64,000 nt of DNA, taken from the NCBI RefSeq assembly GCF_039641995.1, contig NZ_CP087714.1:1178001-1242000 (forward strand). Direction: 5' to 3'. Numbering within the stretch: the stretch's first letter is position 1; each line of letters opens with the position of its first letter. Shown piece after piece: positions 1-64,000 of this stretch. This stretch comes from Geoglobus acetivorans. GTDB taxonomy: Archaea; Halobacteriota; Archaeoglobi; Archaeoglobales; Archaeoglobaceae. The position numbers and the translations under genes are program-made. Below the pieces are notes generated by a model. The model saw nothing but the letters and a program-made list of their open reading frames with translations, made no database searches and was not told the origin of the DNA.

Positions 1-1525
1 ATGCAAGGTTTGCGACTTGGTTTATAACTTTTCGTGAGGTGATCCCTTCTCTTTTTAGAAAGGCTTTAGGGAAGATGTGGTGTAAATCAATTACTTTCTT
101 CTTTTGTTTTATTAATGGGTTTAAGTAATCCTTAAGTTTGATATTTGAAAACATGACATTTACATCGGAGAATACTAAGGCCGCAGTGTATACTGAGAAA
201 GCATAATTCACCGTTGAAGAGGTCTCCAATCTTCGAGGCAATAAAATATTCCAGAAATCATCCGTCAGATAAGTGTTGATTGTTTGATTTACAAAACTTT
301 CGAAATTGGAGGAGGATAATCTGCTCAAGTCATCCTCAATTACCGATTCCGGCGTTCCTGTGTATCTCTGTGTTATTTGCGAGAACACAAACCATTTCCT
401 GATAAGCGATTCAAGATCTCTGAAATCAATGTTAAATTCATATTTGCCCAGGAGGTAGAACGCATATGTTACGTAAAAAGCAACTTTAGAGCTTATTAGC
501 TTTTCATTAACAAACCCTATACTGTGAATGATTTTGATATAATCGTGCCAGTTTGTTAAATCTAAAGCCTTCTCCTGACCTTCCTTGAATTTTTGGAAAT
601 TCTTTTCTCTTATCTCCTCCAAGGTTACTTTGTTCTCTAAATCTCTTCCTTTTAATATTAAATAGGCATACTTCAATTTTCCTCTCAAGAAAGAGTATGC
701 CACTATGGTTCTTATCAGATTCTCCGGGGTTGGAGTTATTCTTATCAGGTTGTAAGGGCTTGGTTTTCCATCAGAAGATTCTTTATGGGAAGCCTTGCAA
801 AAGTTCTCAAGTAGTTCTCGTCCTTCAGACCAATAGACTGACATTAATGTGAGGATAAAATCAGATTGAGTCAGTGATTCTCCCTTACTGTTTATTCTTA
901 CAAATATCTCGGAAACTTCTTCAGGGTCCAGGTCAGTTGATAGCTCCAAGACAGAAAACGGATAATTTATAATATTTCTAACTTTTTCAATTCTGCTGGC
1001 TATTTCATTTTCATTTATTTCGTGTACTTCATCCTCTCCTGAAAACTTTTCCAGATATCCCCGAATAAACGAATATGTGGATTCTGTTTTAAAGATGTGG
1101 CTTATATCCGGTATCCACCTATGATCTTTCTCTATTGCCACATTCCAGACCTCAAACTTCTCTTCAATAGGATTAAAAGCTATCTTCAGCTTAACTTCTT
1201 TCACATTCTTGGATATAATTTTTTTATCTTTTATGATAGAATAAAGAGACGTTAGCCTTTGTTGCCCATCAATTACAAGAAACCTTGGCTCCCTTTTATT
1301 GTTGAGGTTTATTTTCCTGTATTTATTTGGTTCTAAAATTTCCCATAGTATGATTAAACCAACAGGCAGTCCTTTATAAAGTGAGTCTATCAGGTCCCTT
1401 ACTTTTGTAGTATTCCATACAAAAGGTCTTTGAAGATCGGGGAGTGCTATTTCCCCTGTCTCTATATCATTTATTAAATTGACAAGATGATAAGTTTTAG
1501 GATTAAAAACGATGTTAGTTTCCAT
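1..1525 (-). CDS. GmrSD-like (DUF262/DUF1524) restriction protein, C-terminus cut by window edge
   Basis: From an ATG at 1525 the minus-strand frame stays open to base 1 (about 508 codons), so the end lies outside the window. The DUF262 part shows LPDLQRPFVW near residue 30 and DGQQRLTSLY near residue 87. Near residue 479 the motif LHHIFPKAF, followed by NQVANLA, matches the HNH-like nuclease of DUF1524. Proteins of this architecture (GmrSD) are known as nucleotide-dependent Type IV enzymes that cut modified DNA. The start overlaps the stop of hsdS by 11 bases, so it is the last visible gene of the hsdM-AlbA_2-hsdS operon. A full-length relative lies at 35080. The family call is firm; the target is unknown. 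Confidence 0.85.
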   Translation of the reverse strand, partial: METNIVFNPKTYHLVNLINDIETGEIALPDLQRPFVWNTTKVRDLIDSLYKGLPVGLIILWEILEPNKYRKINLNNKREPRFLVIDGQQRLTSLYSIIKDKKIISKNVKEVKLKIAFNPIEEKFEVWNVAIEKDHRWIPDISHIFKTESTYSFIRGYLEKFSGEDEVHEINENEIASRIEKVRNIINYPFSVLELSTDLDPEEVSEIFVRINSKGESLTQSDFILTLMSVYWSEGRELLENFCKASHKESSDGKPSPYNLIRITPTPENLIRTIVAYSFLRGKLKYAYLILKGRDLENKVTLEEIREKNFQKFKEGQEKALDLTNWHDYIKIIHSIGFVNEKLISSKVAFYVTYAFYLLGKYEFNIDFRDLESLIRKWFVFSQITQRYTGTPESVIEDDLSRLSSSNFESFVNQTINTYLTDDFWNILLPRRLETSSTVNYAFSVYTAALVFSDVNVMFSNIKLKDYLNPLIKQKKKVIDLHHIFPKAFLKREGITSRKVINQVANLA

Positions 1526-2738
1526 TTTGTCCAACCTCCTCAATCAAATGATTGACTCTAACCTTCCCGGTAAGCAAATCCTCCATCAATCCCCTTTTTA
1601 TTCTTTCAAGTTTTTCTTTATAAGCCTGTTCCTTTTCTATAGCTTTATCTATCTGTGAGAGAATGGAGGCGATGCGTTGTTGTTCTGGGAGTGGGGGAAG
1701 GGGGATTAAATGTCTTGATGCTTTTGGTACTGTTAACTGCGGAATCCCTGTTTCCTCTACATAAAATTTTACAAATCCGTTTATATATTCTGAAATAAAC
1801 CTCACATCCACCTCATACTTTGGCACAAGAACTAACAACCTGATAATAGCATTGAATTTTTCAAATCTTGGTATAGCTACTCCTAAAGCCCCTCTTGCGG
1901 TAATCGTAATAGAATTTTCTGGATATGTATAAGTATCACTATATCCATATAATCCTTTATTTTCTAAAGTGTTAGAAAATATTGGATATTTAAAAATATT
2001 GGTTTTATCTGGCGAAAAATTTAATTTGTCTATATCCCCACCAGCGTAAAAATCAAAAACTTCTCCCAACTCCACAACCTCCCACTCCTCCGGAATCCTG
2101 CCCAGCGGTGAGTCCCTGAACCTGTGCGTCTCCTCGCTCCTTATCTGCCCGTTCTCGTCTATGCCCCTGGTCAGCAACTCCTGCATCAGGCCCTGCTTTA
2201 TGCGTTTGTATTTCTCGATGATTCTGTCGGTCTTTTCTATGGCGCTGTCCACCGTGCTTAAGATTTCGGCGATTTTGCGCTGTTCTTGAAGAGATGTTGG
2301 GACTAACAATAAAAGATTCCTCAAGTCGTCTTTACTGATTGCTTCAAAGGTACTACCTTGTGATAAATCCTCTAAAAGATGTTTCCAGTAAATCAACCCA
2401 AACCAGCCAAACTCCTCATCGACTGATTTAAAAGATATTGCAGCCAATCCTCTTCCAATACAATATACTCTATCTGCTTTATTGACTTCACCTACTGGTG
2501 CTCTGACACTAATCAGAATATCTCCCTTTTTCGACAATTTTGATGGTTTTATAACCCATTTTCTTGGAGCAGGATATTTATTAGTAAATTCAGCATTTCC
2601 CTGTAAAAAAGGAGTACCAATCCCTATTTCGTTGATTACATTAGAAGGCGGAGATTGACCCATATTAATATCCGCAATCTCTCCAAGACTTGCCTTTTTC
2701 CACCCTTCAGGCACTCTCACATCCTCAGCCATCATCAT
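1515..2738 (-). CDS. hsdS: Type I restriction-modification specificity subunit HsdS
   Basis: A 407-residue protein with two target-recognition halves. Each half starts with a WKKASLGEI / EWEVVELGEV type segment and ends in a conserved helix (LQEQRKIAEILSTVDSAIEK near residue 150; LPEQQRIASILSQIDKAIEK near residue 355), the usual HsdS layout of two TRDs separated by coiled-coil spacers. It would set the DNA target of the HsdM methylase upstream. It sits downstream of hsdM and an AlbA_2 gene and overlaps the following GmrSD-like gene. No hsdR is in the window; if the system is complete, it should lie further left. Confidence 0.93.
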   Translation of the reverse strand: MMMAEDVRVPEGWKKASLGEIADINMGQSPPSNVINEIGIGTPFLQGNAEFTNKYPAPRKWVIKPSKLSKKGDILISVRAPVGEVNKADRVYCIGRGLAAISFKSVDEEFGWFGLIYWKHLLEDLSQGSTFEAISKDDLRNLLLLVPTSLQEQRKIAEILSTVDSAIEKTDRIIEKYKRIKQGLMQELLTRGIDENGQIRSEETHRFRDSPLGRIPEEWEVVELGEVFDFYAGGDIDKLNFSPDKTNIFKYPIFSNTLENKGLYGYSDTYTYPENSITITARGALGVAIPRFEKFNAIIRLLVLVPKYEVDVRFISEYINGFVKFYVEETGIPQLTVPKASRHLIPLPPLPEQQRIASILSQIDKAIEKEQAYKEKLERIKRGLMEDLLTGKVRVNHLIEEVGQNGN

Positions 2739-2865
2739 CTTTATTCCGTCCCTCCATTTGAAGTTTCTTTTGCCCTTTTAGTGCCCCTTTCATGCTCTTT
2801 CTGCTCCATCTCAGTTGTTGTCTGTCCATACTTTATCATTGTCATGATTGATCACTTCCCTCAAC

Positions 2866-2898
2866 TGGCGTCTTTATGGCGTCTTTATGGCGTCTTTG
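2866..2898. repeat. Three tandem 11-bp repeats at the end of the AlbA_2 gene
   Basis: Three copies of TGGCGTCTTTA (the last ends in G) follow each other without a gap, at 2866-2876, 2877-2887 and 2888-2898. They encode the last residues (KDAIKTP) and the stop codon of the minus-strand AlbA_2 gene. Because 11 is not a multiple of three, gain or loss of a copy would change the C-terminal frame. Removing one copy, for example, would carry the frame past the present stop into downstream sequence. Confidence 0.9.
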
Positions 2899-4229
2899 GC
2901 ATCATTATGACGACTTAATTTATATTCAGTTCCTCTGCCTGTTGTGCCTATTTGTCTAAAAATACCTACAGATACAAGATGTGACAAATCTCTCGTGGCA
3001 GTCCTTTCAGATACTTTACATAACTCCCGGTACTCCTTATTCGTTATCCTTCCCCTCTCCTTTACGTACATCACCGCCTTAATCTGTCTCTCATTCAGGC
3101 CGAGTTTTCTCAAATGCTCTTCTGTGTAAATGTCCTTGTAAAACACCACTGAAAAACCACCCATCTCCTCTTTAAAATCTGGCTCAGGCAGTCCCTGTTC
3201 CTTGCACAGCTCCACAATCCTCTTTGTCCCGCTCCCCCACTTTTCAATAAGTCCTGCAAAGTAGAAAACTGTTGCTAACAGCCTGTTGCGTGGAATTGAG
3301 GGGTGTTCTCTTTTTAGCATATCGACTGTCAGACCCTCGGGGAGTTTTCCCGGATTCCAGAACCAGATTCTATCATCGTAAATTTTTATCTGAATATCAC
3401 CGGGCTCCAGATAATCCCTGTGGATAAGCGCATTTATAACCGCCTCTCTCAGAGCAGGAAGGGGATAGTCCCATACATCTCTTCTCTCAACCCCCTCGAT
3501 CTCAAACCTCACACTTATATGCTTTTTTATTGCATCCATCAGACCATCAACCTGCTCAAAAAGATTCCCTCTAACGTCAACCGTATCAGTAATATCGGTG
3601 GAAGTCCTGAATCTGCCTGCGCGAGCCCCGGCGTTTATTATGTATTTTTGAGGGTTTTTGCCAAACAACAAAACCCCTGCGTTTGTAAGTTTTCCATCCT
3701 TTAAAAGTTCAAGGTTTTGCAGTATCTTTTCAATAGAGTCCTCGTCAGATATTTCCGGGAGCCTTTCCTTTGCAAGTTTTTTAAATTTCTGCACCGTTTT
3801 TTCATCTATTTCGTCAATTCCGGCTTCAGATGGTATAGCGTCCCATGTGAGGTTCTGTTTTTTCAGAATAAACCTGATGAGTTCATTTCCATTAATTTCC
3901 TGAACTGTTGAGCCTGTTCGGAGGTAAAACTTTCCATTGTAAGAGATGGGAACATCTGATGGATGGACTTCTATTTTTATGACCTCTTTTCCCCTTATCT
4001 TTTCGAGACTGACCGAAGCTAAAATGCCCAGTTTATTTTTTATCTTGTTGGGCAGGTCTTCAAGAAGTTTTTTCAGGTCTTTTACCTCTACGGGATTTCC
4101 ATCGTCATCCACACCTACAAACATCATGCCACCATCTGCGTTGGCAAAGGCACACAGAGTTTTGAGATATTCATCATCCCACTTTCTTTTAAATTCGACA
4201 TCTCTGTTCTCTTTAAGTCCCTCAGCCAT
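2874..4229 (-). CDS. AlbA_2/Schlafen-type DNA-binding protein with HATPase-like domain
   Basis: A 451-residue protein. Residues 1-110 form an AlbA_2 (formerly AAA_4) domain, with [20 protein letters not shown] and [12 protein letters not shown]. The middle has the HATPase_c_4 block [27 protein letters not shown] and [13 protein letters not shown]. The end is a winged-helix segment ([21 protein letters not shown]). Such proteins are common in archaeal and bacterial Type I restriction loci and are usually annotated as ATP-binding transcriptional regulators; their role there is not settled. The start overlaps the hsdM stop by 8 bases, so the genes are translationally coupled. The C-terminal codons lie in the 11-bp tandem repeat. 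Confidence 0.88.
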
Positions 4230-6711
4230 AGTACCCCAGCCTCGCCAGAAATTCGTCCAGTTTTCTTACTTCCTCGTCCCTTTCAGTCCTTAACTGAGTT
4301 ACTGGAACAGAATATTTGTCCCAGAGCTTCTCAAAAATCCTTATCAGCTCTTTCTTCTCGGCGTTGAGGTATTTTTCCAGCTGCTTCACAATAACATCGT
4401 GGAATTTTTCGAGAATCAGCTCCTTTGCATCCTCTTCCGACAGGTTTTCCCTCTTTGCATCAACTTTGCCTTTCTTGACCTTGACGGGCTGTTTTGTCAG
4501 CCTGCCAGTCGTGTACTTTCCCCTCAGCTCCTCAATTTTTTTGTTAAGACTTTTCTTCAGCTGACTGAGCTGTTTGTTCTTTCTATCAATGTTCGTGAGC
4601 AACTCCTGAAGCTTTCTGATTTCCTTAACAGCCGACTCGCTTTCATACCTTTTCAAATCGTTTATCTGCTCTCTCAGGTATTTGATTGCCTTATTTGGGG
4701 TTTTCTTTCCGTTGTCTTCTTCGTCCCACTCCTCTATTTCTTCAAGAAGCTCGTTAAGCTCTCCCTCAACCTCTGCGATTTTTGCCTCAAGCTCCTCTAT
4801 CTGCTCCAGATCTGTTTGGAAATATTTCCTTTCTATTCTTTCGTCTTCAATAATTCTCTTGCTCCACCCAGAAGCCACAACAGTCTTGAAATCATACTTG
4901 AGCTCCTCCCACCAGTTTACAAAGACTCCCGCAACCTTGAACTCATCCAGGACACCAAGGGGTAGAAGTTTTTGCTTGAGGCTCTCAAGAGCTTTGTTTC
5001 TGAATTCCCATAGGTTATTGTTTCCCGGGAAGTTTTCTATATCCTCCACAACCTGGGTCCACCACTCTTCAAGTTTCTGGAAATGCTCTTCAAATTTCTC
5101 TTTAACACCTTCGTGAGATTCTAATAACTCCTTAATTTCACTCTTCTCTTTGATACTTTCTCTGAATGCGAAATATTCCTCATCAAGTTCAGTAAAAAAG
5201 ACCTCCTCATCCACCCCAAACTTCTCCATCTGCTTTCTGTAGAGGTTTATCTCTCTCCTGGGAACTCCACCAACCAGATGAGCCCTGACATCCTCTATTT
5301 CAGGGTCTGGAGAGCTGTCAACGTATCTCCTTATGTTCAGATTGTAATCGTTCTCCTCTATCTCTTTAATATCAACAAGTCTTGAGTACTTGGGTATCTC
5401 CATCTTTTTCTCGAAAACTGTTACGATCTTCTCAATGTCCTCAGGTCTCAGATAGTTCTGATTCCTGCCCTCTCCGTATTCCCTCTCTGCGTTTATGAAA
5501 AAGATCTTGTTCTTCAAATGCTCAGGCTTATTTTTGTTTATAACAATGATGCAGGCCGGAATCCCAGTGTTGTAGAAGAGCTTTGGAGGCAGACCAATTA
5601 TGGCTTCTATTAGATCATCTTTTACGATCCCCTCTCTGATGATCTTTTCCTGCCCACCCCTGAAAAGAACTCCGTGGGGCATAACCGTCACCAGTATTCC
5701 GTTATCGTTGAGGCTGGCAATCATGTGCTGCAGGAACATCAGGTCAGCTTTCTTTCCGTTTTCTGGAGTGAAGCCGTATTTGAATCTCTCCGGAAATTCC
5801 ATGTTTGCAGTGGTGTAATTCTGAGAGAATGGAGGATTGGCCAGAACCCTGTCAAACCTCTTGATGTAGCCATTCTCGCGAAACATTGGGGTTGTAAGCG
5901 TATCTTCGTTTTCTATGTGAGCATCGGGGATGTCGTGCAGGATCATGTTCATCTTGCATATGGACCAGGTAACACCGTTTAGCTCCTGACCGTAAAGTGC
6001 AAGGTTTTTCGGATTTTGCCCCTGCTCTTCGACGTATTGCCTTGCCTCAATTAAAAACCCGCCTGAACCACATGTTGGGTCATATACGCTCATCCCTTCA
6101 TGTGGCTTAATTAACCTCACCATCAGAGTTTTCACATGGGGCGGAGTGTAGAACTCTCCACCTTTCTTTCCTGCGGAGTCTGCAAACTCCTTTAAAAGAT
6201 ATTCATAAGCTGCACCCAGCAAATCAGGAAACTCAAAATCCTCATTTCTAAGTCTGTACTTGTTGAAATGGTGGATTAAATCGATGAGCTGCTGATCTTT
6301 CAGCCTCGTTTTACCCTTCACTGCGTTAAAGTCAATGTGTTTTAACACCCCATCCAGTTCTGGATTTGCCTCTTCTAAAGCAGCAAGAGCCTTGTTCAGC
6401 TGATTTCCAACATCTTCTTTCAAATTCAGAATGTTTTCCCACCTTGCTCTTTCTGGAACAAAAAATGTATCCCCGTACGTAGTGGGGTCTTCAAGAAGCT
6501 CTTCTATTTCTTCTTCTGTGAATCCCTGTTTTTCAAATCTTTCTCTCAATTCTTCTCTTTTAGCCTCAAATACGTCGTTAACACGTTTTAAGAATAACAT
6601 GCCAAAAATGTATTCTTTGTATTCTGAGGCATCCATCTTGCCCCTCAGAATGTCTGCAGCCTTAAAGAGATGTGTTTCCAATTGTTTAAGAGTTATTTTC
6701 CCATTGTTCAT
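4222..6711 (-). CDS. hsdM: Type I restriction-modification DNA methylase HsdM
   Basis: An 829-residue N6-adenine methyltransferase subunit. The HsdM N-terminal bundle is at residues 10-150, [11 protein letters not shown] near 187, the AdoMet motif [10 protein letters not shown] near 209 and the catalytic motif ANPPFSQNY near 292. HsdM is usually about 500 residues. Here some 300 extra C-terminal residues are rich in Glu and Lys with coiled-coil character (for example [20 protein letters not shown]), also seen in other long archaeal HsdM proteins. It is the first visible gene of the operon. The upstream region has an AGGTATCAG-like ribosome binding site just before the ATG. Confidence 0.95.
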
Positions 6712-6892
6712 TCTGATACCTCCATTTTGCCTTTAATGTATTGAATTATTATCTTTTTTGTTTCGTTTAACTTTGGATAATACTTCTTGATTTATTACTT
6801 CTTGTCTAAATAAAGTAGAGCATTCCCACTTTGAGCAACTCCCTGTCAAGTTCCCAGTCTTTTCTTATTGCTTCAACGAACTTATCTGCATA

Positions 6893-7126
6893 GTGGACGG
6901 GAGCGAGCTTTACATCAGGGAGTTTGTCTCAGAAAACGAGTTCATTTACTCATACCACTGGTAGGACAGGAATGGAAATCTGATAATAAGATGGGATAAT
7001 GCTCCTCATCACAAAAACATCAGAACATTCCCGCATCACAAACACACACCAGAAGTTGAAGAATCTGAAGAAATAGGACTTCAGGATGTTATCAGAGTTA
7101 TTGAAAACAGAATCGGTGAAAAATAA
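6893..7126 (+). pseudogene. TumE-family toxin remnant interrupted by an amber codon
   Basis: The plus frame reads VDGSELYIREFVSENEFIY then SYHW, an in-frame TAG at 6962-6964, then DRNGNLIIRWDNAPHHK, FPHHKHTPE and a stop at 7124. The pattern YSYHWQD...NLIFRWDNAPHH...FPHHKH is that of the TumE (DUF6516) toxin family. The TAG stands where the family has Gln, so a single C-to-T change explains it. No good start codon or TumA-type antitoxin is visible upstream. I see no other gene in 6712-6892, only A/T-rich sequence and a short minus-strand open stretch. The family call rests on recalled motifs. Confidence 0.7.
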
Positions 7127-7130
7127 ACGT

Positions 7131-7823
7131 TCAAAGCTCACTCATCCTAGTTGAGTGTAAATTCAAAATTTTCAAAAGCTCTTCAACACTCTCAATAACA
7201 AAATCCGCACTTCCTCTTTTCTCCTCAAAGAAATTCCTGTCCCCATAGCTTGCATAAACGGTAACCATGCCCAGCCTCTTTCCCGCTTCAATGTCTCTCC
7301 TCAGACTGTCTCCAACAATAACCGCCTCCTCCGCTTTAACTCCGAGCCTGTTGAGAGCAAGAATAATCGAGTCTGGCTCCGGCTTCCTCTTCCCTGTCAT
7401 GTCTGAGGATACAACAACATCAAAATAGTGCAGAATTCCGGCCTTCTTGAGCCTGCCAACTGCATGGCCGTTCATTGCGTCGGTAACAACGGCCAGCTTC
7501 AGTCCCATTTTTTTCAGCCTTTCGAGAGTCTCTCCAACACCCGGATACGGCTCAATGCTTTCCAGCTTCACCCTCTCGTATATCTCGCAGCATTCACCGA
7601 ACTTCTCCTCGCAGTAAACTCCCCTGTCTTTCATGTAATCCGCTATGTTTCTCACATCCTCGAAACCGTGAACTCCCCTCAGAAAGTAGTTCAGCAGCTC
7701 ATGCTCATCCTCGTTCAGACCGAGACACTCTATCACAGCCCTGCATGCCTTCAGCTTCGCCTCAACAAAATCCAGCAGCGTGTTGTCCAGGTCGAAGATC
7801 AAGGCCCTAATTCTCGATGCCAA
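7131..7823 (-). CDS. HAD-superfamily hydrolase
   Basis: A 230-residue phosphatase-like protein with the four HAD motifs: DLDNTLLD near residue 10 (nucleophile and acid/base Asp), VVTDAMNG near 115 (motif II Thr), KPEPDS near 147 (motif III Lys) and VGDSLRRDIEAGKRLGM near 170 (motif IV). The length and helical cap fit the phosphoglycolate phosphatase-like branch; the substrate cannot be told. Its start overlaps the end of the PIN gene by 17 bases. It is therefore the last gene of the CARF-PIN-HAD operon, which is unusual company for a metabolic phosphatase. Confidence 0.9.
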   Translation of the reverse strand: MASRIRALIFDLDNTLLDFVEAKLKACRAVIECLGLNEDEHELLNYFLRGVHGFEDVRNIADYMKDRGVYCEEKFGECCEIYERVKLESIEPYPGVGETLERLKKMGLKLAVVTDAMNGHAVGRLKKAGILHYFDVVVSSDMTGKRKPEPDSIILALNRLGVKAEEAVIVGDSLRRDIEAGKRLGMVTVYASYGDRNFFEEKRGSADFVIESVEELLKILNLHSTRMSEL

Positions 7824-8823
7824 GTCTCATCAACCTCCTGCAGATGCGGAGATGTCTGCTGAAATCCTCATACAGTCGATTATCAAGGAACCTCAGCTTC
7901 AACTCGTCATGGCCCTTCTTCCCCCTGAACTCCCCGAAAACGACCACACTGTTGAGCCTCACAACTCCAAACACACTTGCGAGACTGTATATCAGGCCAA
8001 TCAGGGATCTGCAGCTGCAATAATCGGCATCGACCGCATGGGGTATGGTGAAGTGGAAGTACTCTATGCCTTCGGCCTCGCATATATCTGCCATCTGCCT
8101 GTCTGCTGTCAGCAGTACAGGCATCGCACCTCTTTCCCTCTCAAACCTCCTGAGAGTTCTGACGATTACGTAGTCGTTTGCCTCCCTGTCGTCAGTGGAT
8201 CTCTCCGCGCCTTCGATCTCTATCGCGAGCTTTCTCAGCTCCCTGTACTCCTTCATCGCAATGTATGCTGCAAGCCTCGACTTCTTCATCCTCCTGTTCA
8301 GAAATTCGTCCAGAAGGAAATTCTGATATCTGGCCAGTCTCTTCAGCTCTGAAATCAAAGCCGGAGTGTACTTCATGTTGAGAGATGCTTCGATTTCCTC
8401 TCTTGCCGTCTCAACGAGAAGTATTTCCTCAGGTTTGAAGAGAGATGAAGAAGAGAAGAATCGGTGATAGATGACGTTTGTGTCGGGGCAGAAATACACT
8501 CTCTTCTTCAAACTGCGATAGTGGTTGAGCATGTTTTTAAGTTCTTCAGCGTTTTCGTAGGAGATTACCCCACTTGCGAGCAGACATTCTGCAAAATCGC
8601 TGTAGGAAGGCATTTCATCTGCAAGGTGGTCGAAATGGCTCTGCTGATTGTCAAAATCAATCCTGCCCTGCATGATCTTCAGCTTGTAGGATTCGCCATG
8701 CTTTACAGCTTCAAGGAGCTGGAAGCGGGAGTATAGGGGATACATGACGCTAATATCATCCACAAGGTTCAGGAGGATCTGAAGTTCATCCGAGCTTATA
8801 ATTTCCTCGCTATAATTTGCCAT
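7807..8823 (-). CDS. PIN-domain ribonuclease, likely partner of the adjacent CARF protein
   Basis: A 338-residue protein. Residues 1-110 are of unknown fold. A PIN domain follows with all expected acidic positions: PDTNVIYHRFF near residue 118, ETAREEIEASL near 140, STDDREANDYVIVRTLRR near 215 and LLTADRQMADICEAEG near 242. This would be an Mg-dependent RNase. The start lies 2 bases after the stop of the CARF gene, so the pair is tightly coupled, and its end overlaps the HAD gene. Known CARF effectors include fused PIN domains; here the sensor and nuclease are separate genes. That the CARF protein controls this PIN is an inference from position. Confidence 0.82.
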   Translation of the reverse strand: MANYSEEIISSDELQILLNLVDDISVMYPLYSRFQLLEAVKHGESYKLKIMQGRIDFDNQQSHFDHLADEMPSYSDFAECLLASGVISYENAEELKNMLNHYRSLKKRVYFCPDTNVIYHRFFSSSSLFKPEEILLVETAREEIEASLNMKYTPALISELKRLARYQNFLLDEFLNRRMKKSRLAAYIAMKEYRELRKLAIEIEGAERSTDDREANDYVIVRTLRRFERERGAMPVLLTADRQMADICEAEGIEYFHFTIPHAVDADYCSCRSLIGLIYSLASVFGVVRLNSVVVFGEFRGKKGHDELKLRFLDNRLYEDFSRHLRICRRLMRLGIEN

Positions 8824-8825
8824 CG

Positions 8826-9308
8826 TTAATCCCCCTTCACAGCCTCCGCTTCCCGAATGAAATCTCTCAGGCTCTGATTTGCCATCGGGATCATCATGTA
8901 TGGCTTGCTTTCGAGCCTCTTAACTGCAAGATAGAAGACGTGATCCATTTTGTGCTTGACAGCCGGTATCAGCGCAGCGGCAACCAGAGCCTTCCTCCCC
9001 GCCGTAATGTCTATGGCTATGCTGCAACCCTCCTCCTTCAGCCTGCGTATAAGTTCGCTAATCATTCTGCCAGCACTAACAAAATCTGCTTCGGGAACAA
9101 GGTGGGTCTGAATCTCTGGAGAGATTCCAAACTCCTTGCTCAGAATTCTCATCCCTTCAGCGGCTTTTTCAAGCTCGTCTGCAAATACGTTCTCAGAGAA
9201 GATGTGGAGGGTATCTGGAAAATACTCTTTCTTCATCAGGACTGCGTAGTATGTGTTGATCAGCGCCCATGTGGAGCGGCCAAGGATTGTGATGTAGGCT
9301 CTTTTCAT
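8826..9308 (-). CDS. Stand-alone CARF-like domain protein
   Basis: A 160-residue protein that is almost only a Rossmann-like CARF domain. Strand 1 is AYITILGRSTWALINTYYAV. The ligand-loop motif IDITAGRKALVAAALIPAV near residue 95 matches the CARF consensus of an acidic residue, T/S-G-G/R-R/T-K and a following helix. There is no HTH, HEPN or nuclease domain, so it either signals to a partner or acts as a ring nuclease. It is the first gene of the CARF-PIN-HAD operon. Its promoter is the shared 23-bp element at 9341-9363, with an AGGTGA ribosome binding site just before the ATG. Confidence 0.78.
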   Translation of the reverse strand: MKRAYITILGRSTWALINTYYAVLMKKEYFPDTLHIFSENVFADELEKAAEGMRILSKEFGISPEIQTHLVPEADFVSAGRMISELIRRLKEEGCSIAIDITAGRKALVAAALIPAVKHKMDHVFYLAVKRLESKPYMMIPMANQSLRDFIREAEAVKGD

Positions 9309-9340
9309 CGTGGTTTCACCTGTTAAGTTGAGTTATGGTA

Positions 9341-9363
9341 TAATACTTAAACTTTTTGTTCAA
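9341..9363 (-). promoter_or_regulatory. Shared 23-bp promoter element, copy 1 (CARF-PIN-HAD operon)
   Basis: Read on the minus strand: TTGAAC, an A-rich stretch, then TTTAAGTATTA, ending 32 bases before the ATG of the CARF gene. TTTAAGTA is a plausible TATA box, with the A-run as BRE. TTGAAC sits upstream, where an archaeal activator could bind. Nearly identical copies are at 10125, 19357, 20208 and 22551 (plus strand). Confidence 0.8.
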
Positions 9364-9416
9364 CTAATTACTCACAGCCCCCGATCCTTCAAGTGGTTTA
9401 CCATCATCACAGACAC

Positions 9417-9725
9417 CTAAATGTTGTCAATAAGCACTATACCTTCCTTTTTGCATGCCCTTTCGAAATCACTGTCAAACGAAATCAGATATTTTATTCC
9501 ATAAAACCTGCAGGTGGCAAGAATCAGAGCATCGTTTGGCAGCAGGCCATATTTCTTCACAAACCTGTACGCCAGATTCCTGATTTCCCTATTGATTTCC
9601 AGCTCTTCAAAAATTTCGAAGAGCATGAAGAGTTCCTCAAGTTCATCTTCTTTCTCAACAATCAGTTCTGGATTGTTCTTCAGTTCGTAGCTCTTTTTCC
9701 CAGTAATCGCCTTCAAATCCCCCAT
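9417..9725 (-). pseudogene. N-terminally truncated PIN toxin (VapC-like)
   Basis: The 102-residue frame keeps only the C-terminal part of a PIN domain: LLPNDALILATCRFYG near residue 66 (third acidic site) and LISFDSDFERACKKEG (fourth). The first strand with the DTN/S motif and the second acidic site are missing; complete VapC proteins run to about 130 residues or more. It overlaps the end of the antitoxin-like gene at 9713 by 13 bases, as in a normal vapBC pair, so the loss is internal rather than by insertion. Without the first Asp it should be inactive. It could also be a divergent short protein. Confidence 0.65.
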
Positions 9726-9901
9726 TCCTCGTCTACCTCTTCGAGCATTTTCTCAAGGTTTTTGCCCTTGAATTTTCCGTGAAGCTTTTTCAAATTGTAT
9801 TCAAGCATGATTTCTCTCTCAATCCTCTCAACTACTCTGTCCAAATCCACCTGCTTCAATATTTCATCTGGGATTTTGAGCTTGACAGTTATCTCGCTCA
9901 T
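9713..9901 (-). CDS. Small antitoxin-like protein (partner of the truncated PIN protein)
   Basis: About 62 residues from the ATG at 9901 (MSEITVKLKIPDEIL), chosen because AAGGTGA stands 5 bases upstream; a GTG at 9910 would lie in that site. The start ITVKLKIPDEILKQVD resembles N-termini of archaeal VapB-like antitoxins, followed by a charged helix (RVVERIEREIM). It precedes and overlaps the truncated PIN gene. A TATA-like CTTAAATAGG lies about 35 bases upstream. Confidence 0.65.
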   Translation of the reverse strand: MSEITVKLKIPDEILKQVDLDRVVERIEREIMLEYNLKKLHGKFKGKNLEKMLEEVDEEWGI

Positions 9902-9938
9902 ACATGTCACCTTCAGAGATTGTTCTTGTACAACCTAT

Positions 9939-10122
9939 TTAAGGGTTCTCTGCCCTTGAATTCAGAAAGCCTTCAATCCGGGTTTTTACGAGTGTCATCC
10001 TGACATTTATCCATACTCTTTGTTTAAGTCGAAAGTTCTGCAACTCATATCCCGAAATTTTGCAGAATAATCCGTTCAGGCTCTCTTTTAATTTTTCGAG
10101 GTTATTTTCGACAGTGCCCTTT
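9939..10122 (-). other. Open frame without start codon downstream of promoter copy 2 (possible gene remnant)
   Basis: After the promoter-like element at 10125 the minus strand has about 60 codons open (KGTVENNLEKLKESLNGLF ... RIEGFLNSRAENP, stop at 9939), but no ATG or GTG near its beginning. The composition looks protein-like; I do not recognise a family. It may be what is left of a gene once driven by that promoter. Confidence 0.3.
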
Positions 10123-10124
10123 GG

Positions 10125-10147
10125 TAATACTTAAACTTTTTGTTCAA
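10125..10147 (-). promoter_or_regulatory. Shared 23-bp promoter element, copy 2 (over the vapC stop codon)
   Basis: Identical in all 23 positions to copy 1 at 9341. It overlaps the 3' end of vapC: the codons VEQKV and the stop TAA of that gene are read from it. No intact gene follows within 200 bases; only the start-less frame ending at 9939 does. It is either an orphan promoter or the scar of a recombination between copies. Confidence 0.65.
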
Positions 10148-10529
10148 CTTTTATCACTTCTACTCCCAGACTTTCAGCATCTTTCCTCAGCCTTTTATCG
10201 TAAGTGGCGAGCTTTCCGTATTTCTCTGCCACAGCGAGAATCACCATATCGTTGAACCTTGCTGAGCTCTTCGTCAGCTCAAGAGCCCTCCTTGTAAAGC
10301 TGCCATTATCACCGACAATTCTGCTCCTCTGGCTGTCGATGATGCTCTTCACAACCCTCTCAATATCTTCGCTGCTGTATCCTTCTTCCCTGAAAAACCA
10401 GTACAGCTCATAGATAACGATACTGGGAATGATCCACCTATCCAGCGAAGCAAGGAAGTCCCTTGCCTGCCGGTGAAATTCTGAATCCTGCAGAACAGCG
10501 TAGATGAACACGTTTGTGTCTATCACCAT
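10131..10529 (-). CDS. vapC: VapC-type PIN ribonuclease toxin
   Basis: A 132-residue PIN-domain protein with the four expected acidic sites: MVIDTNVFIYAVL at the N-terminus, SIVIYELYWFF near residue 40, FNDMVILAVAEKYG near 93 and LATYDKRLRKDAESLG near 107. VapC toxins cut tRNA or rRNA and are held by the partner VapB. The AbrB-type antitoxin gene lies 22 bases upstream on the same strand. The last codons overlap promoter copy 2. Confidence 0.92.
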   Translation of the reverse strand: MVIDTNVFIYAVLQDSEFHRQARDFLASLDRWIIPSIVIYELYWFFREEGYSSEDIERVVKSIIDSQRSRIVGDNGSFTRRALELTKSSARFNDMVILAVAEKYGKLATYDKRLRKDAESLGVEVIKVEQKV

Positions 10530-10551
10530 GCTGTCACCTTAATGTAACTCT

Positions 10552-10773
10552 TCATTCCTCTCTCATGCCCTTCCTGATGTTCTCCTCAATTTTCTCTACT
10601 GTAAGACCTTTTCCACCCTTTAGAACCGGAAGCTCAAGCCTCTCCTTCCTCAATACGATTTTGCTGCCCTCAATGTCGAAGATGAGGATATCTCCGACAT
10701 TTATACCGAGTTGTTCTCTAATTTCCTTAGGGATAGTAATCTGATAATTTCTAGTAACCTTGGTTGCAGGCAT
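10552..10773 (-). CDS. vapB: AbrB/SpoVT-type antitoxin VapB
   Basis: A 73-residue protein with the swapped-hairpin AbrB fold signature at the N-terminus (TRNYQITIPKEIREQLGINV, then GDILIFDIEGSKIVLRKE). The C-terminal 25 residues would wrap the toxin. It neutralises the VapC just downstream and probably represses the operon. The region upstream contains TTGAAC and CTTAAGC, but spaced differently from the shared promoter element. Confidence 0.93.
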   Translation of the reverse strand: MPATKVTRNYQITIPKEIREQLGINVGDILIFDIEGSKIVLRKERLELPVLKGGKGLTVEKIEENIRKGMREE

Positions 10774-10879
10774 AGTAGATTGTTTGTAATTACTATGCTT
10801 AAGCTTTACGCCTTAGTTGGTTGTTCAATCTTTTTATCTTTTTACAAGTATTTTTAAGTGGAACAGTGCAAAAATTAAA

Positions 10880-11320
10880 ATGGTGTCGCAAATGCCGGAA
10901 ATAGATACTGCCCTCGTGAACCGGAGACTTGCAGAGATAAAATTGCTCGCTGACGAGCTGAAGGAAATACTTGACATGGGATTGGAAAAGTTTCTATCCG
11001 ATTCGTACGTAAGAGATGCGGCGAAATACAAGCTCCTTGTTGCAATCGAAGCCGCAATATCTATCTGCAATCACATTGCCGTAAGGGTTGCTAAAGAGGT
11101 TCCGGGGAGCTATTCTGAGTGCTTCATAATTCTCGGAAGAAGTGGGGTAATCTCTGAAGAGCTGGCGAAGAAGCTGGCTGAAATGGCAAAGTTCAGAAAC
11201 ATGCTTGTTCATGTCTACTGGAAAATTGACGACCGAAAGGTCTATGAGATAATCGGAAGGGATTTATCTGATCTAGACAGATTCATTGATGAGGTGAGGG
11301 CGTATCTTGGACAGGGATGA
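10880..11320 (+). CDS. hepT: HEPN-domain toxin (HepT)
   Basis: About 146 residues from the ATG at 10880 (MVSQMPEIDTALVNRRLAEI). The frame opens further upstream at 10817, but the TATA-like ATTTTTAAGTG just before 10860 makes the internal start more likely. The HEPN catalytic motif R-x4-H is RNMLVHVYW near residue 116, within the HepT-like helix pattern. HepT is an RNase toxin inactivated by AMPylation or binding of the MNT partner. The gene overlaps mntA by 14 bases, the usual toxin-first order. Confidence 0.93.
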   Translation: MVSQMPEIDTALVNRRLAEIKLLADELKEILDMGLEKFLSDSYVRDAAKYKLLVAIEAAISICNHIAVRVAKEVPGSYSECFIILGRSGVISEELAKKLAEMAKFRNMLVHVYWKIDDRKVYEIIGRDLSDLDRFIDEVRAYLGQG

Positions 11321-11693
11321 CATAAAAAATAGAATCAAAAATATCCTGAAGGGCAGAGAAGAGGTTATATTCGCATACCTGCACGGTAGTTTTGGCGAAG
11401 CCCACTTCAGAGATGTCGATGTAGCAGTTTTTGTGGATGAGGGTAAAGTGAAGGACTTTATCCAGTATGAGGTCGAGCTGTCAATCGAAATTGAGAAATC
11501 TGTAAAACTTCCTGTTGATGTCAGAGTCCTGAACTCTGCCCCCCTCAGCTTCAAGTACCGGGCGATCAGGGGAGAGCTTCTGCTCAGCAGGGACGATGAG
11601 CTGAGATTCAGGTTTATGGAGGAAGTAATACGAGAATATCTGGATTTCAAGCCGGTCGAAGAGAGGATGATCAGAGAGATACTGAGTATGTGA
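11307..11693 (+). CDS. mntA: MNT-type nucleotidyltransferase antitoxin (MntA)
   Basis: A 128-residue minimal nucleotidyltransferase. The active-site motif GSFGEAHFRDVDVAVFV near residue 28 has the Gly-Ser and the paired Asp residues, and LPVDVRVLNSAPLSFKY supplies the third strand region. In the HepT/MntA family this enzyme adds AMP to a Tyr of the HEPN toxin and silences it. It overlaps the hepT end, so the two are coupled. Confidence 0.93.
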   Translation: MDRDDIKNRIKNILKGREEVIFAYLHGSFGEAHFRDVDVAVFVDEGKVKDFIQYEVELSIEIEKSVKLPVDVRVLNSAPLSFKYRAIRGELLLSRDDELRFRFMEEVIREYLDFKPVEERMIREILSM

Positions 11694-11694
11694 T

Positions 11695-11790
11695 CTAACT
11701 CAGGCCAACTGCATTTTTCAATCTTTCTTTAAAGTCAGTGGACAGCCTGCCGTTTTCGAATACATTTTCAAGCGATATGGTTCGAACATG
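11695..11790 (-). other. C-terminal gene stump
   Basis: A short minus-strand frame reads HVRTISLENVFENGRLS and TDFKERLKNAVGLS before a TAG at 11695. It is blocked upstream by a stop about 25 bases beyond 11790, and has no start codon. The composition looks coding, but I do not recognise the family. It is the only thing seen between mntA and the YhaN-like gene. Confidence 0.3.
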
Positions 11791-11852
11791 CAAATTGATC
11801 CCCCCAGATTGGTTTTATCATTCATCAGGCCGAGCTTCAAGTTTTGTTCGAG

Positions 11853-14800
11853 TCAGTTTCCGAAGGAAATCTTCGTAATTCTGAGTCCTGTTACATCCTC
11901 ATTAGACATCTGAAGTCCTCTTTCTGTAGCAATCTTCTCCAATAAGTCAACCTGATATTTGTGGCATGTGAAGAAGATTACTTGGTATTTGGCCGATAAA
12001 TCTATAAGCAGCTTTAGCCCATTTTCAAGTCTCTGTGGATCATAGTTTGCAAATATATCATCTATTATCAAGGGAAGAGATTCGTAATTTCTGGTTAGCA
12101 TTTCTGCAATGGTAACTTTGAGTATGAAATAAATCTGATCAATTGCACCTCTGCTAAGATAGTCACACTTTGCAAATATTTTGTGTTCTGGGTCCCTAAC
12201 ATTTACATCTAAGTCATCGTCAACGCGTATATCGCTATACTTGCCTGTAACCATCTTTACCACAGGAGAAATTCTTTCGTTCAACACTCTGACAAAGTCC
12301 TTTGTAAAATCTCGTTCTGCTTCAATTAGTGTTTTTTTGGCAATTTCTAAAGCATCCCTACACATCTCTAACTCGTTTACTTTTTCTTTCACCTCTGCAA
12401 TTGCCTCTTCGATCTCTTGGATGGGCTTGTAACTCTTTTCAAGGATTTCTATCCTCCCTTCATTTATCTTAATCTGCTCTCTTAATTGAACTATTCTCTC
12501 CCTTACTTCTTTGAGATTTGCTTTAATTTCTTCCTTGCTTAATCTAATATATGTACGGTCTCCTTTAACACGCTCGATCTCTTGTTTGAGTTCTTCTAGT
12601 TCATTCTTATAGTCTTCGAGGCTCTTATCCCCAAGAAGAGCGGACCTCTTAGCTTTCAGCTTGTTCAATTCTGAGATCTCATTGCTAGCTTTGGCGTACT
12701 CATCATACGCTCTTTTTAGATCATCAAAAGACTCTACAGAGTATTTGCTGAGTATTCTCGATAATTCGTCCTCAGTTTTTCTTAGATTGTTTTTAACTCT
12801 CTCAACCTCTTCTTCCAATCTTGTAATCTGTCCCCTTATACTTTCGAGGGATTTTTTAGCTTCCAAAACGGATTTCAGGTCTTTGATTGCCATGTCTATT
12901 GAGGATGTGATTTTCTCAATTCTTTCATTTATTTTCGATTCGTCCTCTGAATCATCAAACTCTAACCCGATTTTGGAGAAGATATCTTTTACAGCTTCAA
13001 TGTGCAATCTGATTTTGTCTTTAACACGCTCGATCTCTTGTTTGAGTTCTTCTAGTTCATTCTTATAGTCTTCGAGGCTCTTATCCCCAAGAAGAGCGGA
13101 CCTCTTAGCTTTCAGCTTGTTCAATTCTGAGATCTCATTGCTAGCTTTGGCGTACTCATCATACGCTCTTTTTAGATCATCAAAAGACTCTACAGAGTAT
13201 TTGCTGAGTATTCTCGATAATTCGTCCTCAGTTTTTCTTAGATTGTTTTTAACTCTCTCAACCTCTTCTTCCAATCTTGTAATCTGTCCCCTTATACTTT
13301 CGAGGGATTTTTTAGCTTCCAAAACGGATTTCAGGTCTTTGATTGCCATGTCTATTGAGGATGTGATTTTCTCAATTCTTTCATTTATTTTCGATTCGTC
13401 CTCTGAATCATCAAACTCTAACCCGATTTTGGAGAAGATATCTTTTACAGCTTCAATGTGCAATCTGATTTTGTCTATGGTCTCGTCTCGTCTTTTTTGC
13501 AATCTCTCTACATCCTGGTTTATTAAATCGAGTTTTCCAGATATTGACTTGAACTTTCTGTATTTTTCTAGAAATTCTTCTTTGCTTGCTACACCAAATC
13601 TATGGAGTAACTCTTTAGATTTATCCTGTAAACTCATGGATTCCAATTCCTTTCGTAATTTACTTACCTCTTTCCTCAGATTATCAATTTCTTCAGCTTT
13701 TGGCGCGCCTTTAAGATAAAGCAAAGCTGCAATTACGAGTAATCCGCCTATCAGAACCATTATTGTTGGTGCTCCAAGTACTGGAGAAATTCCCATTAAA
13801 GTGCCCAAAACTGACAGGATTAGTGAATTTCTCCTTTTTAAGTATCTACTTCTCTCTAATAACTCAATTTGCAACTTGTTTGCCTCAATTTTCTCTTTTT
13901 TAGCCTGCGCCCATTCTTCATAATATTGTTCTCTAGTTTTGCTCTCCAATAGTTCATTCACTTCTTCTTCACTTACAGTCTTAAATCTTGACAGTTCGGA
14001 AAGAGTTTTAGACAATTCTTCTTTATCTTTCGATAATGCTTTAATCTGATCTTCAATCGATTCAAGTGAGCTTTTTTCGATTTGCAATTCTTTGTAAGTT
14101 TCCTCTAATTTCTCAATAAATTCGCTAACTTTGTCAGCATATACTGGCAAGGTACTCTCTAGTTTCCTCATTTGCACTTGATACTCGCCTAATTCCGCTT
14201 TAAGTTTCCTCAACTGTTCAGATAGTTCAGCTCGTTTAGCATTCAAAGCAACAGCAGCCTGAAAATCTTCTTTATCTATCTCCAAAATCTCTTTTTCACG
14301 TAAGATATGCATGAGCTCATCAATTTCTTTCTGGGTTTCTTCGACTGCTTTTATTTTCTCCTCCAAGTCATTTTTACTGACGACTAGTTTAATCGATTCA
14401 AGTGAGCTTTTTTCGATTTGCAATTCTTTGTAAGTTTCCTCTAATTTCTCAATAAATTCGCTAACTTTGTCAGCATATACTGGCAAGGTACTCTCTAGTT
14501 TCCTCATTTGCACTTGATACTCGCCTAATTCCGCTTTAAGTTTCCTCAACTGTTCAGATAGTTCAGCTCGTTTAGCATTCAAAGCAACAGCAGCCTGAAA
14601 ATCTTCTTTATCTATCTCCAAAATCTCTTTTTCACGTAAGATATGCATGAGCTCATCAATTTCTTTCTGGGTTTCTTCGACTGCTTTTATTTTCTCCTCC
14701 AAGTCATTTTTACTGACGACTAGTTCAGCATATTCCAAATTTCTTTTCGTTTCAGTTAATTGAGTAAGCTCCAATCTTAAATTCTGCAACTCTTCTAGTT

Positions 14801-15470
14801 TCTCTAAAATTTCTTTAAATGTTTTTTTCGATTTCTCTAATTCATCTCCAAGCTCCTTAAGTTTATTGGCATATGATCCAAGCGGTTTTGATAGAGCATG
14901 GCGTGTACCTATTTTATTCAGTGCGTTTTCGAGTTTCTCTACTGCAAATTTAGACGATATATCCTCAGAACCAGTACTTACGATAGCTTGTATTCTGTCT
15001 TTAAGACTTTCTCTATTGGATAGGGAATCCACCATGTTTTGGCATATGAAAACTGTATCCTTGAAAATGGTCTTATCCACTCCCAAAAGCTCTTCTGCAA
15101 AGTTGGAGTCTCCATTTCGTGTCCGGCTAAATTTATTGGTAATATCATTGCCAAATTCGTCATAAACATTGACTGTTTTTTTGCCAAAATCGCGCACGAC
15201 TTCATAAATCCCGCCATTATCCAGCCTAAAGCGGATTGTCCCTCCCCATCTTTCCCCATTCCAGGGTTTTTTGAGAAGGACCTCATTCTCATATCTCTTC
15301 TGTTTTATGTCATGTCTGAGAGGTCCATAAACCATCGCTATTATGAAATTCTGTAAAGTGGATTTACCAGCCTCATTCTCACCATAAATGACATTTAAGG
15401 AGGGGGAGAACTCCAGTTCTAAATCGTTAAGTTTACCATGTGCCCACACATGCAATTTTTCGATAATCAT
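11853..15470 (-). CDS. YhaN/Rad50-like SMC ATPase with membrane-associated hinge and two internal duplications
   Basis: A 1205-residue ABC/SMC-type ATPase. The Walker A GENEAGKSTLQNF is near residue 34 and Walker B PLIIDDIFANYDP near 1135, with two long coiled-coil arms between. Near residues 543-590 lie two hydrophobic segments (LILSVLGTLMGISPVLG, IMVLIGGLLVIAALLYL), so the hinge is probably membrane-embedded, as in YhaN rather than Rad50. Residues 249-360 are repeated exactly at 361-472, and 666-817 at 818-969. Without these the protein would be about 941 residues. It overlaps the phosphoesterase gene by 4 bases. The pair probably processes DNA ends, possibly at the membrane. Confidence 0.9.
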   Translation of the reverse strand: MIIEKLHVWAHGKLNDLELEFSPSLNVIYGENEAGKSTLQNFIIAMVYGPLRHDIKQKRYENEVLLKKPWNGERWGGTIRFRLDNGGIYEVVRDFGKKTVNVYDEFGNDITNKFSRTRNGDSNFAEELLGVDKTIFKDTVFICQNMVDSLSNRESLKDRIQAIVSTGSEDISSKFAVEKLENALNKIGTRHALSKPLGSYANKLKELGDELEKSKKTFKEILEKLEELQNLRLELTQLTETKRNLEYAELVVSKNDLEEKIKAVEETQKEIDELMHILREKEILEIDKEDFQAAVALNAKRAELSEQLRKLKAELGEYQVQMRKLESTLPVYADKVSEFIEKLEETYKELQIEKSSLESIKLVVSKNDLEEKIKAVEETQKEIDELMHILREKEILEIDKEDFQAAVALNAKRAELSEQLRKLKAELGEYQVQMRKLESTLPVYADKVSEFIEKLEETYKELQIEKSSLESIEDQIKALSKDKEELSKTLSELSRFKTVSEEEVNELLESKTREQYYEEWAQAKKEKIEANKLQIELLERSRYLKRRNSLILSVLGTLMGISPVLGAPTIMVLIGGLLVIAALLYLKGAPKAEEIDNLRKEVSKLRKELESMSLQDKSKELLHRFGVASKEEFLEKYRKFKSISGKLDLINQDVERLQKRRDETIDKIRLHIEAVKDIFSKIGLEFDDSEDESKINERIEKITSSIDMAIKDLKSVLEAKKSLESIRGQITRLEEEVERVKNNLRKTEDELSRILSKYSVESFDDLKRAYDEYAKASNEISELNKLKAKRSALLGDKSLEDYKNELEELKQEIERVKDKIRLHIEAVKDIFSKIGLEFDDSEDESKINERIEKITSSIDMAIKDLKSVLEAKKSLESIRGQITRLEEEVERVKNNLRKTEDELSRILSKYSVESFDDLKRAYDEYAKASNEISELNKLKAKRSALLGDKSLEDYKNELEELKQEIERVKGDRTYIRLSKEEIKANLKEVRERIVQLREQIKINEGRIEILEKSYKPIQEIEEAIAEVKEKVNELEMCRDALEIAKKTLIEAERDFTKDFVRVLNERISPVVKMVTGKYSDIRVDDDLDVNVRDPEHKIFAKCDYLSRGAIDQIYFILKVTIAEMLTRNYESLPLIIDDIFANYDPQRLENGLKLLIDLSAKYQVIFFTCHKYQVDLLEKIATERGLQMSNEDVTGLRITKISFGN
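12563..13474. repeat. Perfect tandem duplication, unit 456 bp, in the C-terminal coiled-coil arm
   Basis: Units 12563-13018 and 13019-13474 appear identical base for base by eye. The unit is 152 codons long, so the frame is kept. Flanking bases differ, which fixes the ends to within two bases. The repeated block starts and ends inside coiled-coil sequence (from DKIRLHIEAVKDIFS to KQEIERVK). Confidence 0.95.
14055..14726. repeat. Perfect tandem duplication, unit 336 bp, in the N-terminal coiled-coil arm
   Basis: Units 14055-14390 and 14391-14726 match in all but their junction base by eye; the unit is 112 codons. The block encodes coiled coil (from VVSKNDLEEKIKAVEE to KSSLESI). It lies in the arm opposite to the 456-bp duplication, on the other side of the hydrophobic hinge. 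Confidence 0.95.
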
Positions 15471-16588
15471 AGAATTTGCACCTCTTTTTTGTCGCTGTCA
15501 AAAGCTTCGAGCCCATAATACAGGGCTTTCATCCAAACCTCCTCTTTTTCGGGATTTTGCTCAATTTTACTGAGTATTCTTCTTACAAATTCACCTCTGA
15601 GAGTATTTTCTTGGGATATGGCTTGAATATCATAGGCAGGATTGGTTTCGTTCTCAACGATAGCGTGATAGAATTGTTTTTTAGCTGCAGCCTCTATTTC
15701 TTCTAATCGTAGTTCCACTGATGGGCTAATTTCCCCTTTAAGAATGATTTTCACGATATTGCGCTCATTAATTCCACTTTGTTTTATCTTGGATATTATG
15801 TCTGCAGAACAAGTTGCTGATGAACAATCTATTTCGAGTATTTCGTAGTTTCTGATTCCTGTTGGAACCTTTTCCAGCTTCACAGTATTACTGGAAATTT
15901 TTACGAGTAATGCATTTCTTTCACCAATCTCATCAAAGTTTAATGGCTCAAGTGTTCCAGGGTAAACTGCTCTGACTTCACCATCAATTTCTATTTCTGC
16001 ATATTTATGGTAGTGGCCAAGGGCAAGATAGTTCAAATTAGAATTTTTCAAATCTCCATCAGTAAATGGCAAACACATTTTACTGGATTCAGGGAGCAAC
16101 ATGGAGTATGGGCTGTAAGAACCATGCATAATTCCTATAGTGGGCGTGTCGGTTTCAACTCTGAGTTTGGCTAAGTGATTGGTAGTATCGTTGTCCCATA
16201 CGTTTGCGATTCCATATACTAGATATTGTTCATTCAATTCTATTTCTTCAAAAAAATTTTTGGAAAAAATATATACGTTTTCTGGCCACTTGATCAGAGA
16301 ATACAGCGAGTTTTTGGTGTAGGGGTCATGGTTTCCGGGTGTAATGAAAATAGGGATATCTAAAGACTCAAAGCATTTTTTGATGAAATATCCAAGGTCC
16401 CTTGTTGCGTACTTTGCCTCATACAAATCTCCCGCTATAAGTATTGCGTCAACGTCAAAATCTTCAGCATTATTTAAAATCTCTTCAAAAGACTGTTTTA
16501 ACTCCAATCTTCTTTCGTATCCTTTTGGTCCTAAGAATCTAAATGGTGCTTCAAGATGTATATCGGAAATATGTAACAGTTTTATCAA
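15467..16588 (-). CDS. YhaO/Mre11-like metallophosphoesterase (DNA exonuclease)
   Basis: A 373-residue calcineurin-like phosphoesterase with Mre11-type motifs: HISDIHLEAPFRF near residue 6, ILIAGDLYEAKYATRDLG near 50, TPGNHDPYT near 83, IGIMHGSYSPYS near 150 and ALGHYHKYAEI near 189. The capping domain follows. The start is a TTG at 16588, supported by AGGTGAT 6 bases upstream and a TCTATAAATAA TATA box some 25 bases before that. It overlaps the ATPase gene by 4 bases. Together they resemble the YhaO-YhaN exonuclease/ATPase pair. Confidence 0.9.
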   Translation of the reverse strand: MIKLLHISDIHLEAPFRFLGPKGYERRLELKQSFEEILNNAEDFDVDAILIAGDLYEAKYATRDLGYFIKKCFESLDIPIFITPGNHDPYTKNSLYSLIKWPENVYIFSKNFFEEIELNEQYLVYGIANVWDNDTTNHLAKLRVETDTPTIGIMHGSYSPYSMLLPESSKMCLPFTDGDLKNSNLNYLALGHYHKYAEIEIDGEVRAVYPGTLEPLNFDEIGERNALLVKISSNTVKLEKVPTGIRNYEILEIDCSSATCSADIISKIKQSGINERNIVKIILKGEISPSVELRLEEIEAAAKKQFYHAIVENETNPAYDIQAISQENTLRGEFVRRILSKIEQNPEKEEVWMKALYYGLEAFDSDKKEVQIL

Positions 16589-16695
16589 GCTATCACCTCA
16601 AGTTTATTTATAGACGCTCATTGAGGTTTGTGCTAGTATTTAAATTTAATTTCTCCAATTGTTCATAATCAGCGTAATATCTCAAAATAATTTTG

Positions 16696-16812
16696 CTACA
16701 CTCCATACAATCTTCTCTCGCTAAATTCAAACACTGTTTCGTGGTCAATTTTATCAGAAAAATTCTGATATGGTGTTTCAAGTGTATACTCAGACCCCCA
16801 CTCTCCCACCAT
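16696..16812 (-). other. C-terminal gene stump overlapping the end of the beta-CASP gene
   Basis: A minus frame reads EWGSEYTLETPYQNFSDKI and then DHETVFEFSERRLYGV to a TAG at 16696. It partly overlaps the last codons of the upstream beta-CASP gene in another frame. The phrase YTLETP recalls the end of M14 carboxypeptidase-like proteins, but this is weak. It has no start of its own and is likely a leftover. Confidence 0.3.
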
Positions 16813-18307
16813 CTCTAAACACAACCACACTCTCAAAGTTTTCCGCAAACCACTCATGGTTTGTGGTATGCACCGGAATGATCACATCCGGATCAATCTG
16901 CTCGATTATCCACCTCAGATCCTCTTTTGAGGCATGCCCTGAGGCGTGGTAGCCCTTTATGAACTCAGGAGCCAGTTTTCCATCTTTCAGCACCATCCTG
17001 AAGCCGTAGACCCTCAGATTGAATTCTCTCAGCCAGTTGTACAGTCTGAGAAAGTCGAACTCCTGTTCTTCGCTGAACGCCTCGCTCGAAGAGTAGATGT
17101 ACGCTCCACCATCCGGCTTTATGTCGAGCAGATGCTTCATGTCGTGGAATGAAAAGCAGAGAATGTAGTTCTCTGGATTTTTCGAAATCTCTGCTGGATC
17201 GACGAACTTTTCACCCCACCTCTTCATGATGGTTTCCGTTTCCCATTTGGCTCTTGACCTGTCTTTAATTTCGTAATAAATTCGAGCATCTTCCAGCCTG
17301 CAAACTCCATCAGCACACTCGATGGCATGAAGCATGTAGGCGTCTTTTGCAGTTACAACAAGCTCTCTCCCAGTTTTTCGTGCAATTTTCAGAAAAGTTT
17401 CAAGCCTTTCAAAATTTCTCGGTGAGAAATCAGCTATTACGATCCCTTTCGACTCTTCAACAGCCCTGAGACAGTTCTCAAATACTGTTTTTTCAGATTC
17501 ATTCTCGTCATCTCTCGAAGTTCTTGTCCCTTCTGTAATCAGAACCCGCGCATCCCTGCTATTTTTGACGAACTCCCTTGTTTTGGCAGCGTTTCTGCCG
17601 TGAAGCCTGAGATCTCCGGTATACGATACTGCCACATCCCCGTAGATGATGTATGCATTGGCCCCGTAGATTGAGTGATCAACCTCAAAAGCCCTGACCT
17701 CGAACGGTAGTGCGGTGTCAGATATGTGGGTCACTTCTCCATCCACAATACCTTTTGTCCCGGGTCTGCTTGAGACGAACTCCATGAGATCATCAGAAAA
17801 TTCAGAAGTGCACACGAATTTCCGTCCCACATAATTGCCGCTTTTGGATTTGAGGTACCTTCCATTCTCCTGAGGCGCTCTGGGAGAGAAGTACGCTATC
17901 TCCGATCCAATCTTTGCTTGTGAGGAATCCCTCAATGCCTTGAGGATGGCAACCGATATTGGTGAGGAGACTATGGCGATGTTCTCGCTGAGCAGGCCGA
18001 TGTTCCCGCAGTGGTCCATGTGGGCATGGCTCAAAAGAACTGCCCCGACATTGAGCTTAGGGTATGATGAAGTGTCCAGATCGGATGGTATCAGGTCCTT
18101 TCTGTAAACATTTATCTTCGGAATCAGGTCGAGGTGAATGAGGTCGTGAATGCCCCTTCCGCTCCTCTCTGTCAGAAATTCCTGGAAATACTGGCTGTAT
18201 TTCGCAAAGTTCATGCCGAAGTCCAGAAAAACTCCCCTGCCGTCTTCTTCAACGTAGATCTTGTTCCCGCCGATTGTTGTCGCACCATCGTAAACTGTTA
18301 TTTTCAT
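16790..18307 (-). CDS. RNase J-like beta-CASP metallo-beta-lactamase nuclease
   Basis: A 505-residue MBL-fold protein. The zinc motif HxHxDH is LLSHAHMDHCGNIG near residue 93. Further ligands are VDHSIYGANAY, YTGDLRLHGRNA near 230 and the C-terminal HASGHASKEDL and IPVHTTNHEW, an RNase J-type arrangement with a beta-CASP insertion (VLITEGTRTSRDD). RNase J proteins act as 5'-3' exo- and endoribonucleases. The gene starts inside the end of the RmuC gene (4-base ATGA overlap), an unusual pairing. It may act on foreign nucleic acid, but that is inference. Confidence 0.87.
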   Translation of the reverse strand: MKITVYDGATTIGGNKIYVEEDGRGVFLDFGMNFAKYSQYFQEFLTERSGRGIHDLIHLDLIPKINVYRKDLIPSDLDTSSYPKLNVGAVLLSHAHMDHCGNIGLLSENIAIVSSPISVAILKALRDSSQAKIGSEIAYFSPRAPQENGRYLKSKSGNYVGRKFVCTSEFSDDLMEFVSSRPGTKGIVDGEVTHISDTALPFEVRAFEVDHSIYGANAYIIYGDVAVSYTGDLRLHGRNAAKTREFVKNSRDARVLITEGTRTSRDDENESEKTVFENCLRAVEESKGIVIADFSPRNFERLETFLKIARKTGRELVVTAKDAYMLHAIECADGVCRLEDARIYYEIKDRSRAKWETETIMKRWGEKFVDPAEISKNPENYILCFSFHDMKHLLDIKPDGGAYIYSSSEAFSEEQEFDFLRLYNWLREFNLRVYGFRMVLKDGKLAPEFIKGYHASGHASKEDLRWIIEQIDPDVIIPVHTTNHEWFAENFESVVVFRDGGRVGV

Positions 18308-19329
18308 TCTTCTACCTCCTCAAGCTTGGCAATTGTAGAATAATACCCTTTTAGACTGGCTATGGATTGCTGGACTTTTGACAAGTTACTGTAGGCGTTG
18401 CTAACGTGTCTTGAGAGCGTTTCAAATCTAGAATCAACATCATTGATGTAGCTGCCAAGCACATTTATTTTATTCTGGATTTCGTCAGCTCTCTTTGAGA
18501 TCTCTTCAGCCTTTATTCTGGCAGAGATTAGAGAAAGGTAGGCTGGAAGCACTGAAGGAGATGTCAGAATTACTCCTGCCTTGGATGCCTCAACTGCAAT
18601 GTCTGGAGATTCAGAGACGAGGTGGTGGAATATCGCATCAGATGGAACGAACATGAAAGCAAAGTCAAGAGTGCTTTCTTTCCCCACGTACTTCTTCCTG
18701 ATCTCCTCAATGTGATTTTTCACGTCTTTTATGAAATCTCTCCAGTACTTCTCCTTCTCAGATTCGCTATTCGCCTCACTGTACTTCCTGAAGTTCTCAA
18801 GCGGGAATTTTGAGTCTATGCAGAGATACCTGCCATCTTCTACAAGAATGCATGCGTCCGGAATACCAACTCCAATATTTTTCTGAAACTGAATGCGAGA
18901 AGCTGGAAAGATGTCCTTCAGCAAGCTTTCGAGCTGGAGCTCGCCAAATTTTGCCCTCGCATGCTTCACCTGAAACATTGTTTTCAGGTCGGAGGTTATC
19001 GCCTTGAGATCTGCAGAAGCTTCACTCAGCTTTCCAAGATCCTCCTGAATTCCCAGCTCTTTCAGGGAGGTTGCAAAGGCACCCTTTATCACTTCTGAAT
19101 TCTTTGTTATGGCCGATGCAAAGAGACTTTCGAAAACTCCTGCCGAGTTCTGGAACGTTTTTGCAACAGCACCTTCAACCCATTCTGGCAAACTTCTGTT
19201 CAAATCTTCGAATTTCCTGCTGACCTCCTCGATCCTGCTTTCAGCATTCCTCTGCTTGAGGATCACATACCCCAGAACTGCAAGAACGGTGATCGGCAGC
19301 AATATGTCGTAGAATTCCGCGACCTGCAT
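18304..19329 (-). CDS. rmuC: RmuC-family protein (membrane-anchored nuclease fold)
   Basis: A 341-residue protein. An N-terminal transmembrane helix (YDILLPITVLAVLGYVIL) is followed by coiled coil and then the RmuC domain with its PD-(D/E)XK-like core: NIGVGIPDACILVEDG, YLCIDSKFPLENFRKY near residue 170 and TLDFAFMFVPSDAIFHHL. RmuC limits DNA inversions in bacteria; its biochemical role is poorly known. It is the first gene of a two-gene operon with the beta-CASP nuclease and is driven by promoter copy 3 with an AGGTGGTGA ribosome binding site. Confidence 0.88.
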   Translation of the reverse strand: MQVAEFYDILLPITVLAVLGYVILKQRNAESRIEEVSRKFEDLNRSLPEWVEGAVAKTFQNSAGVFESLFASAITKNSEVIKGAFATSLKELGIQEDLGKLSEASADLKAITSDLKTMFQVKHARAKFGELQLESLLKDIFPASRIQFQKNIGVGIPDACILVEDGRYLCIDSKFPLENFRKYSEANSESEKEKYWRDFIKDVKNHIEEIRKKYVGKESTLDFAFMFVPSDAIFHHLVSESPDIAVEASKAGVILTSPSVLPAYLSLISARIKAEEISKRADEIQNKINVLGSYINDVDSRFETLSRHVSNAYSNLSKVQQSIASLKGYYSTIAKLEEVEE

Positions 19330-19356
19330 TTCACCACCTGAGGTTGATTGATTTGA

Positions 19357-19379
19357 TATTACTTAAACTTTTTGTTCAA
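19357..19379 (-). promoter_or_regulatory. Shared 23-bp promoter element, copy 3 (RmuC/beta-CASP operon)
   Basis: On the minus strand TTGAAC, an A-run, then TTTAAGTAATA; one base differs from copy 1. It ends 27 bases before the rmuC ATG, so TTTAAGTA is correctly placed as a TATA box for a short leader. Confidence 0.8.
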
Positions 19380-19493
19380 GTTTAAAAATGCATGGATCGA
19401 AAACGAGTTCGATGTATGATGAACACTGAAAGGATTCACGGAGATACAAATTGGAGGATAAAACATGCAGTTTCGATGCAGAAAACACTAATC

Positions 19494-20189
19494 TCAGTTT
19501 AGAGCTGCAGTTATCGCCTTTCCGAGTTCCGTAAGCATTATCTTCACGTTTCTGCCATGCTTCTCTCTCTTGACAAACCCTGCCCTTTCAAGCTTTGAGA
19601 GGTGGTGGCTCAGCCTGCTCCTCTCACTCTGGAACTCTCTGCTTCCCCTGTCAATTTCTGGATTGAGCTTTATTACCAGCTCATCGAGGGAAGATACACC
19701 GTCTCCTATGGCTTTCAAAATCTCCATCTGCTCCTTTCCGGGAAAGCTTACCGGTAGGATGGGCAGTTCCACGATCTCCTCTATTCCTTCTTCCTCATCG
19801 TTTTCACCGTATTTCGGAATTGAGGAGAACACCCTTGAATTCGTGATGCTCGCGGCAATGTATGCTGCAATTGCGAAAGTTCTGAGAGAGCCCGAGACGT
19901 TGAACACAACCTCATTACCATTCTCCCGCTCTCTCTCTGCCACCTCCACAAGCTCGAGAACAGCGTTCATGATGTTTTTCTTGTCAATCTCCACAATCTC
20001 GACGTCAAATATTGTTTTGAGCTCATCTGCAATTTCCCGGGCAACTCTTCTGGCCTTCCTCTCACCACTCGTGTCAGGCTTTCCAACTGCGAGAATGATT
20101 CTGGTGACGGGCAGTTCCCTGAGGGCGCGGATGGATTCGATAATCCTTTCCCTTGTGTGTCCGATGAACGTGATCTGGGTTACGGGCAT
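19494..20189 (-). CDS. CARF-HTH transcriptional regulator (Csa3-like)
   Basis: A 231-residue protein. The N-terminal CARF domain has TQITFIGHTRERIIESI at the start and the ligand loop VVFNVSGSLRTFAIAAYIAA near residue 100. The C-terminal winged helix has KEQMEILKAIGDGVSSLDEL and SRLSHHLSKLERAGFVKREK, ending in LTELGKAI. This is the layout of Csa3, a regulator of CRISPR genes whose CARF domain can bind cyclic tetra-adenylate. Its own promoter is copy 4 of the shared element, so it is the best candidate for the factor binding all copies. It lies far from the cas genes. Confidence 0.85.
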   Translation of the reverse strand: MPVTQITFIGHTRERIIESIRALRELPVTRIILAVGKPDTSGERKARRVAREIADELKTIFDVEIVEIDKKNIMNAVLELVEVAERERENGNEVVFNVSGSLRTFAIAAYIAASITNSRVFSSIPKYGENDEEEGIEEIVELPILPVSFPGKEQMEILKAIGDGVSSLDELVIKLNPEIDRGSREFQSERSRLSHHLSKLERAGFVKREKHGRNVKIMLTELGKAITAALN

Positions 20190-20207
20190 ATTGATTGATA
20201 GGATCAG

Positions 20208-20230
20208 TAATACTTAAATTTTGCGTTCAA
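20208..20230 (-). promoter_or_regulatory. Shared 23-bp promoter element, copy 4 (CARF-HTH regulator gene)
   Basis: On the minus strand TTGAAC, GCAAAA, then TTTAAGTATTA. The end is 18 bases from the ATG, which puts the start codon about 26 bases from the TATA centre, so the transcript is probably leaderless. Confidence 0.8.
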
Positions 20231-20258
20231 GCTAAATAAAAAATAGGAGAGTTTATTC

Positions 20259-20669
20259 TCACCAGAACTTCCTGTAGGCCTTTTTGAAACAATCACTGTG
20301 GTAGTAATGGCCCACGTAGTATGCCCAGCTTTCAGAAACCGGCTCACCGCACACCGGACAGAGAGCCTTACCCTCTGGTTCACCCATGTAACGGACGGGT
20401 TTTATCAGTCCTTTTTGCCTGAGCTCTTCAACTCTCTCAAGCTCTCTTCTGTCCACCTCTCCCAGAAACACACGATTTTCTCCAGCAACAGCTTCGGCTC
20501 TCACCACCGTTCCATCGCAGACGATTTCCACGTAATCAGCCTTCTCGACGTCATTTATTTTCTTGCGGTAGTACAGATAGTAGGGTAGCTCGACGTCAAT
20601 AAGCTTCTGGAAAAGAACGGGAGGGATTCTGATTCTGTCCACAAACGTCACCTCCTCAAAAATCAGCAA
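20259..20669 (-). CDS. Conserved hypothetical protein with C-terminal zinc-binding motif
   Basis: A 136-residue protein. The first 95 residues (EEVTFVDRIRIPPVLFQKLI ...) form a likely beta-rich domain that I do not recognise. The end has CPVCGEP, then a HYYHSDC segment, a LIM-like CxxC...H...C zinc site. The start overlaps the stop of the 339-residue gene upstream by 7 bases, so the two are one operon. Function unknown. Confidence 0.75.
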   Translation of the reverse strand: MLIFEEVTFVDRIRIPPVLFQKLIDVELPYYLYYRKKINDVEKADYVEIVCDGTVVRAEAVAGENRVFLGEVDRRELERVEELRQKGLIKPVRYMGEPEGKALCPVCGEPVSESWAYYVGHYYHSDCFKKAYRKFW

Positions 20670-21682
20670 ACGTGCTCCAGTATGTGGAACAATTTCTTTT
20701 CAAACTCTCTTTCGAGCTTTTCCGCTATTTCAAAAGCTTCAAAAATGTCCTCAGGAATGCCCACACGCAACCCTGTCAGCTCTTCGAGCGAAAAAGTTCT
20801 GTCCTCCGGAAGTCCGTCCCTGAACCTTTCCTCCAGCACGATTATCAGGTCGTAGTCGAGAACGGGTTGTCTGAAAACCTCGAACTCGAGACACTCCACC
20901 GATTTTGGTTTGAAGTCGTTGGAGTTTCCGTACAGCTTATCTATCACTTCCCGTGCAAATTCGTGCAGCTCTTTTGACTCCAAATACGCTGCAGAGTCAA
21001 CGAAAATTCCCAGCTCGCGTTTGTCCACTGCTTTCTGGAGAGCGAACCTGGCAATTGGTCCGAGGAGCGAGTCGTTCTCGGAGACGATCAGAATTCTTTT
21101 CGGCACCATGGGATCGAATATATCGAAGTATGTGCTGTAAAATGCGTATCTCTCGTCAATGCGGCAGTTTAACTCTCTGCCAATATCGATGAGCATTTTC
21201 TGCATTTTTTTCAAGTTCTCTTCATCTGTCACCCTGCCATTCACGTCCAGAAACTTCCCGTTGACAATCGCCATAAGCCTCGCGAGAGCGTAACGGGCAT
21301 CACTCCCGAAGTGGCCGTAAACTGAGTAAACCGGAATGTCGTTCAGAACGACGTCGGTCAGCCCGAACCTGAGGCCTGTTATGAACAGCCTGTCTATTCT
21401 GCTAATCCCAGAACTTGGATCGCTTAGCACGTAGATTTTGGCACCCTCAAAAACCTCGCCGGTTCTCGCCCCCTCCACGCCAGGCTCCACCACAACAGTT
21501 GTTCTTCCAGCCGGAACGACAAAAAACCCCTCTTCGCTCAGAATTCTCCTGATCTCGCCAACGCAGCTCACACATGCTTTTTCTTTAAGCTCCGCAATCG
21601 TGCACCTGTCTCCTACGGGGCACGAGTAGCCAAAGGTTCTGCATTCTCTCAGCTTCAACCTCTCGTCTTCTACACGCAACAT
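20663..21682 (-). CDS. Hypothetical protein: N-terminal cysteine cluster and C-terminal phosphatase-like domain lacking its catalytic Cys
   Basis: A 339-residue protein. The N-terminus has four or five Cys (LRECRTFGYSCPVGDRC, then ACVSCVGEI), possibly a metal or Fe-S site. From about residue 195 the pattern RILIVSENDS, LGIFVDSAAYLE, DYDLIIVLEE and VGIPEDIFEAFE follows the strands of low-molecular-weight protein tyrosine phosphatases. The CxxxxxR P-loop is missing, so that part would be catalytically dead or differently used. The fold call is an inference. It is the first gene of a two-gene operon with the zinc-motif protein, divergent from the gene at 21779. Confidence 0.65.
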   Translation of the reverse strand: MLRVEDERLKLRECRTFGYSCPVGDRCTIAELKEKACVSCVGEIRRILSEEGFFVVPAGRTTVVVEPGVEGARTGEVFEGAKIYVLSDPSSGISRIDRLFITGLRFGLTDVVLNDIPVYSVYGHFGSDARYALARLMAIVNGKFLDVNGRVTDEENLKKMQKMLIDIGRELNCRIDERYAFYSTYFDIFDPMVPKRILIVSENDSLLGPIARFALQKAVDKRELGIFVDSAAYLESKELHEFAREVIDKLYGNSNDFKPKSVECLEFEVFRQPVLDYDLIIVLEERFRDGLPEDRTFSLEELTGLRVGIPEDIFEAFEIAEKLEREFEKKLFHILEHVC

Positions 21683-21709
21683 TTTCGCACCTCCGGCCCC
21701 CCACTCTCA

Positions 21710-21745
21710 GCAGGCAGGTTTGCCTGGCCCCGACAACCTGTCTGC
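21710..21745. promoter_or_regulatory. GC-rich inverted repeat between divergent genes
   Basis: Arms GCAGGCAGGTT (21710-21720) and AACCTGTCTGC (21735-21745) pair with one G-T type mismatch around a 14-base centre. It lies between the start of the minus-strand gene at 21682 and the plus-strand start at 21779. It could be an operator or an RNA hairpin; no clear TATA box is visible next to it. Confidence 0.45.
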
Positions 21746-21778
21746 ATGCAATACGGGGCTAAAAAGGGAGGAGAAAGC

Positions 21779-22396
21779 ATGCTTGCTAAAAAACTGAAAA
21801 CGTTCTATCACAATTTTGGACGGAATAACTTTGTTGCAAAAATCGAAACCCTCCAGAAAATATACATCCTGGGGCTTGATAAAGATGACAGAGAGTTTCT
21901 GAATGAGGTCTTCGATGGAATAAGGAAGGACTTCAGAATGCTTCTGGCTTCAGATAGAATTGAATTAGTATGGACGCGGTTAGAGCTCGTTTCCGAATAT
22001 GATCTGCCATCCGATGCTGCACATCAAATCAAGTCAATTGTACTGGATGAGATCAGGCACTGGGCCGAGCTTAGAGTCACCGTAATACTCAAACCAGTGT
22101 TGACAAAAAAGAGAGAGCCTGTCGAGGTAACCCTGTCTAAGGAAAGGAAATTTCTGGAAGAACGGCTTAAAGTGGCTCAAGAAGAACTCGAGAGGATAAA
22201 GAAGAAGAGAGACAAAATCCGGGAGATCATCGCCCTACAGAAGGTGAAGAAAGAGGATGTTTCATGCCTCGAAGAGATTGAAAATGAGCTGGATTTCGAT
22301 ATGTCTGAGTTTGAGGAGCTCGTGGCATGGTACAGAGATCAGATCGAAGACCTCGAGTCGATTATTGAGTACAAGAAAAGAAAGAAAGACAGCTAG
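21779..22396 (+). CDS. Hypothetical coiled-coil protein
   Basis: 205 residues from the ATG at 21779 (MLAKKLKTFYHNFGRNNF), chosen because GGGAGGAG stands 5 bases upstream; an upstream ATG at 21746 lies inside the inverted-repeat region. Residues 110-205 are rich in Glu/Lys with heptad character (FLEERLKVAQEELERIKKK and WYRDQIEDLESIIEYKK). I recognise no domain. It is followed by the shared promoter element and a broken gene, so its transcript probably ends before 22551. Confidence 0.65.
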   Translation: MLAKKLKTFYHNFGRNNFVAKIETLQKIYILGLDKDDREFLNEVFDGIRKDFRMLLASDRIELVWTRLELVSEYDLPSDAAHQIKSIVLDEIRHWAELRVTVILKPVLTKKREPVEVTLSKERKFLEERLKVAQEELERIKKKRDKIREIIALQKVKKEDVSCLEEIENELDFDMSEFEELVAWYRDQIEDLESIIEYKKRKKDS

Positions 22397-22550
22397 CCCT
22401 TTGATTTCTGTGCCACAGAACTTTAAATTTCTATTTTTTGAGGAGTGGTGCTGTTCGATTTTTGTTGACGAGGTCTGTGAGATTCATGGGCTCACCACAT
22501 TTTTACTTTTGGCGTCCAGAGCAGGGTCATGTAACTCCATACCGTAATAG

Positions 22551-22573
22551 TTTAACGAAAAATTTAAGTATTA
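22551..22573 (+). promoter_or_regulatory. Shared promoter element, copy 5 (plus strand)
   Basis: Reads TTTAAC, GAAAAA, then TTTAAGTATTA, matching the other copies except for a G-to-T change in the TTGAAC box and GA for AA. The ATG of the broken gene at 22592 follows at leaderless distance, as for copy 4. Confidence 0.65.
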
Positions 22574-22591
22574 ATTAAACAATCAATTATC

Positions 22592-22794
22592 ATGACAAAC
22601 TGGTATCTCGGGGGGCGAATTGCCGAAAAGAAAGTTGCGGGCTGGCTGAAGAAACCGGGTTTCATAATTGTCGCAAGGAAACAGGAGGGGTTGCTTCTTA
22701 TGTTCATTATGGTGACAGCGGAAATTTCAGGTTTATTCCGCTGAGGAATTGGAACAGGAGGGGAAAAAGAATAGAAACTAATGAGGTGTGTTAA
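22592..22794 (+). pseudogene. Small gene broken by a frameshift, upstream of the repeat-containing nuclease
   Basis: Frame 1 begins MTNWYLGGRIAEKKVAGWL and KKPGFIIVARKQEG. The next frame continues in coding style with YVHYGDSGNFRFIPLRNW and NRRGKRIETNEVC to a TAA at 22792, directly before the next ATG. A one-base indel near the GGGG at 22685-22692 would join them into a protein of about 67 residues. The stop abuts the start of the nuclease gene at 22795, so it was the first gene of that operon. The family is unknown. Sequencing error at the G run is possible. Confidence 0.6.
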
Positions 22795-24045
22795 ATGTCG
22801 GGAATCACACTCGGAGATGATAGAGAGACTGTTTATATCCAGTGTGAGATAAAGAGCCGGGAACTGTTCGAGGTTTTGCAGGATATTGAAGATGACAAAA
22901 GACTCGAAGTTTTTGTCGACATTGTGAAAATCGGTGTTACGGGATACAGAAGGATGAATATCGGCGTGGATCTTGATTTCGTGGAGAAGAAAATAGAAGA
23001 GATGCTTTCAAAGCTGGAGGAAACACTTGATCCCCATCTCGAAACAAGCCTTTTGGGAGTCTTCATGTCGAGAGTTAAGGAGTACTTTGACAGAGGGGGC
23101 AAAATTGAGGATATTCTGGATCCAGAAACGGAGAACACACCTCTCGGAAAATTCGTCAGATCGCTTAAGGAATATTTCGACAGCGGCGGGAAGCTTGAAA
23201 GCCTGCTGAATCCAGACAGCGAAACCAGCCCCATTGGAAGGTTCAGTAAAAAGCTTGAAGAATATCTCGGCAGAGGTGGACGGCTCGAAGAGCTTCTGAA
23301 TCCGGCGGAGGACGATTCGCCATTAGGAAAGTTGAAGAAGGAAATCCTCCGGGAAATCAAAGAGATCAGAGATATTCTCAGCAAAGAAGAGGGCAGAAAA
23401 GAAGTGGTTGACGCCACAACACTGAAGGGTTACGTGTTTGAAGACGCATGTGAGGAAATTCTCAGCGGCTGCGTAGGATTTGGTGAGTCGATAATCAGAA
23501 CAACGGATGAAGTTGGAAAAATCCCTCGAAGCAAAAAGGGTGATTTTGTTGTGGAACTTGAAAACGGGAAAAAGGTAGTTTTTGAAGTCAAAGACTGGCA
23601 AAATGTATCTCTTAATAAAATCAAGGATGAAGTCAGCGAGGCGATAGAAAACAGGGGTGCTGATTATGGTGTTTTCGTCTCGAAATACATTGAAGCTCTG
23701 CCTAAGAGCGTTGGGTGGTTTAACGAATATGGAAACATCTTAGTCTGTGCACTCGGGAGCAGAGAGGCGGACACTTTCCATCCAGAAATGCTGCACGTAG
23801 CCTACCAGTGGGCAAAGATGAAGTTGAAGGCTGAAGGGGATGCTGACAGGGAAGCTATTAATAGAGTAATGAGTGAATTGGATAAACTAAATGACGAACT
23901 CTACAACCTTTCTGAGATCAAAAAGAAGTGTAGAAGTGCAAAGAAGGCAATAGATGATGTGGAGAAGATTGCGAATAGCCTCGAGGAGTCTCTTGAGGAG
24001 AGCCTAGATTCCCTTAAAAAAGCTCTGGGTGCTGTGGCAGGATAG
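22795..24045 (+). CDS. Putative PD-(D/E)XK nuclease with tandem 30-residue repeats
   Basis: A 416-residue protein. Residues 75-185 hold four copies of a motif of about 30 residues: LDPHLETSLLGVFMS, LDPETENTPLGKFVRSLKEY, LNPDSETSPIGRFSKKLEEY and LNPAEDDSPLGKLKKE, each with a GGK/R-(I/L)E linker. Then comes a nuclease-like core, GYVFEDACEEIL near residue 210, KKGDFVVELENGKKV and VFEVKDWQNV near 265: the E...D...E-x-K order of restriction-like nucleases. The C-terminus is coiled coil. The repeats may be a multimerising or DNA-spanning arm. It is probably a defence nuclease; the fold call is from the motif only. Confidence 0.7.
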   Translation: MSGITLGDDRETVYIQCEIKSRELFEVLQDIEDDKRLEVFVDIVKIGVTGYRRMNIGVDLDFVEKKIEEMLSKLEETLDPHLETSLLGVFMSRVKEYFDRGGKIEDILDPETENTPLGKFVRSLKEYFDSGGKLESLLNPDSETSPIGRFSKKLEEYLGRGGRLEELLNPAEDDSPLGKLKKEILREIKEIRDILSKEEGRKEVVDATTLKGYVFEDACEEILSGCVGFGESIIRTTDEVGKIPRSKKGDFVVELENGKKVVFEVKDWQNVSLNKIKDEVSEAIENRGADYGVFVSKYIEALPKSVGWFNEYGNILVCALGSREADTFHPEMLHVAYQWAKMKLKAEGDADREAINRVMSELDKLNDELYNLSEIKKKCRSAKKAIDDVEKIANSLEESLEESLDSLKKALGAVAG

Positions 24046-24047
24046 GG

Positions 24048-24332
24048 GTGGTATCCCTGTCCAAACCACCTTTCAGTGAAATCTAGGAACGGATAAAGGA
24101 GCATGATGGCGAGACTTTCAGGACGAAAAAGGGTCTGGAGTTTACATACAGGGTTGAAGGCAGTTACATCATTACGAACAGGGCGGATTACAATTTACAT
24201 GGAAGTGATTTCGAAAAGGCTTACAGGATGGTTCCGATAGAGAAACCAGGCGATATCAACCTTATTGTTCGGGAACCGGCATACGTGTGGGCCATACTGC
24301 ATGATAGGAGGATATCAGGAGGAGAGTGGTAA
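24048..24332 (+). pseudogene. Conserved-looking small gene interrupted by an amber codon
   Basis: From a GTG at 24048 the frame reads VVSLSKPPFSEI, TAG at 24084-24086, then ERIKEHDGETFRTKKGLEF, DFEKAYRMVPIEKPGDIN and EPAYVWAILHDRRISGGEW to a TAA at 24330. A TGG-to-TAG change would restore FSEIWERIKEHDG, which reads naturally. No other start codon serves the downstream part well. I do not recognise the family. It lies 2 bases after the nuclease gene and 3 before the membrane protein gene, so it belongs to that operon. Confidence 0.6.
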
Positions 24333-24335
24333 TAA

Positions 24336-24662
24336 ATGTTCGATACTCTCTGGATAACCCATGTCCTGCCTGTCTGGCTCCTTCAGAGGCTCGGAGCCCT
24401 GAGCCTTGTCGCTGTGGGTCTGCTGGTTGAAAAGCATTATGTTGGAAGAACTACGACCTTCGCCAATACGGTGGCAATAAACATCCATGCCGCATTTGCA
24501 GCAGCCCCACTGTGGCTGGTGCGGTATGCCAACATCGGTCTGATTGTGGGCCTGATTGCTTTGGCATCCTATGCCAGCAGAGAGTCGCTGCCGGGCTGGT
24601 TCTACCTGATTTCGCTGGTTTACAGCTCTGCTGTGGTGGGCTTATTGATATTGGTAACGTGA
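24336..24662 (+). CDS. Small membrane protein, unknown function
   Basis: 108 residues with about three transmembrane helices: WLLQRLGALSLVAVGLLVE, an internal NTVAINIHAAFAAAPLWLV segment with IGLIVGLIALASYAS, and FYLISLVYSSAVVGLLILV. It starts 3 bases after the preceding broken gene, with GGAGGA upstream. No family is recognised. Its place after a nuclease gene suggests an accessory of the same unit. Confidence 0.65.
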   Translation: MFDTLWITHVLPVWLLQRLGALSLVAVGLLVEKHYVGRTTTFANTVAINIHAAFAAAPLWLVRYANIGLIVGLIALASYASRESLPGWFYLISLVYSSAVVGLLILVT

Positions 24663-24672
24663 TTAAACATGA

Positions 24673-24819
24673 TTTGATGTACTCAGATTTGAAGAGCTGA
24701 GGGATGCTTACGAACCTCCGCAGATTGACTACAGCGAGGACAATGCGAGAGAAGATGCCTGTGCGATGCCTGATGATACAGGGAAATGGGTTAAGATTGT
24801 GCTATCTTCTCTTGTTTAA
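24673..24819 (+). other. C-terminal gene stump
   Basis: A plus frame of 48 codons without a start reads FEELRDAYEPPQIDYSEDNA and DTGKWVKIVLSSLV to a TAA at 24817, opening right after a TGA at 24670. It looks coding but has no recognisable domain. It is all I see between 24663 and 24885. Confidence 0.35.
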
Positions 24820-24885
24820 CTATTTTGCATTTTGGTCGTTCTGTTTTTCCCGATTCTCAGGCTTTGCAGTTGCGATGATTTTCTA

Positions 24886-25575
24886 TTAGTTACTGTAGAC
24901 TATCCAGCCATTCTCATCCACTACAATCACTTCCCGTCTCACAAAATAATCCAGCCTGAAAAATTCTTCAACAAAAGCCCTGTATTTTTCCTGTTTTTCT
25001 TTTTGTGGTAATTCGGATCCACTCCAGTTAAAGTGCTTCATACAGGCCCATTTTTTATCGAGAACGCAGAAGCAGAACAGTATGGAAATGCTATCGCTGT
25101 AGTTCTTTATAAGAGCGTTTTTAATTTTGCCGAAAAGGGCTTTGAGGGTCATGCTGTTGACGTTCTTCAGAAGATGGAACCAGTTGCCTGTTGGTTCTTC
25201 ACCCACCAGCTTTTTAATGTCCTTTTCTACCTCCCTGAATCTTGGGTTGTGTGCCTTGAATTCAACGTTCACGAGCTTTCTGAAGCCATCTCTGTATTCG
25301 TAGATGGTGAGGTCGGTTGAGGCGCTCCTCATCCCTTCTCCGCTCATCTTGTATTTCTTTTCGGTTGGTGTTTCGATTGAGTAAAAGAAATCAGAATTGT
25401 TCAGAATGCTGCAAAATACGAATCTCGCCTCCTGCTCGCTTATTCTCCTGTGTTTATCCCTTCTGCTCGGAATTATCAGCCTTGGGCAATCCAGTATTGG
25501 TTTGTGATCCACGTCAGGGAGCGACCATAATATGTTGCACGTTTCTTTGTTGAACCTGATCAATTCGTTCATCAT
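24886..25575 (-). CDS. Hypothetical protein with PD-(D/E)XK-like motif
   Basis: 229 residues. ISEQEARFVFCSIL near residue 45, SASTDLTIYEYRDGFRKL near 84 and VNVEFKAHNP near 103 give the order E, D, E-x-K of restriction-like nucleases. The rest (LFCFCVLDKKWACMKHF, FVRREVIVVDENGW) I do not recognise. It stands alone, convergent with the small membrane gene and upstream, on the same strand, of nothing obvious. Nuclease activity is an inference. Confidence 0.6.
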   Translation of the reverse strand: MMNELIRFNKETCNILWSLPDVDHKPILDCPRLIIPSRRDKHRRISEQEARFVFCSILNNSDFFYSIETPTEKKYKMSGEGMRSASTDLTIYEYRDGFRKLVNVEFKAHNPRFREVEKDIKKLVGEEPTGNWFHLLKNVNSMTLKALFGKIKNALIKNYSDSISILFCFCVLDKKWACMKHFNWSGSELPQKEKQEKYRAFVEEFFRLDYFVRREVIVVDENGWIVYSN

Positions 25576-25705
25576 TGTTTGATGTTGATTTTGAACACTA
25601 TAACGGTTGTGTTCTTATGTTAGGGGATTTGGTTCGATCCTCCACCGATCACCACCCGCCCTTTGAATAGACTATGGATACAGTAGCTAAAACAAATCCT
25701 CTAAG

Positions 25706-28700
25706 TTACTTCGGTACAAATATTAATCCTGCCACGATGTGTGGCTCGAACGCTTTTCTCCCAGATTCTTCTAACCTTTCCTTCGACATTGCCATCATTT
25801 CTGGTATGTTGTACTGAAGCAGTAATTTCTTAACCACATCGATAAATTCGCTATCACTTTTAGTTTTAATCTTCTTAAAATCACTATCAAACGATTTTAC
25901 GTTTTTGACAGCCCATTTGGCCATATCGAAGATTTTACTTAATTCACTTCTTTCTTCAGTTGTTGTCGATGAGAGTATTTTGTAAAGCCTGTCGAGATTT
26001 TTCCTTGAGAGTTTCTTTCCTTTTTTCTTTCCTGCCAGCTCAATACCAGACTCCGTATCCTCGATCATCTGTTTGAATACCTGCATAGCTTTCTCTGCAG
26101 CGCTGTAATACAATTCACCATGAAATCTGGATGGTCTTGTTTCGATAGTCAATTCGGTGTCTTTTAGCAATTTCTCAATATTTCTTTCCAAATTGAGCTC
26201 CCATGTCTCGCCATCCCGCCTCAATATGTAATAATTCGTTTTTACACCGTTTGTGCATACAAAGAATGCAAGGGGGTATTCTCCATTCCAGTGACAACAG
26301 CTTCTCATTGAGTATTGTTTTTTGATTTCATCAAATTTTTCTGGCCACTCTTCCATGAACTTTCTTAAGACAGATTCAGCACCATCTGCAATAGCTAATG
26401 AAGTCTCCTCTTCCAGCTTATTCAGGAAGTTATCATCCCCTCCGTAGATTGCTTCAATTGCAGAGGGGTTCCATTCCTCTGTTTCTTCCAAAATTTTGCC
26501 GTCGGCACCGAGGGCACTTCCAAATTCTTTGACTCTTGTCTTAATTTTCTCAACAAGTCCAAGTTTTCTGTCGAGTAAGGTTTCGGGGAAGAAATTGTAG
26601 ATGTAGACTGTCTCATGTTCACTGCCTATCCTATCCACCCTTCCGATTCTCTGAATAAGCTTTACAGGCGTCCAGTGCAAGTCATAATTGACAACTACAT
26701 TGGCGTCCTGTAGGTTGAGACCCTCACTTAGAACATCTGTTGCTATTAAGATGTCGATGGGGTCATCGGTTGCATAATTATTGGCTTTGGGCGCAAATCT
26801 TTTCACAAATTCGTTAATGTTTTTGGTTTTGGAGGTTATTGCCGCGATACTCCAATTATTTGTTAACCCTATTCTTTCGAGAGCCCTGTAAATCCATTCG
26901 ACCGTTTCTGAATATTCACTAAATATCAGGATTTTTTGTCCAGTATTTTGCATGAGGTCTTCTATGAGTCCAGCAAGAGCACTGAGTTTATTATCTTCCA
27001 GTGGGTTTTCTTCAAACGTCTCCTTAAGCGGTTCTACAAGCTCATACATTGCTTCTAAAATCTCGATATCTCTATTCACATCTCTTAGGAGAGCATCAAC
27101 ATTGAACTTGTCAGCGTCATATTTTATACCAATTCTCGCAATCTCTGCGTCAACTTCAGGATACGTTAGCTCTTTCGGTGTTCCTTCCTGTAGGTTTAGC
27201 AGAATGTCCTCATAATCTTCTCCAGCCGGAACAACACCTCTCCTCAAAAACTTAACAAAATTCTTTGAAATTATGAGAGACCTCTCCACGGTTTTGTAGA
27301 AAGCATACCAAGAACTTTCAAGTCTTTTGAGGAATAGCATTTTGGTTATTCCTTTGAGATTTCCGGATTGAGAAAGTTCTGAGTATGGTCTGACTTTTTT
27401 GTACTCGGGGCGAACGTATTTGTAGAGATTAAACCTTGCATAGGTCATGTTTTTGATCCCTTCAATTAGAAGTTCATACACATCTTCTATCCTGCGTTTA
27501 CCTCTCGTAAGTTTAGATACTACATCTGGTAGGAGTCTCAGGTCGTAAACATCTGAAATACTGTATGTAAGGGTTTTAAGTCTACGCTCTGGGAAACATA
27601 GTGTCTTATCACCAAAGTTAATACAATTTCGCTCTCCTCCATACAGCTTTATGATGTCATACCTCGTTCTTCTCACCATCACTTCTCTAAGAACATAACT
27701 TGGAGGGATTTTGCCCTGTTGAATCAACTCTGCCAATTCGGTCCAAGACTTTGCTGGAACCTGGAATGGAGGTGTGGGAGTATGGACAAAGAGCTGGATG
27801 AGATTTATGATATCTCCATAGTTTCTTCTGTAGGGTGTTGCAGTTAACAAAAGAACATGTTTGCCGACAAGAATTTTCTTTAAAGTTTTGTAGCTTTCAG
27901 TCTCAGGGTTCGCATAGTTGTGAGCTTCATCAACAATGACCACTCCCGCCTTATCTCTGACATATTCCATCATCACCCTTTTGTTTTCAGAACGCTCTTC
28001 GTCTATGGAAAGTAAACCGGCTGAAAACACCTCGCCCTCAATATTGAATGCAGCCAGCATGCTTTTCCAGTATTTAACGAGTTGTCTTGGTGATATAACT
28101 GCCACTCTGTATGGCTTTCCGGAATACATGCTCCTTAAAGATAAATCGTGGGCTGTTGCACAAGCTATGTAGGTCTTTCCGAGTCCGACTACATCACTTA
28201 TCAGTACTCCTCCCAGCCTCTCTGCTATGGCAATGGCTCTTTTTGCTGCGTCAATCTGAAACTCGTAGAGCTTGCTGAACAGCGTCGTGATATACATTCC
28301 CTTGATGTCCGCATCAACCACATCCCTGAAGAGCTCGTACAGACCCCTTATCAGAACCTCGTAGGGGGGAGGGAGGTATTCCGGATCCGCCCAGCTTTTC
28401 CTTATAACCTCAATCAGGGCGGGATTGAAGTCCTCGGCCTGATTCCATATCTCCTCAAACCAGTTTTTGAGGGTGTTGTAATGCCCCATAGCAACGGGGG
28501 CGTTGAGCTCGGTGTTGGCCATCAAACCAGAAAGGCTCAGGTTGCTTGAGCCGACAAGCCCGAAGCTCACGCCCCGTTCCGCATGGAAGAGGTAGGTTTT
28601 GGCGTGCATGTATTCCTGAGTGTAAATTCTGAGCTTTAGCTGACCACTTTCGAGCCAGCTCTTCAGGAGCATGGCCATCTCCTGATTCTCTTTCGTGTGG

Positions 28701-29068
28701 CTGGTCTGGCCGAGCTGTCTGCTGTAAGCCTCAGCATTTGGGTTGATTCTGTCTTCGTTGGAGAACATGCTCTTGCTCTGGATCTTCTTCACCCTCTCGA
28801 TTGAGTTGTAGGCGTAGACGAGCTGTTCGTAGGTCTTCTCCTGCATGACGTTGCCGAGGACTATTCGCATCTCCCCGCCGTTCTCGAAGAACTGCTTCAG
28901 CTCGTCTTTAATCTCCTTGAGGCCTGAGAGGAAGAGGAAGCCTACGGTGATGTCTATCCTTGGATACAGCCCGCATGTGAGGGCCTCCTTAAGAACGTCG
29001 AGGAGCTTGATGGTTCTGTTATCTACCAGTCCTCTTTCTTGGAGGAGCTGGATGTAGTTTTTATCCAT
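25706..29068 (-). CDS. PLD-SNF2 helicase: phospholipase D-type nuclease domain fused to a superfamily 2 helicase
   Basis: 1120 residues. The N-terminal phospholipase D-like domain has HAKTYLFHAERG and FGLVGSSNLSLSGL near residues 159-180 (one HKD-type motif). The SF2 helicase follows, with Walker A ISDVVGLGKTYIACA near 293, IVDEAHNYANP near 381, LLTATPYRRNYGD, TDVLSEGLNLQDANVVVNYD and QRIGRVDRIGS near 813. Such proteins occur in DISARM-like and related methylase-linked defence loci. It is the last gene of a minus-strand run with the methylase, a PD-(D/E)XK protein and DUF365. It is not an HsdR: it lacks the HsdR N-terminal nuclease and carries PLD instead. Confidence 0.9.
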   Translation of the reverse strand: MDKNYIQLLQERGLVDNRTIKLLDVLKEALTCGLYPRIDITVGFLFLSGLKEIKDELKQFFENGGEMRIVLGNVMQEKTYEQLVYAYNSIERVKKIQSKSMFSNEDRINPNAEAYSRQLGQTSHTKENQEMAMLLKSWLESGQLKLRIYTQEYMHAKTYLFHAERGVSFGLVGSSNLSLSGLMANTELNAPVAMGHYNTLKNWFEEIWNQAEDFNPALIEVIRKSWADPEYLPPPYEVLIRGLYELFRDVVDADIKGMYITTLFSKLYEFQIDAAKRAIAIAERLGGVLISDVVGLGKTYIACATAHDLSLRSMYSGKPYRVAVISPRQLVKYWKSMLAAFNIEGEVFSAGLLSIDEERSENKRVMMEYVRDKAGVVIVDEAHNYANPETESYKTLKKILVGKHVLLLTATPYRRNYGDIINLIQLFVHTPTPPFQVPAKSWTELAELIQQGKIPPSYVLREVMVRRTRYDIIKLYGGERNCINFGDKTLCFPERRLKTLTYSISDVYDLRLLPDVVSKLTRGKRRIEDVYELLIEGIKNMTYARFNLYKYVRPEYKKVRPYSELSQSGNLKGITKMLFLKRLESSWYAFYKTVERSLIISKNFVKFLRRGVVPAGEDYEDILLNLQEGTPKELTYPEVDAEIARIGIKYDADKFNVDALLRDVNRDIEILEAMYELVEPLKETFEENPLEDNKLSALAGLIEDLMQNTGQKILIFSEYSETVEWIYRALERIGLTNNWSIAAITSKTKNINEFVKRFAPKANNYATDDPIDILIATDVLSEGLNLQDANVVVNYDLHWTPVKLIQRIGRVDRIGSEHETVYIYNFFPETLLDRKLGLVEKIKTRVKEFGSALGADGKILEETEEWNPSAIEAIYGGDDNFLNKLEEETSLAIADGAESVLRKFMEEWPEKFDEIKKQYSMRSCCHWNGEYPLAFFVCTNGVKTNYYILRRDGETWELNLERNIEKLLKDTELTIETRPSRFHGELYYSAAEKAMQVFKQMIEDTESGIELAGKKKGKKLSRKNLDRLYKILSSTTTEERSELSKIFDMAKWAVKNVKSFDSDFKKIKTKSDSEFIDVVKKLLLQYNIPEMMAMSKERLEESGRKAFEPHIVAGLIFVPK

Positions 29069-29107
29069 TAAATCACCAGCACTTTTTTAGATTGTGGTAA
29101 GATTTGA

Positions 29108-29539
29108 CTATTCTTCTTTTAAGTACTGTCCGCTCACCGGTACAAACTTTTTTGGTTTTACGGGCCTGTCGTATTTCCTTATGTTCTCCAGCTCGATCAC
29201 GAGCCAGAGCTTCTTCTTTTGCTGCCCCCTACTTCTCCAGCCAGAGCGCCATTTTTCTTGGGATTTTACATACTCTTTAAGTTCGTCTTTTGTAAGGAAC
29301 ACACGGTCGCCGTACCTGTCAAAGATTCTAAGCGGATCTTCAACAACTTCTATATTTTTTATGATGGCTTCTCCAACAAAACCTGTATCTTCTCTCGACT
29401 GATAAAAAACAAACTTCATGCCTGGCTTTAACTGCTTCCAGACAGTGGCCGGTTTAACGAAGACGTTTTTATCCTTCTCAAAAAACCTGTTTACGCACGG
29501 TTTTGGTATAGGATAGGTAACTCCTGCAATTCTGGGCAT
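29108..29539 (-). CDS. DUF365 (PUA-like) protein, copy 1
   Basis: About 143 residues from the ATG at 29539 (MPRIAGVTYPIPKP). The frame opens 13 codons earlier, but the paralogue at 36777 begins at the equivalent place. Conserved blocks are VFVKPATVWKQLKPGMKFVF, YQSREDTGFVGEA, EKWRSGWRSRG and KKFVPVSGQYL. DUF365 is an archaeal family with a PUA/ASCH-like fold; a role in recognising modified nucleic acid is plausible but unproven. It lies 40 bases before the PLD-helicase. Confidence 0.85.
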   Translation of the reverse strand: MPRIAGVTYPIPKPCVNRFFEKDKNVFVKPATVWKQLKPGMKFVFYQSREDTGFVGEAIIKNIEVVEDPLRIFDRYGDRVFLTKDELKEYVKSQEKWRSGWRSRGQQKKKLWLVIELENIRKYDRPVKPKKFVPVSGQYLKEE

Positions 29540-29670
29540 ATTTACCACCATTAACTCTCTAAACTGGGTAGATATCAAAACATACTTCGTGACATATAAT
29601 ATTACCGGAAGGGCTCTGTCGGTTCTTAAAATTATATTTTATTTAATTCGGCTAATATTGCTAATGGGTC

Positions 29671-30111
29671 TCAAGGATCAAGTAACGAGTTTGGAAAATT
29701 TTCTTTCAATTCACCAGCTTTTATTAATTTTTTGTGGAATTTTATCCAATCATCAGTGGACTCACTCTCTCTGACGTCTTTTACTTGAAAAATAGCCAAT
29801 ATAGACTCGTCTGTAATGGGTTCTCCTTTTTTGAAATAGATGATAACCATGGGTATCTTTGCTCGTTCACATAATTTTTTTAAAGCTAGGTAGTTTGGTT
29901 TATCTTCTGGGAAAGGTTTCCAATGCTCAGGTTTTATTGATGATCTCTTGAGCTCTATAATACAAATGGGTTCGTAATTTTGCCGAGAATCCGACACACA
30001 TACTACCCAAGTGTCTATATCTTGAATCACAAAATGTGAAGGTAAATTTTCTCGCTGCCATTCATGGAATTCATTTGACGTGTATTTATTCACGGGTTTT
30101 ATGGCTGGCAT
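29671..30111 (-). CDS. Small PD-(D/E)XK-like protein
   Basis: 146 residues. NEFHEWQREN near residue 13, VIQDIDTWVVCVSD near 32 and ICIIELKRSS near 50 give the D...ELK pattern of restriction-like nucleases. KPNYLALKKLCERAKIPMVI resembles the helix and strand after the active site in Hjc- or VRR-type nucleases. It sits between the methylase and DUF365 on the same strand. Nuclease role inferred. Confidence 0.6.
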   Translation of the reverse strand: MPAIKPVNKYTSNEFHEWQRENLPSHFVIQDIDTWVVCVSDSRQNYEPICIIELKRSSIKPEHWKPFPEDKPNYLALKKLCERAKIPMVIIYFKKGEPITDESILAIFQVKDVRESESTDDWIKFHKKLIKAGELKENFPNSLLDP

Positions 30112-30563
30112 AATGGGTAGTTATTCCTTAACTAATATATATTATATTTTCTGTTTCTGTTCTGTACAATACCACAACATCTCCTTAGACATGAAAAACC
30201 TGGTAGTACTTTTGCAAAATCTCGCACGATCGTTTCTTACCGCGAGAAAAGTTCTTTCTATGGTTTGTTTCACTTTTCTTCGCCACTCTTTGCGTATACG
30301 GAATCAAGTTGTGAGTATCTCATCTATCTGTACGGAATATGTGACTCTCTGTTTGATTTTGTCTGGAATATCATTTCACAATTCTCTTAGCGTACCGGTA
30401 TGCCCGTCTTCAACAGAATAACTCAATATTTTGCGAGAACTAACTTTCAGAGCTGACCGGATCCACTATTCTTCTTTGCTTTAAACAAGTATCCACATTT
30501 CGTCTTCATTGAAATAGTGTCAATATTTCTATTTTATTTTTTTAAATCAAAAAATCACCATTG
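30112..30563. other. 452-bp intergenic region, possible decayed gene
   Basis: No intact gene. On the minus strand an open stretch at 30142-30303 reads RKEWRRKVKQTIERTF and KSTTRFFMSKEMLWYC, basic and mildly reminiscent of a transposase C-terminus, but it has no start and no terminal repeats were found. The region separates the methylase from the PD-(D/E)XK gene, so these may not share one transcript. Confidence 0.35.
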
Positions 30564-33500
30564 TTATTTTGATTTTGCCTTTGACAATCTCCATTTAACG
30601 AGTTCAATAACTGATCTGTAAACCTGAAGCTGTTCCTCCTCGTTTAATCCTAGAACTTCAAATATAATTTCATCCAATTTTCTTCGATCTCTCAGAATCC
30701 AATTTAATTTGAGATCTTTTATGTTTATGTTATTAAAGTCATCATCGGGTTTTGAGAAACCAAACTCCTCGAATATAGTTTTTACATCACGATTGACAAT
30801 TTCTCTTACGATAGATTTTATTCTATTATCCAAATTTAGATTTCTAATTATTTTAGGATTTATAATAAGCAATAATTCTGCTTCATATACTTTAAAATCT
30901 AGTGCCCCTTCTCCCAAATTTGCTCTACCAAACAATTCCACCATTAAAGGTATATAACTACTATTTAAAAGTCCAAATAATATTAGTTCATCTTCACTTG
31001 AGTATATATTGTACAATCGAGCATCACATAGAGCTAAGTTATTCAGCCAAAAAGGGTATCTATCATTATAACTCATCATGCACAAAATTTTGCTTATCTC
31101 TTTAACGTTTATAGACCACCAGTATGGCCTATTATTAGCTACACTTGGTCTTTTGTAAAACGGTATTGCCCGAGCTCCGCATTGAGGGCAAGACGCAATG
31201 CCATCGTGTTGTGAATAAAACAACTTATGCTTAGAGTTAGATGAACAACTCATTAAAGAGTTCTCCGCACGTTTGATATATTCTAAAGCATGTATGTAGT
31301 TTCGCTGTTGAAGCTCTTTTTTCGAAAGCAAGCACATAAAAGCGAGTACTGTAGTATTATCACTAAACACCATATATTTTGGTATGTCCTGAGGGCTTTT
31401 TATTACCAGCCTCAAAAATTCTCTCTCGATGTATCCTTTCCAGCCAGCTCCATTCTCCACAGGCAGTAGATTATCCTCTTCGTGCACAACTCCACACAAC
31501 TCACAGACAGGTCTTTTTACCAACCTCTTCAGATAGAAGAAATCATTAGCCCCGGTCTTAATACCGAACTTTACTTCAGCAATTTCTCCAAGTCTGACAA
31601 GCTTGTCTTTATTCTTGTCCACGATCTTGTAGAAGATTTCCGGAGCTCTTATCAGCAACCCCCCCCACTTCTCACCCTCATACTTCCCAAGCGACTCACC
31701 GTTGAATGTGGCATTTCCAAGCTTGGCGAGCTCCCTCTCTGTAATATATCTTATCCTCGCAACCTCTCCTTCATAGAAGTGGAGCTTAGCCCCAAACACC
31801 TCATAGTGCTTAACCTCTCCAGCCTTATCCACGTGGAGGGGATAGACTGACACCACTTCGGCTACGTCGTCTGTCGTCAGCTCCTCGAACGTCTTCTTAA
31901 GCAAGACAAAGTTGATGTAGTGGCCGTCGAGCACACTCGCCTCGTCCACATCCTTCCTCTCGAAGACGGTTATCACCGTGTTGATGTCCGCTTCCTCGAA
32001 AGAGCGGTACAGGCTGTCGAAAACGTATCTCAGCTTTCCATACCTCAGGAAGAACTCCTGTAGCTTCACACCAAACTCGACATCCAGCCAAGAGTTGGAG
32101 GTGATGTAAACCAGCACGCCGTGGGGCTTGAGGAGCATGGTGCTGTGCACGAAGAAATAGGCGTACAGGTCAGACCTCCCGGGGAGCTCGAACTTGTCTC
32201 CATAAATTGATTCCACGACCTCCTTAACAGATTCCTGAACCGCATTCTTATACCAGCTCTTGAGCTTCTTCTGCTCGGAACTGCTGAGCTTCTCAAACTC
32301 GTTGAGGTCCAGATATTCAGGGTAGATCTTCTCCTGCCTGACGTATGGAGGATTTGAGACTACAATATCAAATCCACCCTCCGCAAAAACCTGTGCAAAG
32401 TCAATCTGCCAGATGAACGGAACCTCGACATTTCTGTTGTTTCTGTAGGCCTCGTAGATTTTTCTTATCAGCTCCCTTTCCTCCTCCACGAGGTTGTGCA
32501 GAACCTCGCCATCAAGAGTGGCCTGAACTCTCCTGCTGGAAGAATAAAGATTCTCAATGAACCCTCTGAAGACCCCGTTCATGGTCTCTTTCAGCTTCTT
32601 CTCAGGCTCTTCAACCTCTCCGTCAAATATTTTCTTCAGTTCAGCCTTTATGGTTGGGCCGACTGCCCTCATTCTGGTTCTCAGCATGTCAACAACATGC
32701 CTCGGCAGAACGATCCTCTTCCCGTCCACCTCTATCTCCTTGGGAACGATCGAGTCGGCGGTTTTGATGTTGGCTTTCAGGTTTGGAAGGATCGGCAACT
32801 CTTTCCTTCTATTATCCTGAAGATCAACGTAAGGTCTCTCTGGTAGAGCATCTTCATCCTCAATCAGGGCGAGCCACAGCCTCAGCTCCGCAACCCTCGT
32901 CGCCCAGCCCTTAATATCCACCCCAAAGATGTTCTCTCTTATGATCTCTTTCTTGCCCTCATAATCTACCGGAAGGCCGAGCTTCCTGCGGAGCTCCCTG
33001 AGAACGTTGAAGGCCGCTACGAGGAACGCCCCAGAACCGCACGCCGGATCAACTATCCTGACCTTCTTAAGCAACTCTTTGACATCCTCTCTGAGCTCAT
33101 CCCTGATTCTACCATCCATACTGTTCCAGATGAACCTGACGAGCTCCTCTCTAATCGCCTGCCTGAACTCGTCCTCGTCTCTATCTCCACCATGCTTTTC
33201 ATAGAGGTTTGTAAGCAGGTACTCCAGAATCGCGATCCTCACCATGAAGTCCACTTCAGCTTCAGGGGTGTAGAAGATGCCCGAGCTCTTCCTCGCCCCT
33301 TCCTCCTGAGCGATCAGCGATTCGTAAATGTGGCCGAGCATCGCGGGATCAACAGCAATCTCAACCTCCAGAGGAGTCTTCTCGCTGACCGTGAAGTTGT
33401 ACAGCTCAAGAAAGTCGAATATCACACTCTTAATTGCCTCGTCAGGCAAACTCACGACGATCTCATCAACAACCACGTCCCCTTCTCTGGCCATCTCGAA

Positions 33501-34592
33501 AAGCCCGCCGTTGAAGTAAGGTATTTCCTCGAACGCCTCAGCAACCTCTCTCGGCAGGTGGTAGAAGAGCCCCACCTTCTCTTCCTTTGGCTTGTTCATT
33601 GCGTCGAAGAACAGAGGTCTCAGATAGTGGCTGTAGAACTCATCCCTGAACACAGGCTCTCCATCCTCGTTCCTGTCGAGTGTGCTTACGTACCTCTCCC
33701 ATAGCCAGACGATGAAGTCCTTCCTGCCGGCAAGCCAGCCCTTCCGCTGGAGGAAGTAGATGAACATCAGCCTGTTGAGCAGGGAGTGCGTGAAGGTTTT
33801 GGCGGCTCTCATCACGAAGATTTCTTTGGGAATGCTGTCTCTGCCCGTGTATGCTTCCTCAAACCTGCTTCCATACCTTCTTACAACCAAATCTTTCAGC
33901 TCGTTGTAGAACTTCTGGTAATCTTTAAAGAAATCCTCAGTGAGAGTCTTAACCCTGAAAGCCTCATTAACCTTCTCTCTTACCTCTATTGCCGGGGTGC
34001 CGGGGCTGTCGAGCCTTAATTTTGAAAGGGCAATTGAAGGAGTTCTATGTGCCTTACCTTCACCGACAATATATACTCTCAACTCAAGCCTGTCAGTTTC
34101 TTTAATGTAAACTGGAGAGATAATCTGCCAAGTATCGTTTACACGTATTATTAAGATAAAATTCGCATATTTCTCATCCCAATCAACAAAAGCTTTGACG
34201 ATCTCTCTTCTCAACGTCTTTGTCATTTTAGGTAACGAGAGATACATTATCCTAAATGGCTCTGCATCTTTTGGCTTAGTTTCAGCAATAACTTCAGCTC
34301 TTAACTCAATTTCTCTCCCATCATGTTTAATCCCTATTGAGAATTGAACATTTGATGGCTCAAATTTAAGTAGAGAGAAAATCCGCCTAAACAAGTTTTT
34401 CGCATCTTCATCGCTCAACCCTTTGAGATTGTCAAGAACCTTCTGTATTTCTCCAGCGAGATCGTCATTAGCTCCAATTGTCTTTTGTTGGAAGTTTACC
34501 GTCACGCTATTCCCCCCATTTTTGTATGGTAAGTTCTTCTCAGTAAAATCTCTAAATATTGTTTTTGGTAGGAATTCAAAAAAATATAACAA
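30564..34592 (-). CDS. Large Eco57I-type N6-adenine methyltransferase (BREX/DISARM-like)
   Basis: 1342 residues. SGIFYTPEAEVDFMVR lies near residue 441, the AdoMet motif VDPACGSGAFLVAAFN near 516, FGVDIKGWATRVAELRLWLA near 555 and the catalytic VVSNPPYVRQEK near 747. A TaqI-like specificity region follows, with a late zinc-ribbon pair (RPVCELCGV; IASCPQCGARA). The first 300 residues are not recognised. The open frame starts at a TTG (34592); a GTG at 34505 is also possible, so the start is uncertain. It lies divergently from the EVE-GmrSD operon, 46 bases away. It may protect self DNA in a system with the PLD-helicase. Confidence 0.88.
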   Translation of the reverse strand: MLYFFEFLPKTIFRDFTEKNLPYKNGGNSVTVNFQQKTIGANDDLAGEIQKVLDNLKGLSDEDAKNLFRRIFSLLKFEPSNVQFSIGIKHDGREIELRAEVIAETKPKDAEPFRIMYLSLPKMTKTLRREIVKAFVDWDEKYANFILIIRVNDTWQIISPVYIKETDRLELRVYIVGEGKAHRTPSIALSKLRLDSPGTPAIEVREKVNEAFRVKTLTEDFFKDYQKFYNELKDLVVRRYGSRFEEAYTGRDSIPKEIFVMRAAKTFTHSLLNRLMFIYFLQRKGWLAGRKDFIVWLWERYVSTLDRNEDGEPVFRDEFYSHYLRPLFFDAMNKPKEEKVGLFYHLPREVAEAFEEIPYFNGGLFEMAREGDVVVDEIVVSLPDEAIKSVIFDFLELYNFTVSEKTPLEVEIAVDPAMLGHIYESLIAQEEGARKSSGIFYTPEAEVDFMVRIAILEYLLTNLYEKHGGDRDEDEFRQAIREELVRFIWNSMDGRIRDELREDVKELLKKVRIVDPACGSGAFLVAAFNVLRELRRKLGLPVDYEGKKEIIRENIFGVDIKGWATRVAELRLWLALIEDEDALPERPYVDLQDNRRKELPILPNLKANIKTADSIVPKEIEVDGKRIVLPRHVVDMLRTRMRAVGPTIKAELKKIFDGEVEEPEKKLKETMNGVFRGFIENLYSSSRRVQATLDGEVLHNLVEEERELIRKIYEAYRNNRNVEVPFIWQIDFAQVFAEGGFDIVVSNPPYVRQEKIYPEYLDLNEFEKLSSSEQKKLKSWYKNAVQESVKEVVESIYGDKFELPGRSDLYAYFFVHSTMLLKPHGVLVYITSNSWLDVEFGVKLQEFFLRYGKLRYVFDSLYRSFEEADINTVITVFERKDVDEASVLDGHYINFVLLKKTFEELTTDDVAEVVSVYPLHVDKAGEVKHYEVFGAKLHFYEGEVARIRYITERELAKLGNATFNGESLGKYEGEKWGGLLIRAPEIFYKIVDKNKDKLVRLGEIAEVKFGIKTGANDFFYLKRLVKRPVCELCGVVHEEDNLLPVENGAGWKGYIEREFLRLVIKSPQDIPKYMVFSDNTTVLAFMCLLSKKELQQRNYIHALEYIKRAENSLMSCSSNSKHKLFYSQHDGIASCPQCGARAIPFYKRPSVANNRPYWWSINVKEISKILCMMSYNDRYPFWLNNLALCDARLYNIYSSEDELILFGLLNSSYIPLMVELFGRANLGEGALDFKVYEAELLLIINPKIIRNLNLDNRIKSIVREIVNRDVKTIFEEFGFSKPDDDFNNINIKDLKLNWILRDRRKLDEIIFEVLGLNEEEQLQVYRSVIELVKWRLSKAKSK

Positions 34593-34638
34593 AATTTTTA
34601 TTGTGCTTTTCCTTAGTTAGAGAGTAGCAGGTGATTCT

Positions 34639-35079
34639 ATGGCCTACTGGTTCTGCATAACCAACGAAGATAACTGGAAAGTTATAAAGCAGAAAAACAT
34701 CTGGGGAGTGCCAGAGAGGCACAAAAACACAATTGCAAGAGTTAAACCGGGAGACAAACTCCTAATCTACCTGAAACAGGAGAGAAATAAAGATGAAATC
34801 AAAGAACCGAGAATTGTGGCAGTTTACGAGGCAGCTTCTGAAGTTTTCAGGGATTCAGGCAGGATTTTCAAGTCTCCAAAAGGCATGGGAAATGAAACTT
34901 TCCCGCTCAGAATTAAACTCAAACCGGTAAAAATCTTCGATAAGCCTGTTGAATTCAAACCCCTGATTCCAAAGCTGAGGTTCATCACCAACAAGAAGAG
35001 GTGGAGCGGCCACCTGATGGGCAAGGCGATGAGGGAGATTCCTGAGGAGGATTACAAATTAATTGTAGGAGGTGTGTAA
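34639..35079 (+). CDS. EVE-domain protein
   Basis: 146 residues forming one EVE (PUA-like) domain: [20 protein letters not shown] at the start, [39 protein letters not shown], and a late [20 protein letters not shown] domains bind modified bases such as 5-methyl- or 5-hydroxymethylcytosine and are common in restriction loci. Its stop is directly followed by the ATG of the GmrSD-like gene, so it is probably the modified-base reader for that nuclease; this is inference from context. Confidence 0.87.
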
Positions 35080-36771
35080 ATGAATCCCCCAAAAATCAAA
35101 GAAATCATTAAAGATATCAAAGAAGGAAAATACAACATACCAGAATTTCAGAGAGGATTTGTCTGGAGTCCTCAACAGGTTAGAGATCTTGCCGAATCCA
35201 TATGGAAAGAGTACCCGATAGGAGTAATATTGGTATGGGAGGGTGAGCACACTCCTAAAGTTGGGGATTATCATAAATTCACTTCTTGGATACTCGATGG
35301 ACAACAGAGGATGACATCATTTTGTATCCTGTATGGTATAAAACCTCCGTGGTGGAACGAAAGGGAACAACCTTGGGATAAAATCTTGGAAAAATATAAC
35401 ATCATGGTGAAGGTTAATAAGGACTTGACGGGCCTTGAATTTGCTGTTGCTAATCCAGTGAGAAAAAAAGACAGAAAATGGATTCCAATAAGAGAACTTC
35501 TGAACATGGACGATGAAAAACTGAGAAAACTTGTAAAGGAAATATCGACTGACGAAGAATATTTTCCCGAAGGTGCACAAGCCCTCAAAAATGATCCTCA
35601 ATGGTTAGAACTCACGTCTGAGAAAACCAGAGACAAAATCAGAGATTTACTCAAAAACCTAAAGGAGAAATTGGAAAAATATGAAGTGACTTTTCTGAAA
35701 ACGACTCATGATGTTGATGATGTAATCGAAATATTTGATAGAGTTAACACTAAAGGAACTAAAGTAAAAGAAGCAGATATCATGGTTGCTTTGCTCTCCA
35801 TAGAACATCAGGGCTGGATTAGAGATGAATTTTTGCCATTTTTAGTGGATCTCAAGGAAGAATTTGGATTCGAACTCGATCCGAACTTTGTGATCAGAAT
35901 GCTCTCGGCAATCTCCCCAAAAAGGACAGTAAGATTGTCAGAGGTAGGTAAGGAGTTCTGGTCAAGGGAATTCGATCTCAATAAGTATTGGAAAAGGACT
36001 AGAGAGTCTCTGACAACCATCAGTAAGATTCTGAATGATTTTGGTATACTCTCCACAGACATTATGGTCTCAAAATATGTATTGATTCCATTGGTCGCTC
36101 TTTACGAGAAATTTGAAGATGATTTTGACAGAAATAAGGCACTATACTGGTTCATTCTTGCGACTTGGGATGGAAGATACAGTAGCATGTCAGCTACAAA
36201 AATAAGCGAAGATTTGAAAAGTATTGGCAACTCCGTGTCATTTGAGGATGCCATAAAAAAGTTGCTGAACAAGTTGCAAGTGGAAGGAAAGATAAAAAAG
36301 GAGGATGTCTTGAAAGATTACACAAAAGACCGATTCATGAGATTTCTGCTATATCTCACAATCTATAACAATGGTGCTATAGACTGGAAGCAAAAGGTTA
36401 AAATTGGTTTTGTTGGAAAAGATACACGATTTTCAGAATTTAAACCACAATGGCACCACTTCTTCCCGAAGAACGTTCTCAAAAAATATAACGAGAAGTT
36501 GAGTGAAGAGGATAAAATCAGGGAAGAGGAAATAAACTCTCTTGCAAACATAACCATTCTCAATCCGAAGCAAAGAGTGTTTAAAACTGAACCCCACGAC
36601 TACATTAAAAAACATAACATAACTGAGGAGATGCTCAAACAACAGTTTATCCCGGTAGAGGAGGAACTATGGCATGTCGAAAATTACAGAAGATTTCTAG
36701 AACGACGAGCGGAACTTTTAGTTGACGGAATCAACCGATTTTTGGATTCTTTAAGAAAGGGATTGGGGTGA
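35080..36771 (+). CDS. GmrSD-like Type IV restriction enzyme (DUF262/DUF1524)
   Basis: 563 residues. The DUF262 domain has IPEFQRGFVWSPQQVRDL near residue 20, WKEYPIGVILVWE, and LDGQQRMTSFCILYG near 74 (nucleotide-binding motif). FDRVNTKGTKVKEADI lies near 228. The C-terminal DUF1524 nuclease has QWHHFFPKNVL near 458 and INSLANITILNPKQR. GmrSD enzymes cut DNA with modified cytosines using nucleotide hydrolysis. The gene abuts EVE upstream and DUF365 is 5 bases downstream, so three genes form one operon. A relative lies at the left window edge beside hsdS. Confidence 0.9.
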   Translation: MNPPKIKEIIKDIKEGKYNIPEFQRGFVWSPQQVRDLAESIWKEYPIGVILVWEGEHTPKVGDYHKFTSWILDGQQRMTSFCILYGIKPPWWNEREQPWDKILEKYNIMVKVNKDLTGLEFAVANPVRKKDRKWIPIRELLNMDDEKLRKLVKEISTDEEYFPEGAQALKNDPQWLELTSEKTRDKIRDLLKNLKEKLEKYEVTFLKTTHDVDDVIEIFDRVNTKGTKVKEADIMVALLSIEHQGWIRDEFLPFLVDLKEEFGFELDPNFVIRMLSAISPKRTVRLSEVGKEFWSREFDLNKYWKRTRESLTTISKILNDFGILSTDIMVSKYVLIPLVALYEKFEDDFDRNKALYWFILATWDGRYSSMSATKISEDLKSIGNSVSFEDAIKKLLNKLQVEGKIKKEDVLKDYTKDRFMRFLLYLTIYNNGAIDWKQKVKIGFVGKDTRFSEFKPQWHHFFPKNVLKKYNEKLSEEDKIREEEINSLANITILNPKQRVFKTEPHDYIKKHNITEEMLKQQFIPVEEELWHVENYRRFLERRAELLVDGINRFLDSLRKGLG

Positions 36772-36776
36772 TTTAG

Positions 36777-37205
36777 ATGTCTGAAATTGTAGGCGTAACT
36801 TACCCAATTCCCAAGCAGTTCATGGATCGCTTTTTCAAGGAAGGCAAAGACGTTTTCGTCAAGCCTGCAACTGTTTGGAAGCAGCTAAAACCCGGAATGA
36901 AGTTCGTTTTTTATCAATCCCACGAGGATACGGGGTTTGTTGGTGAGGCTAAGATTAAGAGAATTCTTCTGCAGGAGGATCCGATGAAGTTCTTCGAGAC
37001 TTACGGCGACAGAATTTTCTTAACCAGAGAAGAACTCAAGGATTACCTCAAATCTCAGGAAAGGTGGAGATCCGGATGGAAAAGCAGAGGTAAAGAAAAG
37101 AAAAAGCTCTGGATGGCTATAGAGCTTGAAGACATTAAGAAATACGATAAGCCGGTAAAGCCGAAGAGGTTTGTGCCTGTTGGGGGGCAGTATCTGAGAG
37201 AATGA
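36777..37205 (+). CDS. DUF365 (PUA-like) protein, copy 2
   Basis: 142 residues, a close paralogue of the protein at 29108: VFVKPATVWKQLKPGMKFVF, YQSHEDTGFVGEAKIK, ERWRSGWKSRGKEKKKLWM and KRFVPVGGQYLRE match it almost word for word. Each copy sits next to a nuclease gene, one with PLD-helicase and one with GmrSD. The stop overlaps the start of the broken rhomboid gene by 4 bases. Confidence 0.87.
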   Translation: MSEIVGVTYPIPKQFMDRFFKEGKDVFVKPATVWKQLKPGMKFVFYQSHEDTGFVGEAKIKRILLQEDPMKFFETYGDRIFLTREELKDYLKSQERWRSGWKSRGKEKKKLWMAIELEDIKKYDKPVKPKRFVPVGGQYLRE

Positions 37206-37902
37206 ATCGCCTTACCTTCTTCAAATATCTGGTATTACTTTTACCTGTAATAATCTGCTCCGTCCTTTTTATTGTGAAGCTAGGTTCTATTCAAACATCC
37301 GGAATTATGGCCATATATGCATCAAATTTCATCCATTACGATTTGGACCATTTCTTGGTGAACATTCTGGCATATCTGGTATTTGCATATCTCTCCTTCC
37401 TTTTACTCAAAAGCTTGCGAGAAGAGAAACTGTTCTGGATGTCGTTTGTCGCATTGTTCACGATTATCCCAATTGCAGTAGCACTTGCCAAATTAGAAGC
37501 AATTGGATTTTTTCTGGAATTGTTTCTGGCTTTGTCGGTTTGTATTCATTCTCGGCGGCATTGTTATTACGCTCGAAGTCTGTGCCTAACGTATTCCCGT
37601 TCTTTCTCGTATTTCTTCTCGGAGTTTTAATTGTGGCAATTGTCTACAGCTATTATACTTTTTTGATTCTGATCTCAATTTTGGTGGGGATTGCATTTTG
37701 GTTCGTAATTAAGAATTTAAAACCCAAAAGCAGCTTACTGGTTCTTGTTCCATATTTATTGGCCATTGTGGGATCGTTTCCGAGCATAATCTTGACTGAC
37801 AGGGGCTTCATTAACATATGAGCTCATTATGCTGGACTCTTCTTAGGATACTGGATTCCTCTGTTGCTGTGGTATGTGCATGATGGAAAGAAACGAGATT
37901 AG
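37202..37902 (+). pseudogene. Rhomboid-family membrane protease, broken by a frameshift and an opal codon
   Basis: Frame 1 gives several membrane helices and the rhomboid-like HYDLDHFLVNILAYL near residue 42. After a T6 run at 37508-37513 the reading continues in another frame with SGIVSGFVGLYSFSAALLL, where the catalytic GxSG serine would be. It then meets an in-frame TGA at 37819 just before AHYAGLFLGYW, the catalytic His motif; a Trp codon there would fit. The stop is at 37900. Two independent lesions make this a real pseudogene. It follows DUF365 with a 4-base overlap. Confidence 0.8.
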
Positions 37903-37949
37903 CATGCTTAAGAAATCTTTAAATTCGCCTATCAACTTATTTCCTTTTA

Positions 37950-38936
37950 ATGCGGCCTAGGGCTATTGTCCTGTTTTTGATATTGCTTTCGTTAATAATT
38001 GTGGGTTGTTCTCAAACAAACGAAAACACTCAACCCACAGCAACTCCAGCTCCAGTTGCCACATCACCCATACCACTCTCAACTTCGCCAGAATCCCTAC
38101 CCCCTGAACAGACACCCGTCCCCACACCAACTGCTGAAAAACTCTCAATTCAGCCCGGCCAGAACTACACCGCAAGAGTGGTTTACGTTGTCGACGGCGA
38201 CACGATTGACGTCATCTTTCAGGATGGAACTAAGGAAAGAATCAGAATCCTGGGAATAGACTGCCCGGAAACTGATGCGGAGAGAAACAGAAAGGGCGAG
38301 TATGATGGCATAGCCGACATGCAATATCTCGCAGTCTGGGGCAGAAAAGCTGAGGATAAGGCAAGAGAGCTGCTCGACGGAAAGCAGGTTGTGGTTCAGA
38401 CGGACGAGAAAGCAGATCTCAGAGATATCTATGGAAGGCTCCTGGCATATGTTTACGTGGATGGTAAGGACTTCGGAGCCATTATGCTCAAAGAGGGTTA
38501 TGCGAGGTGCTACTGCGAGGCAGAGTTCTCGAAGAGAGGTCTTTACAGGCAGCTCGAAGAAGAGGCTAAGCTGAATAAAGCCGGACTCTGGAGCTACTCA
38601 CCACCTGTAGTTGAGATTCTCTCAGTCAATTACGACGCTTGTGGAGCAACTGATGACAGGGAGTGCCTGAATGACGAGTATGTGGTCATAGCCAATACCG
38701 GCAGCACTCCAGTATCGCTCTACGGCTGGAAAATACAGGACGAGTCGGGCAAGTACTACATCTTCCCAGATGTTATCCTCGATCCCGGAGAGCAAGTGGT
38801 TCTTCACACGGGCAAGGGTTTTGACAACTCAACCGACCTTTTCTGGAATTCTGGAAGGGCTATCTGGAACAACGATCACGATACCGCTTACCTCTACAAC
38901 AGTGAGGGGGAGCTGATGGATAGCTATGAGTGGTGA
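37950..38936 (+). CDS. Secreted lipoprotein: thermonuclease with lamin-tail domain
   Basis: 328 residues. The signal peptide is LFLILLSLIIVGCSQ, with a lipobox Cys near 20, followed by a Pro/Thr-rich linker to about 65. The staphylococcal-nuclease domain has VVYVVDGDTIDVIF, ERIRILGIDCPETDAER and DIYGRLLAYVYVDGKDF, containing the expected Arg and Asp residues. From about 215 a lamin-tail domain follows (NDEYVVIANTGSTPVSLYGW, DVILDPGEQVVLHTG). It probably degrades DNA at the outer face of the cell. A TATA-like CTTTAAATTC precedes the ATG by about 30 bases; it is its own transcription unit. Confidence 0.92.
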   Translation: MRPRAIVLFLILLSLIIVGCSQTNENTQPTATPAPVATSPIPLSTSPESLPPEQTPVPTPTAEKLSIQPGQNYTARVVYVVDGDTIDVIFQDGTKERIRILGIDCPETDAERNRKGEYDGIADMQYLAVWGRKAEDKARELLDGKQVVVQTDEKADLRDIYGRLLAYVYVDGKDFGAIMLKEGYARCYCEAEFSKRGLYRQLEEEAKLNKAGLWSYSPPVVEILSVNYDACGATDDRECLNDEYVVIANTGSTPVSLYGWKIQDESGKYYIFPDVILDPGEQVVLHTGKGFDNSTDLFWNSGRAIWNNDHDTAYLYNSEGELMDSYEW

Positions 38937-39031
38937 ATGAAAGGAGATTTTTGATCTATTTTTGAATGGTTCTTTGGCATTCCATTTACGGAAGCGCTCA
39001 ATTCTTGTTTTAAATTAATATTAAAACCAGT

Positions 39032-40303
39032 TTAATTCTTCTCTGGATTTAGAATCCAGTTCTTTATCTCTTTTCTCCTGTTTTCAGCCCATCTCAGAAT
39101 AATCTTACCATTTTTCCTTTCCACCAGAGTATATTCCTGCAGAAATCCACTGTGAGCGAAAAAGTTTCTTTTGCTTGCCGAGCTTTTGTAGAAATTCTGC
39201 CCGTGAATCAGCATGCCAAGAAGCTCGGTCTCACCGTCACTCAGCTTTTCAGAGTGCTTCTTTATTTCATTCACATCCCTCTGAAGAAAGTACTCGTTCA
39301 CACCAGTTCCAGTGTTCCTGTTTCTGTACACCTCAGTGAATTTCTCCAGTATTTCATCTATTTCAGGCTCGCTCAGAGACTCTCTGAATTCCCTGATGCT
39401 CCTGAACATTGCAATGGCATAGAAGACATTTGAAACATTAACTCCATCAAGTGGAAATCTTTCCACCCTGTTTCCATTTTCATGAGGTTCTAGAAGTTTC
39501 TCCACAAAACGCACAATTTTCCGTTCCAGTTCATCTATTCCGTAAGACATCTGGAGAAGTTCGTAAAAGGTGAGTGGTATGTTCAGCCTTATTGCGTTAT
39601 AGGCAAGCCTGAGCTCCTCAAACATGTGCCTGAACTCCTTTTTCAGCCCAGCGTTTTCCCGGTTTATCCTGCCAAGTTCGTCTTTCAGACTTTCAGGACA
39701 CAGCTTAACGATCTTATCAATGTTGGCATTTGGGAGGGAAAAGAAGGCCTTAACGTCTAAATGCTGAATCTCGACAATGTAGCTCTGCACGGTCCTCGTT
39801 ACAGGTGGTGTAAAAATGGCTGAAGCGTCAACATCTGAAGACCCCTGCAGGATTTTCTCCATCTTCCTGTAGGTCAGGTACCTCTTTGTAGCCTCAAGCA
39901 GGCTCACAGGATATATGTTGAATCCAGTGGATAAGTCAATAAATAGCTTTCCTGGTCTCTCTTTCAGCAGGTGGAGGAAGATGGCAGTTGCTATTGTCTC
40001 AACACTCCCGGAGAAGTAAACCTCCACATCCTGCTCCCTGTACCTGCCCACCGGAGGGATGGTGACTGTCTCAAAGTCGTCTATCCCTTTATCGGCGAGC
40101 TTTTCTTTGAAAGTGTCGAGGTTGTCTTTAATCAGCATGCTCTCAGGAACGAAAATCGTGAGGTCCACCTCTTCCCCCTTTTCCATCAGGTGTCTCCTGA
40201 GGGCATCAGAACACAGGGGAGTGGTATAGCTTACCCCATCGATTGTGAACTCCTTCTCCTGATACGATTCGGGTTTTCCGATTACCTGAAAGATGGTGGT
40301 CAC
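39032..40303 (-). CDS. csx1: Csx1-type CARF-HEPN ribonuclease
   Basis: 423 residues. The N-terminal CARF part has TTIFQVIGKPESYQEKEF and LFIDLSTGFNIYPVSLLEAT near residue 118. The C-terminal HEPN domain carries R-x4-H in ASKRNFFAHSGFLQEY near 385. Csx1 proteins are Type III CRISPR effectors that cut RNA when cyclic oligoadenylate binds the CARF dimer. It is the second gene of an operon after a CARF-HTH gene (4-base overlap) and lies just outside CRISPR array 1. Confidence 0.9.
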   Translation of the reverse strand: MTTIFQVIGKPESYQEKEFTIDGVSYTTPLCSDALRRHLMEKGEEVDLTIFVPESMLIKDNLDTFKEKLADKGIDDFETVTIPPVGRYREQDVEVYFSGSVETIATAIFLHLLKERPGKLFIDLSTGFNIYPVSLLEATKRYLTYRKMEKILQGSSDVDASAIFTPPVTRTVQSYIVEIQHLDVKAFFSLPNANIDKIVKLCPESLKDELGRINRENAGLKKEFRHMFEELRLAYNAIRLNIPLTFYELLQMSYGIDELERKIVRFVEKLLEPHENGNRVERFPLDGVNVSNVFYAIAMFRSIREFRESLSEPEIDEILEKFTEVYRNRNTGTGVNEYFLQRDVNEIKKHSEKLSDGETELLGMLIHGQNFYKSSASKRNFFAHSGFLQEYTLVERKNGKIILRWAENRRKEIKNWILNPEKN

Positions 40304-41037
40304 CGAATCAGCACCTCTGCAAACTTCTTCCCAAAATCCGTGACCAGATACCTGCTGCCGAACTTCTCTATCAGCCCGTGCCTTAACAGCAGCTCCCTAT
40401 CAGAATACGTCAGGCTGTCAAGTTTTCTGTTGTAGAGCACGTCCACAAGCCTCATCATGTAGTCCTCCGGAATGGGTACTGTCGGGATTCTGATTACTCT
40501 GTAGTCCCTGGGGAACATCAGTGCATCGAAGTACCTCTCCTTCTCCCGGTATATTTCCATCTTCTCCTCATCGCTCTCTGAGAAATACATCCTCTCTATG
40601 TCTAATCTGAGATTTTCAAGCGTCTCGTTCACGATTTTTACGTCAGGAGATACCACGTGGAATATTCCATCAACACTGAGAAACTGGCCGAGAAGCGAGA
40701 GGGTTATGCACATGTTCTTCCTTCCACCGGCCACGTTCAGGTAAACCACATCAGAACCGAACTTTTTCTTCTGGTCCTTTATTGTCTTACCAGCAATCCT
40801 CATGAACTCGAAGTTCTGCTCTTCTGTCGTAACATCCTCAAAGGGAATCTCAACCTCGTGTATTCTTGTTCCCGGGTATTTGGACTTCATGGCAACCCTC
40901 ACAAGCTCGTAACCCTGCTTGACTTTCTCGTCTGCCGTGGTCATCACAACGAGGTCGGAGACCTTTCCAATGTAATCAACAAACGCTGTCACAACAGGCG
41001 GGCTCATTCCAAGTGTGGCGATAACCGCAACCCTCAT
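40300..41037 (-). CDS. CARF-domain protein with C-terminal winged helix (possible ring nuclease or regulator)
   Basis: 245 residues. The CARF-type Rossmann start is RVAVIATLGMSPPVVTAFV, with VVYLNVAGGRKNMCITLSLL near residue 98 as ligand loop. The end (LTYSDRELLLRHGLIEKFGS, RYLVTDFGKKFAEVL) looks like a winged helix. The MSPPVV start recalls CRISPR-associated ring nuclease families that break down cyclic oligoadenylate. Overlap with csx1 suggests it tunes that enzyme. Whether it degrades the signal or represses transcription cannot be told from sequence. Confidence 0.8.
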   Translation of the reverse strand: MRVAVIATLGMSPPVVTAFVDYIGKVSDLVVMTTADEKVKQGYELVRVAMKSKYPGTRIHEVEIPFEDVTTEEQNFEFMRIAGKTIKDQKKKFGSDVVYLNVAGGRKNMCITLSLLGQFLSVDGIFHVVSPDVKIVNETLENLRLDIERMYFSESDEEKMEIYREKERYFDALMFPRDYRVIRIPTVPIPEDYMMRLVDVLYNRKLDSLTYSDRELLLRHGLIEKFGSRYLVTDFGKKFAEVLIR

Positions 41038-41140
41038 TCCTGCGCCTCCTTTTTTGTCATATAGGCTAAAGCCACTTAATTAAAATTTTTGGTTTTGAAG
41101 TTAAATTTGAAGCTTGAGTTTGTTTTAAACCTGAGATTGC

Positions 41141-42056
41141 GTCACGGTTCTCCTTATGAGATTCTGAAAAATCCCTTAAGTGGAAAAAGAAGATGAGGAA
41201 AAGTTGCCGTTCTCCTTATGAGATTCTGCAGCACTCGCAATAAAAGCATTGCACGAATTGTTAAAGTTTCCGTTCTCCTTATGAGATTCAAAGTGGCTGA
41301 GAGGCTCGGAATGCAAAACGAGGCGAGGGCAGTGTTTCCGTTCTCCTTATGAGATTCTGAAATACTTGCTCCTGAAGAGGCTCCATACTTCCCTATGTGG
41401 TTACCGTTCTCCTTATGAGATTCTTGAGATAGAAGAAGAGGAATTGGCACCGTGGGAAGTGTTGCCGTTCTCCTTATGAGATTCTAATTGTATATTTAGA
41501 AGAGAATCCAGACTGGGAGACTTTGTTACCGTTCTCCTTATGAGATTCTCTAATTGCTGATTCCAATAAGCGATATTTAGAACCGTTACCGTTCTCCTTA
41601 TGAGATTCTGAAAGAAGGGTTAGAGGAATTCATGAGCTTTGGAATGGTTACCGTTCTCCTTATGAGATTCAGGGGTTAGAAGAATTCATGCAGTTTGCAC
41701 CAAGGATGGGGTTACCGTTCTCCTTATGAGATTCTGATTAGTGTTAAATATAATTAAAGTATTATAATAATTGTTACCGTTCTCCTTATGAGATTCTTGG
41801 ATTTAGGTGCAGCACTGCCTGTTATGGGCAGTGTGGTTACCGTTCTCCTTATGAGATTCTCCTGATAGTCGGAATTGATGATGTATGAGGGAGGAGTTGA
41901 GAAGTTACCGTTCTCCTTATGAGATTCCCCAGTTAGATATAGAATAATGGATAAGCATAGCTATGATGAGTTACCGTTCTCCTTATGAGATTCAGGGATA
42001 TGGATGGTTTTCACATAAGGAGTGTTGTTAGAGTTACCGTTCTCCTTATGAGATTC
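41141..42056 (-). CRISPR. CRISPR array 1: 15 repeats, 14 spacers
   Basis: 24-base repeats starting GTTACCGTTC and ending TTATGAGATTC on the plus strand, at intervals of 60-68 bases (spacers 36-44). Repeats begin at 41141, 41203, 41266, 41334, 41400, 41461, 41525, 41585, 41647, 41711, 41773, 41836, 41904, 41970 and 42033. The left ones are variant (GTCACGG, GTTGCCG, GTTTCCG), so the old end is at 41141 and the leader at the right. Transcription is on the minus strand. The spacers after 41585 and 41647 are related to each other. Confidence 0.98.
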
Positions 42057-42360
42057 CGATGTTCAAATTTCTCCTTTGACCCTTTATAACCTTTTTCCTG
42101 CCTGCTTTTTCCAGGGGTTACTGGTTGCATGCAATTTTGAGCGCCAGTATTTAAAGAGCAGCCAGTTTTTGAGAAGGAGTCTCATCACTGAATTTTGCTT
42201 TTCAGGAAATTAAAACAGAGATAAAATAAGAAGTAACCTTGGGAACTTTTTAACCGGAATTATCAGGCATTAAAATTTTTATCCTGTTTGAAAATCAAAT
42301 GAACTTGTTTGTCAGTCAGATCAGTTTTATTCAGTCAGAAAATTATAAAACACCATTATA
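42057..42360 (-). promoter_or_regulatory. CRISPR leader of array 1
   Basis: An A/T-rich, gene-free stretch between the newest repeat and cas4, almost identical to 55120-55423 beside array 2. On the minus strand a TATA box (TTATAAA, 42083-42089 on plus) preceded by GGAAAAAGG lies about 27 bases before the first repeat. Transcription should therefore start at the array edge. Confidence 0.9.
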
Positions 42361-42915
42361 TCACAGCTCCTTACAGATTTTTCTGTATCCGCATCCCCGA
42401 CATCTTGATCTGTCTCTCGGGGACGAGACCAGTCCGGTTTCATGAATGTGGTGGATTTTGTTTATTATTGACGCAGCATATCTTCTAACGCCCAGACTGA
42501 ACGGTGATTCCCTTTCTCCATCCCTGTAACCGACCACGAGCTTCACCACTCTCCCAAAATTGTCCTCCACCAGGAGAGCGTAGCATGCGGTCTGGTAGAG
42601 GTGAATTTTCGCCGACTTTTTCCTGTATTCTGAGTTCTTGAACTCGTAAACCTCGTAACCATCTGGTGTCTGTCTCAGCCCGTCAACGTAACCATATATT
42701 CCAAATCTTTCCGATTTCAGGTAAACGTTCGTTTTCCATCCCTTTCGTTCGAGCTTCTTCATTCTCTTCTCGTGCTCCTCCTTCCCGTACTTCATGAGCT
42801 CAGTCGTTCTCTCTTTAAAACCGAGAACAAGTATGAAGTAAGGTATTCTGGGGCAGTAAAGGTACTGCTTCACCATGCTAACGGGAAATTCAAACGAATA
42901 TGATGTCATCCTCAT
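42361..42915 (-). CDS. cas4: CRISPR adaptation exonuclease Cas4
   Basis: 184 residues of the Dna2/RecB-like Cas4 family. The N-terminal Cys is in VKQYLYCPRIPYFI, the nuclease motifs in YGYVDGLRQTPDGYEVYEFK (Asp, Glu, Lys), and three C-terminal Cys in SRCRGCGYRKICKEL complete the Fe-S site. Cas4 trims prespacers and selects PAMs. The start overlaps cas2 by 26 bases. Its 3' end directly borders the leader of array 1, and a decayed copy of that end lies beyond the leader of array 2. Confidence 0.95.
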   Translation of the reverse strand: MRMTSYSFEFPVSMVKQYLYCPRIPYFILVLGFKERTTELMKYGKEEHEKRMKKLERKGWKTNVYLKSERFGIYGYVDGLRQTPDGYEVYEFKNSEYRKKSAKIHLYQTACYALLVEDNFGRVVKLVVGYRDGERESPFSLGVRRYAASIINKIHHIHETGLVSSPRDRSRCRGCGYRKICKEL

Positions 42916-43168
42916 CCTCCTCCAGCACCTCCCCGATCACAGTCCTGAGCGCCATATCCGGCCTGCAGATCACGAAAACCTGAATGTTTCCCTGCTCTCC
43001 TCTGAGCAACCTCTTCAGAACTTCAACAAGCTCTCTCCTCCTCGCTGAACTTATGTCTCCGAGAAACGCGCTCTTCTGAATTCTGCTTAGTCCGAACCTT
43101 CTGCATGCTGTGGCGATTCTGCTTCTCGTTCTGTTTTCCGAGATGTCGTAAATCACGAGGGTCATCAT
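42890..43168 (-). CDS. cas2: CRISPR adaptation protein Cas2
   Basis: 92 residues with the ferredoxin-like Cas2 start TLVIYDISENRTRSRIATAC, RRFGLSRIQKSAFLGDIS, and QVFVICRPDM near residue 65. The Asp after IYD is the usual metal ligand. It forms the integrase complex with Cas1, whose gene overlaps it by 4 bases. Confidence 0.96.
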   Translation of the reverse strand: MMTLVIYDISENRTRSRIATACRRFGLSRIQKSAFLGDISSARRRELVEVLKRLLRGEQGNIQVFVICRPDMALRTVIGEVLEEDEDDIIFV

Positions 43169-44106
43169 CTCAGTATGAATGGCGTGTAACTGCTCTTTCC
43201 GAGCAGAAACCGCTCGAGTCTTCTGGCCTGCAGGTAAATGTGGTACTCTATGGGCAGTTTCCTGTTTTCAAATGTAACCTTGGTCTCAAGTCGCCTGAAT
43301 ATCTCAGAAATTATCTCCTTCCTGCAATCTGCTGTCAGAAAACCGTCCTTGACCTCTGGAGTTATTTTAAAAATGGCCCTGTCCACAACAGGCTGCCTGA
43401 ACTCCTCCATGAGATCAACCACCAGAGCAGGCCGTCTCGGATTTTCTGCGTGCAGAAACCCGGCAAACGGATCGAGGTTCGTTGTATCTATGGCAAGAGA
43501 GACCACCGACATTAAAATTGCATACCCGTAATTGAGAGCCATGTTGAACGGATCAGGGCTATCGTATCGTTTTTTCCTGCCAGACATTTCGTAAAACTCT
43601 GAAACAACATTCCAGTACACCTCGGCAGCCTGAGCCTCCACGTTTATTATGTTCTGCTGTCTCTCGCACCGATCCAGCTTGCTCACCGATCTCTTGATTT
43701 CGTAGCACATCTTAATCAGGTCTTTCCTCCCCCTGTTCTTGCAGATGGACTTTGCGAGGTAGTACTGATTCATCACCTTTCCTCTCACAAAGCACTTTGC
43801 TAAGAAAAGAGACCTCTCATCCCTCTGGGCAGCGTACTGCTCTTTTCTGACAGAAACGTTAGCCTTCCTGTAAAAAGAAGAGAACTTTCCAGCCACAGTT
43901 CCGTTCCTGTTCAGGACTATCACGTCAATGTTGTTTTCCGACGCGAGCCTGAGAAAAGCCGATGACATTGATACGCTACTCCCTTCTACTATTAGCTGAT
44001 CAACATTTCCCGGAGAAACCGTTCTGATTTCATCACCCCTCTTGATCTTTATCAGCCCATCCTTCACTCCAAGGAAAGTTCCGTAACCGCTAATTACCAC
44101 TTTCAT
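43165..44106 (-). CDS. cas1: CRISPR integrase Cas1
   Basis: About 313 residues from the ATG at 44106 (MKVVISGYGTFLGVKDGLI). The frame opens at 44175, but the extra 23 residues lack family similarity and lie within csa1. Catalytic sites are the Glu in NVEAQAAEVYWN near residue 140, the His in FAGFLHAENPRRP near 205 and the acidic DLMEEFRQPVVDRAI near 218. The N-terminal part is the beta-strand domain (ENNIDVIVLNRNG). The start overlaps the csa1 end. Confidence 0.97.
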   Translation of the reverse strand: MKVVISGYGTFLGVKDGLIKIKRGDEIRTVSPGNVDQLIVEGSSVSMSSAFLRLASENNIDVIVLNRNGTVAGKFSSFYRKANVSVRKEQYAAQRDERSLFLAKCFVRGKVMNQYYLAKSICKNRGRKDLIKMCYEIKRSVSKLDRCERQQNIINVEAQAAEVYWNVVSEFYEMSGRKKRYDSPDPFNMALNYGYAILMSVVSLAIDTTNLDPFAGFLHAENPRRPALVVDLMEEFRQPVVDRAIFKITPEVKDGFLTADCRKEIISEIFRRLETKVTFENRKLPIEYHIYLQARRLERFLLGKSSYTPFILR

Positions 44107-44992
44107 TGCAGACACCAAAGTACGCACAAGCCCTGTGGCACCTTTCTGGCTTGCCCGGGTCAACTGCTGAGTCAATCATCTCCGCAATCTCGTCGCGTAT
44201 TTCAAGAAACTCCCTTCTGAGCTCGTCAGTTATCACGAACTCCTCCTGGGTAAAATGGAGATGATCTCCAAGCCTTATGTATATCAGGCATCCGAAGTTG
44301 ATATCCGTTTCATCGTCAGCCTCGATGGCAATTGCGTAGCCTGCAAGGGCGAGTCTGTGCTCATATCTCTCGATACCGGTTTTAAAGTCCATTATGATGC
44401 TGAAAGGTGTGAATACGTCAACCGAGAGGTTCGGTGACAGACCGACAGGTCTGCCATCAATCTTCCTTTCGATGATGGGAGGGAATGTCAGCCCTGCTAT
44501 ATTTTCCGAGTCCGAATTCGGGTATTTGGAGACGACATCATCAATTTTCGCTGCAGATTGTATCACGAGAAACCTGTAAAGGCTTAGAAGTTCCCGAAAG
44601 TCAACTCCTGTATCTCTGCTTATTTTTTCTGGTATGGCATGGTTGCTGTAAAACTCATCTATCACCTCGCTTCCTGTCCTAAATCCAGAATATACTGCCT
44701 TTTTCACTGATGTAATCGTTTCCTTTATCAGTCTGTGGCAGGCTATGCCCCTGAGCATGTACGGATTCAGAGAGGGCCTCTCCCTCAGGATGTACTTGAC
44801 GTAAATGTCTCTTCTCGTTGGGCAGAAGCCATTTATGTCAGAAACGGAGATGGTTGTGGTTGTTGCCGGCTCTACAGGAGGTTTTTCCCAGGAATATCCT
44901 CTCAATTCATCCGATATTTCAGCAGTGACTGTATTTCTTCGCAGTATCCGTATCCTCTTCTCGACGTCTCCCAAATTCGGAAACATGCACAA
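44090..44992 (-). CDS. csa1: Cas4-family CRISPR adaptation protein Csa1
   Basis: 300 residues. The Cas4-like motifs are FCPTRRDIYVKYIL near residue 57, IIERKIDGRPVGLSP and IIMDFKTGIERYEHRLALAG (Asp, Lys of the nuclease core), and a Cys-rich end CHRACAYFGVCNES. Csa1 is the larger Cas4 relative found with Type I-A adaptation genes. It is the first gene of csa1-cas1-cas2-cas4, divergent from the CARF-HTH gene at 45116. The start may be the ATG at 44992 or 44986. Confidence 0.9.
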   Translation of the reverse strand: MCMFPNLGDVEKRIRILRRNTVTAEISDELRGYSWEKPPVEPATTTTISVSDINGFCPTRRDIYVKYILRERPSLNPYMLRGIACHRLIKETITSVKKAVYSGFRTGSEVIDEFYSNHAIPEKISRDTGVDFRELLSLYRFLVIQSAAKIDDVVSKYPNSDSENIAGLTFPPIIERKIDGRPVGLSPNLSVDVFTPFSIIMDFKTGIERYEHRLALAGYAIAIEADDETDINFGCLIYIRLGDHLHFTQEEFVITDELRREFLEIRDEIAEMIDSAVDPGKPERCHRACAYFGVCNESGN

Positions 44993-44999
44993 ATTTAAG

Positions 45000-45014
45000 A
45001 TATACTTTGTATAT
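45000..45014. promoter_or_regulatory. Perfect palindrome at the csa1 promoter
   Basis: ATATAC TTT GTATAT, a 15-base inverted repeat, lies 8 bases before the csa1 ATG, next to a TTTAAG-like box. The divergent gene has its own TATA box (GCTATATATC, about 45081). The palindrome is a good operator candidate for the neighbouring CARF-HTH regulator, or part of the promoter itself. Confidence 0.55.
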
Positions 45015-45115
45015 TAGCCATCCCGGAGAAAATCCGATAAAATTTCAGATTTCCAAACTATTCTCGGAAGTATTATCGAAAGCTATATATCTTAGAGAAA
45101 GTGCTTTTACTTCAA

Positions 45116-45769
45116 ATGAAAGTGCTTGTTGCTACAGTAGGTGGCAGTGCAGATCCAATTGTCATCTCAGCAAGAAAGCTCGGCTTCGATAAAGCAATCC
45201 TTCTTGCTGGGAAACCTGCTGGTGAGGTTCTTGACGATTCAATTGAAAACCACGTGAATCCGCTCGACGTCGCTGAAGCCATTAGAGTCAGGCTTGAAAC
45301 AATGGGTGGTGACGTGGAAGTTATCCCCGTCAATCCCTTTGACTTTGAAGAGTGCTGCATGACTGCTATTCAGGCAATAGAGAACGAAAAACAGATCGAT
45401 TCTGAAATAAGGGTTGTCATTTCCGGAGGAACGAAGGTTCAGTCGCTCGCAGCCTCCTATGCTGCATACGTTTGCGGCTGTCATGTGTTTTACGTTCAGG
45501 AGTCGAAAAACGGTTCACACCTTATTGAGATACCTCTTACGTTCTCTGAACTGGACAGCATTCCCAGAGCGAGGAAGGACGTGCTGAAGGTCCTTGAGGA
45601 TGGTGACGATGCTGGAAAGATTGCTGAAAAGCTCAAAATTAGCAGGAAAACCGCATCTCAGTACCTGAAGGAGCTCAGAGAGTACGGGCTTGTGGAAGCG
45701 GCAAATGGAAAGGCCAGGAAATACAGGCTCACATTTGCGGGTAAAATCTGCAGAGCGAGGTGGAGATGA
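45116..45769 (+). CDS. csa3: CARF-HTH transcriptional regulator Csa3
   Basis: About 217 residues from the ATG at 45116 (MKVLVATVGGSADPIVISA). The frame opens at 45101, but the TATA box near 45082 makes 45116 fit a nearly leaderless transcript. The CARF domain has EIRVVISGGTKVQSLAASYA near residue 100. The winged helix is AGKIAEKLKISRKTASQYL, then KELREYGLVEAANGKARKY. Csa3 controls cas and adaptation genes and binds cyclic tetra-adenylate. It lies between the adaptation operon and cas10, overlapping the cas10 start (ATGA). Confidence 0.87.
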   Translation: MKVLVATVGGSADPIVISARKLGFDKAILLAGKPAGEVLDDSIENHVNPLDVAEAIRVRLETMGGDVEVIPVNPFDFEECCMTAIQAIENEKQIDSEIRVVISGGTKVQSLAASYAAYVCGCHVFYVQESKNGSHLIEIPLTFSELDSIPRARKDVLKVLEDGDDAGKIAEKLKISRKTASQYLKELREYGLVEAANGKARKYRLTFAGKICRARWR

Positions 45770-48228
45770 TTATGGACGGTGAAGCTGAACTTGTTGCCCT
45801 TGGAGGATTGCTTCACGATATTGGAAAATTTGAGCAGCGAGGCAAGACGCAGAATAGAAGGCATCAGGATTTTGGATACGAGTTTCTCAAAAAGTACGTC
45901 GAGAGATACCTGAAAGAATACGGAGAACTTCCGCTATTCGCAAGATACCACCACAGGGACGACCTCAAAACTTTCAACGGAAGTATCAGACTGAGGAACC
46001 TCCTTAACATTGTCTGCGAAGCAGATAACATCTCATCTGGAGAGAGAAGAGAAATAGAAGAGGATGCAAAGTTCAGGATTGAAAACCCTCTTGAATGCGT
46101 GTTCTCTTCCGTAAACCTTGGAAAAGGAGACGCGAAAAAGATGTACTATCCACTCAGGACGTATTCTCCAGAAAGCTATTTTCATCCAGTTATCTCCCAC
46201 AAGAACACTTCAGAAGATTACGGGAGACTTTTCGATGACTTCGAGAAAGAATTTGACACCGCGATAAAGAGTCATAGCTTCAACCATCTCCTGCATGTTC
46301 TCGAAAAATACACAACATTCATCCCGACAATGCTGACAGAGAACAACGACATCTCCCTTTTCGACCACCTGAAGACTACTTCTGCCATCGCGCTCTGCAT
46401 GTACCACTACCACAGGAAACAGCTCGATGAAGACATCGAAAAAGAGATAGAAGACAGGAAAGAAAAGAAATACCTGATCGTCGGTGGAGACATTTCTGGA
46501 ATTCAGGAGTTTATCTACACGATAACAAGCAAAGGGGCGCTGAAATACCTGAGGTCACGGTCACTTTTCCTTGAGCTGCTGGTTGAGGATGTTGTCGCAG
46601 AGCTCATCGAAAGGCTGGAGCTGACAAGAGCCAACATCATCTTCGCAGGAGGGGGAAGATTTTACATCATCACACACAACACAGAGGAGGCAAAAAGGAT
46701 CATCAAAGACGTTGCAATGCACGTCAACAGATGGCTCTTCGACAGGTTCTGGGGAAAGCTGTACTTCGCAGTTGACTCTGTCGAGGTTAATGGCGAGGAA
46801 CTGAGCAGATTCAGAATTGGCGAAAAGTCCATTTGGGAAGTAATTGGAAAGAGCTTGAAAAAGAAGAAACTGAGGAAGTTTCTGGATATTGCAAAAGAGG
46901 GAGACTTTATTGAAAACTACATTCCAGACTCCGAAGAATTCGGGGAGTGTGATGTATGCAAGGGCCCCAGAATTCTCCACAATGTTGAAAACAATAAAGT
47001 CTGCGAAAGCTGCAGAGAGTTTCTCCTGATAGGGGGAGAGATCCCCAAATCGGATGGATTTGCGAGAGTTAAGGGCAAAGTGATGGTGGAGGTGAAATAC
47101 ACACTTCCATTTTCATCTTTTGTACCAATCAGGGTGGATGAGGTGGATAAATACAATGAAGGATTATTGTACTTAAAAGGACACAGAATAGAGACGAAGA
47201 ATTCCGAAAAGCTTGACGAACTTGGTTACATTCTTCTGAATGTTGGAGATTACTATTCCAGAGATGAAGACAAAAGCGTTAAAGAGTTTGACAAACTTGC
47301 TGAAGGGGCATGTGGGGTCAAAAAGCTTGCAGTACTTAGAATGGACGTGGACGATCTTGGAAAGATATTCAGCATTGGTTTGAAGGGAAGTGATACCATT
47401 TCAAGGGTTACAACACTTTCCAGGTTCATGAATCACTTCTTCAAGAACTGCATAGATCTCATCTGCGAAGGGAGTATTCCTGCCGAAGTTGTTGGAGAGA
47501 CCCCTAGGATAAAGAGCGGCAGGAAAAGAAAGGAGGTCGTCGTGGTCTACGCTGGAGGAGACGACCTATTTATCGTCGGTGCGTGGGACCATGTTTTTGA
47601 GCTGGCATTTGAGATCGAGGGCGCGTTCAGAAGGTACGTCGGCGCGAACCCCAACATCACGATTTCGGCGGGGTACGCGATATTCGACCCCAAGTTTCCG
47701 CTCTACAGAATGGCCGAGATTACAGGAAACAGAGAGGAAGTAGCGAAAAAAGATGGCGATGTCGTTGCGAAGATAGATGGAGTTGAAATCAGAAAGAAGA
47801 ACAGAATCCACCTTGGTGACAGAGGGCTTCAAAAAGCCAAATCTCATGGAACCGGAATCGCGTTCAGGGAATCCTACGAGTGGGACGAGTTCAGGAGGAT
47901 CTGGTCAGAGTACGTTACCAGAATATACGACAGCGGAGAGTCCAAGCTGCTGGTAAGGAGAAGCGCGATAAGGAGGATTCTCGACGCGAGAAGAGAGTAC
48001 CTCAAGAACCCGAACGGCTTCAGATGGTCTGTTTTGCTCACGTATTACCTCGCGAGAATAAAGGTCGAGAAGAACGGGGCTGAGAAGAAAGGCAGCAGGA
48101 TGATTGATGTTGTGCCAAAGCTTGCCACAAGAGATCCGGAAAAAGTCAGAGAGAAGAGGCCACAGGACATATACCATGTGGACATTCCGCTGAAGTTTGT
48201 TGACCTTGCTGTTAGAGGAGGTGGTTGA
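45766..48228 (+). CDS. cas10: Type III-A Cas10 (Csm1)
   Basis: About 820 residues from the ATG at 45766, chosen for its ATGA overlap with the csa3 stop. The HD nuclease motif is GLLHDIGKFEQRG near residue 14. The Csm1-type block VGGDISGIQEFIYTI lies near 235, and zinc Cys in ECDVCKGPRI and VCESCREF near 393. The first palm is LRMDVDDLGKIFSIG, the second has the cyclase motif VYAGGDDLFIVG near 598. With both HD and GGDD intact it should degrade DNA and make cyclic oligoadenylate when the complex binds target RNA. Confidence 0.96.
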   Translation: MIMDGEAELVALGGLLHDIGKFEQRGKTQNRRHQDFGYEFLKKYVERYLKEYGELPLFARYHHRDDLKTFNGSIRLRNLLNIVCEADNISSGERREIEEDAKFRIENPLECVFSSVNLGKGDAKKMYYPLRTYSPESYFHPVISHKNTSEDYGRLFDDFEKEFDTAIKSHSFNHLLHVLEKYTTFIPTMLTENNDISLFDHLKTTSAIALCMYHYHRKQLDEDIEKEIEDRKEKKYLIVGGDISGIQEFIYTITSKGALKYLRSRSLFLELLVEDVVAELIERLELTRANIIFAGGGRFYIITHNTEEAKRIIKDVAMHVNRWLFDRFWGKLYFAVDSVEVNGEELSRFRIGEKSIWEVIGKSLKKKKLRKFLDIAKEGDFIENYIPDSEEFGECDVCKGPRILHNVENNKVCESCREFLLIGGEIPKSDGFARVKGKVMVEVKYTLPFSSFVPIRVDEVDKYNEGLLYLKGHRIETKNSEKLDELGYILLNVGDYYSRDEDKSVKEFDKLAEGACGVKKLAVLRMDVDDLGKIFSIGLKGSDTISRVTTLSRFMNHFFKNCIDLICEGSIPAEVVGETPRIKSGRKRKEVVVVYAGGDDLFIVGAWDHVFELAFEIEGAFRRYVGANPNITISAGYAIFDPKFPLYRMAEITGNREEVAKKDGDVVAKIDGVEIRKKNRIHLGDRGLQKAKSHGTGIAFRESYEWDEFRRIWSEYVTRIYDSGESKLLVRRSAIRRILDARREYLKNPNGFRWSVLLTYYLARIKVEKNGAEKKGSRMIDVVPKLATRDPEKVREKRPQDIYHVDIPLKFVDLAVRGGG

Positions 48229-48774
48229 ATGGCAGATTTTGTGGAGCTGTTTGAGAGGGGAGATTTTGTAGATCTGGGTTTGAAAATCAAAGATGAGTTT
48301 AAGAAAATAGACGATGACAGGGCAATCAAGAAACACAAAAAATACGATGCTAAGTACGACCAAATTATAAAAAAATTGTACGAAAAATGGAGTCCTTTTG
48401 ACAAGTCAGAGAATTTCTTCGGACTTGAAGAATGGGAATTGAACAGACTCTCTTTTGCCGTTGCTGTAGATTCGGTGGCTCGAGGGTTAAAAACGAGTCA
48501 GATCAGAAAAATTCTCAACATGTCGAATTCAATATATCGAAAATTGAAAAACGACAAAGAAGATACCTTTGTGGCCATGGATGTAGCTAAGCTTAGCTAT
48601 ACACTGGCTTACTCCTTAGGACGCCATAAAAGAGAGCTTGAAACTTTAGCTAGAGTTCTCAACAAGGCGATCACCAAATTGCCACAAAAACCCAGTAAAA
48701 ACGACTATGAGAAAGTACATAACTTCTTGCAAGCCGTTTTGGCATATCACAGGCTATTAGGGGGGAGTGATTAA
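48229..48774 (+). CDS. csm2: Type III-A small subunit Csm2
   Basis: 181 residues, mostly helical and basic, as expected for the Csm small subunit that lines the target RNA: LSFAVAVDSVARGLKTSQIR near residue 80, KILNMSNSIYRKLKND, then VAKLSYTLAYSLGRHKRELE and a late VHNFLQAVLAYHRLLGG. It starts directly after the cas10 stop and precedes csm3. Confidence 0.9.
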   Translation: MADFVELFERGDFVDLGLKIKDEFKKIDDDRAIKKHKKYDAKYDQIIKKLYEKWSPFDKSENFFGLEEWELNRLSFAVAVDSVARGLKTSQIRKILNMSNSIYRKLKNDKEDTFVAMDVAKLSYTLAYSLGRHKRELETLARVLNKAITKLPQKPSKNDYEKVHNFLQAVLAYHRLLGGSD

Positions 48775-48775
48775 A

Positions 48776-49582
48776 ATGGGTGAAATAATTTTGGGTAAGA
48801 TTATTCTGAAGGGCAAGATAAAACTCAAAACCGGACTGCACATTGGTGCTCAAACTGAGGCTATCGAGATTGGAGGTGTGGATAATCCGATTCTGAAGGA
48901 CCCAAATACGGGAATGCCCTACATTCCCGGATCATCTCTGAAGGGCAAGTTAAGGAGTCTCTTTGAAAAAGATAAGATTAATGACTATCCTCCCGAACTG
49001 AGAGGTCCGCCTCCAAAAGATGAAAAAGACAAAAGCAAGTACTTTTTAAATAGAAATATAGGCACATCAAGCAATCCAATCTGGATACACGTACACGAAG
49101 AATACGATACAGCTAAAACCTGTGAGATTTGTCGGCTGTTTGGTAGCTCCGGGAAAACGAACTACCCATCAAGAACCATTTTTAGAGATGCTCACCTGAT
49201 AAACGAGAAAAGTCTGGAAGAAGTCATAGAGATCAAGACCGAGACCGCAATTGACAGAATAACTTCTGCCGCAAATCCCAGACCGATGGAGAGAGTGGTT
49301 CCAGGGGCTGAATTTGAGTTTGAAATAGTTTACAACATCGAAAATCAGGATGAAAAGAGAGAGGACATTAAAAACCTCATCAGTCTGATGAAAACGCTTG
49401 AAGACGATTATCTCGGAGGTTCAGGATCTAGGGGGTACGGAAAGGTGGAGTTCAGAATCACTAAAGTCGTTGAGAGGTCACGGGAATACTACCTGAAAGG
49501 CGAAGCGGAAAGGGAGCTCCTGAGCAGCGAAAGTGGTCTGAGGCCAGAGGAGGCTGTTAGTCAGATTATGGAAGCGCTATGA
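48776..49582 (+). CDS. csm3: Type III-A backbone Csm3 (Cas7 family)
   Basis: About 268 residues from the ATG at 48776 (MGEIILGKIILKGKIKLKTG), preceded by GGGGGGAGTG. LHIGAQTEAIEIGGVDNPIL and MPYIPGSSLKGKLRSLFEKD near residue 45 are typical RAMP motifs; CEICRLFG adds a zinc site. DRITSAANPRPMERVVPGA and LGGSGSRGYGKVEFRI close the fold. In Csm3 an Asp in the loop near residue 33 cuts the target RNA; an Asp is present here (GGVDNP). It overlaps csm4 by 4 bases. Confidence 0.94.
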   Translation: MGEIILGKIILKGKIKLKTGLHIGAQTEAIEIGGVDNPILKDPNTGMPYIPGSSLKGKLRSLFEKDKINDYPPELRGPPPKDEKDKSKYFLNRNIGTSSNPIWIHVHEEYDTAKTCEICRLFGSSGKTNYPSRTIFRDAHLINEKSLEEVIEIKTETAIDRITSAANPRPMERVVPGAEFEFEIVYNIENQDEKREDIKNLISLMKTLEDDYLGGSGSRGYGKVEFRITKVVERSREYYLKGEAERELLSSESGLRPEEAVSQIMEAL

Positions 49583-50451
49583 GGACATTTAAAGTTTTCA
49601 AACTCCATTTCAGGACACCAGTGAGAGTGGGCGAGGCGGGATTGGGTCTCGAGAGAACAGGGGAGATCTTACGCTCCGACACACTTTTTGGAGCGATAGC
49701 AAACGCTCTCAGCAGATTGAACGAGGATGTGGAAGAGTTCGTCAGCAGGGTTCGCAATGGAGAGCTGAGGTTCAGCTCGTGCTTTCCGTTCAAAAACGGG
49801 ACTTACTACCTGCCGGCACCTCACCTGCCATTGGAGAAAAAGTGGAGGTTTCTGCCCCTTGACGATTTCGAAAAAGTCATTTCAGGAAACGTTTCTGAGG
49901 TCGGTGATAACGACAAAATGGATTTCATGAAAAAGGTGGAAATCCCGAAGGTTGTTCTGGACAGAACGACATCAAATTCCGGAATCTACTATTTAACAGC
50001 CCTTAAGTTCAAAGAAAATTCCGGCCTGTACTTCCTGGTGGATGGAAGGGATGGTCTGATCGAGATTGCTCTGAAGTACCTGCAGGATGAGGGGATTGGA
50101 GGTAAAAGGACATGGGGACTCGGGAAATTCGAGGTGGGAGATGACGAGATAAAAATTCGAGAAGACGGAAACTGCTACGTCACCCTTTCCTTAACATACC
50201 CGAGAGACCTCGAAAGCGTTGTTTACTGGAAACCTCTTGTCAGGAGCGGGTGGATAAACTCGCGAAAAGCGACACTCAGGAAGCCAAAGGTAATCATGGC
50301 CTCAGAGGGTTCGGTTTTCAGGAGAGCCGAGGAGGGAGAGCTGGTGAACCTCAGTATCGCCTACACCGACCTCCCACCTCTCGCTGGTCATGAGGTGTGG
50401 GTGAACGGAAAGTCGTTTCTGATCAGGACGGTGGTCACAGATGAGGCTTGA
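49579..50451 (+). CDS. csm4: Type III-A subunit Csm4 (Cas5 family)
   Basis: 290 residues. The RAMP start is FKVFKLHFRTPVRVGEAG, then ILRSDTLFGAIANALSRLNE near residue 36, a common Csm4 signature. DEGIGGKRTWGLGKFEV near 172 is the glycine-rich loop. The C-terminus has LPPLAGHEVWVNGKSFLI. Csm4 holds the 5' handle of the crRNA and contacts Cas10. It overlaps csm3 and csm5. Confidence 0.93.
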   Translation: MRTFKVFKLHFRTPVRVGEAGLGLERTGEILRSDTLFGAIANALSRLNEDVEEFVSRVRNGELRFSSCFPFKNGTYYLPAPHLPLEKKWRFLPLDDFEKVISGNVSEVGDNDKMDFMKKVEIPKVVLDRTTSNSGIYYLTALKFKENSGLYFLVDGRDGLIEIALKYLQDEGIGGKRTWGLGKFEVGDDEIKIREDGNCYVTLSLTYPRDLESVVYWKPLVRSGWINSRKATLRKPKVIMASEGSVFRRAEEGELVNLSIAYTDLPPLAGHEVWVNGKSFLIRTVVTDEA

Positions 50452-51472
50452 GATTCTCACACCAACTCACATAGGTTCGGGAGACAAATATCTTGCAATA
50501 GACTATGTGATAAAGAGAGACAGAGTCATATTTATTGACTCAATGAAATTTTTCGAGGAAATCGAGAAAATGGGGTTTGATGCCGTAGATGTAGCAAGTA
50601 AGATAGGCAGAGGTGAAAAATCTATAGAGGATTACGTCAGCAATATATCCAAGATAAAGGTGCGTGAAGCTCCCTTTTTCGGCCGATTTGCAAGGAAAGA
50701 AATTCTGATGCACATAAGAACTTGTGGAAAACCCTACATCCCCGGATCGTCTATAAAGGGAGCGATAAGGACTGCATTCCTCTGGAAAGAGGTTAAAGAA
50801 AACAGGAGCCTTCTCGATTGGACAATACATCAAATTAAAAACGAGTTAAGGGGAAAAAGATACCTCCAGAGGAAAGACCTGACAAAGCTTGACGATAATC
50901 TTGAGAGGAAAGTATTCAGGAAAACAAACCTGTCCGGTAAGGACGGAGATCCGAAAAACGACCTTCTGAGGGCTTTGAGAATAAGTGACTCGGCGTTTTT
51001 TGATAGCTGCAGCGTTTACCAAATTAACTATCTTGGAATGAGAAACTTCAGCGTGCTTGCAGAGTGTGTGGATAGCGGGCAGAAGACTGAAGTTGAAATA
51101 GATGTGGATGAATTTACACTGCAGTATTTAAACCAGAAAGTGGACTTGGACAGTATCGCTTCTGCATCGAGAGAGTTCGCCGAAGAGGTGGTTAAAGCCG
51201 AAACGAGTCGCGGTTATCCTGAAGAGGTAAAACGGGAGTTCAGAAACGTTCTGGAAGCAAAGGGCATAATTCTCAGGATTGGGTGGGGAACCGGCTGGTA
51301 CTCGTCAACAATCGGAACGCTGCTCAAAACTCACCCTGAATTTGAGGGGCTTAGAAGGAAGCTCGGACTCGGCAGAAATCCCAGGACAAATAGGTTCAGC
51401 AGAAACTTTCCACTCATAAGGAGAGTCACTTCCGACAACAAGCCTCTGGGCTGGGTTTCGATTCATGACTGA
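50441..51472 (+). CDS. csm5: Type III-A subunit Csm5 (Cas7 family)
   Basis: 343 residues. MRLEILTPTHIGSGDKYLAI opens the RAMP fold, CGKPYIPGSSIKGAIRTAFL near residue 90 is the conserved Cas7-type motif, and ILRIGWGTGWYSSTIGTLL near 275 the late glycine-rich loop. Csm5 caps the 3' end of the crRNA and takes part in its maturation. It overlaps csm4 by 11 and cas6 by 8 bases. Confidence 0.93.
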   Translation: MRLEILTPTHIGSGDKYLAIDYVIKRDRVIFIDSMKFFEEIEKMGFDAVDVASKIGRGEKSIEDYVSNISKIKVREAPFFGRFARKEILMHIRTCGKPYIPGSSIKGAIRTAFLWKEVKENRSLLDWTIHQIKNELRGKRYLQRKDLTKLDDNLERKVFRKTNLSGKDGDPKNDLLRALRISDSAFFDSCSVYQINYLGMRNFSVLAECVDSGQKTEVEIDVDEFTLQYLNQKVDLDSIASASREFAEEVVKAETSRGYPEEVKREFRNVLEAKGIILRIGWGTGWYSSTIGTLLKTHPEFEGLRRKLGLGRNPRTNRFSRNFPLIRRVTSDNKPLGWVSIHD

Positions 51473-52247
51473 TTTCGTCAGAGTTGAGATTGAGTTTGAG
51501 GCGCTGGAGAGCAAGAGGTTCAGGATGTACTCCGGCGCCTATGTTAGGGGTTTTGTTTACTGGGTACTGGGGAGAATGGATAGAGCCTTTGCTGAAAGAC
51601 TGCACTCAAGCAGGGGCATCTCTCCATTCTCCGTCACACCGGTGATGCTGAACGATTATCCGGTGAGCAGCCTTGAGGAGGGAAAAGAATACCGCTTCTC
51701 CATCACCTTTTTCGTTCCCGAAATAGGGGAGGCGCTCAGGGACTACCTGATCTCTGCCAACAGCGTGTACTTCACTGCCGTGGAAAATCCGCTCAGAAGG
51801 GTGAGAGTGAGGTACGTGGACATGGGATCCCTGGAAGAAGGGCCAACCACCAAATTCAGGGTTGACTTCGTATCTCCGTGCTACTTCAGAATGCCCTCAA
51901 ACAGCTACAGATTCGTTCCCATGCCGATGCCAGAGCTCATGTTCAGGAGTCTTGCGAGGCTCTACTCTGCATTCATTGAGGAGGTTCCGGCAGATTACAG
52001 GCGGTGGCTTGATGAGGGCGGTATTGCAGTTTCAGGACTCAAAATTGAAACAGAGAAGGTTCTGCTGAAAAAGAGTAAGTGGGCGGCTGGCTTCACAGGA
52101 TGGGTGAACTTCTCCATGCCTGACGACCTGTACTCCGAACAGCATGCCAGGCTGACGGCAAAGCTCCTGAGATTTGGAGAGTATTCAAACGTGGGTGGGG
52201 GAAGGACTTCTGGACTGGGAGTGATGAGGTGCAAAATTGTCGAATGA
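51465..52247 (+). CDS. cas6: CRISPR RNA endonuclease Cas6
   Basis: 260 residues. VRVEIEFEALESKRFRMYSG opens the first ferredoxin-like fold. A candidate catalytic His is in AERLHSSRGISPFS near residue 46. The C-terminal glycine-rich loop is EYSNVGGGRTSGLGVMRCKI. Cas6 cuts the transcript of both arrays, which share the same 24-base repeat. It is the last gene of the csa3-cas10-csm-cas6 run, whose genes abut or overlap throughout. Confidence 0.92.
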   Translation: MTDFVRVEIEFEALESKRFRMYSGAYVRGFVYWVLGRMDRAFAERLHSSRGISPFSVTPVMLNDYPVSSLEEGKEYRFSITFFVPEIGEALRDYLISANSVYFTAVENPLRRVRVRYVDMGSLEEGPTTKFRVDFVSPCYFRMPSNSYRFVPMPMPELMFRSLARLYSAFIEEVPADYRRWLDEGGIAVSGLKIETEKVLLKKSKWAAGFTGWVNFSMPDDLYSEQHARLTAKLLRFGEYSNVGGGRTSGLGVMRCKIVE

Positions 52248-52308
52248 TTTCGCAAGAAAGTCAGAGCATTCACTCGGATAGTTTTCTTGCCAGCTCTAAA
52301 GCCTTTAT

Positions 52309-52446
52309 CTACTCCTCAGCCGAAACGTTCCCGCCCACTCTTTCCCCCACAAGCTCGAGAGCTTCACTCAGTGTGAGGTTCAAAAGCTCAGCAATCTCCC
52401 TGAGTGTGAGATCTCCTCTCTGGTAGAGGTCGAGGATGTAATCCAT
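52309..52446 (-). pseudogene. UPF0175-like HTH antitoxin remnant
   Basis: A 45-residue frame from the ATG at 52446: MDYILDLYQRGDLTLREIAE, then LLNLTLSEALELVGERVG and a TAG at 52309. The pattern L-Y-x-x-G-x-[LV]-[ST]-L-x-x-[IA]-A-x-L resembles the C-terminal HTH of UPF0175 antitoxins; the N-terminal half of that family is missing. It follows the broken PIN gene on the same strand, so the pair is probably a dead toxin-antitoxin module. Confidence 0.55.
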
Positions 52447-52519
52447 AATTCCGAGGCGAATTATTTTTTATCGCCCCCTCCTCGTCAAGTCCTTCCCTCT
52501 TCTACTGATTAAGTATTCT

Positions 52520-52923
52520 TCATAACGATATATACTTTCTCAGCTTTTCAATGCAGGATAGTGCTTCTTCCCTCGTGAGCCTGCCACGATAGAACAGGAG
52601 AACTATCAGCGAGGACGGGGTGAGGTACGGGATTCTCATTCTGCCAAGCTGCCTGAGAAACTTCCTGTCATCGCTAACGACTGCTTCTAAACCCCCGGAC
52701 CTGAACTCTCCCTTCCTTTCCTCTCAGTCTCCCTGACAAGTATCCTGCCGGACTTCACGTTGTTCTCTATTTCCTCCGCATCTGGAAATCTGCCCCTCGG
52801 GATTTCTGCTGTTTCCTTGTAAACCCTTCTGGGAACGACGACCTCCAGATTGTCGACTATCAGCTCCTTCAATCCCGCCTTGGTCAGCTTGATCAGCGCG
52901 TCTGAGTCCATGGCAACTCTCAT
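52520..52923 (-). pseudogene. PIN-domain toxin broken by a frameshift
   Basis: Frame 1 starts MRVAMDSDALIKLTKAGLKE (first PIN Asp), continues EVVVPRRVYKETAEIPRG and KSGRILVRET, then runs into a stop shortly after RKGRESS. A second frame continues the fold: GGLEAVVSDDRKFLRQLGRM, YLTPSSLIVLLFYRGRL and EALSCIEKLRKYISL to a TGA at 52520. One base in the AGGAAAGGAAGGG tract (about 52712-52725) accounts for the shift. Whole length 404 bases, about 134 codons, normal for a PIN toxin. Confidence 0.75.
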
Positions 52924-53014
52924 GCAGTTTAAGACTGTTTCATTAAACGTAGTAAACCTTCGCCTACCGCTCCGCGCTCATCAGGTATCCAGAACCTGGC
53001 TGCTGTTCTGTGTA

Positions 53015-55119
53015 GACGCGGTTCTCCTTATGAGATTCCGAAAAACTCGAAAAACTCAGAACATTGAAAAATGACATTGGTTTCCGTTCTCCTTATGAGA
53101 TTCTTGATTTTGATGAGAGGACAATGCAATTCAAATTTGGGTTACCGTTCTCCTTATGAGATTCTACAGAGTATATGGGTGATGGCTACATAATCAACAT
53201 GTGTGCATTGGTTACCGTTCTCCTTATGAGATTCGTGAAAATTGAGAAATTCGATAATGACATAGAATTTGCGTTACCGTTCTCCTTATGAGATTCGTGA
53301 AAATTGAGAAATTCGATAATGACATAGAATTTGCGTTACCGTTCTCCTTATGAGATTCAAAAAAATAAAGGAGGTCGATAAAAATGGCAGGAGTGATATA
53401 GTTACCGTTCTCCTTATGAGATTCTCAGAGAGACCACACAAGTAGGTACTCCGCCAGTGAGGTTACCGTTCTCCTTATGAGATTCGTAATAAGACTCGCC
53501 AAATACGGAAAATGCGTTTTCGTTACCGTTCTCCTTATGAGATTCTGACGACCTGTACCTCGTCTCGGTTTACAACTATGTTAGTTACCGTTCTCCTTAT
53601 GAGATTCAGAGAGTCCTTAAGTGCGATGTGTGCGGTAAAGAGACGTTACCGTTCTCCTTATGAGATTCTCAATTGGTTCAAGAAGATGGCAAGGAAGGAA
53701 GGCAGTTACCGTTCTCCTTATGAGATTCCACATCTGATCGCAGTTGGAACAGTTAGCTCAATATATTATGTTACCGTTCTCCTTATGAGATTATTGTATC
53801 ATATATTTATGAGGCATCCTTTCAGAATGAGTTACCGTTCTCCTTATGAGATTCATATCATGTTACTGATGTTTGGACAATAGTTTATAATAAAAGTTAC
53901 CGTTCTCCTTATGAGATTCTGAAATGGAAAGGATGGACGTTTTGAAGATAAAAGTGTTACCGTTCTCCTTATGAGATTCCAACATTGAGATCGTGGACGT
54001 GAAGTTTGAGGAGGTTGGGTTACCGTTCTCCTTATGAGATTCAGTTTGAGGTCAGGATAGTGGACCAGATTGCAAGAGTTACCGTTCTCCTTATGAGATT
54101 CAGTTTGAGGTCAGGATAGTGGACCAGATTGCAAGAGTTACCGTTCTCCTTATGAGATTCTTTTAGGTGATCGCCATGATGCGGATATATTATATAATGT
54201 TACCGTTCTCCTTATGAGATTCCTTTCTTTTCTCATCCAAATACTCAACTGGTATTATTTTGTTACCGTTCTCCTTATGAGATTCAGAAGAGTTATTTAC
54301 ATGGATTCAGAATGAATTTAAACCAAGTTACCGTTCTCCTTATGAGATTCTTGGTGATTCAGGCATTAACAGCGGCAAGTTTGATAGGTTACCGTTCTCC
54401 TTATGAGATTCTTTGAGTCGAGTTCTTGTATATCGAATCCGGCCCCGATGATATGTTACCGTTCTCCTTATGAGATTCCATGGTTCATTCACGGACAGTC
54501 TCCTGATCGCAATGTCATACGTTACCGTTCTCCTTATGAGATTCACGGAAAAAGAACTAATGGAAAGGGGAAAGCGCCTCGCCATGTTACCGTTCTCCTT
54601 ATGAGATTCATAAGGAGTTCAAGGACATGTGCAGGGAGGAGGCTGAGTTACCGTTCTCCTTATGAGATTCTAAACTGTCCGCCTTCCCGTGCGTGGGTTC
54701 TTTCTGAGTTACCGTTCTCCTTATGAGATTCTTGAAGGGGCTAAAGACTACAAAGATGGGGTGATTGAATAAGTTACCGTTCTCCTTATGAGATTCTTGA
54801 AGGGGCTAAAGACTACAAAGATGGGGTGATTGAATAAGTTACCGTTCTCCTTATGAGATTCCGAAATGTTCATTGTCTTTTATCATATCACTCATTTTAA
54901 GCATATCAGTTACCGTTCTCCTTATGAGATTCGTATGTTCTGACTTTTGACACCGTGAATGGTGGTGTGTTACCGTTCTCCTTATGAGATTCTGGAGACC
55001 CTGTAGGGTGTGGTGCTTTAACAATGGAAAGCGTTACCGTTCTCCTTATGAGATTCCGAACATTGTGGTGCATACCTTGACCCATAAACGAGGTGGTTAC
55101 CGTTCTCCTTATGAGATTC
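53015..55119 (-). CRISPR. CRISPR array 2: 34 repeats, 33 spacers
   Basis: Same 24-base repeat as array 1 (starts GTTACCGTTC, ends TTATGAGATTC), the first at 53015-53038 (variant, GACGCGG start) and the last at 55096-55119; spacing 59-70 bases. The repeat at 53770 ends in A instead of C. Three spacers occur twice side by side: after repeats at 53211/53273, 54019/54078 and 54708/54773. The leader is at the right, so transcription is on the minus strand. Confidence 0.98.
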
Positions 55120-55423
55120 CGATGTTCAAATTTCTCCTTTGACCCTTTATAACCTTTTTCCTGCCTGCTTTTTCCGGGGGTTGCTGGTTGCATGGTGAAC
55201 TGACCGTGAGTATTTAAAGAGCAGCCAGTTTTTGAGAAGGAGTCTCATCACTGAATTTTGCTTTTCAGGAAATTAAAACAGAGAAGCAATAAGAAGTAAC
55301 CCTGGGAATTTTTTAACCGGAATTATCAGGCCTTAAAATTTTTATCCTGTTTGAAAATCAATTAATTTTGTTTATCAGTCAGACCAGTTTTATTCAGTCT
55401 GAAAATTATAAAACACAATTATG
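55120..55423 (-). promoter_or_regulatory. CRISPR leader of array 2
   Basis: Nearly the same sequence as 42057-42360, with scattered substitutions (for example near 55175-55200). The TATA box TTATAAA (55146-55152 on plus) keeps its distance to the first repeat, so the array should be transcribed, and integration signals are likely intact. Confidence 0.9.
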
Positions 55424-55503
55424 TCACAGTTCCTTACAGATTTTTCTGTATCCGCAATTTGTACACCTTAATTTGTCCGTTCGGGGTGAGACCAATCCGG
55501 TTT
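55424..55503 (-). pseudogene. cas4: Decayed copy of the cas4 3' end
   Basis: Lines up with 42361-42440, the last codons and stop of cas4: stop TGA, then CCTTACAGATTTTTCTGTAT identical, later bases diverged (the CxxC region is lost). Similarity stops near 55503. It shows that leader 2 was copied together with the adjacent cas4 end. Confidence 0.8.
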
Positions 55504-55604
55504 TTTAAATACTTTTATTTTAACTAGTAATCAACATATACCTTATCTTTTTTACATTCGCACCACGCCCAACCCTTATCTAAACAATCACAACCAAATG
55601 TGAT

Positions 55605-56096
55605 ATGGAACTCATACGGGAAGGATTCAACGTTCTCATCTCACCTTCAGCAATAGCGGTGAATGAAGCCATAAATCTGACGAACACCAGTCTATCCTGC
55701 CTGTTCATAGCAGGTAACAGGATCAGCATCCTCACCAAAATCAAGCACGGCTACGAGGTTGCCAGGGCGTTCACATCACACCAGCTGCTGACTCTTCTTG
55801 AAAATGCCCATCATCAGTCCATTTTCATCGAGCACGACCCATCCCTCTTCGAGAGTGTGAGAGATGCTGAGATTCTTGCATTGGCCCTGAGAGACACTGC
55901 CAGCAGGTGCGAGACTCTCGTTTATTATTCTGCAACTCACGACGAGCATCTCAGAATCATCTCAAGGCTTGCAGACAGAATTATCGTCGTTACAAAGCAC
56001 CGTCCCGGCTACGTCGCAGACATCATCGAGCTGAATCCGAGAAGGGAAGTGAGGAGCTTCCTGCTGTCGGATGTGCAGCTCACTCTGGAGGTGTAG
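55605..56096 (+). CDS. PolB2-operon protein 1 (RecA/RadA-like ATPase fold without Walker A)
   Basis: 163 residues. SIFIEHDPSLFESVRDAEIL near residue 72 looks like a Walker B strand with following helix, and LADRIIVVTKHRPGY resembles the late strands of RecA/RadA-like cores. No Walker A (GxxGxGKT) is present. Small genes of this kind sit upstream of PolB2 in Archaeoglobales. The fold call is tentative. It is 3 bases from the next gene and first in the operon. Confidence 0.6.
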   Translation: MELIREGFNVLISPSAIAVNEAINLTNTSLSCLFIAGNRISILTKIKHGYEVARAFTSHQLLTLLENAHHQSIFIEHDPSLFESVRDAEILALALRDTASRCETLVYYSATHDEHLRIISRLADRIIVVTKHRPGYVADIIELNPRREVRSFLLSDVQLTLEV

Positions 56097-56099
56097 GCA

Positions 56100-56405
56100 A
56101 TGGGCAGGAGTGTTGCGAGTGTGAGGTTGCAGCTCAACGACCTGATAGCGAAGATTGAGAGGGCAAAGAGCCTGATGAAAAAGGAGGAGAGAATCTATGC
56201 GGACAGGATAATTGATTCAATAAAGAAGAGGTATGCAGTCTGCTACCTCGCATTTGACTCTGCAGAGGAGGCTGCCCTTTTTTCAGTAGCAGTCGAATTA
56301 ATGAGGATGATGGACAATGCTGATTCTGGACGTTTATTCAGCAAGGAAGGGAGTGAACCTGTGGCTGAAGGGAAAGAAGGCAAGGAAGAGATACATCAGG
56401 CATGA
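56100..56405 (+). CDS. PolB2-operon protein 2 (small, hypothetical)
   Basis: 101 residues: a helical, basic start (SVASVRLQLNDLIAKIERAK, SLMKKEERIYADRIIDSIKK) and an alanine-rich AFDSAEEAALFSVAVELMRM, ending in a charged tail. It overlaps the polymerase gene by 89 bases in another frame, so the two are tightly coupled. No known domain; probably an accessory or DNA-binding subunit. Confidence 0.65.
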   Translation: MGRSVASVRLQLNDLIAKIERAKSLMKKEERIYADRIIDSIKKRYAVCYLAFDSAEEAALFSVAVELMRMMDNADSGRLFSKEGSEPVAEGKEGKEEIHQA

Positions 56406-58254
56406 TGACTCATTCCTGATTCACTTTCCCGATAAGCATAAGCATTCAGAGCTGATAGAAGGTCTCGAAACAAGATACAGGGTTGAGGAGACAACATTCA
56501 GAACCATCTTTGGAGAGAAGGAAGGATACAGGGTTTTTGCTCCGAAAAAGGTTGCGAGAATCATAGAAACCCAGGCTCCTGAGGCAGAAATCTACAACGC
56601 AGATATACGCAGGGAGATGGAATACCTCGCCACAAGAGGACTTTCCTGTCTTACCGAGCCATTTCAGGACCGATTCGATTTGAGCATTCCAGAGCTGAAA
56701 ATATTTGAATGCAGGGTTGGATTTGATGATTCTCTGAATCCTTCCCGCATAACCTCAATTGAGAGCAGGCAGTTCAGCGTGGAGGGGAGGGAAAAGGTCA
56801 TCATCGAGGAGTTCATGAGCTTCACTGACTCGTTTGATCCTGATGTTATCCTGATGGAGAATGCGGACATAGCAGCGAGAATGATGTTCGAGAAATGCAG
56901 GGAATACGGAATCGACTTTACTCTTTCAAGGGGTAAGTTCAGGTTCCTGAAGGAGAACAGCTACTACAGCTATGGAGCGGTGAAACATCGAAAGAGTGCG
57001 TTAATTCCTGAGGGAAGGATTCTGGTTGATACGACTTCATTTGCATTCAGGGAGTACGGGTTGAAGGGGATTCTCTTCACCTCCAGACTTACGGGATTAT
57101 CTGCAAATCTCACTTCCCGCTTCACCCCTGGCACGCTGATCTCCAGCTATGAAGTATATGAAGCACTGAAAAGAGGGATAGCCGTCCCCTTCAGAAAGAG
57201 GGATGCTGAAAAACCAAGGAAGATTGAAGAGCTGAGGAAGAACGACAAGGGAGGATTGATCCTCCAGCCCGAGCCGGGAGTTTATGAGAATGTTTCTCAG
57301 ATAGATTTTACCTCAATGTATCCCGCCATAATCGTGAAGTATAATTTAAGCCCTGAATCGATTGGAAATGGAAGAAAAGGCTTTCTCTCCACAATTCTGA
57401 AACCGTTGCTTGAACTCAGAATACAGACAAAGAGGATGAAGAAGTTAAACCCTGATGTTGCGGGCATTGATGCTGCTCTGAAATGGATGCTCGTTACCTG
57501 CTTTGGATATACAGGTTTCAGGAATGCCAAGTTCGGCAGCATAACAGTGCACGAGAGGATAACTGCGATAGGAAGAGAAATTCTGCTTGAAAGCATGAGA
57601 TTGGCTGAAGAGAGTGGCACTGAAGTTATCCATGCGATGGTTGACAGCATTTTTGTCAGAAACTCAAACGGCAGCCTCAAAGAAAGGATAGAAAAAGAAA
57701 CAGGATTGCTTGCCGAGGAGGACAGGTATCACTGGATAGCATTTCTTCCAAAGAAGGATGGCTTTGGGGCTCCTGCCCGCTACTATGGCCTGCTCGAGAA
57801 TGGCGAGATGAAGCTGAGGGGAGTGATGGCAAGGAGGAGGGACACTCCTGAGTTCATCAGGAAGGCACAGCTGGAGATGTTTGATTTGCTGAGAAAAGCG
57901 AGTACAATTGAAGAGCTTGCCAAGCTTGAGAATAATCTGAATGCAATTTATCGCAGATATTTTCTGGCCATGAAGTATGCAGACCCAGAAGAGTTCTTCA
58001 TCAGAAAGAGAATAAGCAGAACGTCCTACTCTAAAAACTCTCTTGAAGCTTCGGCAGTAAAGGAGATGAAGAGGGCGGGCGTGAAGCTTTCTCCCGGAAT
58101 GGAGATAGAATACGTGGTTGTTGATTTTAGTAAGAAGATTGTTTCAGTCAGGAATCCAGAAAGTATTGATGTTGAATACTACAGAAAACTGCTTGAGAAG
58201 GCATACAGGGAGGTTGAGTTTGCTGTCAGAAACGCTCTCTCCTCTCCTTCATGA
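56317..58254 (+). CDS. polB2: PolB2-type family B DNA polymerase with damaged active site
   Basis: 645 residues, shorter than replicative PolB (about 780 or more). Motif A is kept: SQIDFTSMYPAIIVKYN near residue 330. Motif B is MLVTCFGYTGFRNAKFG near 395. Motif C is HAMVDSIFVR near 445, where the first Asp of the usual YxDTDS is a Met. The exonuclease domain reads IFECRVGFDD in place of the DIE motif. This matches the archaeal PolB2 family, thought to be inactivated. It ends 29 bases inside the convergent PIN gene. Confidence 0.85.
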   Translation: MLILDVYSARKGVNLWLKGKKARKRYIRHDDSFLIHFPDKHKHSELIEGLETRYRVEETTFRTIFGEKEGYRVFAPKKVARIIETQAPEAEIYNADIRREMEYLATRGLSCLTEPFQDRFDLSIPELKIFECRVGFDDSLNPSRITSIESRQFSVEGREKVIIEEFMSFTDSFDPDVILMENADIAARMMFEKCREYGIDFTLSRGKFRFLKENSYYSYGAVKHRKSALIPEGRILVDTTSFAFREYGLKGILFTSRLTGLSANLTSRFTPGTLISSYEVYEALKRGIAVPFRKRDAEKPRKIEELRKNDKGGLILQPEPGVYENVSQIDFTSMYPAIIVKYNLSPESIGNGRKGFLSTILKPLLELRIQTKRMKKLNPDVAGIDAALKWMLVTCFGYTGFRNAKFGSITVHERITAIGREILLESMRLAEESGTEVIHAMVDSIFVRNSNGSLKERIEKETGLLAEEDRYHWIAFLPKKDGFGAPARYYGLLENGEMKLRGVMARRRDTPEFIRKAQLEMFDLLRKASTIEELAKLENNLNAIYRRYFLAMKYADPEEFFIRKRISRTSYSKNSLEASAVKEMKRAGVKLSPGMEIEYVVVDFSKKIVSVRNPESIDVEYYRKLLEKAYREVEFAVRNALSSPS

Positions 58255-58648
58255 ACTCCTCGGGAGTCATGACCGCCATCTCATCCCTGACTGCTTCAAA
58301 GTCCCTGATGTTCCTGGTGATGAAGACTTCAGCATTATGGAGTGCAGAATAGAACTGTATACAGTCCTCAAAATCGTCAATTCGTGATTCTTCATAGGAT
58401 TTAAGAACAATCTCTTCCGTTAGCGGAACGATTCTGAATTCCCTCAGAACTCTTCTGGCGTCTCCCCTTGCCCTATCTTCATCGGTGTATCTGGCCCTCA
58501 GAAAGTATATTATAGGTGGAGTGAGTGCAGAAACGTAACCCTCAATTTTGCCATTTCTGACGAGTTGAATAACAGCTAAACTCGCCTTCCAGCCTCTCCT
58601 CCTTTCGAGAACGTCCATGAAGACGTTTACGTCTATAAAGACCTTCAT
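58226..58648 (-). CDS. PIN-domain ribonuclease toxin (VapC-like)
   Basis: 140 residues with KVFIDVNVFMDVLERRRGW at the start, a mid-protein acidic region, IDDFEDCIQFYSALHN near residue 90 (third acidic site) and FITRNIRDFEAV near 108 (fourth). This is the common archaeal/cyanobacterial PIN toxin type. The start overlaps the antitoxin gene by 4 bases. It is convergent with polB2, overlapping its 3' end. Confidence 0.88.
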   Translation of the reverse strand: MKVFIDVNVFMDVLERRRGWKASLAVIQLVRNGKIEGYVSALTPPIIYFLRARYTDEDRARGDARRVLREFRIVPLTEEIVLKSYEESRIDDFEDCIQFYSALHNAEVFITRNIRDFEAVRDEMAVMTPEEFMKERRERF

Positions 58649-58905
58649 CTCAGAACCTTCTCCACAGCCTCTCTTATAACCTGTTTATCCATTTCGGGAG
58701 GGTTTGGTGGAACGCTCCCGACAAGAGAGAGAAGATCATCGTCGAAGTTTATATCGGGATACTCTTCCTTCAGCTCTGCCTTTATTTCTTCAACAGATTT
58801 CTGGATCAATTCAAGCTCGAGCACATCGAGTTTTCTTTTCAGGTGGTCCATCTCTCTCCTCAGCCTGAAAATTTCCTTTCTCAGGGATTCGGTGTTCTGA
58901 GCCAT
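58645..58905 (-). CDS. Coiled-coil antitoxin of the PIN toxin
   Basis: 86 residues: a coiled coil (RKEIFRLRREMDHLKRKLDV), then EIKAELKEEYPDINFDDDLL and VPPNPPEMDKQVIREAVEKV. The C-terminal peptide would occupy the toxin. It lies directly upstream of the PIN gene with a 4-base overlap, the normal antitoxin-first order. Confidence 0.75.
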   Translation of the reverse strand: MAQNTESLRKEIFRLRREMDHLKRKLDVLELELIQKSVEEIKAELKEEYPDINFDDDLLSLVGSVPPNPPEMDKQVIREAVEKVLR

Positions 58906-59201
58906 AACATTATGGATACTGTCGCCATCTCTTAAATATGTTTTCTGCGTTTCATCCCTTCATGAGAGTTCTCAGCATCAGCTCCCTGTCATACCTCCTG
59001 ATAATGTACCTGATCATCCCCCTGCGCTTCTTTCCTGCCTTTCTCAAGTATCCTCCCGCAGATTAATTCATGATTCTCGCTCTGGATATTCCCGTCTTTG
59101 GAGGCGGTTCAGACCGTACTCCATTGCGAAAATAAAGCCGATCCTTAATTTGATTTATTCACCACACAAAACAGACAATTTTCAAGTCAAACAGATTTGA
59201 T
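58906..59201. other. 296-bp region, short gene stump only
   Basis: Contains a minus-strand frame of 36 codons without start (GYLRKAGKKRRGMIRYIIRR, then DRELMLRTLMKG, stop near 58960) and the promoter of the antitoxin gene. I see no RNA gene or repeat here. Confidence 0.35.
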
Positions 59202-59393
59202 TCATTTTTCATTCTCAATTCTCTTCAAATCCCTTTCTATCAACCTGATCCAGAGGTCTATTTTGCTCATGCACTCCCTAAAAGACAATTTATCCCTCTC
59301 ACCAAGGATTATTTCTCTCGATACTGCATCTTCAGGTAATGTCTTGACGAACTCTTTCAGCTCGTGCAGTTTTACATAACTGTCCTCTCGCAT
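59202..59393 (-). CDS. Small hypothetical protein
   Basis: 63 residues, helical and charged (KLHELKEFVKTLPEDAVSRE, FRECMSKIDLWIRLIERD). A TATA box (TTTATAAG) and the spacing upstream support expression. No family is recognised; it may be a small DNA-binding or antitoxin-like protein. Confidence 0.55.
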   Translation of the reverse strand: MREDSYVKLHELKEFVKTLPEDAVSREIILGERDKLSFRECMSKIDLWIRLIERDLKRIENEK

Positions 59394-59556
59394 ATCTTAA
59401 TCTTATCTCTCGGCTTATAAATATTTTCGGTGATATATATTTTGCACGAAATTAAATAATCTCATGATTTATCATAACAGATCTCCATTGGCCATTTGGA
59501 GGTTGGAGAAGCTGCGAAACCAGAATCAAAAGCAGGACTCACCCGAAAATTAGGAT

Positions 59557-59628
59557 GGGTCCGGCCGGATTCGAACCGGCGACCTTCGCCTCGTCAAGGC
59601 GACGTCATAACCACTAGACCACGGACCC
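59557..59628 (-). tRNA. tRNA-Val (anticodon GAC)
   Basis: A 72-base cloverleaf on the minus strand: acceptor arms GGGTCCG and CGGACCC, D arm with GTCTAGTGGTTATGAC, anticodon stem TCGCC/GGCGA around TTGACGA (anticodon GAC), and T arm GCCGG TTCGAAT CCGGC. No intron; CCA is not encoded. It marks the border between the defence island and the ribosomal operon. Confidence 0.97.
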
Positions 59629-59651
59629 TCATTCACTCAAATCGAGGTAGA

Positions 59652-60614
59652 TTAATAAAAATTTTGGTTAAGATACTCTTTCACCCCAGCCCTCTCGAGC
59701 AGGGTTTTTGAGACGAGGTACTCATCGTCGGTCTCTCTTGTCGTTCCCACTATGAGGTAGTAATCTCCGTTAATTTCCTCTAAGACACCGTAAGCTTCGG
59801 CCACCTCTCCTTTAAAAACCTGGCCTGCGTAGGTGTGAGTGTAGCTGAGTACTGCCTTTATTTTTTCGTGGTCTATTGGATAGTATGCGGGATAATCGAA
59901 AATTGATGTATCGTCAGTGACCTCTGCGATCACCTTCATCTTTCCCAGCTTTTCGCCGGTTTTTTCCGGGATTGGTTTGTCCAGCTCGCCGTATCCTCTC
60001 ACATAGAGCAGATCGAAATACGTGTTTCCGATAAACGCCCGGTGATATTTTCTTCTTTCGTGTGCAATAAATGCATCGTAGGATAATGGCGGCTTTCGCT
60101 TCCGGTATATGAATTCCCAGGTGTCGCTGTCGGGTTCAAGGAGTTTCTTTCTCTCAATGCCTTTTTTTATTTTTTCTCTGCCTTCAAACCAGTATTTTCC
60201 GTAGATTATGAAGTCGACATCACTTTCATTGCTCTTCAGACCTATGAGTCTTGATCCTGTAACTCCCATCTGGTTTTCTGGGATTCCCGAGAAAAATGAG
60301 ACCACCTTTTCAACCTCTGCGTCCATGACGTCCATTAACCTTTCTTCGGGTTTGAAAACCTCGTCTATTCTGCTGTAATCAACCCTGAATATCCCCTCTG
60401 AAGGAGAAAAAAATTCCCTGCCCGCTTCAATCGCCTCTGCATGGCTCAGTTTTCTGTATTCTTTGCCATCCTTAAACCTGCCGCCCTTCCCGGGGGCGTA
60501 CCTCAGAAAGCACCTCACTCTTTTTTCGTTCCTGTAGCCAACTACTGAAAAATAGAGGTCTCCCACTCTGACAAAATCTCTGAGCCGGATGGGTTTAGCG
60601 GATGAACTGGGCAT
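59652..60614 (-). CDS. Nucleotidyltransferase-domain protein, conserved in archaea
   Basis: About 320 residues from the ATG at 60614 (MPSSSAKPIRLRDFVRVGDL); the frame opens at 60644. The motif MGVTGSRLIGLKSNESDVDF near residue 145 has the GS and paired Asp of Pol-beta-type nucleotidyltransferases. DYPAYYPIDHEK and FKGEVAEAYGVLEEINGDYY form a C-terminal domain. Function unknown. It overlaps the zinc-finger gene by 20 bases. Confidence 0.75.
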   Translation of the reverse strand: MPSSSAKPIRLRDFVRVGDLYFSVVGYRNEKRVRCFLRYAPGKGGRFKDGKEYRKLSHAEAIEAGREFFSPSEGIFRVDYSRIDEVFKPEERLMDVMDAEVEKVVSFFSGIPENQMGVTGSRLIGLKSNESDVDFIIYGKYWFEGREKIKKGIERKKLLEPDSDTWEFIYRKRKPPLSYDAFIAHERRKYHRAFIGNTYFDLLYVRGYGELDKPIPEKTGEKLGKMKVIAEVTDDTSIFDYPAYYPIDHEKIKAVLSYTHTYAGQVFKGEVAEAYGVLEEINGDYYLIVGTTRETDDEYLVSKTLLERAGVKEYLNQNFY

Positions 60615-61164
60615 ATATCCTTCTGATTTCTTTCGCTTTAGCAATTCTACCGTCCTTTCTTAGCAATCCACCATTTATCAGCTTTATTCTTGTTATTCTG
60701 TATTTTCTTCCTTCGATGGGAATTACCTCCCCAACACTGAACTCCACTTCTCCGGGAGTGAATATTTCGTAGGCTGTTGTTACAGCGCCTTTGTGGAGGC
60801 TGAATCTGACTTTAACCTCTCCAACGTCTCTCAACCACACAGTTTCAATGTCTTCAACACCAGCAACGTCAACCCTTTTCCCGTTTTTAAGTTCCAGTGA
60901 TGTTATTTCTCCAAGTCTGTATCCTTCCCCAGTTTCCACAACGATTTCTTCTCCCACTGTCAGGGTTTCAGAGGGGCCAACTTCAATCTTCCCTCTTTCC
61001 GAGTAATCGTCCTTGCTGATAATTGCTCTGATCTCAATTTTTTTCTCTTTTTTATATTCTGTAACGCTGTTGCAGACTTCACACTGAAAAAGATTTTTTG
61101 AGGGATTTATGAGCCTGTGTGGGGTTTCGTCTTTACACGTATCGCAGAATATCTCTCTTATCAT
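60595..61164 (-). CDS. HVO_0476-family zinc finger protein
   Basis: 189 residues. The N-terminal zinc ribbon has FCDTCKDETPH and FQCEVCNSV, followed by beta-rich repeats (TLTVGEEIVVETGEGYRLGE, FSVGEVIPIEGRKYRITRI). This archaeal family is conserved but uncharacterised, perhaps in translation or transcription given its place. It starts 2 bases after the rpo3 stop. Confidence 0.85.
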   Translation of the reverse strand: MIREIFCDTCKDETPHRLINPSKNLFQCEVCNSVTEYKKEKKIEIRAIISKDDYSERGKIEVGPSETLTVGEEIVVETGEGYRLGEITSLELKNGKRVDVAGVEDIETVWLRDVGEVKVRFSLHKGAVTTAYEIFTPGEVEFSVGEVIPIEGRKYRITRIKLINGGLLRKDGRIAKAKEIRRIYAQFIR

Positions 61165-61166
61165 CC

Positions 61167-61955
61167 TTACAGCTCGTCAACGATTTTTATCATCTCTTCT
61201 GCCTTGCTCTTGAGTGCGGTGAGCGCCCTTCTGGCTATTTCCTTAACATCCATCTGTCCAACAGATTCAACTTTGAATGCGAAATCATCCGTTTCTTCGA
61301 TTTCAATGGCATCCTGTTCACAGACTTTTATGCAATCTCTGCACAGTGAGCAGGCGTATTCATTAACAACATTTGCCTTTCCATCTTTTTCTTCAAAAAC
61401 GTTCTTCGGACATATTTCAAAGCATTTACCGCATCCCGTGCACTTTTCTTCAATAACCTTAACCTTTGCAAGATTCCTGTATGTGCATACTGAGACAGGC
61501 TGAAACTTTGCATGCTCTCTTCCAAACCCGAGTCTTGCCACGGCCTCGAGCATTAGCTGCTGTCCTTCATAAAGCTCCACAACCGGGATGTTGTCATAAA
61601 CCGGTCGGGTGTCGGGATCGTCAGATATGAAGTCGCCCGAGTAAACGACCTTCGGCCCTTCAATGTTGAGCCTCAGCGACACCTGACAGCTCGGGCAGCC
61701 CTCGCCCTCGCACACGCACTGATCCTGCAGGTTGAATCTGTCAATGTTTGTTTTCAGGGGAATGAGTCCGATTCTGTGAGCGAGTATTTCGTCGTAGAGG
61801 TAGGATGAGTTCATGTAGAAGTCAACATAGTCCACGGCCAGTGTTGGGACGAGGCTCTTCATTGCCCTTCTCCAGGCGTTGGCAAATGCGGGATAGGTAT
61901 CTCTGAGAATGAATTCTGCATAGGTTTCATCAGCCTTAACAAACTCTACTTTCAT
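61167..61955 (-). CDS. rpo3: RNA polymerase subunit D (Rpo3) with ferredoxin-like domain
   Basis: 262 residues. The alpha-like assembly part (FANAWRRAMKSLVPTLAVDY) is interrupted by a Cys-rich insert: CVCEGEGCPSC, CTGCGKCFEICPKNVF and ACSLCRDCIKVCEQDAI, enough for two 4Fe-4S clusters. It ends with KEIARRALTALKSKAEEM. Rpo3 pairs with Rpo11 to seed polymerase assembly. Preceded by rps11 in the archaeal order. Confidence 0.97.
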   Translation of the reverse strand: MKVEFVKADETYAEFILRDTYPAFANAWRRAMKSLVPTLAVDYVDFYMNSSYLYDEILAHRIGLIPLKTNIDRFNLQDQCVCEGEGCPSCQVSLRLNIEGPKVVYSGDFISDDPDTRPVYDNIPVVELYEGQQLMLEAVARLGFGREHAKFQPVSVCTYRNLAKVKVIEEKCTGCGKCFEICPKNVFEEKDGKANVVNEYACSLCRDCIKVCEQDAIEIEETDDFAFKVESVGQMDVKEIARRALTALKSKAEEMIKIVDEL

Positions 61956-61983
61956 ACTGTTTCACCAAAAAAGAATGGGGGAT

Positions 61984-62385
61984 TTAAACCCTTCTACCCC
62001 TCTTACCGCCTTTGGGTCTTGTTCCATCGTGGGGTATTGGAGTTACGTCTTCGATTCTTCCAATTTTGAGGCCTGCTCTTGCAAGAGCTCTTATGGCTGC
62101 CTGTGCGCCGGGCCCCGGGGTTGTATGCTTGTTGCCACCTGGGGCTCTTACTTTTATATGTACACCTTCGATCCCCTTGTCCTTTGCAACTTCAGCAACC
62201 CTGAGTGCTGCCTGCATTGCCGTATACGGATTCGCCTCATCTCTTCCTGCCTTCACAACCATACCGCCGCTGATTCTTGCTATTGTTTCACTGCCCGTGA
62301 TGTCTGTTATTGTTATGATCGTGTTGTTGTAAGATGAGAAGATGTGTGCAATACCCCAGACCGATTTCTTCTTCTTTTCAGCCAT
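61984..62385 (-). CDS. rps11: Ribosomal protein uS11
   Basis: 133 residues with the family signatures [59 protein letters not shown] and a basic tail [11 protein letters not shown]. It starts 1 base after the rps4 stop. Confidence 0.98.
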
Positions 62386-62386
62386 A

Positions 62387-62911
62387 TTATCCCTCCACCA
62401 CCTGCTGTTTTGTAAACGGTGAGTTTGCGTAATATCCTATCTTACCTTCCATTTCTCTCTCGACGATAAAGCTCGGAGAGGTTACTCTTCTTCCATCCAC
62501 TGCGATGTGTCCGTGTACTATCATCTGTCTTGCCTGTTTTATCGTCTTTGCGAGCCCCTGTCTGTAAACTATCGTCTGCAACCTTCTCTCAAGGAAGTCC
62601 TCAACCTTGAGGTTCAGGATATCATCGAGGGTAGCGTTTTCGGGAAGAATACCCATCCTGTGGAGTTTCTTGATTACCTGCTGAGCCTTGGCTTTGGCTA
62701 TTTCACCCTCTCTTCCGGGGTAGTTTACCTTTGCAAGCAGGTCTCTTGCAACTCTTCTATACTTTCTGAGGAGGTTCTGGAATCTCCAGAGTTCTCTCTT
62801 GTTTCTGAGACCGTATTTGATTACCAGAGGCATCTCTCTTTCGAGCCTGACTCTATCCCATGGCTTGGTCGGAGTGGTGTACTTCTTTCTAGCCTTTTTA
62901 GGATCTCCCAT
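62387..62911 (-). CDS. rps4: Ribosomal protein uS4
   Basis: 174 residues. [20 protein letters not shown] opens the archaeal uS4, and the S4 RNA-binding motif is [19 protein letters not shown] then [19 protein letters not shown]. The C-terminus is [16 protein letters not shown]. It lies between rps13 and rps11. Confidence 0.98.
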
Positions 62912-62921
62912 TCAGCTCACC

Positions 62922-63368
62922 TCATTTCTTCCTTCTAATAACTCCTACCGTGGCACCCTTTCTGCCAGTAGACCTTGTTCTCTGGCCCCTCACCTTGTGA
63001 CCTCTGGCGTGTCTGACTCCTCTGTACGCTTTGGCCCTTATCATTCTCTCAATGTCAAGCATCCTCGCAAAGTCGATATCCTTGTTCAGCAGGTGAAGGT
63101 CTTTGCCAGTATGATAGTCCTTTCTTCTGTTCAGCATCCATGTAGGAAGGGACTCTATTTCTTCTTCGACAAACTTCTTCAGCTTTTCCAGATTCTCGTC
63201 GTCCAGTTCTCCCAGTTTAACCATTCCGTCCACGCCGAGCTGGTTTACTATTGACCTTGATAATCTCAGCCCTATGCCCTTTATTCCTGTAAGAGCGTGA
63301 ATTACTGGCTTGTTCCCATCCAGGTCAGTATCAGCAATTCTCACAATGTGTTTGAAGCCGTCCTCCAT
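62922..63368 (-). CDS. rps13: Ribosomal protein uS13
   Basis: About 148 residues from the ATG at 63368 (MEDGFKHIVRIADTDLDGNK), preceded by AAGGTGAT; a GTG at 63377 overlaps that site. KPVIHALTGIKGIGLRLSRS is the helix-hairpin-helix motif and HARGHKVRGQRTRSTGRKGA the basic tail. The TATA box TTTAAATATCT upstream makes it the first gene of the ribosomal operon. Confidence 0.98.
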   Translation of the reverse strand: MEDGFKHIVRIADTDLDGNKPVIHALTGIKGIGLRLSRSIVNQLGVDGMVKLGELDDENLEKLKKFVEEEIESLPTWMLNRRKDYHTGKDLHLLNKDIDFARMLDIERMIRAKAYRGVRHARGHKVRGQRTRSTGRKGATVGVIRRKK

Positions 63369-63499
63369 AGTTATCACCTTCTGCCAACTGCCTTTAAGAG
63401 AAGATATTTAAAGATTGCTGATGCGCCGATGGCAGAATCCTGCCTTCCGTCGGGAGAGGGTTTCGGAAAATCTGAATAATGGATTGACAAAAAAACCGA

Positions 63500-63742
63500 T
63501 CAGTTTTTGTTGAGTACGATAACTTCCGCTTTTGGCTCTCTTCTTCTGAAAGCAAAGTCTTTTGCTGCGACTATAGCCTCACAGAATGGGACACAGTCAA
63601 AACATCTGTTTCTCAGCAGGTTGCATTCAAGAACATTGACTTTTCTGTTCTTGATGTCTATAACAATTTTGGATTCGGTTCTTCTGACTCTCACCTTGAC
63701 AATTATTTCACACCCATCGCACGGGTTTTCATACCGGTTCAT
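63500..63742 (-). CDS. Small Cys-rich hypothetical protein
   Basis: 80 residues with five or six Cys (NPCDGCEIIVKVRVR; LECNLLRNRCFDCVPFCEAI), likely a metal or Fe-S site, and a basic stretch DFAFRRREPKAEVIVL. No family is recognised. It lies between dph2 and the ribosomal operon, separated from rps13 by its promoter region. Confidence 0.65.
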   Translation of the reverse strand: MNRYENPCDGCEIIVKVRVRRTESKIVIDIKNRKVNVLECNLLRNRCFDCVPFCEAIVAAKDFAFRRREPKAEVIVLNKN

Positions 63743-63869
63743 AATATCTCCTCATTATTGTTATTGTCATCAGTAAATGAAATCTGGATTTGAACCCATA
63801 TAAGTTTTGCGATACTGATATGGTTGTGAGAATATGTGACTCGGGTTCAAAAATTAAACATTGTTAATT

Positions 63870-64000
63870 TCAAATAAAATCGAACACGTATTCGTCTTTC
63901 AGTCCAATGGATATCTCAAATTCTTGGGGAGATATTATAGGCTTGCCAAATCTTCTGGTGTCGTCATAGGCAATTCTAGGGCATGCAGTGTTTACATAGC
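63870..64000 (-). CDS. dph2: Dph2, diphthamide synthesis radical enzyme, C-terminal end only
   Basis: The minus frame entering at the right edge reads [20 protein letters not shown], then [18 protein letters not shown] and a TGA at 63870. The CxxNTACPRI...D and LTPxEFE pattern is the last part of archaeal Dph2, whose third Fe-S Cys is in TACPR. Dph2 starts diphthamide synthesis on elongation factor 2. Most of the gene lies outside the window. Confidence 0.88.

Follow-up and report, generated by a model that had tools for sequence, protein, structure and literature searches.

The window, by which we mean the whole stretch of 64,000 nucleotides that was analysed, carries a two-gene cassette encoding an Mre11/SbcD-type phosphoesterase and a long SMC/Rad50-type ATPase (Table 1). 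The ATPase matches PF13476 (AAA_23) with 56.9 bits (cut-off 27) and PF13514 (AAA_27) with 35.3 bits (cut-off 22), and possesses the Walker A motif GENEAGKST, the signature LSRG, the Walker B motif LIIDD and TCH. Two long coiled-coil arms flank a hydrophobic hinge, and the CxxC zinc hook of Rad50/SbcC was found nowhere in the protein. Homologues occur throughout the archaeal phylum as well as in many bacteria, and the same hydrophobic two-helix hinge is present in nearly all of them. The product of the adjacent gene scores 52 bits with the Metallophos model, and the yhaO-yhaN order is kept in most archaeal homologues, mostly with an overlap of a few bases. The gene encodes a YhaN-type Rad50-like ATPase of the YhaO-YhaN pair, which presumably works with the Mre11-like nuclease YhaO encoded alongside.

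Table 1. Positions in the window of the yhaO-yhaN cassette, its genes and the duplicated units of the yhaN-like gene.
Feature	Position	Strand	Remarks
yhaO-yhaN cassette	11804..16700	.	36.7% GC vs 45-47% in flanks; absent from close relative G001
yhaN-like gene, SMC/Rad50-type ATPase, 1205 aa (941 aa single-copy)	11853..15470	-	AAA_23, AAA_27, motifs
C-arm unit copy 2, 152 codons, identical to copy 1	12564..13019	-	exact run 458, 2-bp microhomology AG
C-arm unit copy 1, 152 codons	13020..13475	-	
Hydrophobic hinge, two membrane-helix-like stretches, aa 547-592	13695..13832	-	hydropathy peak 2.41, no CxxC
N-arm unit copy 2, 112 codons, begins AAA	14055..14390	-	G>A in first codon is the one difference
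Junction codon AAA (outer ends GAA), 3-bp microhomology with one substitution	14388..14390	-	
N-arm unit copy 1, 112 codons, begins GAA	14391..14726	-	
yhaO-like Mre11/SbcD-type phosphoesterase, 373 aa	15467..16588	-	overlaps yhaN start by 4 bp; motifs DIH, GD, GNHD, GHYH

Three other assignments of the ATPase were rejected. It is not a Rad50/SbcC proper, the best Rad50 models scoring 74.1 and 67.7 bits where the cut-offs are 700 and 1000; the host genome has a separate canonical Mre11-Rad50 pair. An SMC chromosome protein is equally excluded (SMC_prok_B 55.4 bits against 567), and the hinge is hydrophobic where the globular SMC hinge would be expected. Models of the Lamassu protein LmuB do match, with a best E of 2e-31; however, no LmuA or LmuC match was found among the six neighbouring genes scanned, and an Mre11-like enzyme takes the place of the partner. 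No relatives of the YhaN-like protein were found on viral contigs, and the plasmid search returned only distant AAA ATPases, none of them covering the protein. Two kinds of reduced relatives were also encountered. The locus L055 contains a 274-aa frame (4998-5822, minus strand) that matches the window protein's C-head at about 40% identity and retains hardly any arm or none; it is probably a decayed copy. Four YhaN-like proteins of Lachnospiraceae (L094, L097, L148 and L120) are very short, 509-519 aa, and a hydrophobic hinge was not detected in them.

The yhaO-yhaN pair looks recently acquired, since the cassette flanks abut without it in the close relative G001 (Rad50 92% identical), its GC content is low, and no convincing homologue was found in 55 genomes of the family, where the weak matches were judged to be other coiled-coil ATPases. 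In G001 the HepT/nucleotidyltransferase flank directly adjoins the metallo-beta-lactamase gene, a clean insertion/deletion difference. Next to the cassette in the window (16790-20189), an RmuC-family gene and an RNase-J-like metallo-beta-lactamase gene overlap by 4 bp and lie beside a CARF-domain regulator (PADLOC CARF3, E 5e-112). Together with yhaO-yhaN, the HepT/nucleotidyltransferase genes and CRISPR arrays, these genes look like a defence or repair island.

Within the single open frame of the yhaN-like gene, one segment of each arm is present twice in tandem. The first-pass annotation had reported a doubled unit of 336 bp and one of 456 bp, and repeat comparison in the window gave the same coordinates and lengths. 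Its description of both units as multiples of three, lying one per coiled-coil arm on either side of the hydrophobic hinge, was likewise borne out: the units, of 112 and 152 codons, keep the reading frame, and the protein of 1205 aa would have 941 aa if each unit were counted once. The C-arm unit of 456 bp forms an exact tandem pair over 458 positions (12563-13020 against 13019-13476) with 0 differences, and its ends share a 2-bp microhomology (AG). The N-arm unit of 336 bp forms a tandem pair (14055-14726) that is identical at 335 of 336 positions, so that the earlier statement of no visible difference stands for the 456-bp pair and fails by one base for the 336-bp pair. This sole mismatch is a coding-strand G>A at the junction, where the codon reads AAA, with GAA at both outer ends; the ends of this unit thus have a 3-bp microhomology with one substitution within it. 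The chance expectation for exact repeats of this length is far exceeded.

Exact tandem duplications of at least 40 bp were counted in 782 kb of the 1,903,522-base genome, sampled in stretches (462 kb including the window, and 320 kb). The only others found were three CRISPR repeat-spacer units, located in the same window; one further exact pair of 41 bp in the 320-kb part has its copies 2468 bp apart and hence is not tandem. In the CRISPR arrays, 3 of 47 spacers are exact tandem duplicates (53211-53358, 54019-54160 and 54707-54861; repeat GTTACCGTTCTCCTTATGAGATTC), with an origin either in natural recombination or in assembly.

Homologues from elsewhere took the place of the related-species homologue of about 940 residues that the first-pass annotation had proposed for comparison. 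Arm lengths were compared in 109 homologues, with the present protein left out, by measuring the N-arm from N-head to hinge and the C-arm from hinge to C-head. The two lengths are almost perfectly correlated (Pearson r = 0.995), with a slope of 1.265 and a robust residual SD of 11.8 aa. First regressions had been measured from the protein termini and gave r = 0.94, with outliers caused by extended N-termini; anchored on the heads, the measurement reached 0.995. As the slope indicates, residues in the returning strand outnumber those in the outgoing one by about a quarter. Disjoint pairs taken from the head tree retained the relation, with r 0.988 and a slope of 1.27, and the C arm shifts in the same direction in all 13 of the 13 head-tree pairs whose N-arms differ by at least 30 aa.

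The present 1205-aa protein lies +14 aa off this arm line (z +1.2), and its single-copy form +3.8 aa (z 0.3). With the N unit alone doubled the deviation would be -138 aa (z -11.7), and with the C unit alone +156 aa (z +13.2); none of the 109 homologues is as far off the line as either of these single-duplication forms. Both duplications together therefore preserve the family-wide ratio of N to C arm, and either alone would break it. The units also occupy mirror positions, the N unit lying 74-185 aa ahead of the hinge and the C unit 74-225 aa beyond it. In a test devised post hoc, random duplication pairs were equally balanced and mirrored in 1.4% of one-per-arm trials and in 0.09% of all pairs. 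Coupled arm lengths are expected for an antiparallel hairpin, and the new part is that the change arrives as paired tandem duplications.

Older repeats of the same kind were found in the homologues by an ungapped scan; self-BLAST gave no matches. The protein L068, whose genome falls in a group of the same phylum that is rich in methanogens, carries tandem repeats of 50-59% identity in both arms, with a period of 121 for the N arm and of 152 for the C arm. Relative to three sister proteins of 1039-1042 aa it contains exactly 121 and 101+51=152 extra residues as clean insertions, and its head nests among single-unit relatives on the head tree. About 2 kb upstream of this yhaN gene (G104 contig 1, 709296-710300) lies a 378-aa frame that matches the initial 335 aa of this YhaN with 64% identity and is a truncated, partial copy of the gene. 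Some 20 proteins of 1278-1306 aa, taken as Methanosarcinaceae, form a group with periods of 109 and 128. In L114 and L157, from metagenome-assembled genomes of Oscillospiraceae, the periods are 36 and 49-50, and the arms are longer than those of their sisters by about 38 and 50 aa. The repeat tracts are mirrored about the hinge in L068, in the Methanosarcinaceae group and in L114/L157, and the strong cases have a duplication in both arms every time.

Canonical Rad50 of the same phylum served as a control and displays background self-similarity up to z 12.6. The present protein, L068 and the better-conserved proteins with periods of 109 and 128 are clearly above this background. L066, L058, L114 and L157 do not stand securely above it by themselves and are recognized by shared periods or by the lengths of their sisters; the oldest cases (L066 and L058) and L114/L157 are weaker than their scores would indicate, because charge-rich canonical Rad50 coils are also self-similar. 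The same paired tandem duplication has taken place in a minimum of two further lineages (121 + 152 and 109 + 128), and probably in a third one, gut bacteria (36 + 50). L093 and L085 have long arms, as does L143, but in the former two a rescan gave no repeat above background; therefore, not every gain in length leaves a visible duplication. A 76-aa older period in the C arm was slightly above shuffled sequences and had no N-arm counterpart, and we do not claim it.

A single-sequence AlphaFold model of the arms of the present protein was poor (pLDDT 51.9) and was not used for pairing. The model of the homologue L105 reached pLDDT 82 and was used for secondary structure only. It places long head-side helices at 190-277 and 695-791 and hinge-side helices of 40 aa each at 381-420 and 483-522, which enclose a middle zone of shorter helices whose span is about 87 aa on the N side and about 146 aa on the C side. 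On one reading of this model, the repeating unit may be a block of coil plus joint, the joint needing more residues on the C side. Their positions and lengths suggest that the N and C units pack against each other.

We consider it probable that the gene records a real, recent and balanced lengthening of the arms, and that it is the freshest case of a recurrent change of arm length in the YhaN-type family. Recent arm lengthening was one of three options in the first-pass annotation; it is supported and becomes more specific here, in that the duplications are matched and jointly keep the hairpin balanced. The hairpin runs from the N-head through the outgoing N-arm, the hydrophobic hinge hairpin and the returning C-arm to the C-head. 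One segment per arm was copied in place, so that the outgoing strand gained 112 aa and the returning one 152 aa. Each duplication would have been an illegitimate one, made by template switching or end-joining where 2-3 bp of microhomology were shared. Whichever duplication came first would have unbalanced the hairpin, and the second would have been kept because it restored the hairpin register. Since the two segments would pack together, the protein may have gained one whole hairpin building block, and at 0.148 nm per residue the arm would have grown by about 17 nm. The longer arm would widen the reach from the ATPase/nuclease head to the hydrophobic, possibly membrane-bound hinge. A broader proposal, which we put forward tentatively and regard as rather doubtful, is that paired register-preserving tandem duplication is a standard route to longer SMC/Rad50-like hairpins, with both duplications possibly made or selected in one short episode and the present gene caught immediately after it.

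The copies have diverged so little that one or both extra copies might be absent in the organism and owe their presence to assembly or sequencing, another option listed in the first-pass annotation. The sample's other exact tandem duplications, all three of them CRISPR spacers of the same window, point in the same direction, as assemblers err at CRISPR arrays. However, the junction base matches neither parent, the units are in frame, mirrored and balanced in opposite arms, the 782 kb hold no other case outside the CRISPR array, and other genomes hold older, diverged paired duplications of the same kind; an artefact is therefore unlikely. Moreover, because the unit ends share only 2-3 bp, there is no long graph repeat for an assembler to loop through.

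If the copies are real, they could represent two independent and effectively neutral duplications with a coincidental balance, as coiled coils may generally be expected to take in-frame insertions more readily than globular domains. Against such tolerance, a single-arm form would stand 12-13 robust SD off the r = 0.995 relation and beyond all 109 homologues, the strong cases are always paired, and a match this good is reached by random one-per-arm pairs in only 1.4% of trials, so we hold coincidence to be very improbable. It is just as improbable, in our judgement, that the locus is a contingency system in which the copy number of the units varies reversibly by direct-repeat recombination and switches the arm length. 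Tandem repeats of 336 and 456 bp as perfect as these should recombine readily, and their near-identity could equally reflect ongoing turnover. Independent variation would nevertheless unbalance the arms, and relatives with old duplications of this paired kind hardly vary in length (1278-1306 aa among the Methanosarcinaceae proteins). The slippage-type variation of arm length suggested earlier has no support so far; the unit ends share only 2-3 bp of microhomology. Balanced, recent lengthening remains the explanation that we favour.

The locus bears on how evolution resizes both strands of an antiparallel hairpin without a broken intermediate. Both required changes are visible together here, nearly undiverged and mirror-placed, and older versions are present in relatives. 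The paired duplications suggest how molecular arms change length while staying in step. In SMC proteins, natural arms cluster at lengths spaced by about 100 aa, and resized arms work at certain lengths only (Buermann et al. 2017, PMC5344682). The parts of that study consulted here describe no natural duplication event, whereas the present gene displays the lengthening step in its sequence, one per strand. The coil length of Rad50 has been described as conserved (PMC5082667). Our limited search of the literature, which covered few subscription journals, found no paper on YhaN with coiled coil and ATPase, and none describing natural duplications paired across the two strands of a hairpin.

The present protein resembles Rad50 acting with Mre11 (SbcCD) in its head fold, its signature motifs and its phosphoesterase partner, and the structure that a homologue's model matches best is the Mre11-Rad50-Nbs1 complex. 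Unlike Rad50, it has a hydrophobic hinge in place of the CxxC zinc hook. The canonical Rad50 proteins sampled in the phylum are mostly 885-925 aa long (702-925 aa in all), and the archaeal YhaN-like proteins range from 834 to 1318 aa. The YhaN of Bacillus subtilis has about 963 aa. The present protein is about 20% identical to archaeal YhaN homologues, and its position in the tree is loosely among bacterial proteins, without strong support. With YhaN/YhaO of the AAA_27 family it shares the AAA_27 and AAA_23 halves, the central hydrophobic hinge and the overlapping phosphoesterase gene upstream; it differs from the known YhaN/YhaO in having fresh tandem duplications in both arms.

Follow-up and report, generated by a model that had tools for sequence, protein, structure and literature searches.

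CARF regulators are commonly viewed as components of type III CRISPR signalling. Two of these, Csa3a and Csa3b of S. islandicus, combine a CARF domain with a winged HTH and control defence genes; Csa3b binds an analogue of cOA, and when it was overexpressed nurA-rad50-mre11-herA rose 2.4-3-fold, according to the available text of PMC7480081. CoCoNuT superoperons, as described in the available part of PMC11090510, carry a CARF-type regulator at their head together with McrBC-like genes, ShdA, TPR and an MBL-fold protein; the regulator is RtcR-like (sigma54), and the ShdA-bearing examples are from Pseudomonas. ShdA of the Shield system has a membrane-anchored RmuC domain, protects against phages and degrades DNA in vitro, in the available text of PMC10270631.

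The window (the whole 64,000-nt stretch of Geoglobus acetivorans DNA analysed here) encodes an RmuC protein and a beta-CASP metallo-hydrolase next to a CARF-HTH regulator (Table 1). The pair rather likely constitutes an operon within an accessory defence regulon under the control of the regulator encoded just upstream, which is probably a master regulator. As in the CoCoNuT superoperons, a CARF-type regulator is found with nuclease genes, but here these lie in short dispersed operons under a common putative operator (CoCoNuT layout as in the available part of PMC11090510). The regulator has the CARF and winged-HTH architecture and the presumed control of defence genes in common with Csa3a and Csa3b; it differs in its HFX_2341/DUF6293 type, in scoring 46.9 bits against the Csa3 model TIGR01884 (cut-off 60.2), in the RmuC-betaCASP pair of its putative regulon and in the frequent lack of a Cas10 match in the same genome. 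Motifs of the NxSGSLR type and ERSR-SH are kept among its orthologues.

Table 1. Features of the RmuC-betaCASP region and of putative operator copies in the window.
Feature	Position	Strand	Basis or remark
HAD-like hydrolase	7131..7823	-	PADLOC Hydrolase, 42 bits
PIN-domain protein	7807..8823	-	resembles PIN portion of CARF_m1--CARF_PIN fusions
CARF_m1 protein, first gene of CARF_m1-PIN-HAD operon	8826..9308	-	PADLOC CARF_m1, 208 bits
Putative operator, perfect	9344..9363	-	35 nt upstream of CARF_m1
Putative operator, perfect, orphan in this genome	10128..10147	-	syntenic copy in sister genome G025 precedes Mrr_cat gene
Rad50/YhaN-like (AAA_27-like) gene	11853..15470	-	PF13476 above cut-off; separate insertion
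Mre11/YhaO-like gene	15467..16588	-	PF00149 above cut-off; separate insertion, outside assigned regulon
Beta-CASP metallo-hydrolase, EF2904/RNase J-like	16790..18307	-	profile and structure matches
RmuC	18304..19329	-	predicted N-terminal membrane segment, coiled coil, PD-(D/E)XK-like nuclease domain
Putative operator-promoter TTGAACAAAAAGTTTAAGTA of RmuC-betaCASP, perfect	19360..19379	-	30 nt before RmuC ATG
CARF-HTH regulator, HFX_2341/DUF6293 type	19494..20189	-	HFX_2341_N and DUF6293_C above cut-offs
Putative operator, 3 mismatches	20211..20230	-	21 nt before CARF-HTH ATG; possible autoregulation
Putative operator, 3 mismatches	22551..22570	+	21 nt before 50-aa remnant of small Hjc/Mrr-like protein

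Both open reading frames of the pair were found where the preliminary description had placed them, on the minus strand and with a 4-base overlap (18304-18307). The overlap is kept in nine of ten relative pairs tabulated (the exception being L062) and is therefore not due to chance. RmuC matched PF02646 at 171 bits (cut-off 26); its best PADLOC match was RTasRmuC (51 bits). One N-terminal membrane segment was predicted, by hydropathy only, in all 12 RmuC homologues compared, and the PD-(D/E)XK-like catalytic residues D158, D172 and K174 were invariant in the same 12. A PDB sequence search with RmuC returned nothing useful, and Foldseek with the RmuC model (mean pLDDT 67.6) gave no match at E < 0.001. 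Alignment of this model by VIA-align indicated a resemblance to the nuclease domains of Can2, Cdn1 and VC1899, the best structural matches including cA4-activated nucleases; the match to Can2 (Z 9.4, rmsd 3.6, 138 residues) has a Z only moderately above the typical VIA-align background. The likeness to the CARF nucleases Can2 and Card1 lies in the PD-(D/E)XK domain; RmuC has no CARF domain, and its control would be transcriptional, not allosteric. A membrane anchor with an RmuC domain is common to this protein and ShdA, which is likened here by its description in the available part of PMC10270631 and is longer (more than 520 aa, with residue numbers to 526, against 341 aa). The beta-CASP partner and the putative CARF-HTH control are features of the present system and not of Shield. 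The predicted membrane segments and the Shield analogue are what point to a possible surface-associated action against entering DNA, as the preliminary description had proposed.

The beta-CASP protein scored above the cut-offs of RMMBL (26.6 bits) and Lactamase_B (25.2 bits), and Foldseek matched it to E. faecalis EF2904 (PDB 2az4; 8e-25) and to an archaeal RNase J (5ws2; 5e-20). The beta-CASP fold and metal ligands are common to these and to the present protein: H94, H96, D98, H99, H211, D232 and H480, which we take to be the zinc ligands of the metallo-beta-lactamase site, were invariant in 15 of 15 sequences. It differs from RNase J in its score against TIGR00649 (64.9 bits, below the subfamily cut-off of 400) and in motif B, where the RNase J histidine, as aligned by HMMER, is replaced by Asn298 in all 15, so that its activity may differ or be lost. 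Assignment to Type VII Cas14 was rejected (NCBI model NF045584, 15.6 bits, cut-off 800).

The 1.9-Mb genome has just three perfect copies of TTGAACAAAAAGTTTAAGTA, all inside the window; sites with up to three mismatches number seven, five of them inside it. In relatives the site marks the regulator, RmuC, the CARF_m1-PIN-HAD operon and other nuclease genes, and the further genes found behind it are CARF_m1, Mrr_cat, small Hjc/Mrr-like genes and an RNase_H_2 exonuclease. (L050, a cluster-mate of the HAD-like hydrolase, matches Pfam HAD_2.) In a spacing survey for which a second consensus, TTGATAGAAAAATTTAAGTA, was added post hoc after the data had been seen, the distance from the site to CARF-HTH was 20-22 nt for 18 of the 21 copies called, and at six loci the site preceded RmuC by exactly 30 nt. 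With the original pattern only, and in 20 genomes hand-chosen among 59, sites with up to two mismatches were present in nine of ten genomes with an orthologous regulator and in none of ten without; G053, a genome with the module, had no site within three mismatches of this pattern. Among the papers listed by a literature search, none was on a CARF-HTH operator. RmuC and the beta-CASP gene had been described as sharing the CARF-linked promoter; the same type of operator-promoter does precede CARF-HTH, but RmuC has a copy of its own.

The common site could be merely a strong archaeal promoter kept with its genes, the pair being constitutive and CARF-HTH regulating something else. The right half, AAAAR-TTTAAGTA, fits what we take to be a BRE/TATA arrangement, and a basal promoter would show the same fixed spacing of 21 and 30 nt to the start codon. 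We consider this explanation unlikely, given that TTGA at operator spacing accompanied TTTAAGTA in 31 of 48 cases and the related TTTAAATA in 0 of 38 (334 kb of module loci), that the site, with up to two mismatches allowed, was missing from all ten regulator-less genomes sampled and that it also precedes unlinked defence-like genes. If the site is an operator, the regulator, probably as a dimer, would in the resting state occupy TTGA-N8-TTTAAGTA, which would overlap the promoters of the regulator gene and of each target operon. An infection-linked nucleotide would then bind the CARF domain and change this binding, and through repression or activation the operons would come to be expressed together. 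RmuC would serve as a membrane-tethered DNase, and the beta-CASP protein would work alongside it as a nuclease of RNA (or of nucleic-acid 5' ends). A second RNase arm, under ligand control, would be provided by CARF_m1-PIN.

The signal could in principle be provided by type III CRISPR, with cyclic oligoadenylate from the Csm complex binding CARF-HTH and inducing RmuC-betaCASP as an ancillary module. A Csm locus with Cas10 is encoded in the same window (45760-52247), and the cOA analogue binding of Csa3b and the rise of nurA-rad50-mre11-herA on its overexpression offer a precedent (available text of PMC7480081). Such an arrangement is improbable: no operator precedes the Csm locus, and 10 of the 23 genomes with the regulator had a Cas10 match vs 12 of 36 others. 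The 13 regulator-bearing genomes with no Cas10 match include the single-contig G025 and G014, the former a sister genome that carries the module, so the type III cyclic oligoadenylate cannot be the general signal; as an obligatory source, type III CRISPR is ruled out by this distribution. A CBASS-type cyclase was likewise rejected as the general source: SMODS exceeded its cut-off in 7 of the 59 genomes and was unmatched in G000, G025 and G014.

Among 59 Archaeoglobi genomes RmuC was present in 14 and beta-CASP in 27; the pair is thus patchy and does not belong to the core genome of all Archaeoglobales. Its accessory, defence-like and CARF-linked character, suggested earlier, is borne out by this patchiness and by the ties to CARF-HTH through neighbourhood, co-occurrence and common operator. 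Across the 59 genomes beta-CASP and CARF-HTH were both present in 21, both absent from 31 and found singly in 7, and RmuC adjoined beta-CASP in 13 of the 14 RmuC genomes. P values in this analysis carry no correction for relatedness. Identity to G025 was 77.5% for RmuC, 70% for beta-CASP and 94% for the regulator. In a phylum sample of 294 genomes, 25 had an RmuC match (24 above the cut-off), 13 of them Archaeoglobi. Outside Archaeoglobi no beta-CASP was found within about 1.5 kb on each side of RmuC at seven scanned loci (of 12), in five of which our own profile detected RmuC. Most beta-CASP relatives there had none of the module genes close by; the exceptions were 5 of the 24 Lokiarchaeota loci and 6 of the 30 others.

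RmuC is one of several interchangeable beta-CASP partners. McrB/McrC are present at the loci of relatives (in this window no McrBC adjoins RmuC-betaCASP), and Mre11-Rad50-HerA-NurA cassettes, unrelated to the Mre11/Rad50-like genes of this genome, adjoin beta-CASP in other archaea. The label count on the tree gave six changes; L089 carried no label in this count although RmuC lies upstream there too, and by inspection the number is unaffected. The partners would have in common an attack on DNA. These cassettes as neighbours, the many Lokiarchaeota copies in conserved non-defence neighbourhoods and the connection of E. coli RmuC with recombination would suit a role of RmuC-betaCASP in repairing or processing DNA or RNA following genotoxic or heat stress, the defence genes being mere neighbours. 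That role is doubtful, since beta-CASP is missing from 32 of 59 Archaeoglobi genomes, partners are exchanged, relatives occur on plasmids and the pair has diverged more than the neighbouring genes.

Returning to the defence regulon, we tentatively extend it to a CARF-HTH master switch of Archaeoglobi that, often without Cas10, may answer an infection signal and activate modular nucleases via one portable operator. The set would comprise the membrane RmuC and its unusual beta-CASP RNase together with CARF_m1-PIN and Mrr-like enzymes, joined in some genomes by McrBC or Mre11-Rad50-HerA-NurA. With its operator defined, such a CARF-HTH regulon in genomes that have no Cas10 match would make testable the ligand sensed by such regulators, the transcriptional co-ordination of unrelated archaeal defence systems and the co-operation of a membrane RmuC DNase with a beta-CASP RNase, and the operator would be a sequence handle to further defence genes in this class.

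The adjacent Mre11/Rad50-like genes have the phosphoesterase and ABC-ATPase head domains (PF00149, PF13476). The Rad50 zinc hook, PF04423 (Rad50_zn_hook), was not among the hits of the Rad50-like protein at E 0.01 and is present in the Rad50 of L049. The Rad50-like gene, as assembled, carries two exact in-frame duplications. A literature search on YhaN/YhaO yielded nothing of use. In the preliminary description these genes were joined with RmuC and beta-CASP in one unit, and a single membrane complex of the four enzymes would agree with the common strand and with the predicted membrane segments in RmuC and the Rad50 hinge. Such a complex is highly improbable. The two genes form a clean insertion of 4.9 kb, found in this genome only and absent from G025; for the Mre11-like gene the 58 remaining Archaeoglobi genomes revealed no close relative (the next best match scored 42 bits). 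A gap of 201 nt separates the insertion's genes from beta-CASP, and no operator precedes them. A looser link survives in the unrelated cassettes beside beta-CASP in other archaea. The hinge of the Rad50-like protein does look membrane-like, as had been noted, with two predicted hydrophobic segments near residues 549-586.

The RmuC-beta-CASP operon of the window (G000:C1:1178001-1242000, in a single-contig genome of 1,903,522 bp) lies in a region rich in defence genes. The window also holds a type III-A csm locus and two CRISPR arrays. The 4-base overlap of the two genes reported in the preliminary description was confirmed from the minus-strand ORFs. The type III-A locus, the CRISPR arrays and the Eco57I/helicase genes fall in a stretch of ~37.8 kb (21753-59551) that is missing at the corresponding place in the sister genome G025 and is a large island difference between the two. 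Two neighbouring ORFs at 10817-11693, presumably a HEPN/MNT-like toxin-antitoxin pair, are kept in G025.

Features of the RmuC-beta-CASP region and positions of the putative operator
Feature	Coordinates	Strand	Remarks
CARF-HTH	20189-19494	minus	first of the five in transcription order
RmuC	19329-18304	minus	164 nt after CARF-HTH
beta-CASP	18307-16790	minus	overlaps RmuC by 4 nt
Mre11-like gene	16588-15467	minus	201 nt after beta-CASP
Rad50-like gene	15470-11853	minus	after Mre11-like gene
Type I restriction-modification	1515-6711		
CARF_m1, PIN and HAD genes	7131-9308		
HKD-SNF2 helicase and Eco57I-type methylase	25706-34592		
Operator			30 nt before RmuC ATG
Operator			21 nt before CARF-HTH ATG
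Operator			35 nt before CARF_m1
Operator	10128		orphan
Operator			21 nt before ORF remnant of 50 aa

The operon had been read as possibly part of a surface-associated system; of this reading, the accessory nature of both genes is supported, neither being an Archaeoglobales-wide core gene: RmuC was matched in 14/59 Archaeoglobi genomes and beta-CASP in 27/59 (E 0.001). RmuC and beta-CASP are neighbours in every RmuC genome except G055 (13/14); genome G014 carries an additional, unpaired RmuC (L066 9400-10422) with neither a beta-CASP partner nor an operator near it. Close orthologues of the CARF-HTH regulator (≥ 250 bits) were found in 23/59 genomes, and matches of any kind, including more distant paralogues, in 53/59. 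When a beta-CASP match had to reach 50 bits and 50% identity, which 26 genomes did after removal of a weak match in G057, 21 genomes held both beta-CASP and the regulator, 5 beta-CASP only, 2 CARF-HTH only and 31 neither (Fisher P 2e-9, kinship between genomes ignored). Explaining where RmuC lies upstream takes at least 6 label changes on the 60-row beta-CASP tree.

The putative operator motif TTGAACAAAAAGTTTAAGTA was found via its repeat and forms an imperfect palindrome, CTTGAAC-AAAAA-GTTTAAG. Four matches to the 19-mer with ≤ 3 mismatches were present in the 64-kb window vs 0.08 expected; at the same mismatch limit the whole genome held 7 operator sites, 5 of them, including all 3 perfect copies, inside the window, and 2 sites to a reversed control pattern. 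Over residues 1-29, the 50-aa remnant shares 66% identity with an Hjc/Mrr-like protein from G014 (107 aa), whose gene has an operator at the same distance (21 nt). A DUF2130 protein is encoded downstream of this decayed gene (22795-24045). Among relatives, the operator stood 20-22 nt before CARF-HTH in 18/21 called copies (exceptions: L056, 5 nt; L061, inside the called ORF; L229, no site) and exactly 30 nt before RmuC at 6 loci. Further genes behind an operator were CARF_m1 (L050, L051, L226), Mrr_cat (L047) and an RNase_H_2 exonuclease (L228). Two cases were weaker. One is a Piwi gene (L225 278-2740, G003; 114 nt, 3 mismatches), which makes argonaute a possible member of the regulon; the other is a gene of 955 aa with a DEAD/MZB helicase gene behind it (L054; 135 nt, second consensus).

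At least one site with ≤ 2 mismatches was present in 9/10 genomes with an orthologous regulator and in 0/10 genomes without one, where only 14 three-mismatch sites were found. In G053, which has the regulator, no site fits the original pattern, but the locus carries the TTGATAG variant. Across 334 kb of module loci, TTGA preceded TTTAAGTA at operator spacing in 31/48 cases, TTTAAATA in 0/38 and TTTATATA in 0/15. We take AAAAR-TTTAAGTA to resemble an archaeal BRE/TATA element; if so, bound regulator would overlap the promoter. The motifs ERSR-SH (HTH) and NxSGSLR (CARF; DTSGSLR in L063) are conserved across the 14 aligned regulators. A second CARF-HTH protein (45101-45769), 24% identical to this regulator, heads the csm locus, with no operator of the RmuC type nearby.

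Between perfect operator copies at 9344 and 10128, the window has an antitoxin/PIN-like stretch (9366-10121) and G025 a Mrr_cat gene and a 242-aa gene, a cassette exchange with operator copies as borders. Genes of 242-243 aa follow Mrr_cat in G025 (L047 6541-7266) and beta-CASP in G010 (L053 137-865); only for the L053 gene was there a weak likeness to zinc-dependent phospholipase C, at 16.5 bits and under the cut-off.

Exchange also marks the beta-CASP gene of Archaeoglobi, which has CARF-HTH to one side and a changing gene set to the other: RmuC, McrB and McrC, a NurA-HerA-Mre11-Rad50 cassette, a class II glutamine amidotransferase, a TPR protein or a phosphatase-like protein, with the CARF_m1-PIN-HAD operon a frequent addition. 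On Thermococcus barophilus plasmid pTBMP1, a 56% identical beta-CASP lies immediately behind an HSDR_N nuclease-like gene and is followed by glutamine amidotransferase, gamma-glutamylcyclotransferase, ADP-ribosylglycohydrolase, TPR and DUF2357/PD-(D/E)XK genes. A genome-collection search gave 74 beta-CASP loci, of which 2 without a called beta-CASP gene were left out of the neighbour count; module genes lay ≤ 7 kb from beta-CASP at 17/18 Archaeoglobi-named, 5/24 Lokiarchaeota-named and 6/30 other loci. Four Lokiarchaeota loci had HerA/Mre11/Rad50-type neighbours. Many other Lokiarchaeota copies are accompanied by transporters and a gelsolin-like gene (as at L088), and since this gene order recurs across genomes, a housekeeping role is likely for them, which counts against a defence label for the entire family.

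The metal-ligand residues H94, H96, D98, H99, H211, D232 and H480 of beta-CASP were invariant in 15/15 sequences, as were E259, H454 and H458. All 15 have Asn298 at the position aligning with the motif-B histidine of RNase J; the protein is therefore a beta-CASP, yet not a standard RNase J. Its closest relative was E. faecalis EF2904 (PDB 2az4; E 1e-18 by sequence, E 8e-25 by fold), followed by archaeal RNase J (5ws2, E 5e-20).

RmuC matched PF02646 at 171 bits; the 12 aligned homologues all have a single N-terminal hydrophobic segment and invariant D158, D172 and K174. The AlphaFold2 model was of modest quality (mean pLDDT 67.6) and gave no Foldseek match below E 0.001. A VIA second look, however, aligned residues ~104-276 of the model with nuclease domains from Can2 (7bdv; Z 9.4, rmsd 3.6, 138 residues), Cdn1 (9u49; Z 9.2, rmsd 2.8, 121 residues) and VC1899 (Z 8.5, rmsd 3.0, 117 residues).

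Cas10 palm domains were matched in 22/59 genomes and 10/23 regulator-bearing genomes, with no match in module genomes G025 and G014 (each one contig, 99% completeness); Cas10-made cyclic oligoadenylate is therefore at most one source of signal. The analogy with RtcR-linked CoCoNuTs (PMC11090510) makes cyclic-phosphate RNA ends a candidate signal. Csa3b is reported to bind an analogue of cOA and to influence nurA-rad50-mre11-herA (PMC7480081). The individual parts are known, and PADLOC models already catalogue the regulator's CARF group. In openly licensed literature, only the CoCoNuT work named both RmuC and CARF, and no description of the RmuC-beta-CASP/CARF-HTH arrangement was found; as far as literature searches go, the proposed operator-defined regulon and the RmuC-beta-CASP pairing are new.

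The preliminary description had grouped the Mre11/Rad50-like pair with this operon, which the comparison with G025 did not bear out. Window positions 10122-11795 and 16708-17503 correspond to L047 7608-9281 and 9282-10075, and because these flanks are contiguous in L047, 11796-16707, which contains the pair, was inserted in G000 or cleanly lost in G025. The window Mre11 scored 836 bits against itself and at best 42 bits in the other 58 genomes, and no operator precedes the pair. The most fitting view is that the pair entered the island as a cassette of its own. Identity to G025 was 77.5% for RmuC, 70% for beta-CASP, 94% for CARF-HTH and 86-100% for most flanking genes; the divergence of RmuC and beta-CASP suits rapid evolution or exchange. 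In a Lactobacillaceae genome (L135), weak YhaO/YhaN matches (31 and 42 bits) lie no more than ~3 kb from a distant beta-CASP scoring 75 bits, possibly by chance. Each coiled-coil arm of the Rad50-like gene contains one exact in-frame tandem duplication: residues 250-360 recur at +112 aa (identical over 335 nt) and residues 666-817 at +152 aa (identical over 458 nt). Either the two arms have lengthened recently or the duplications are artefacts of assembly.
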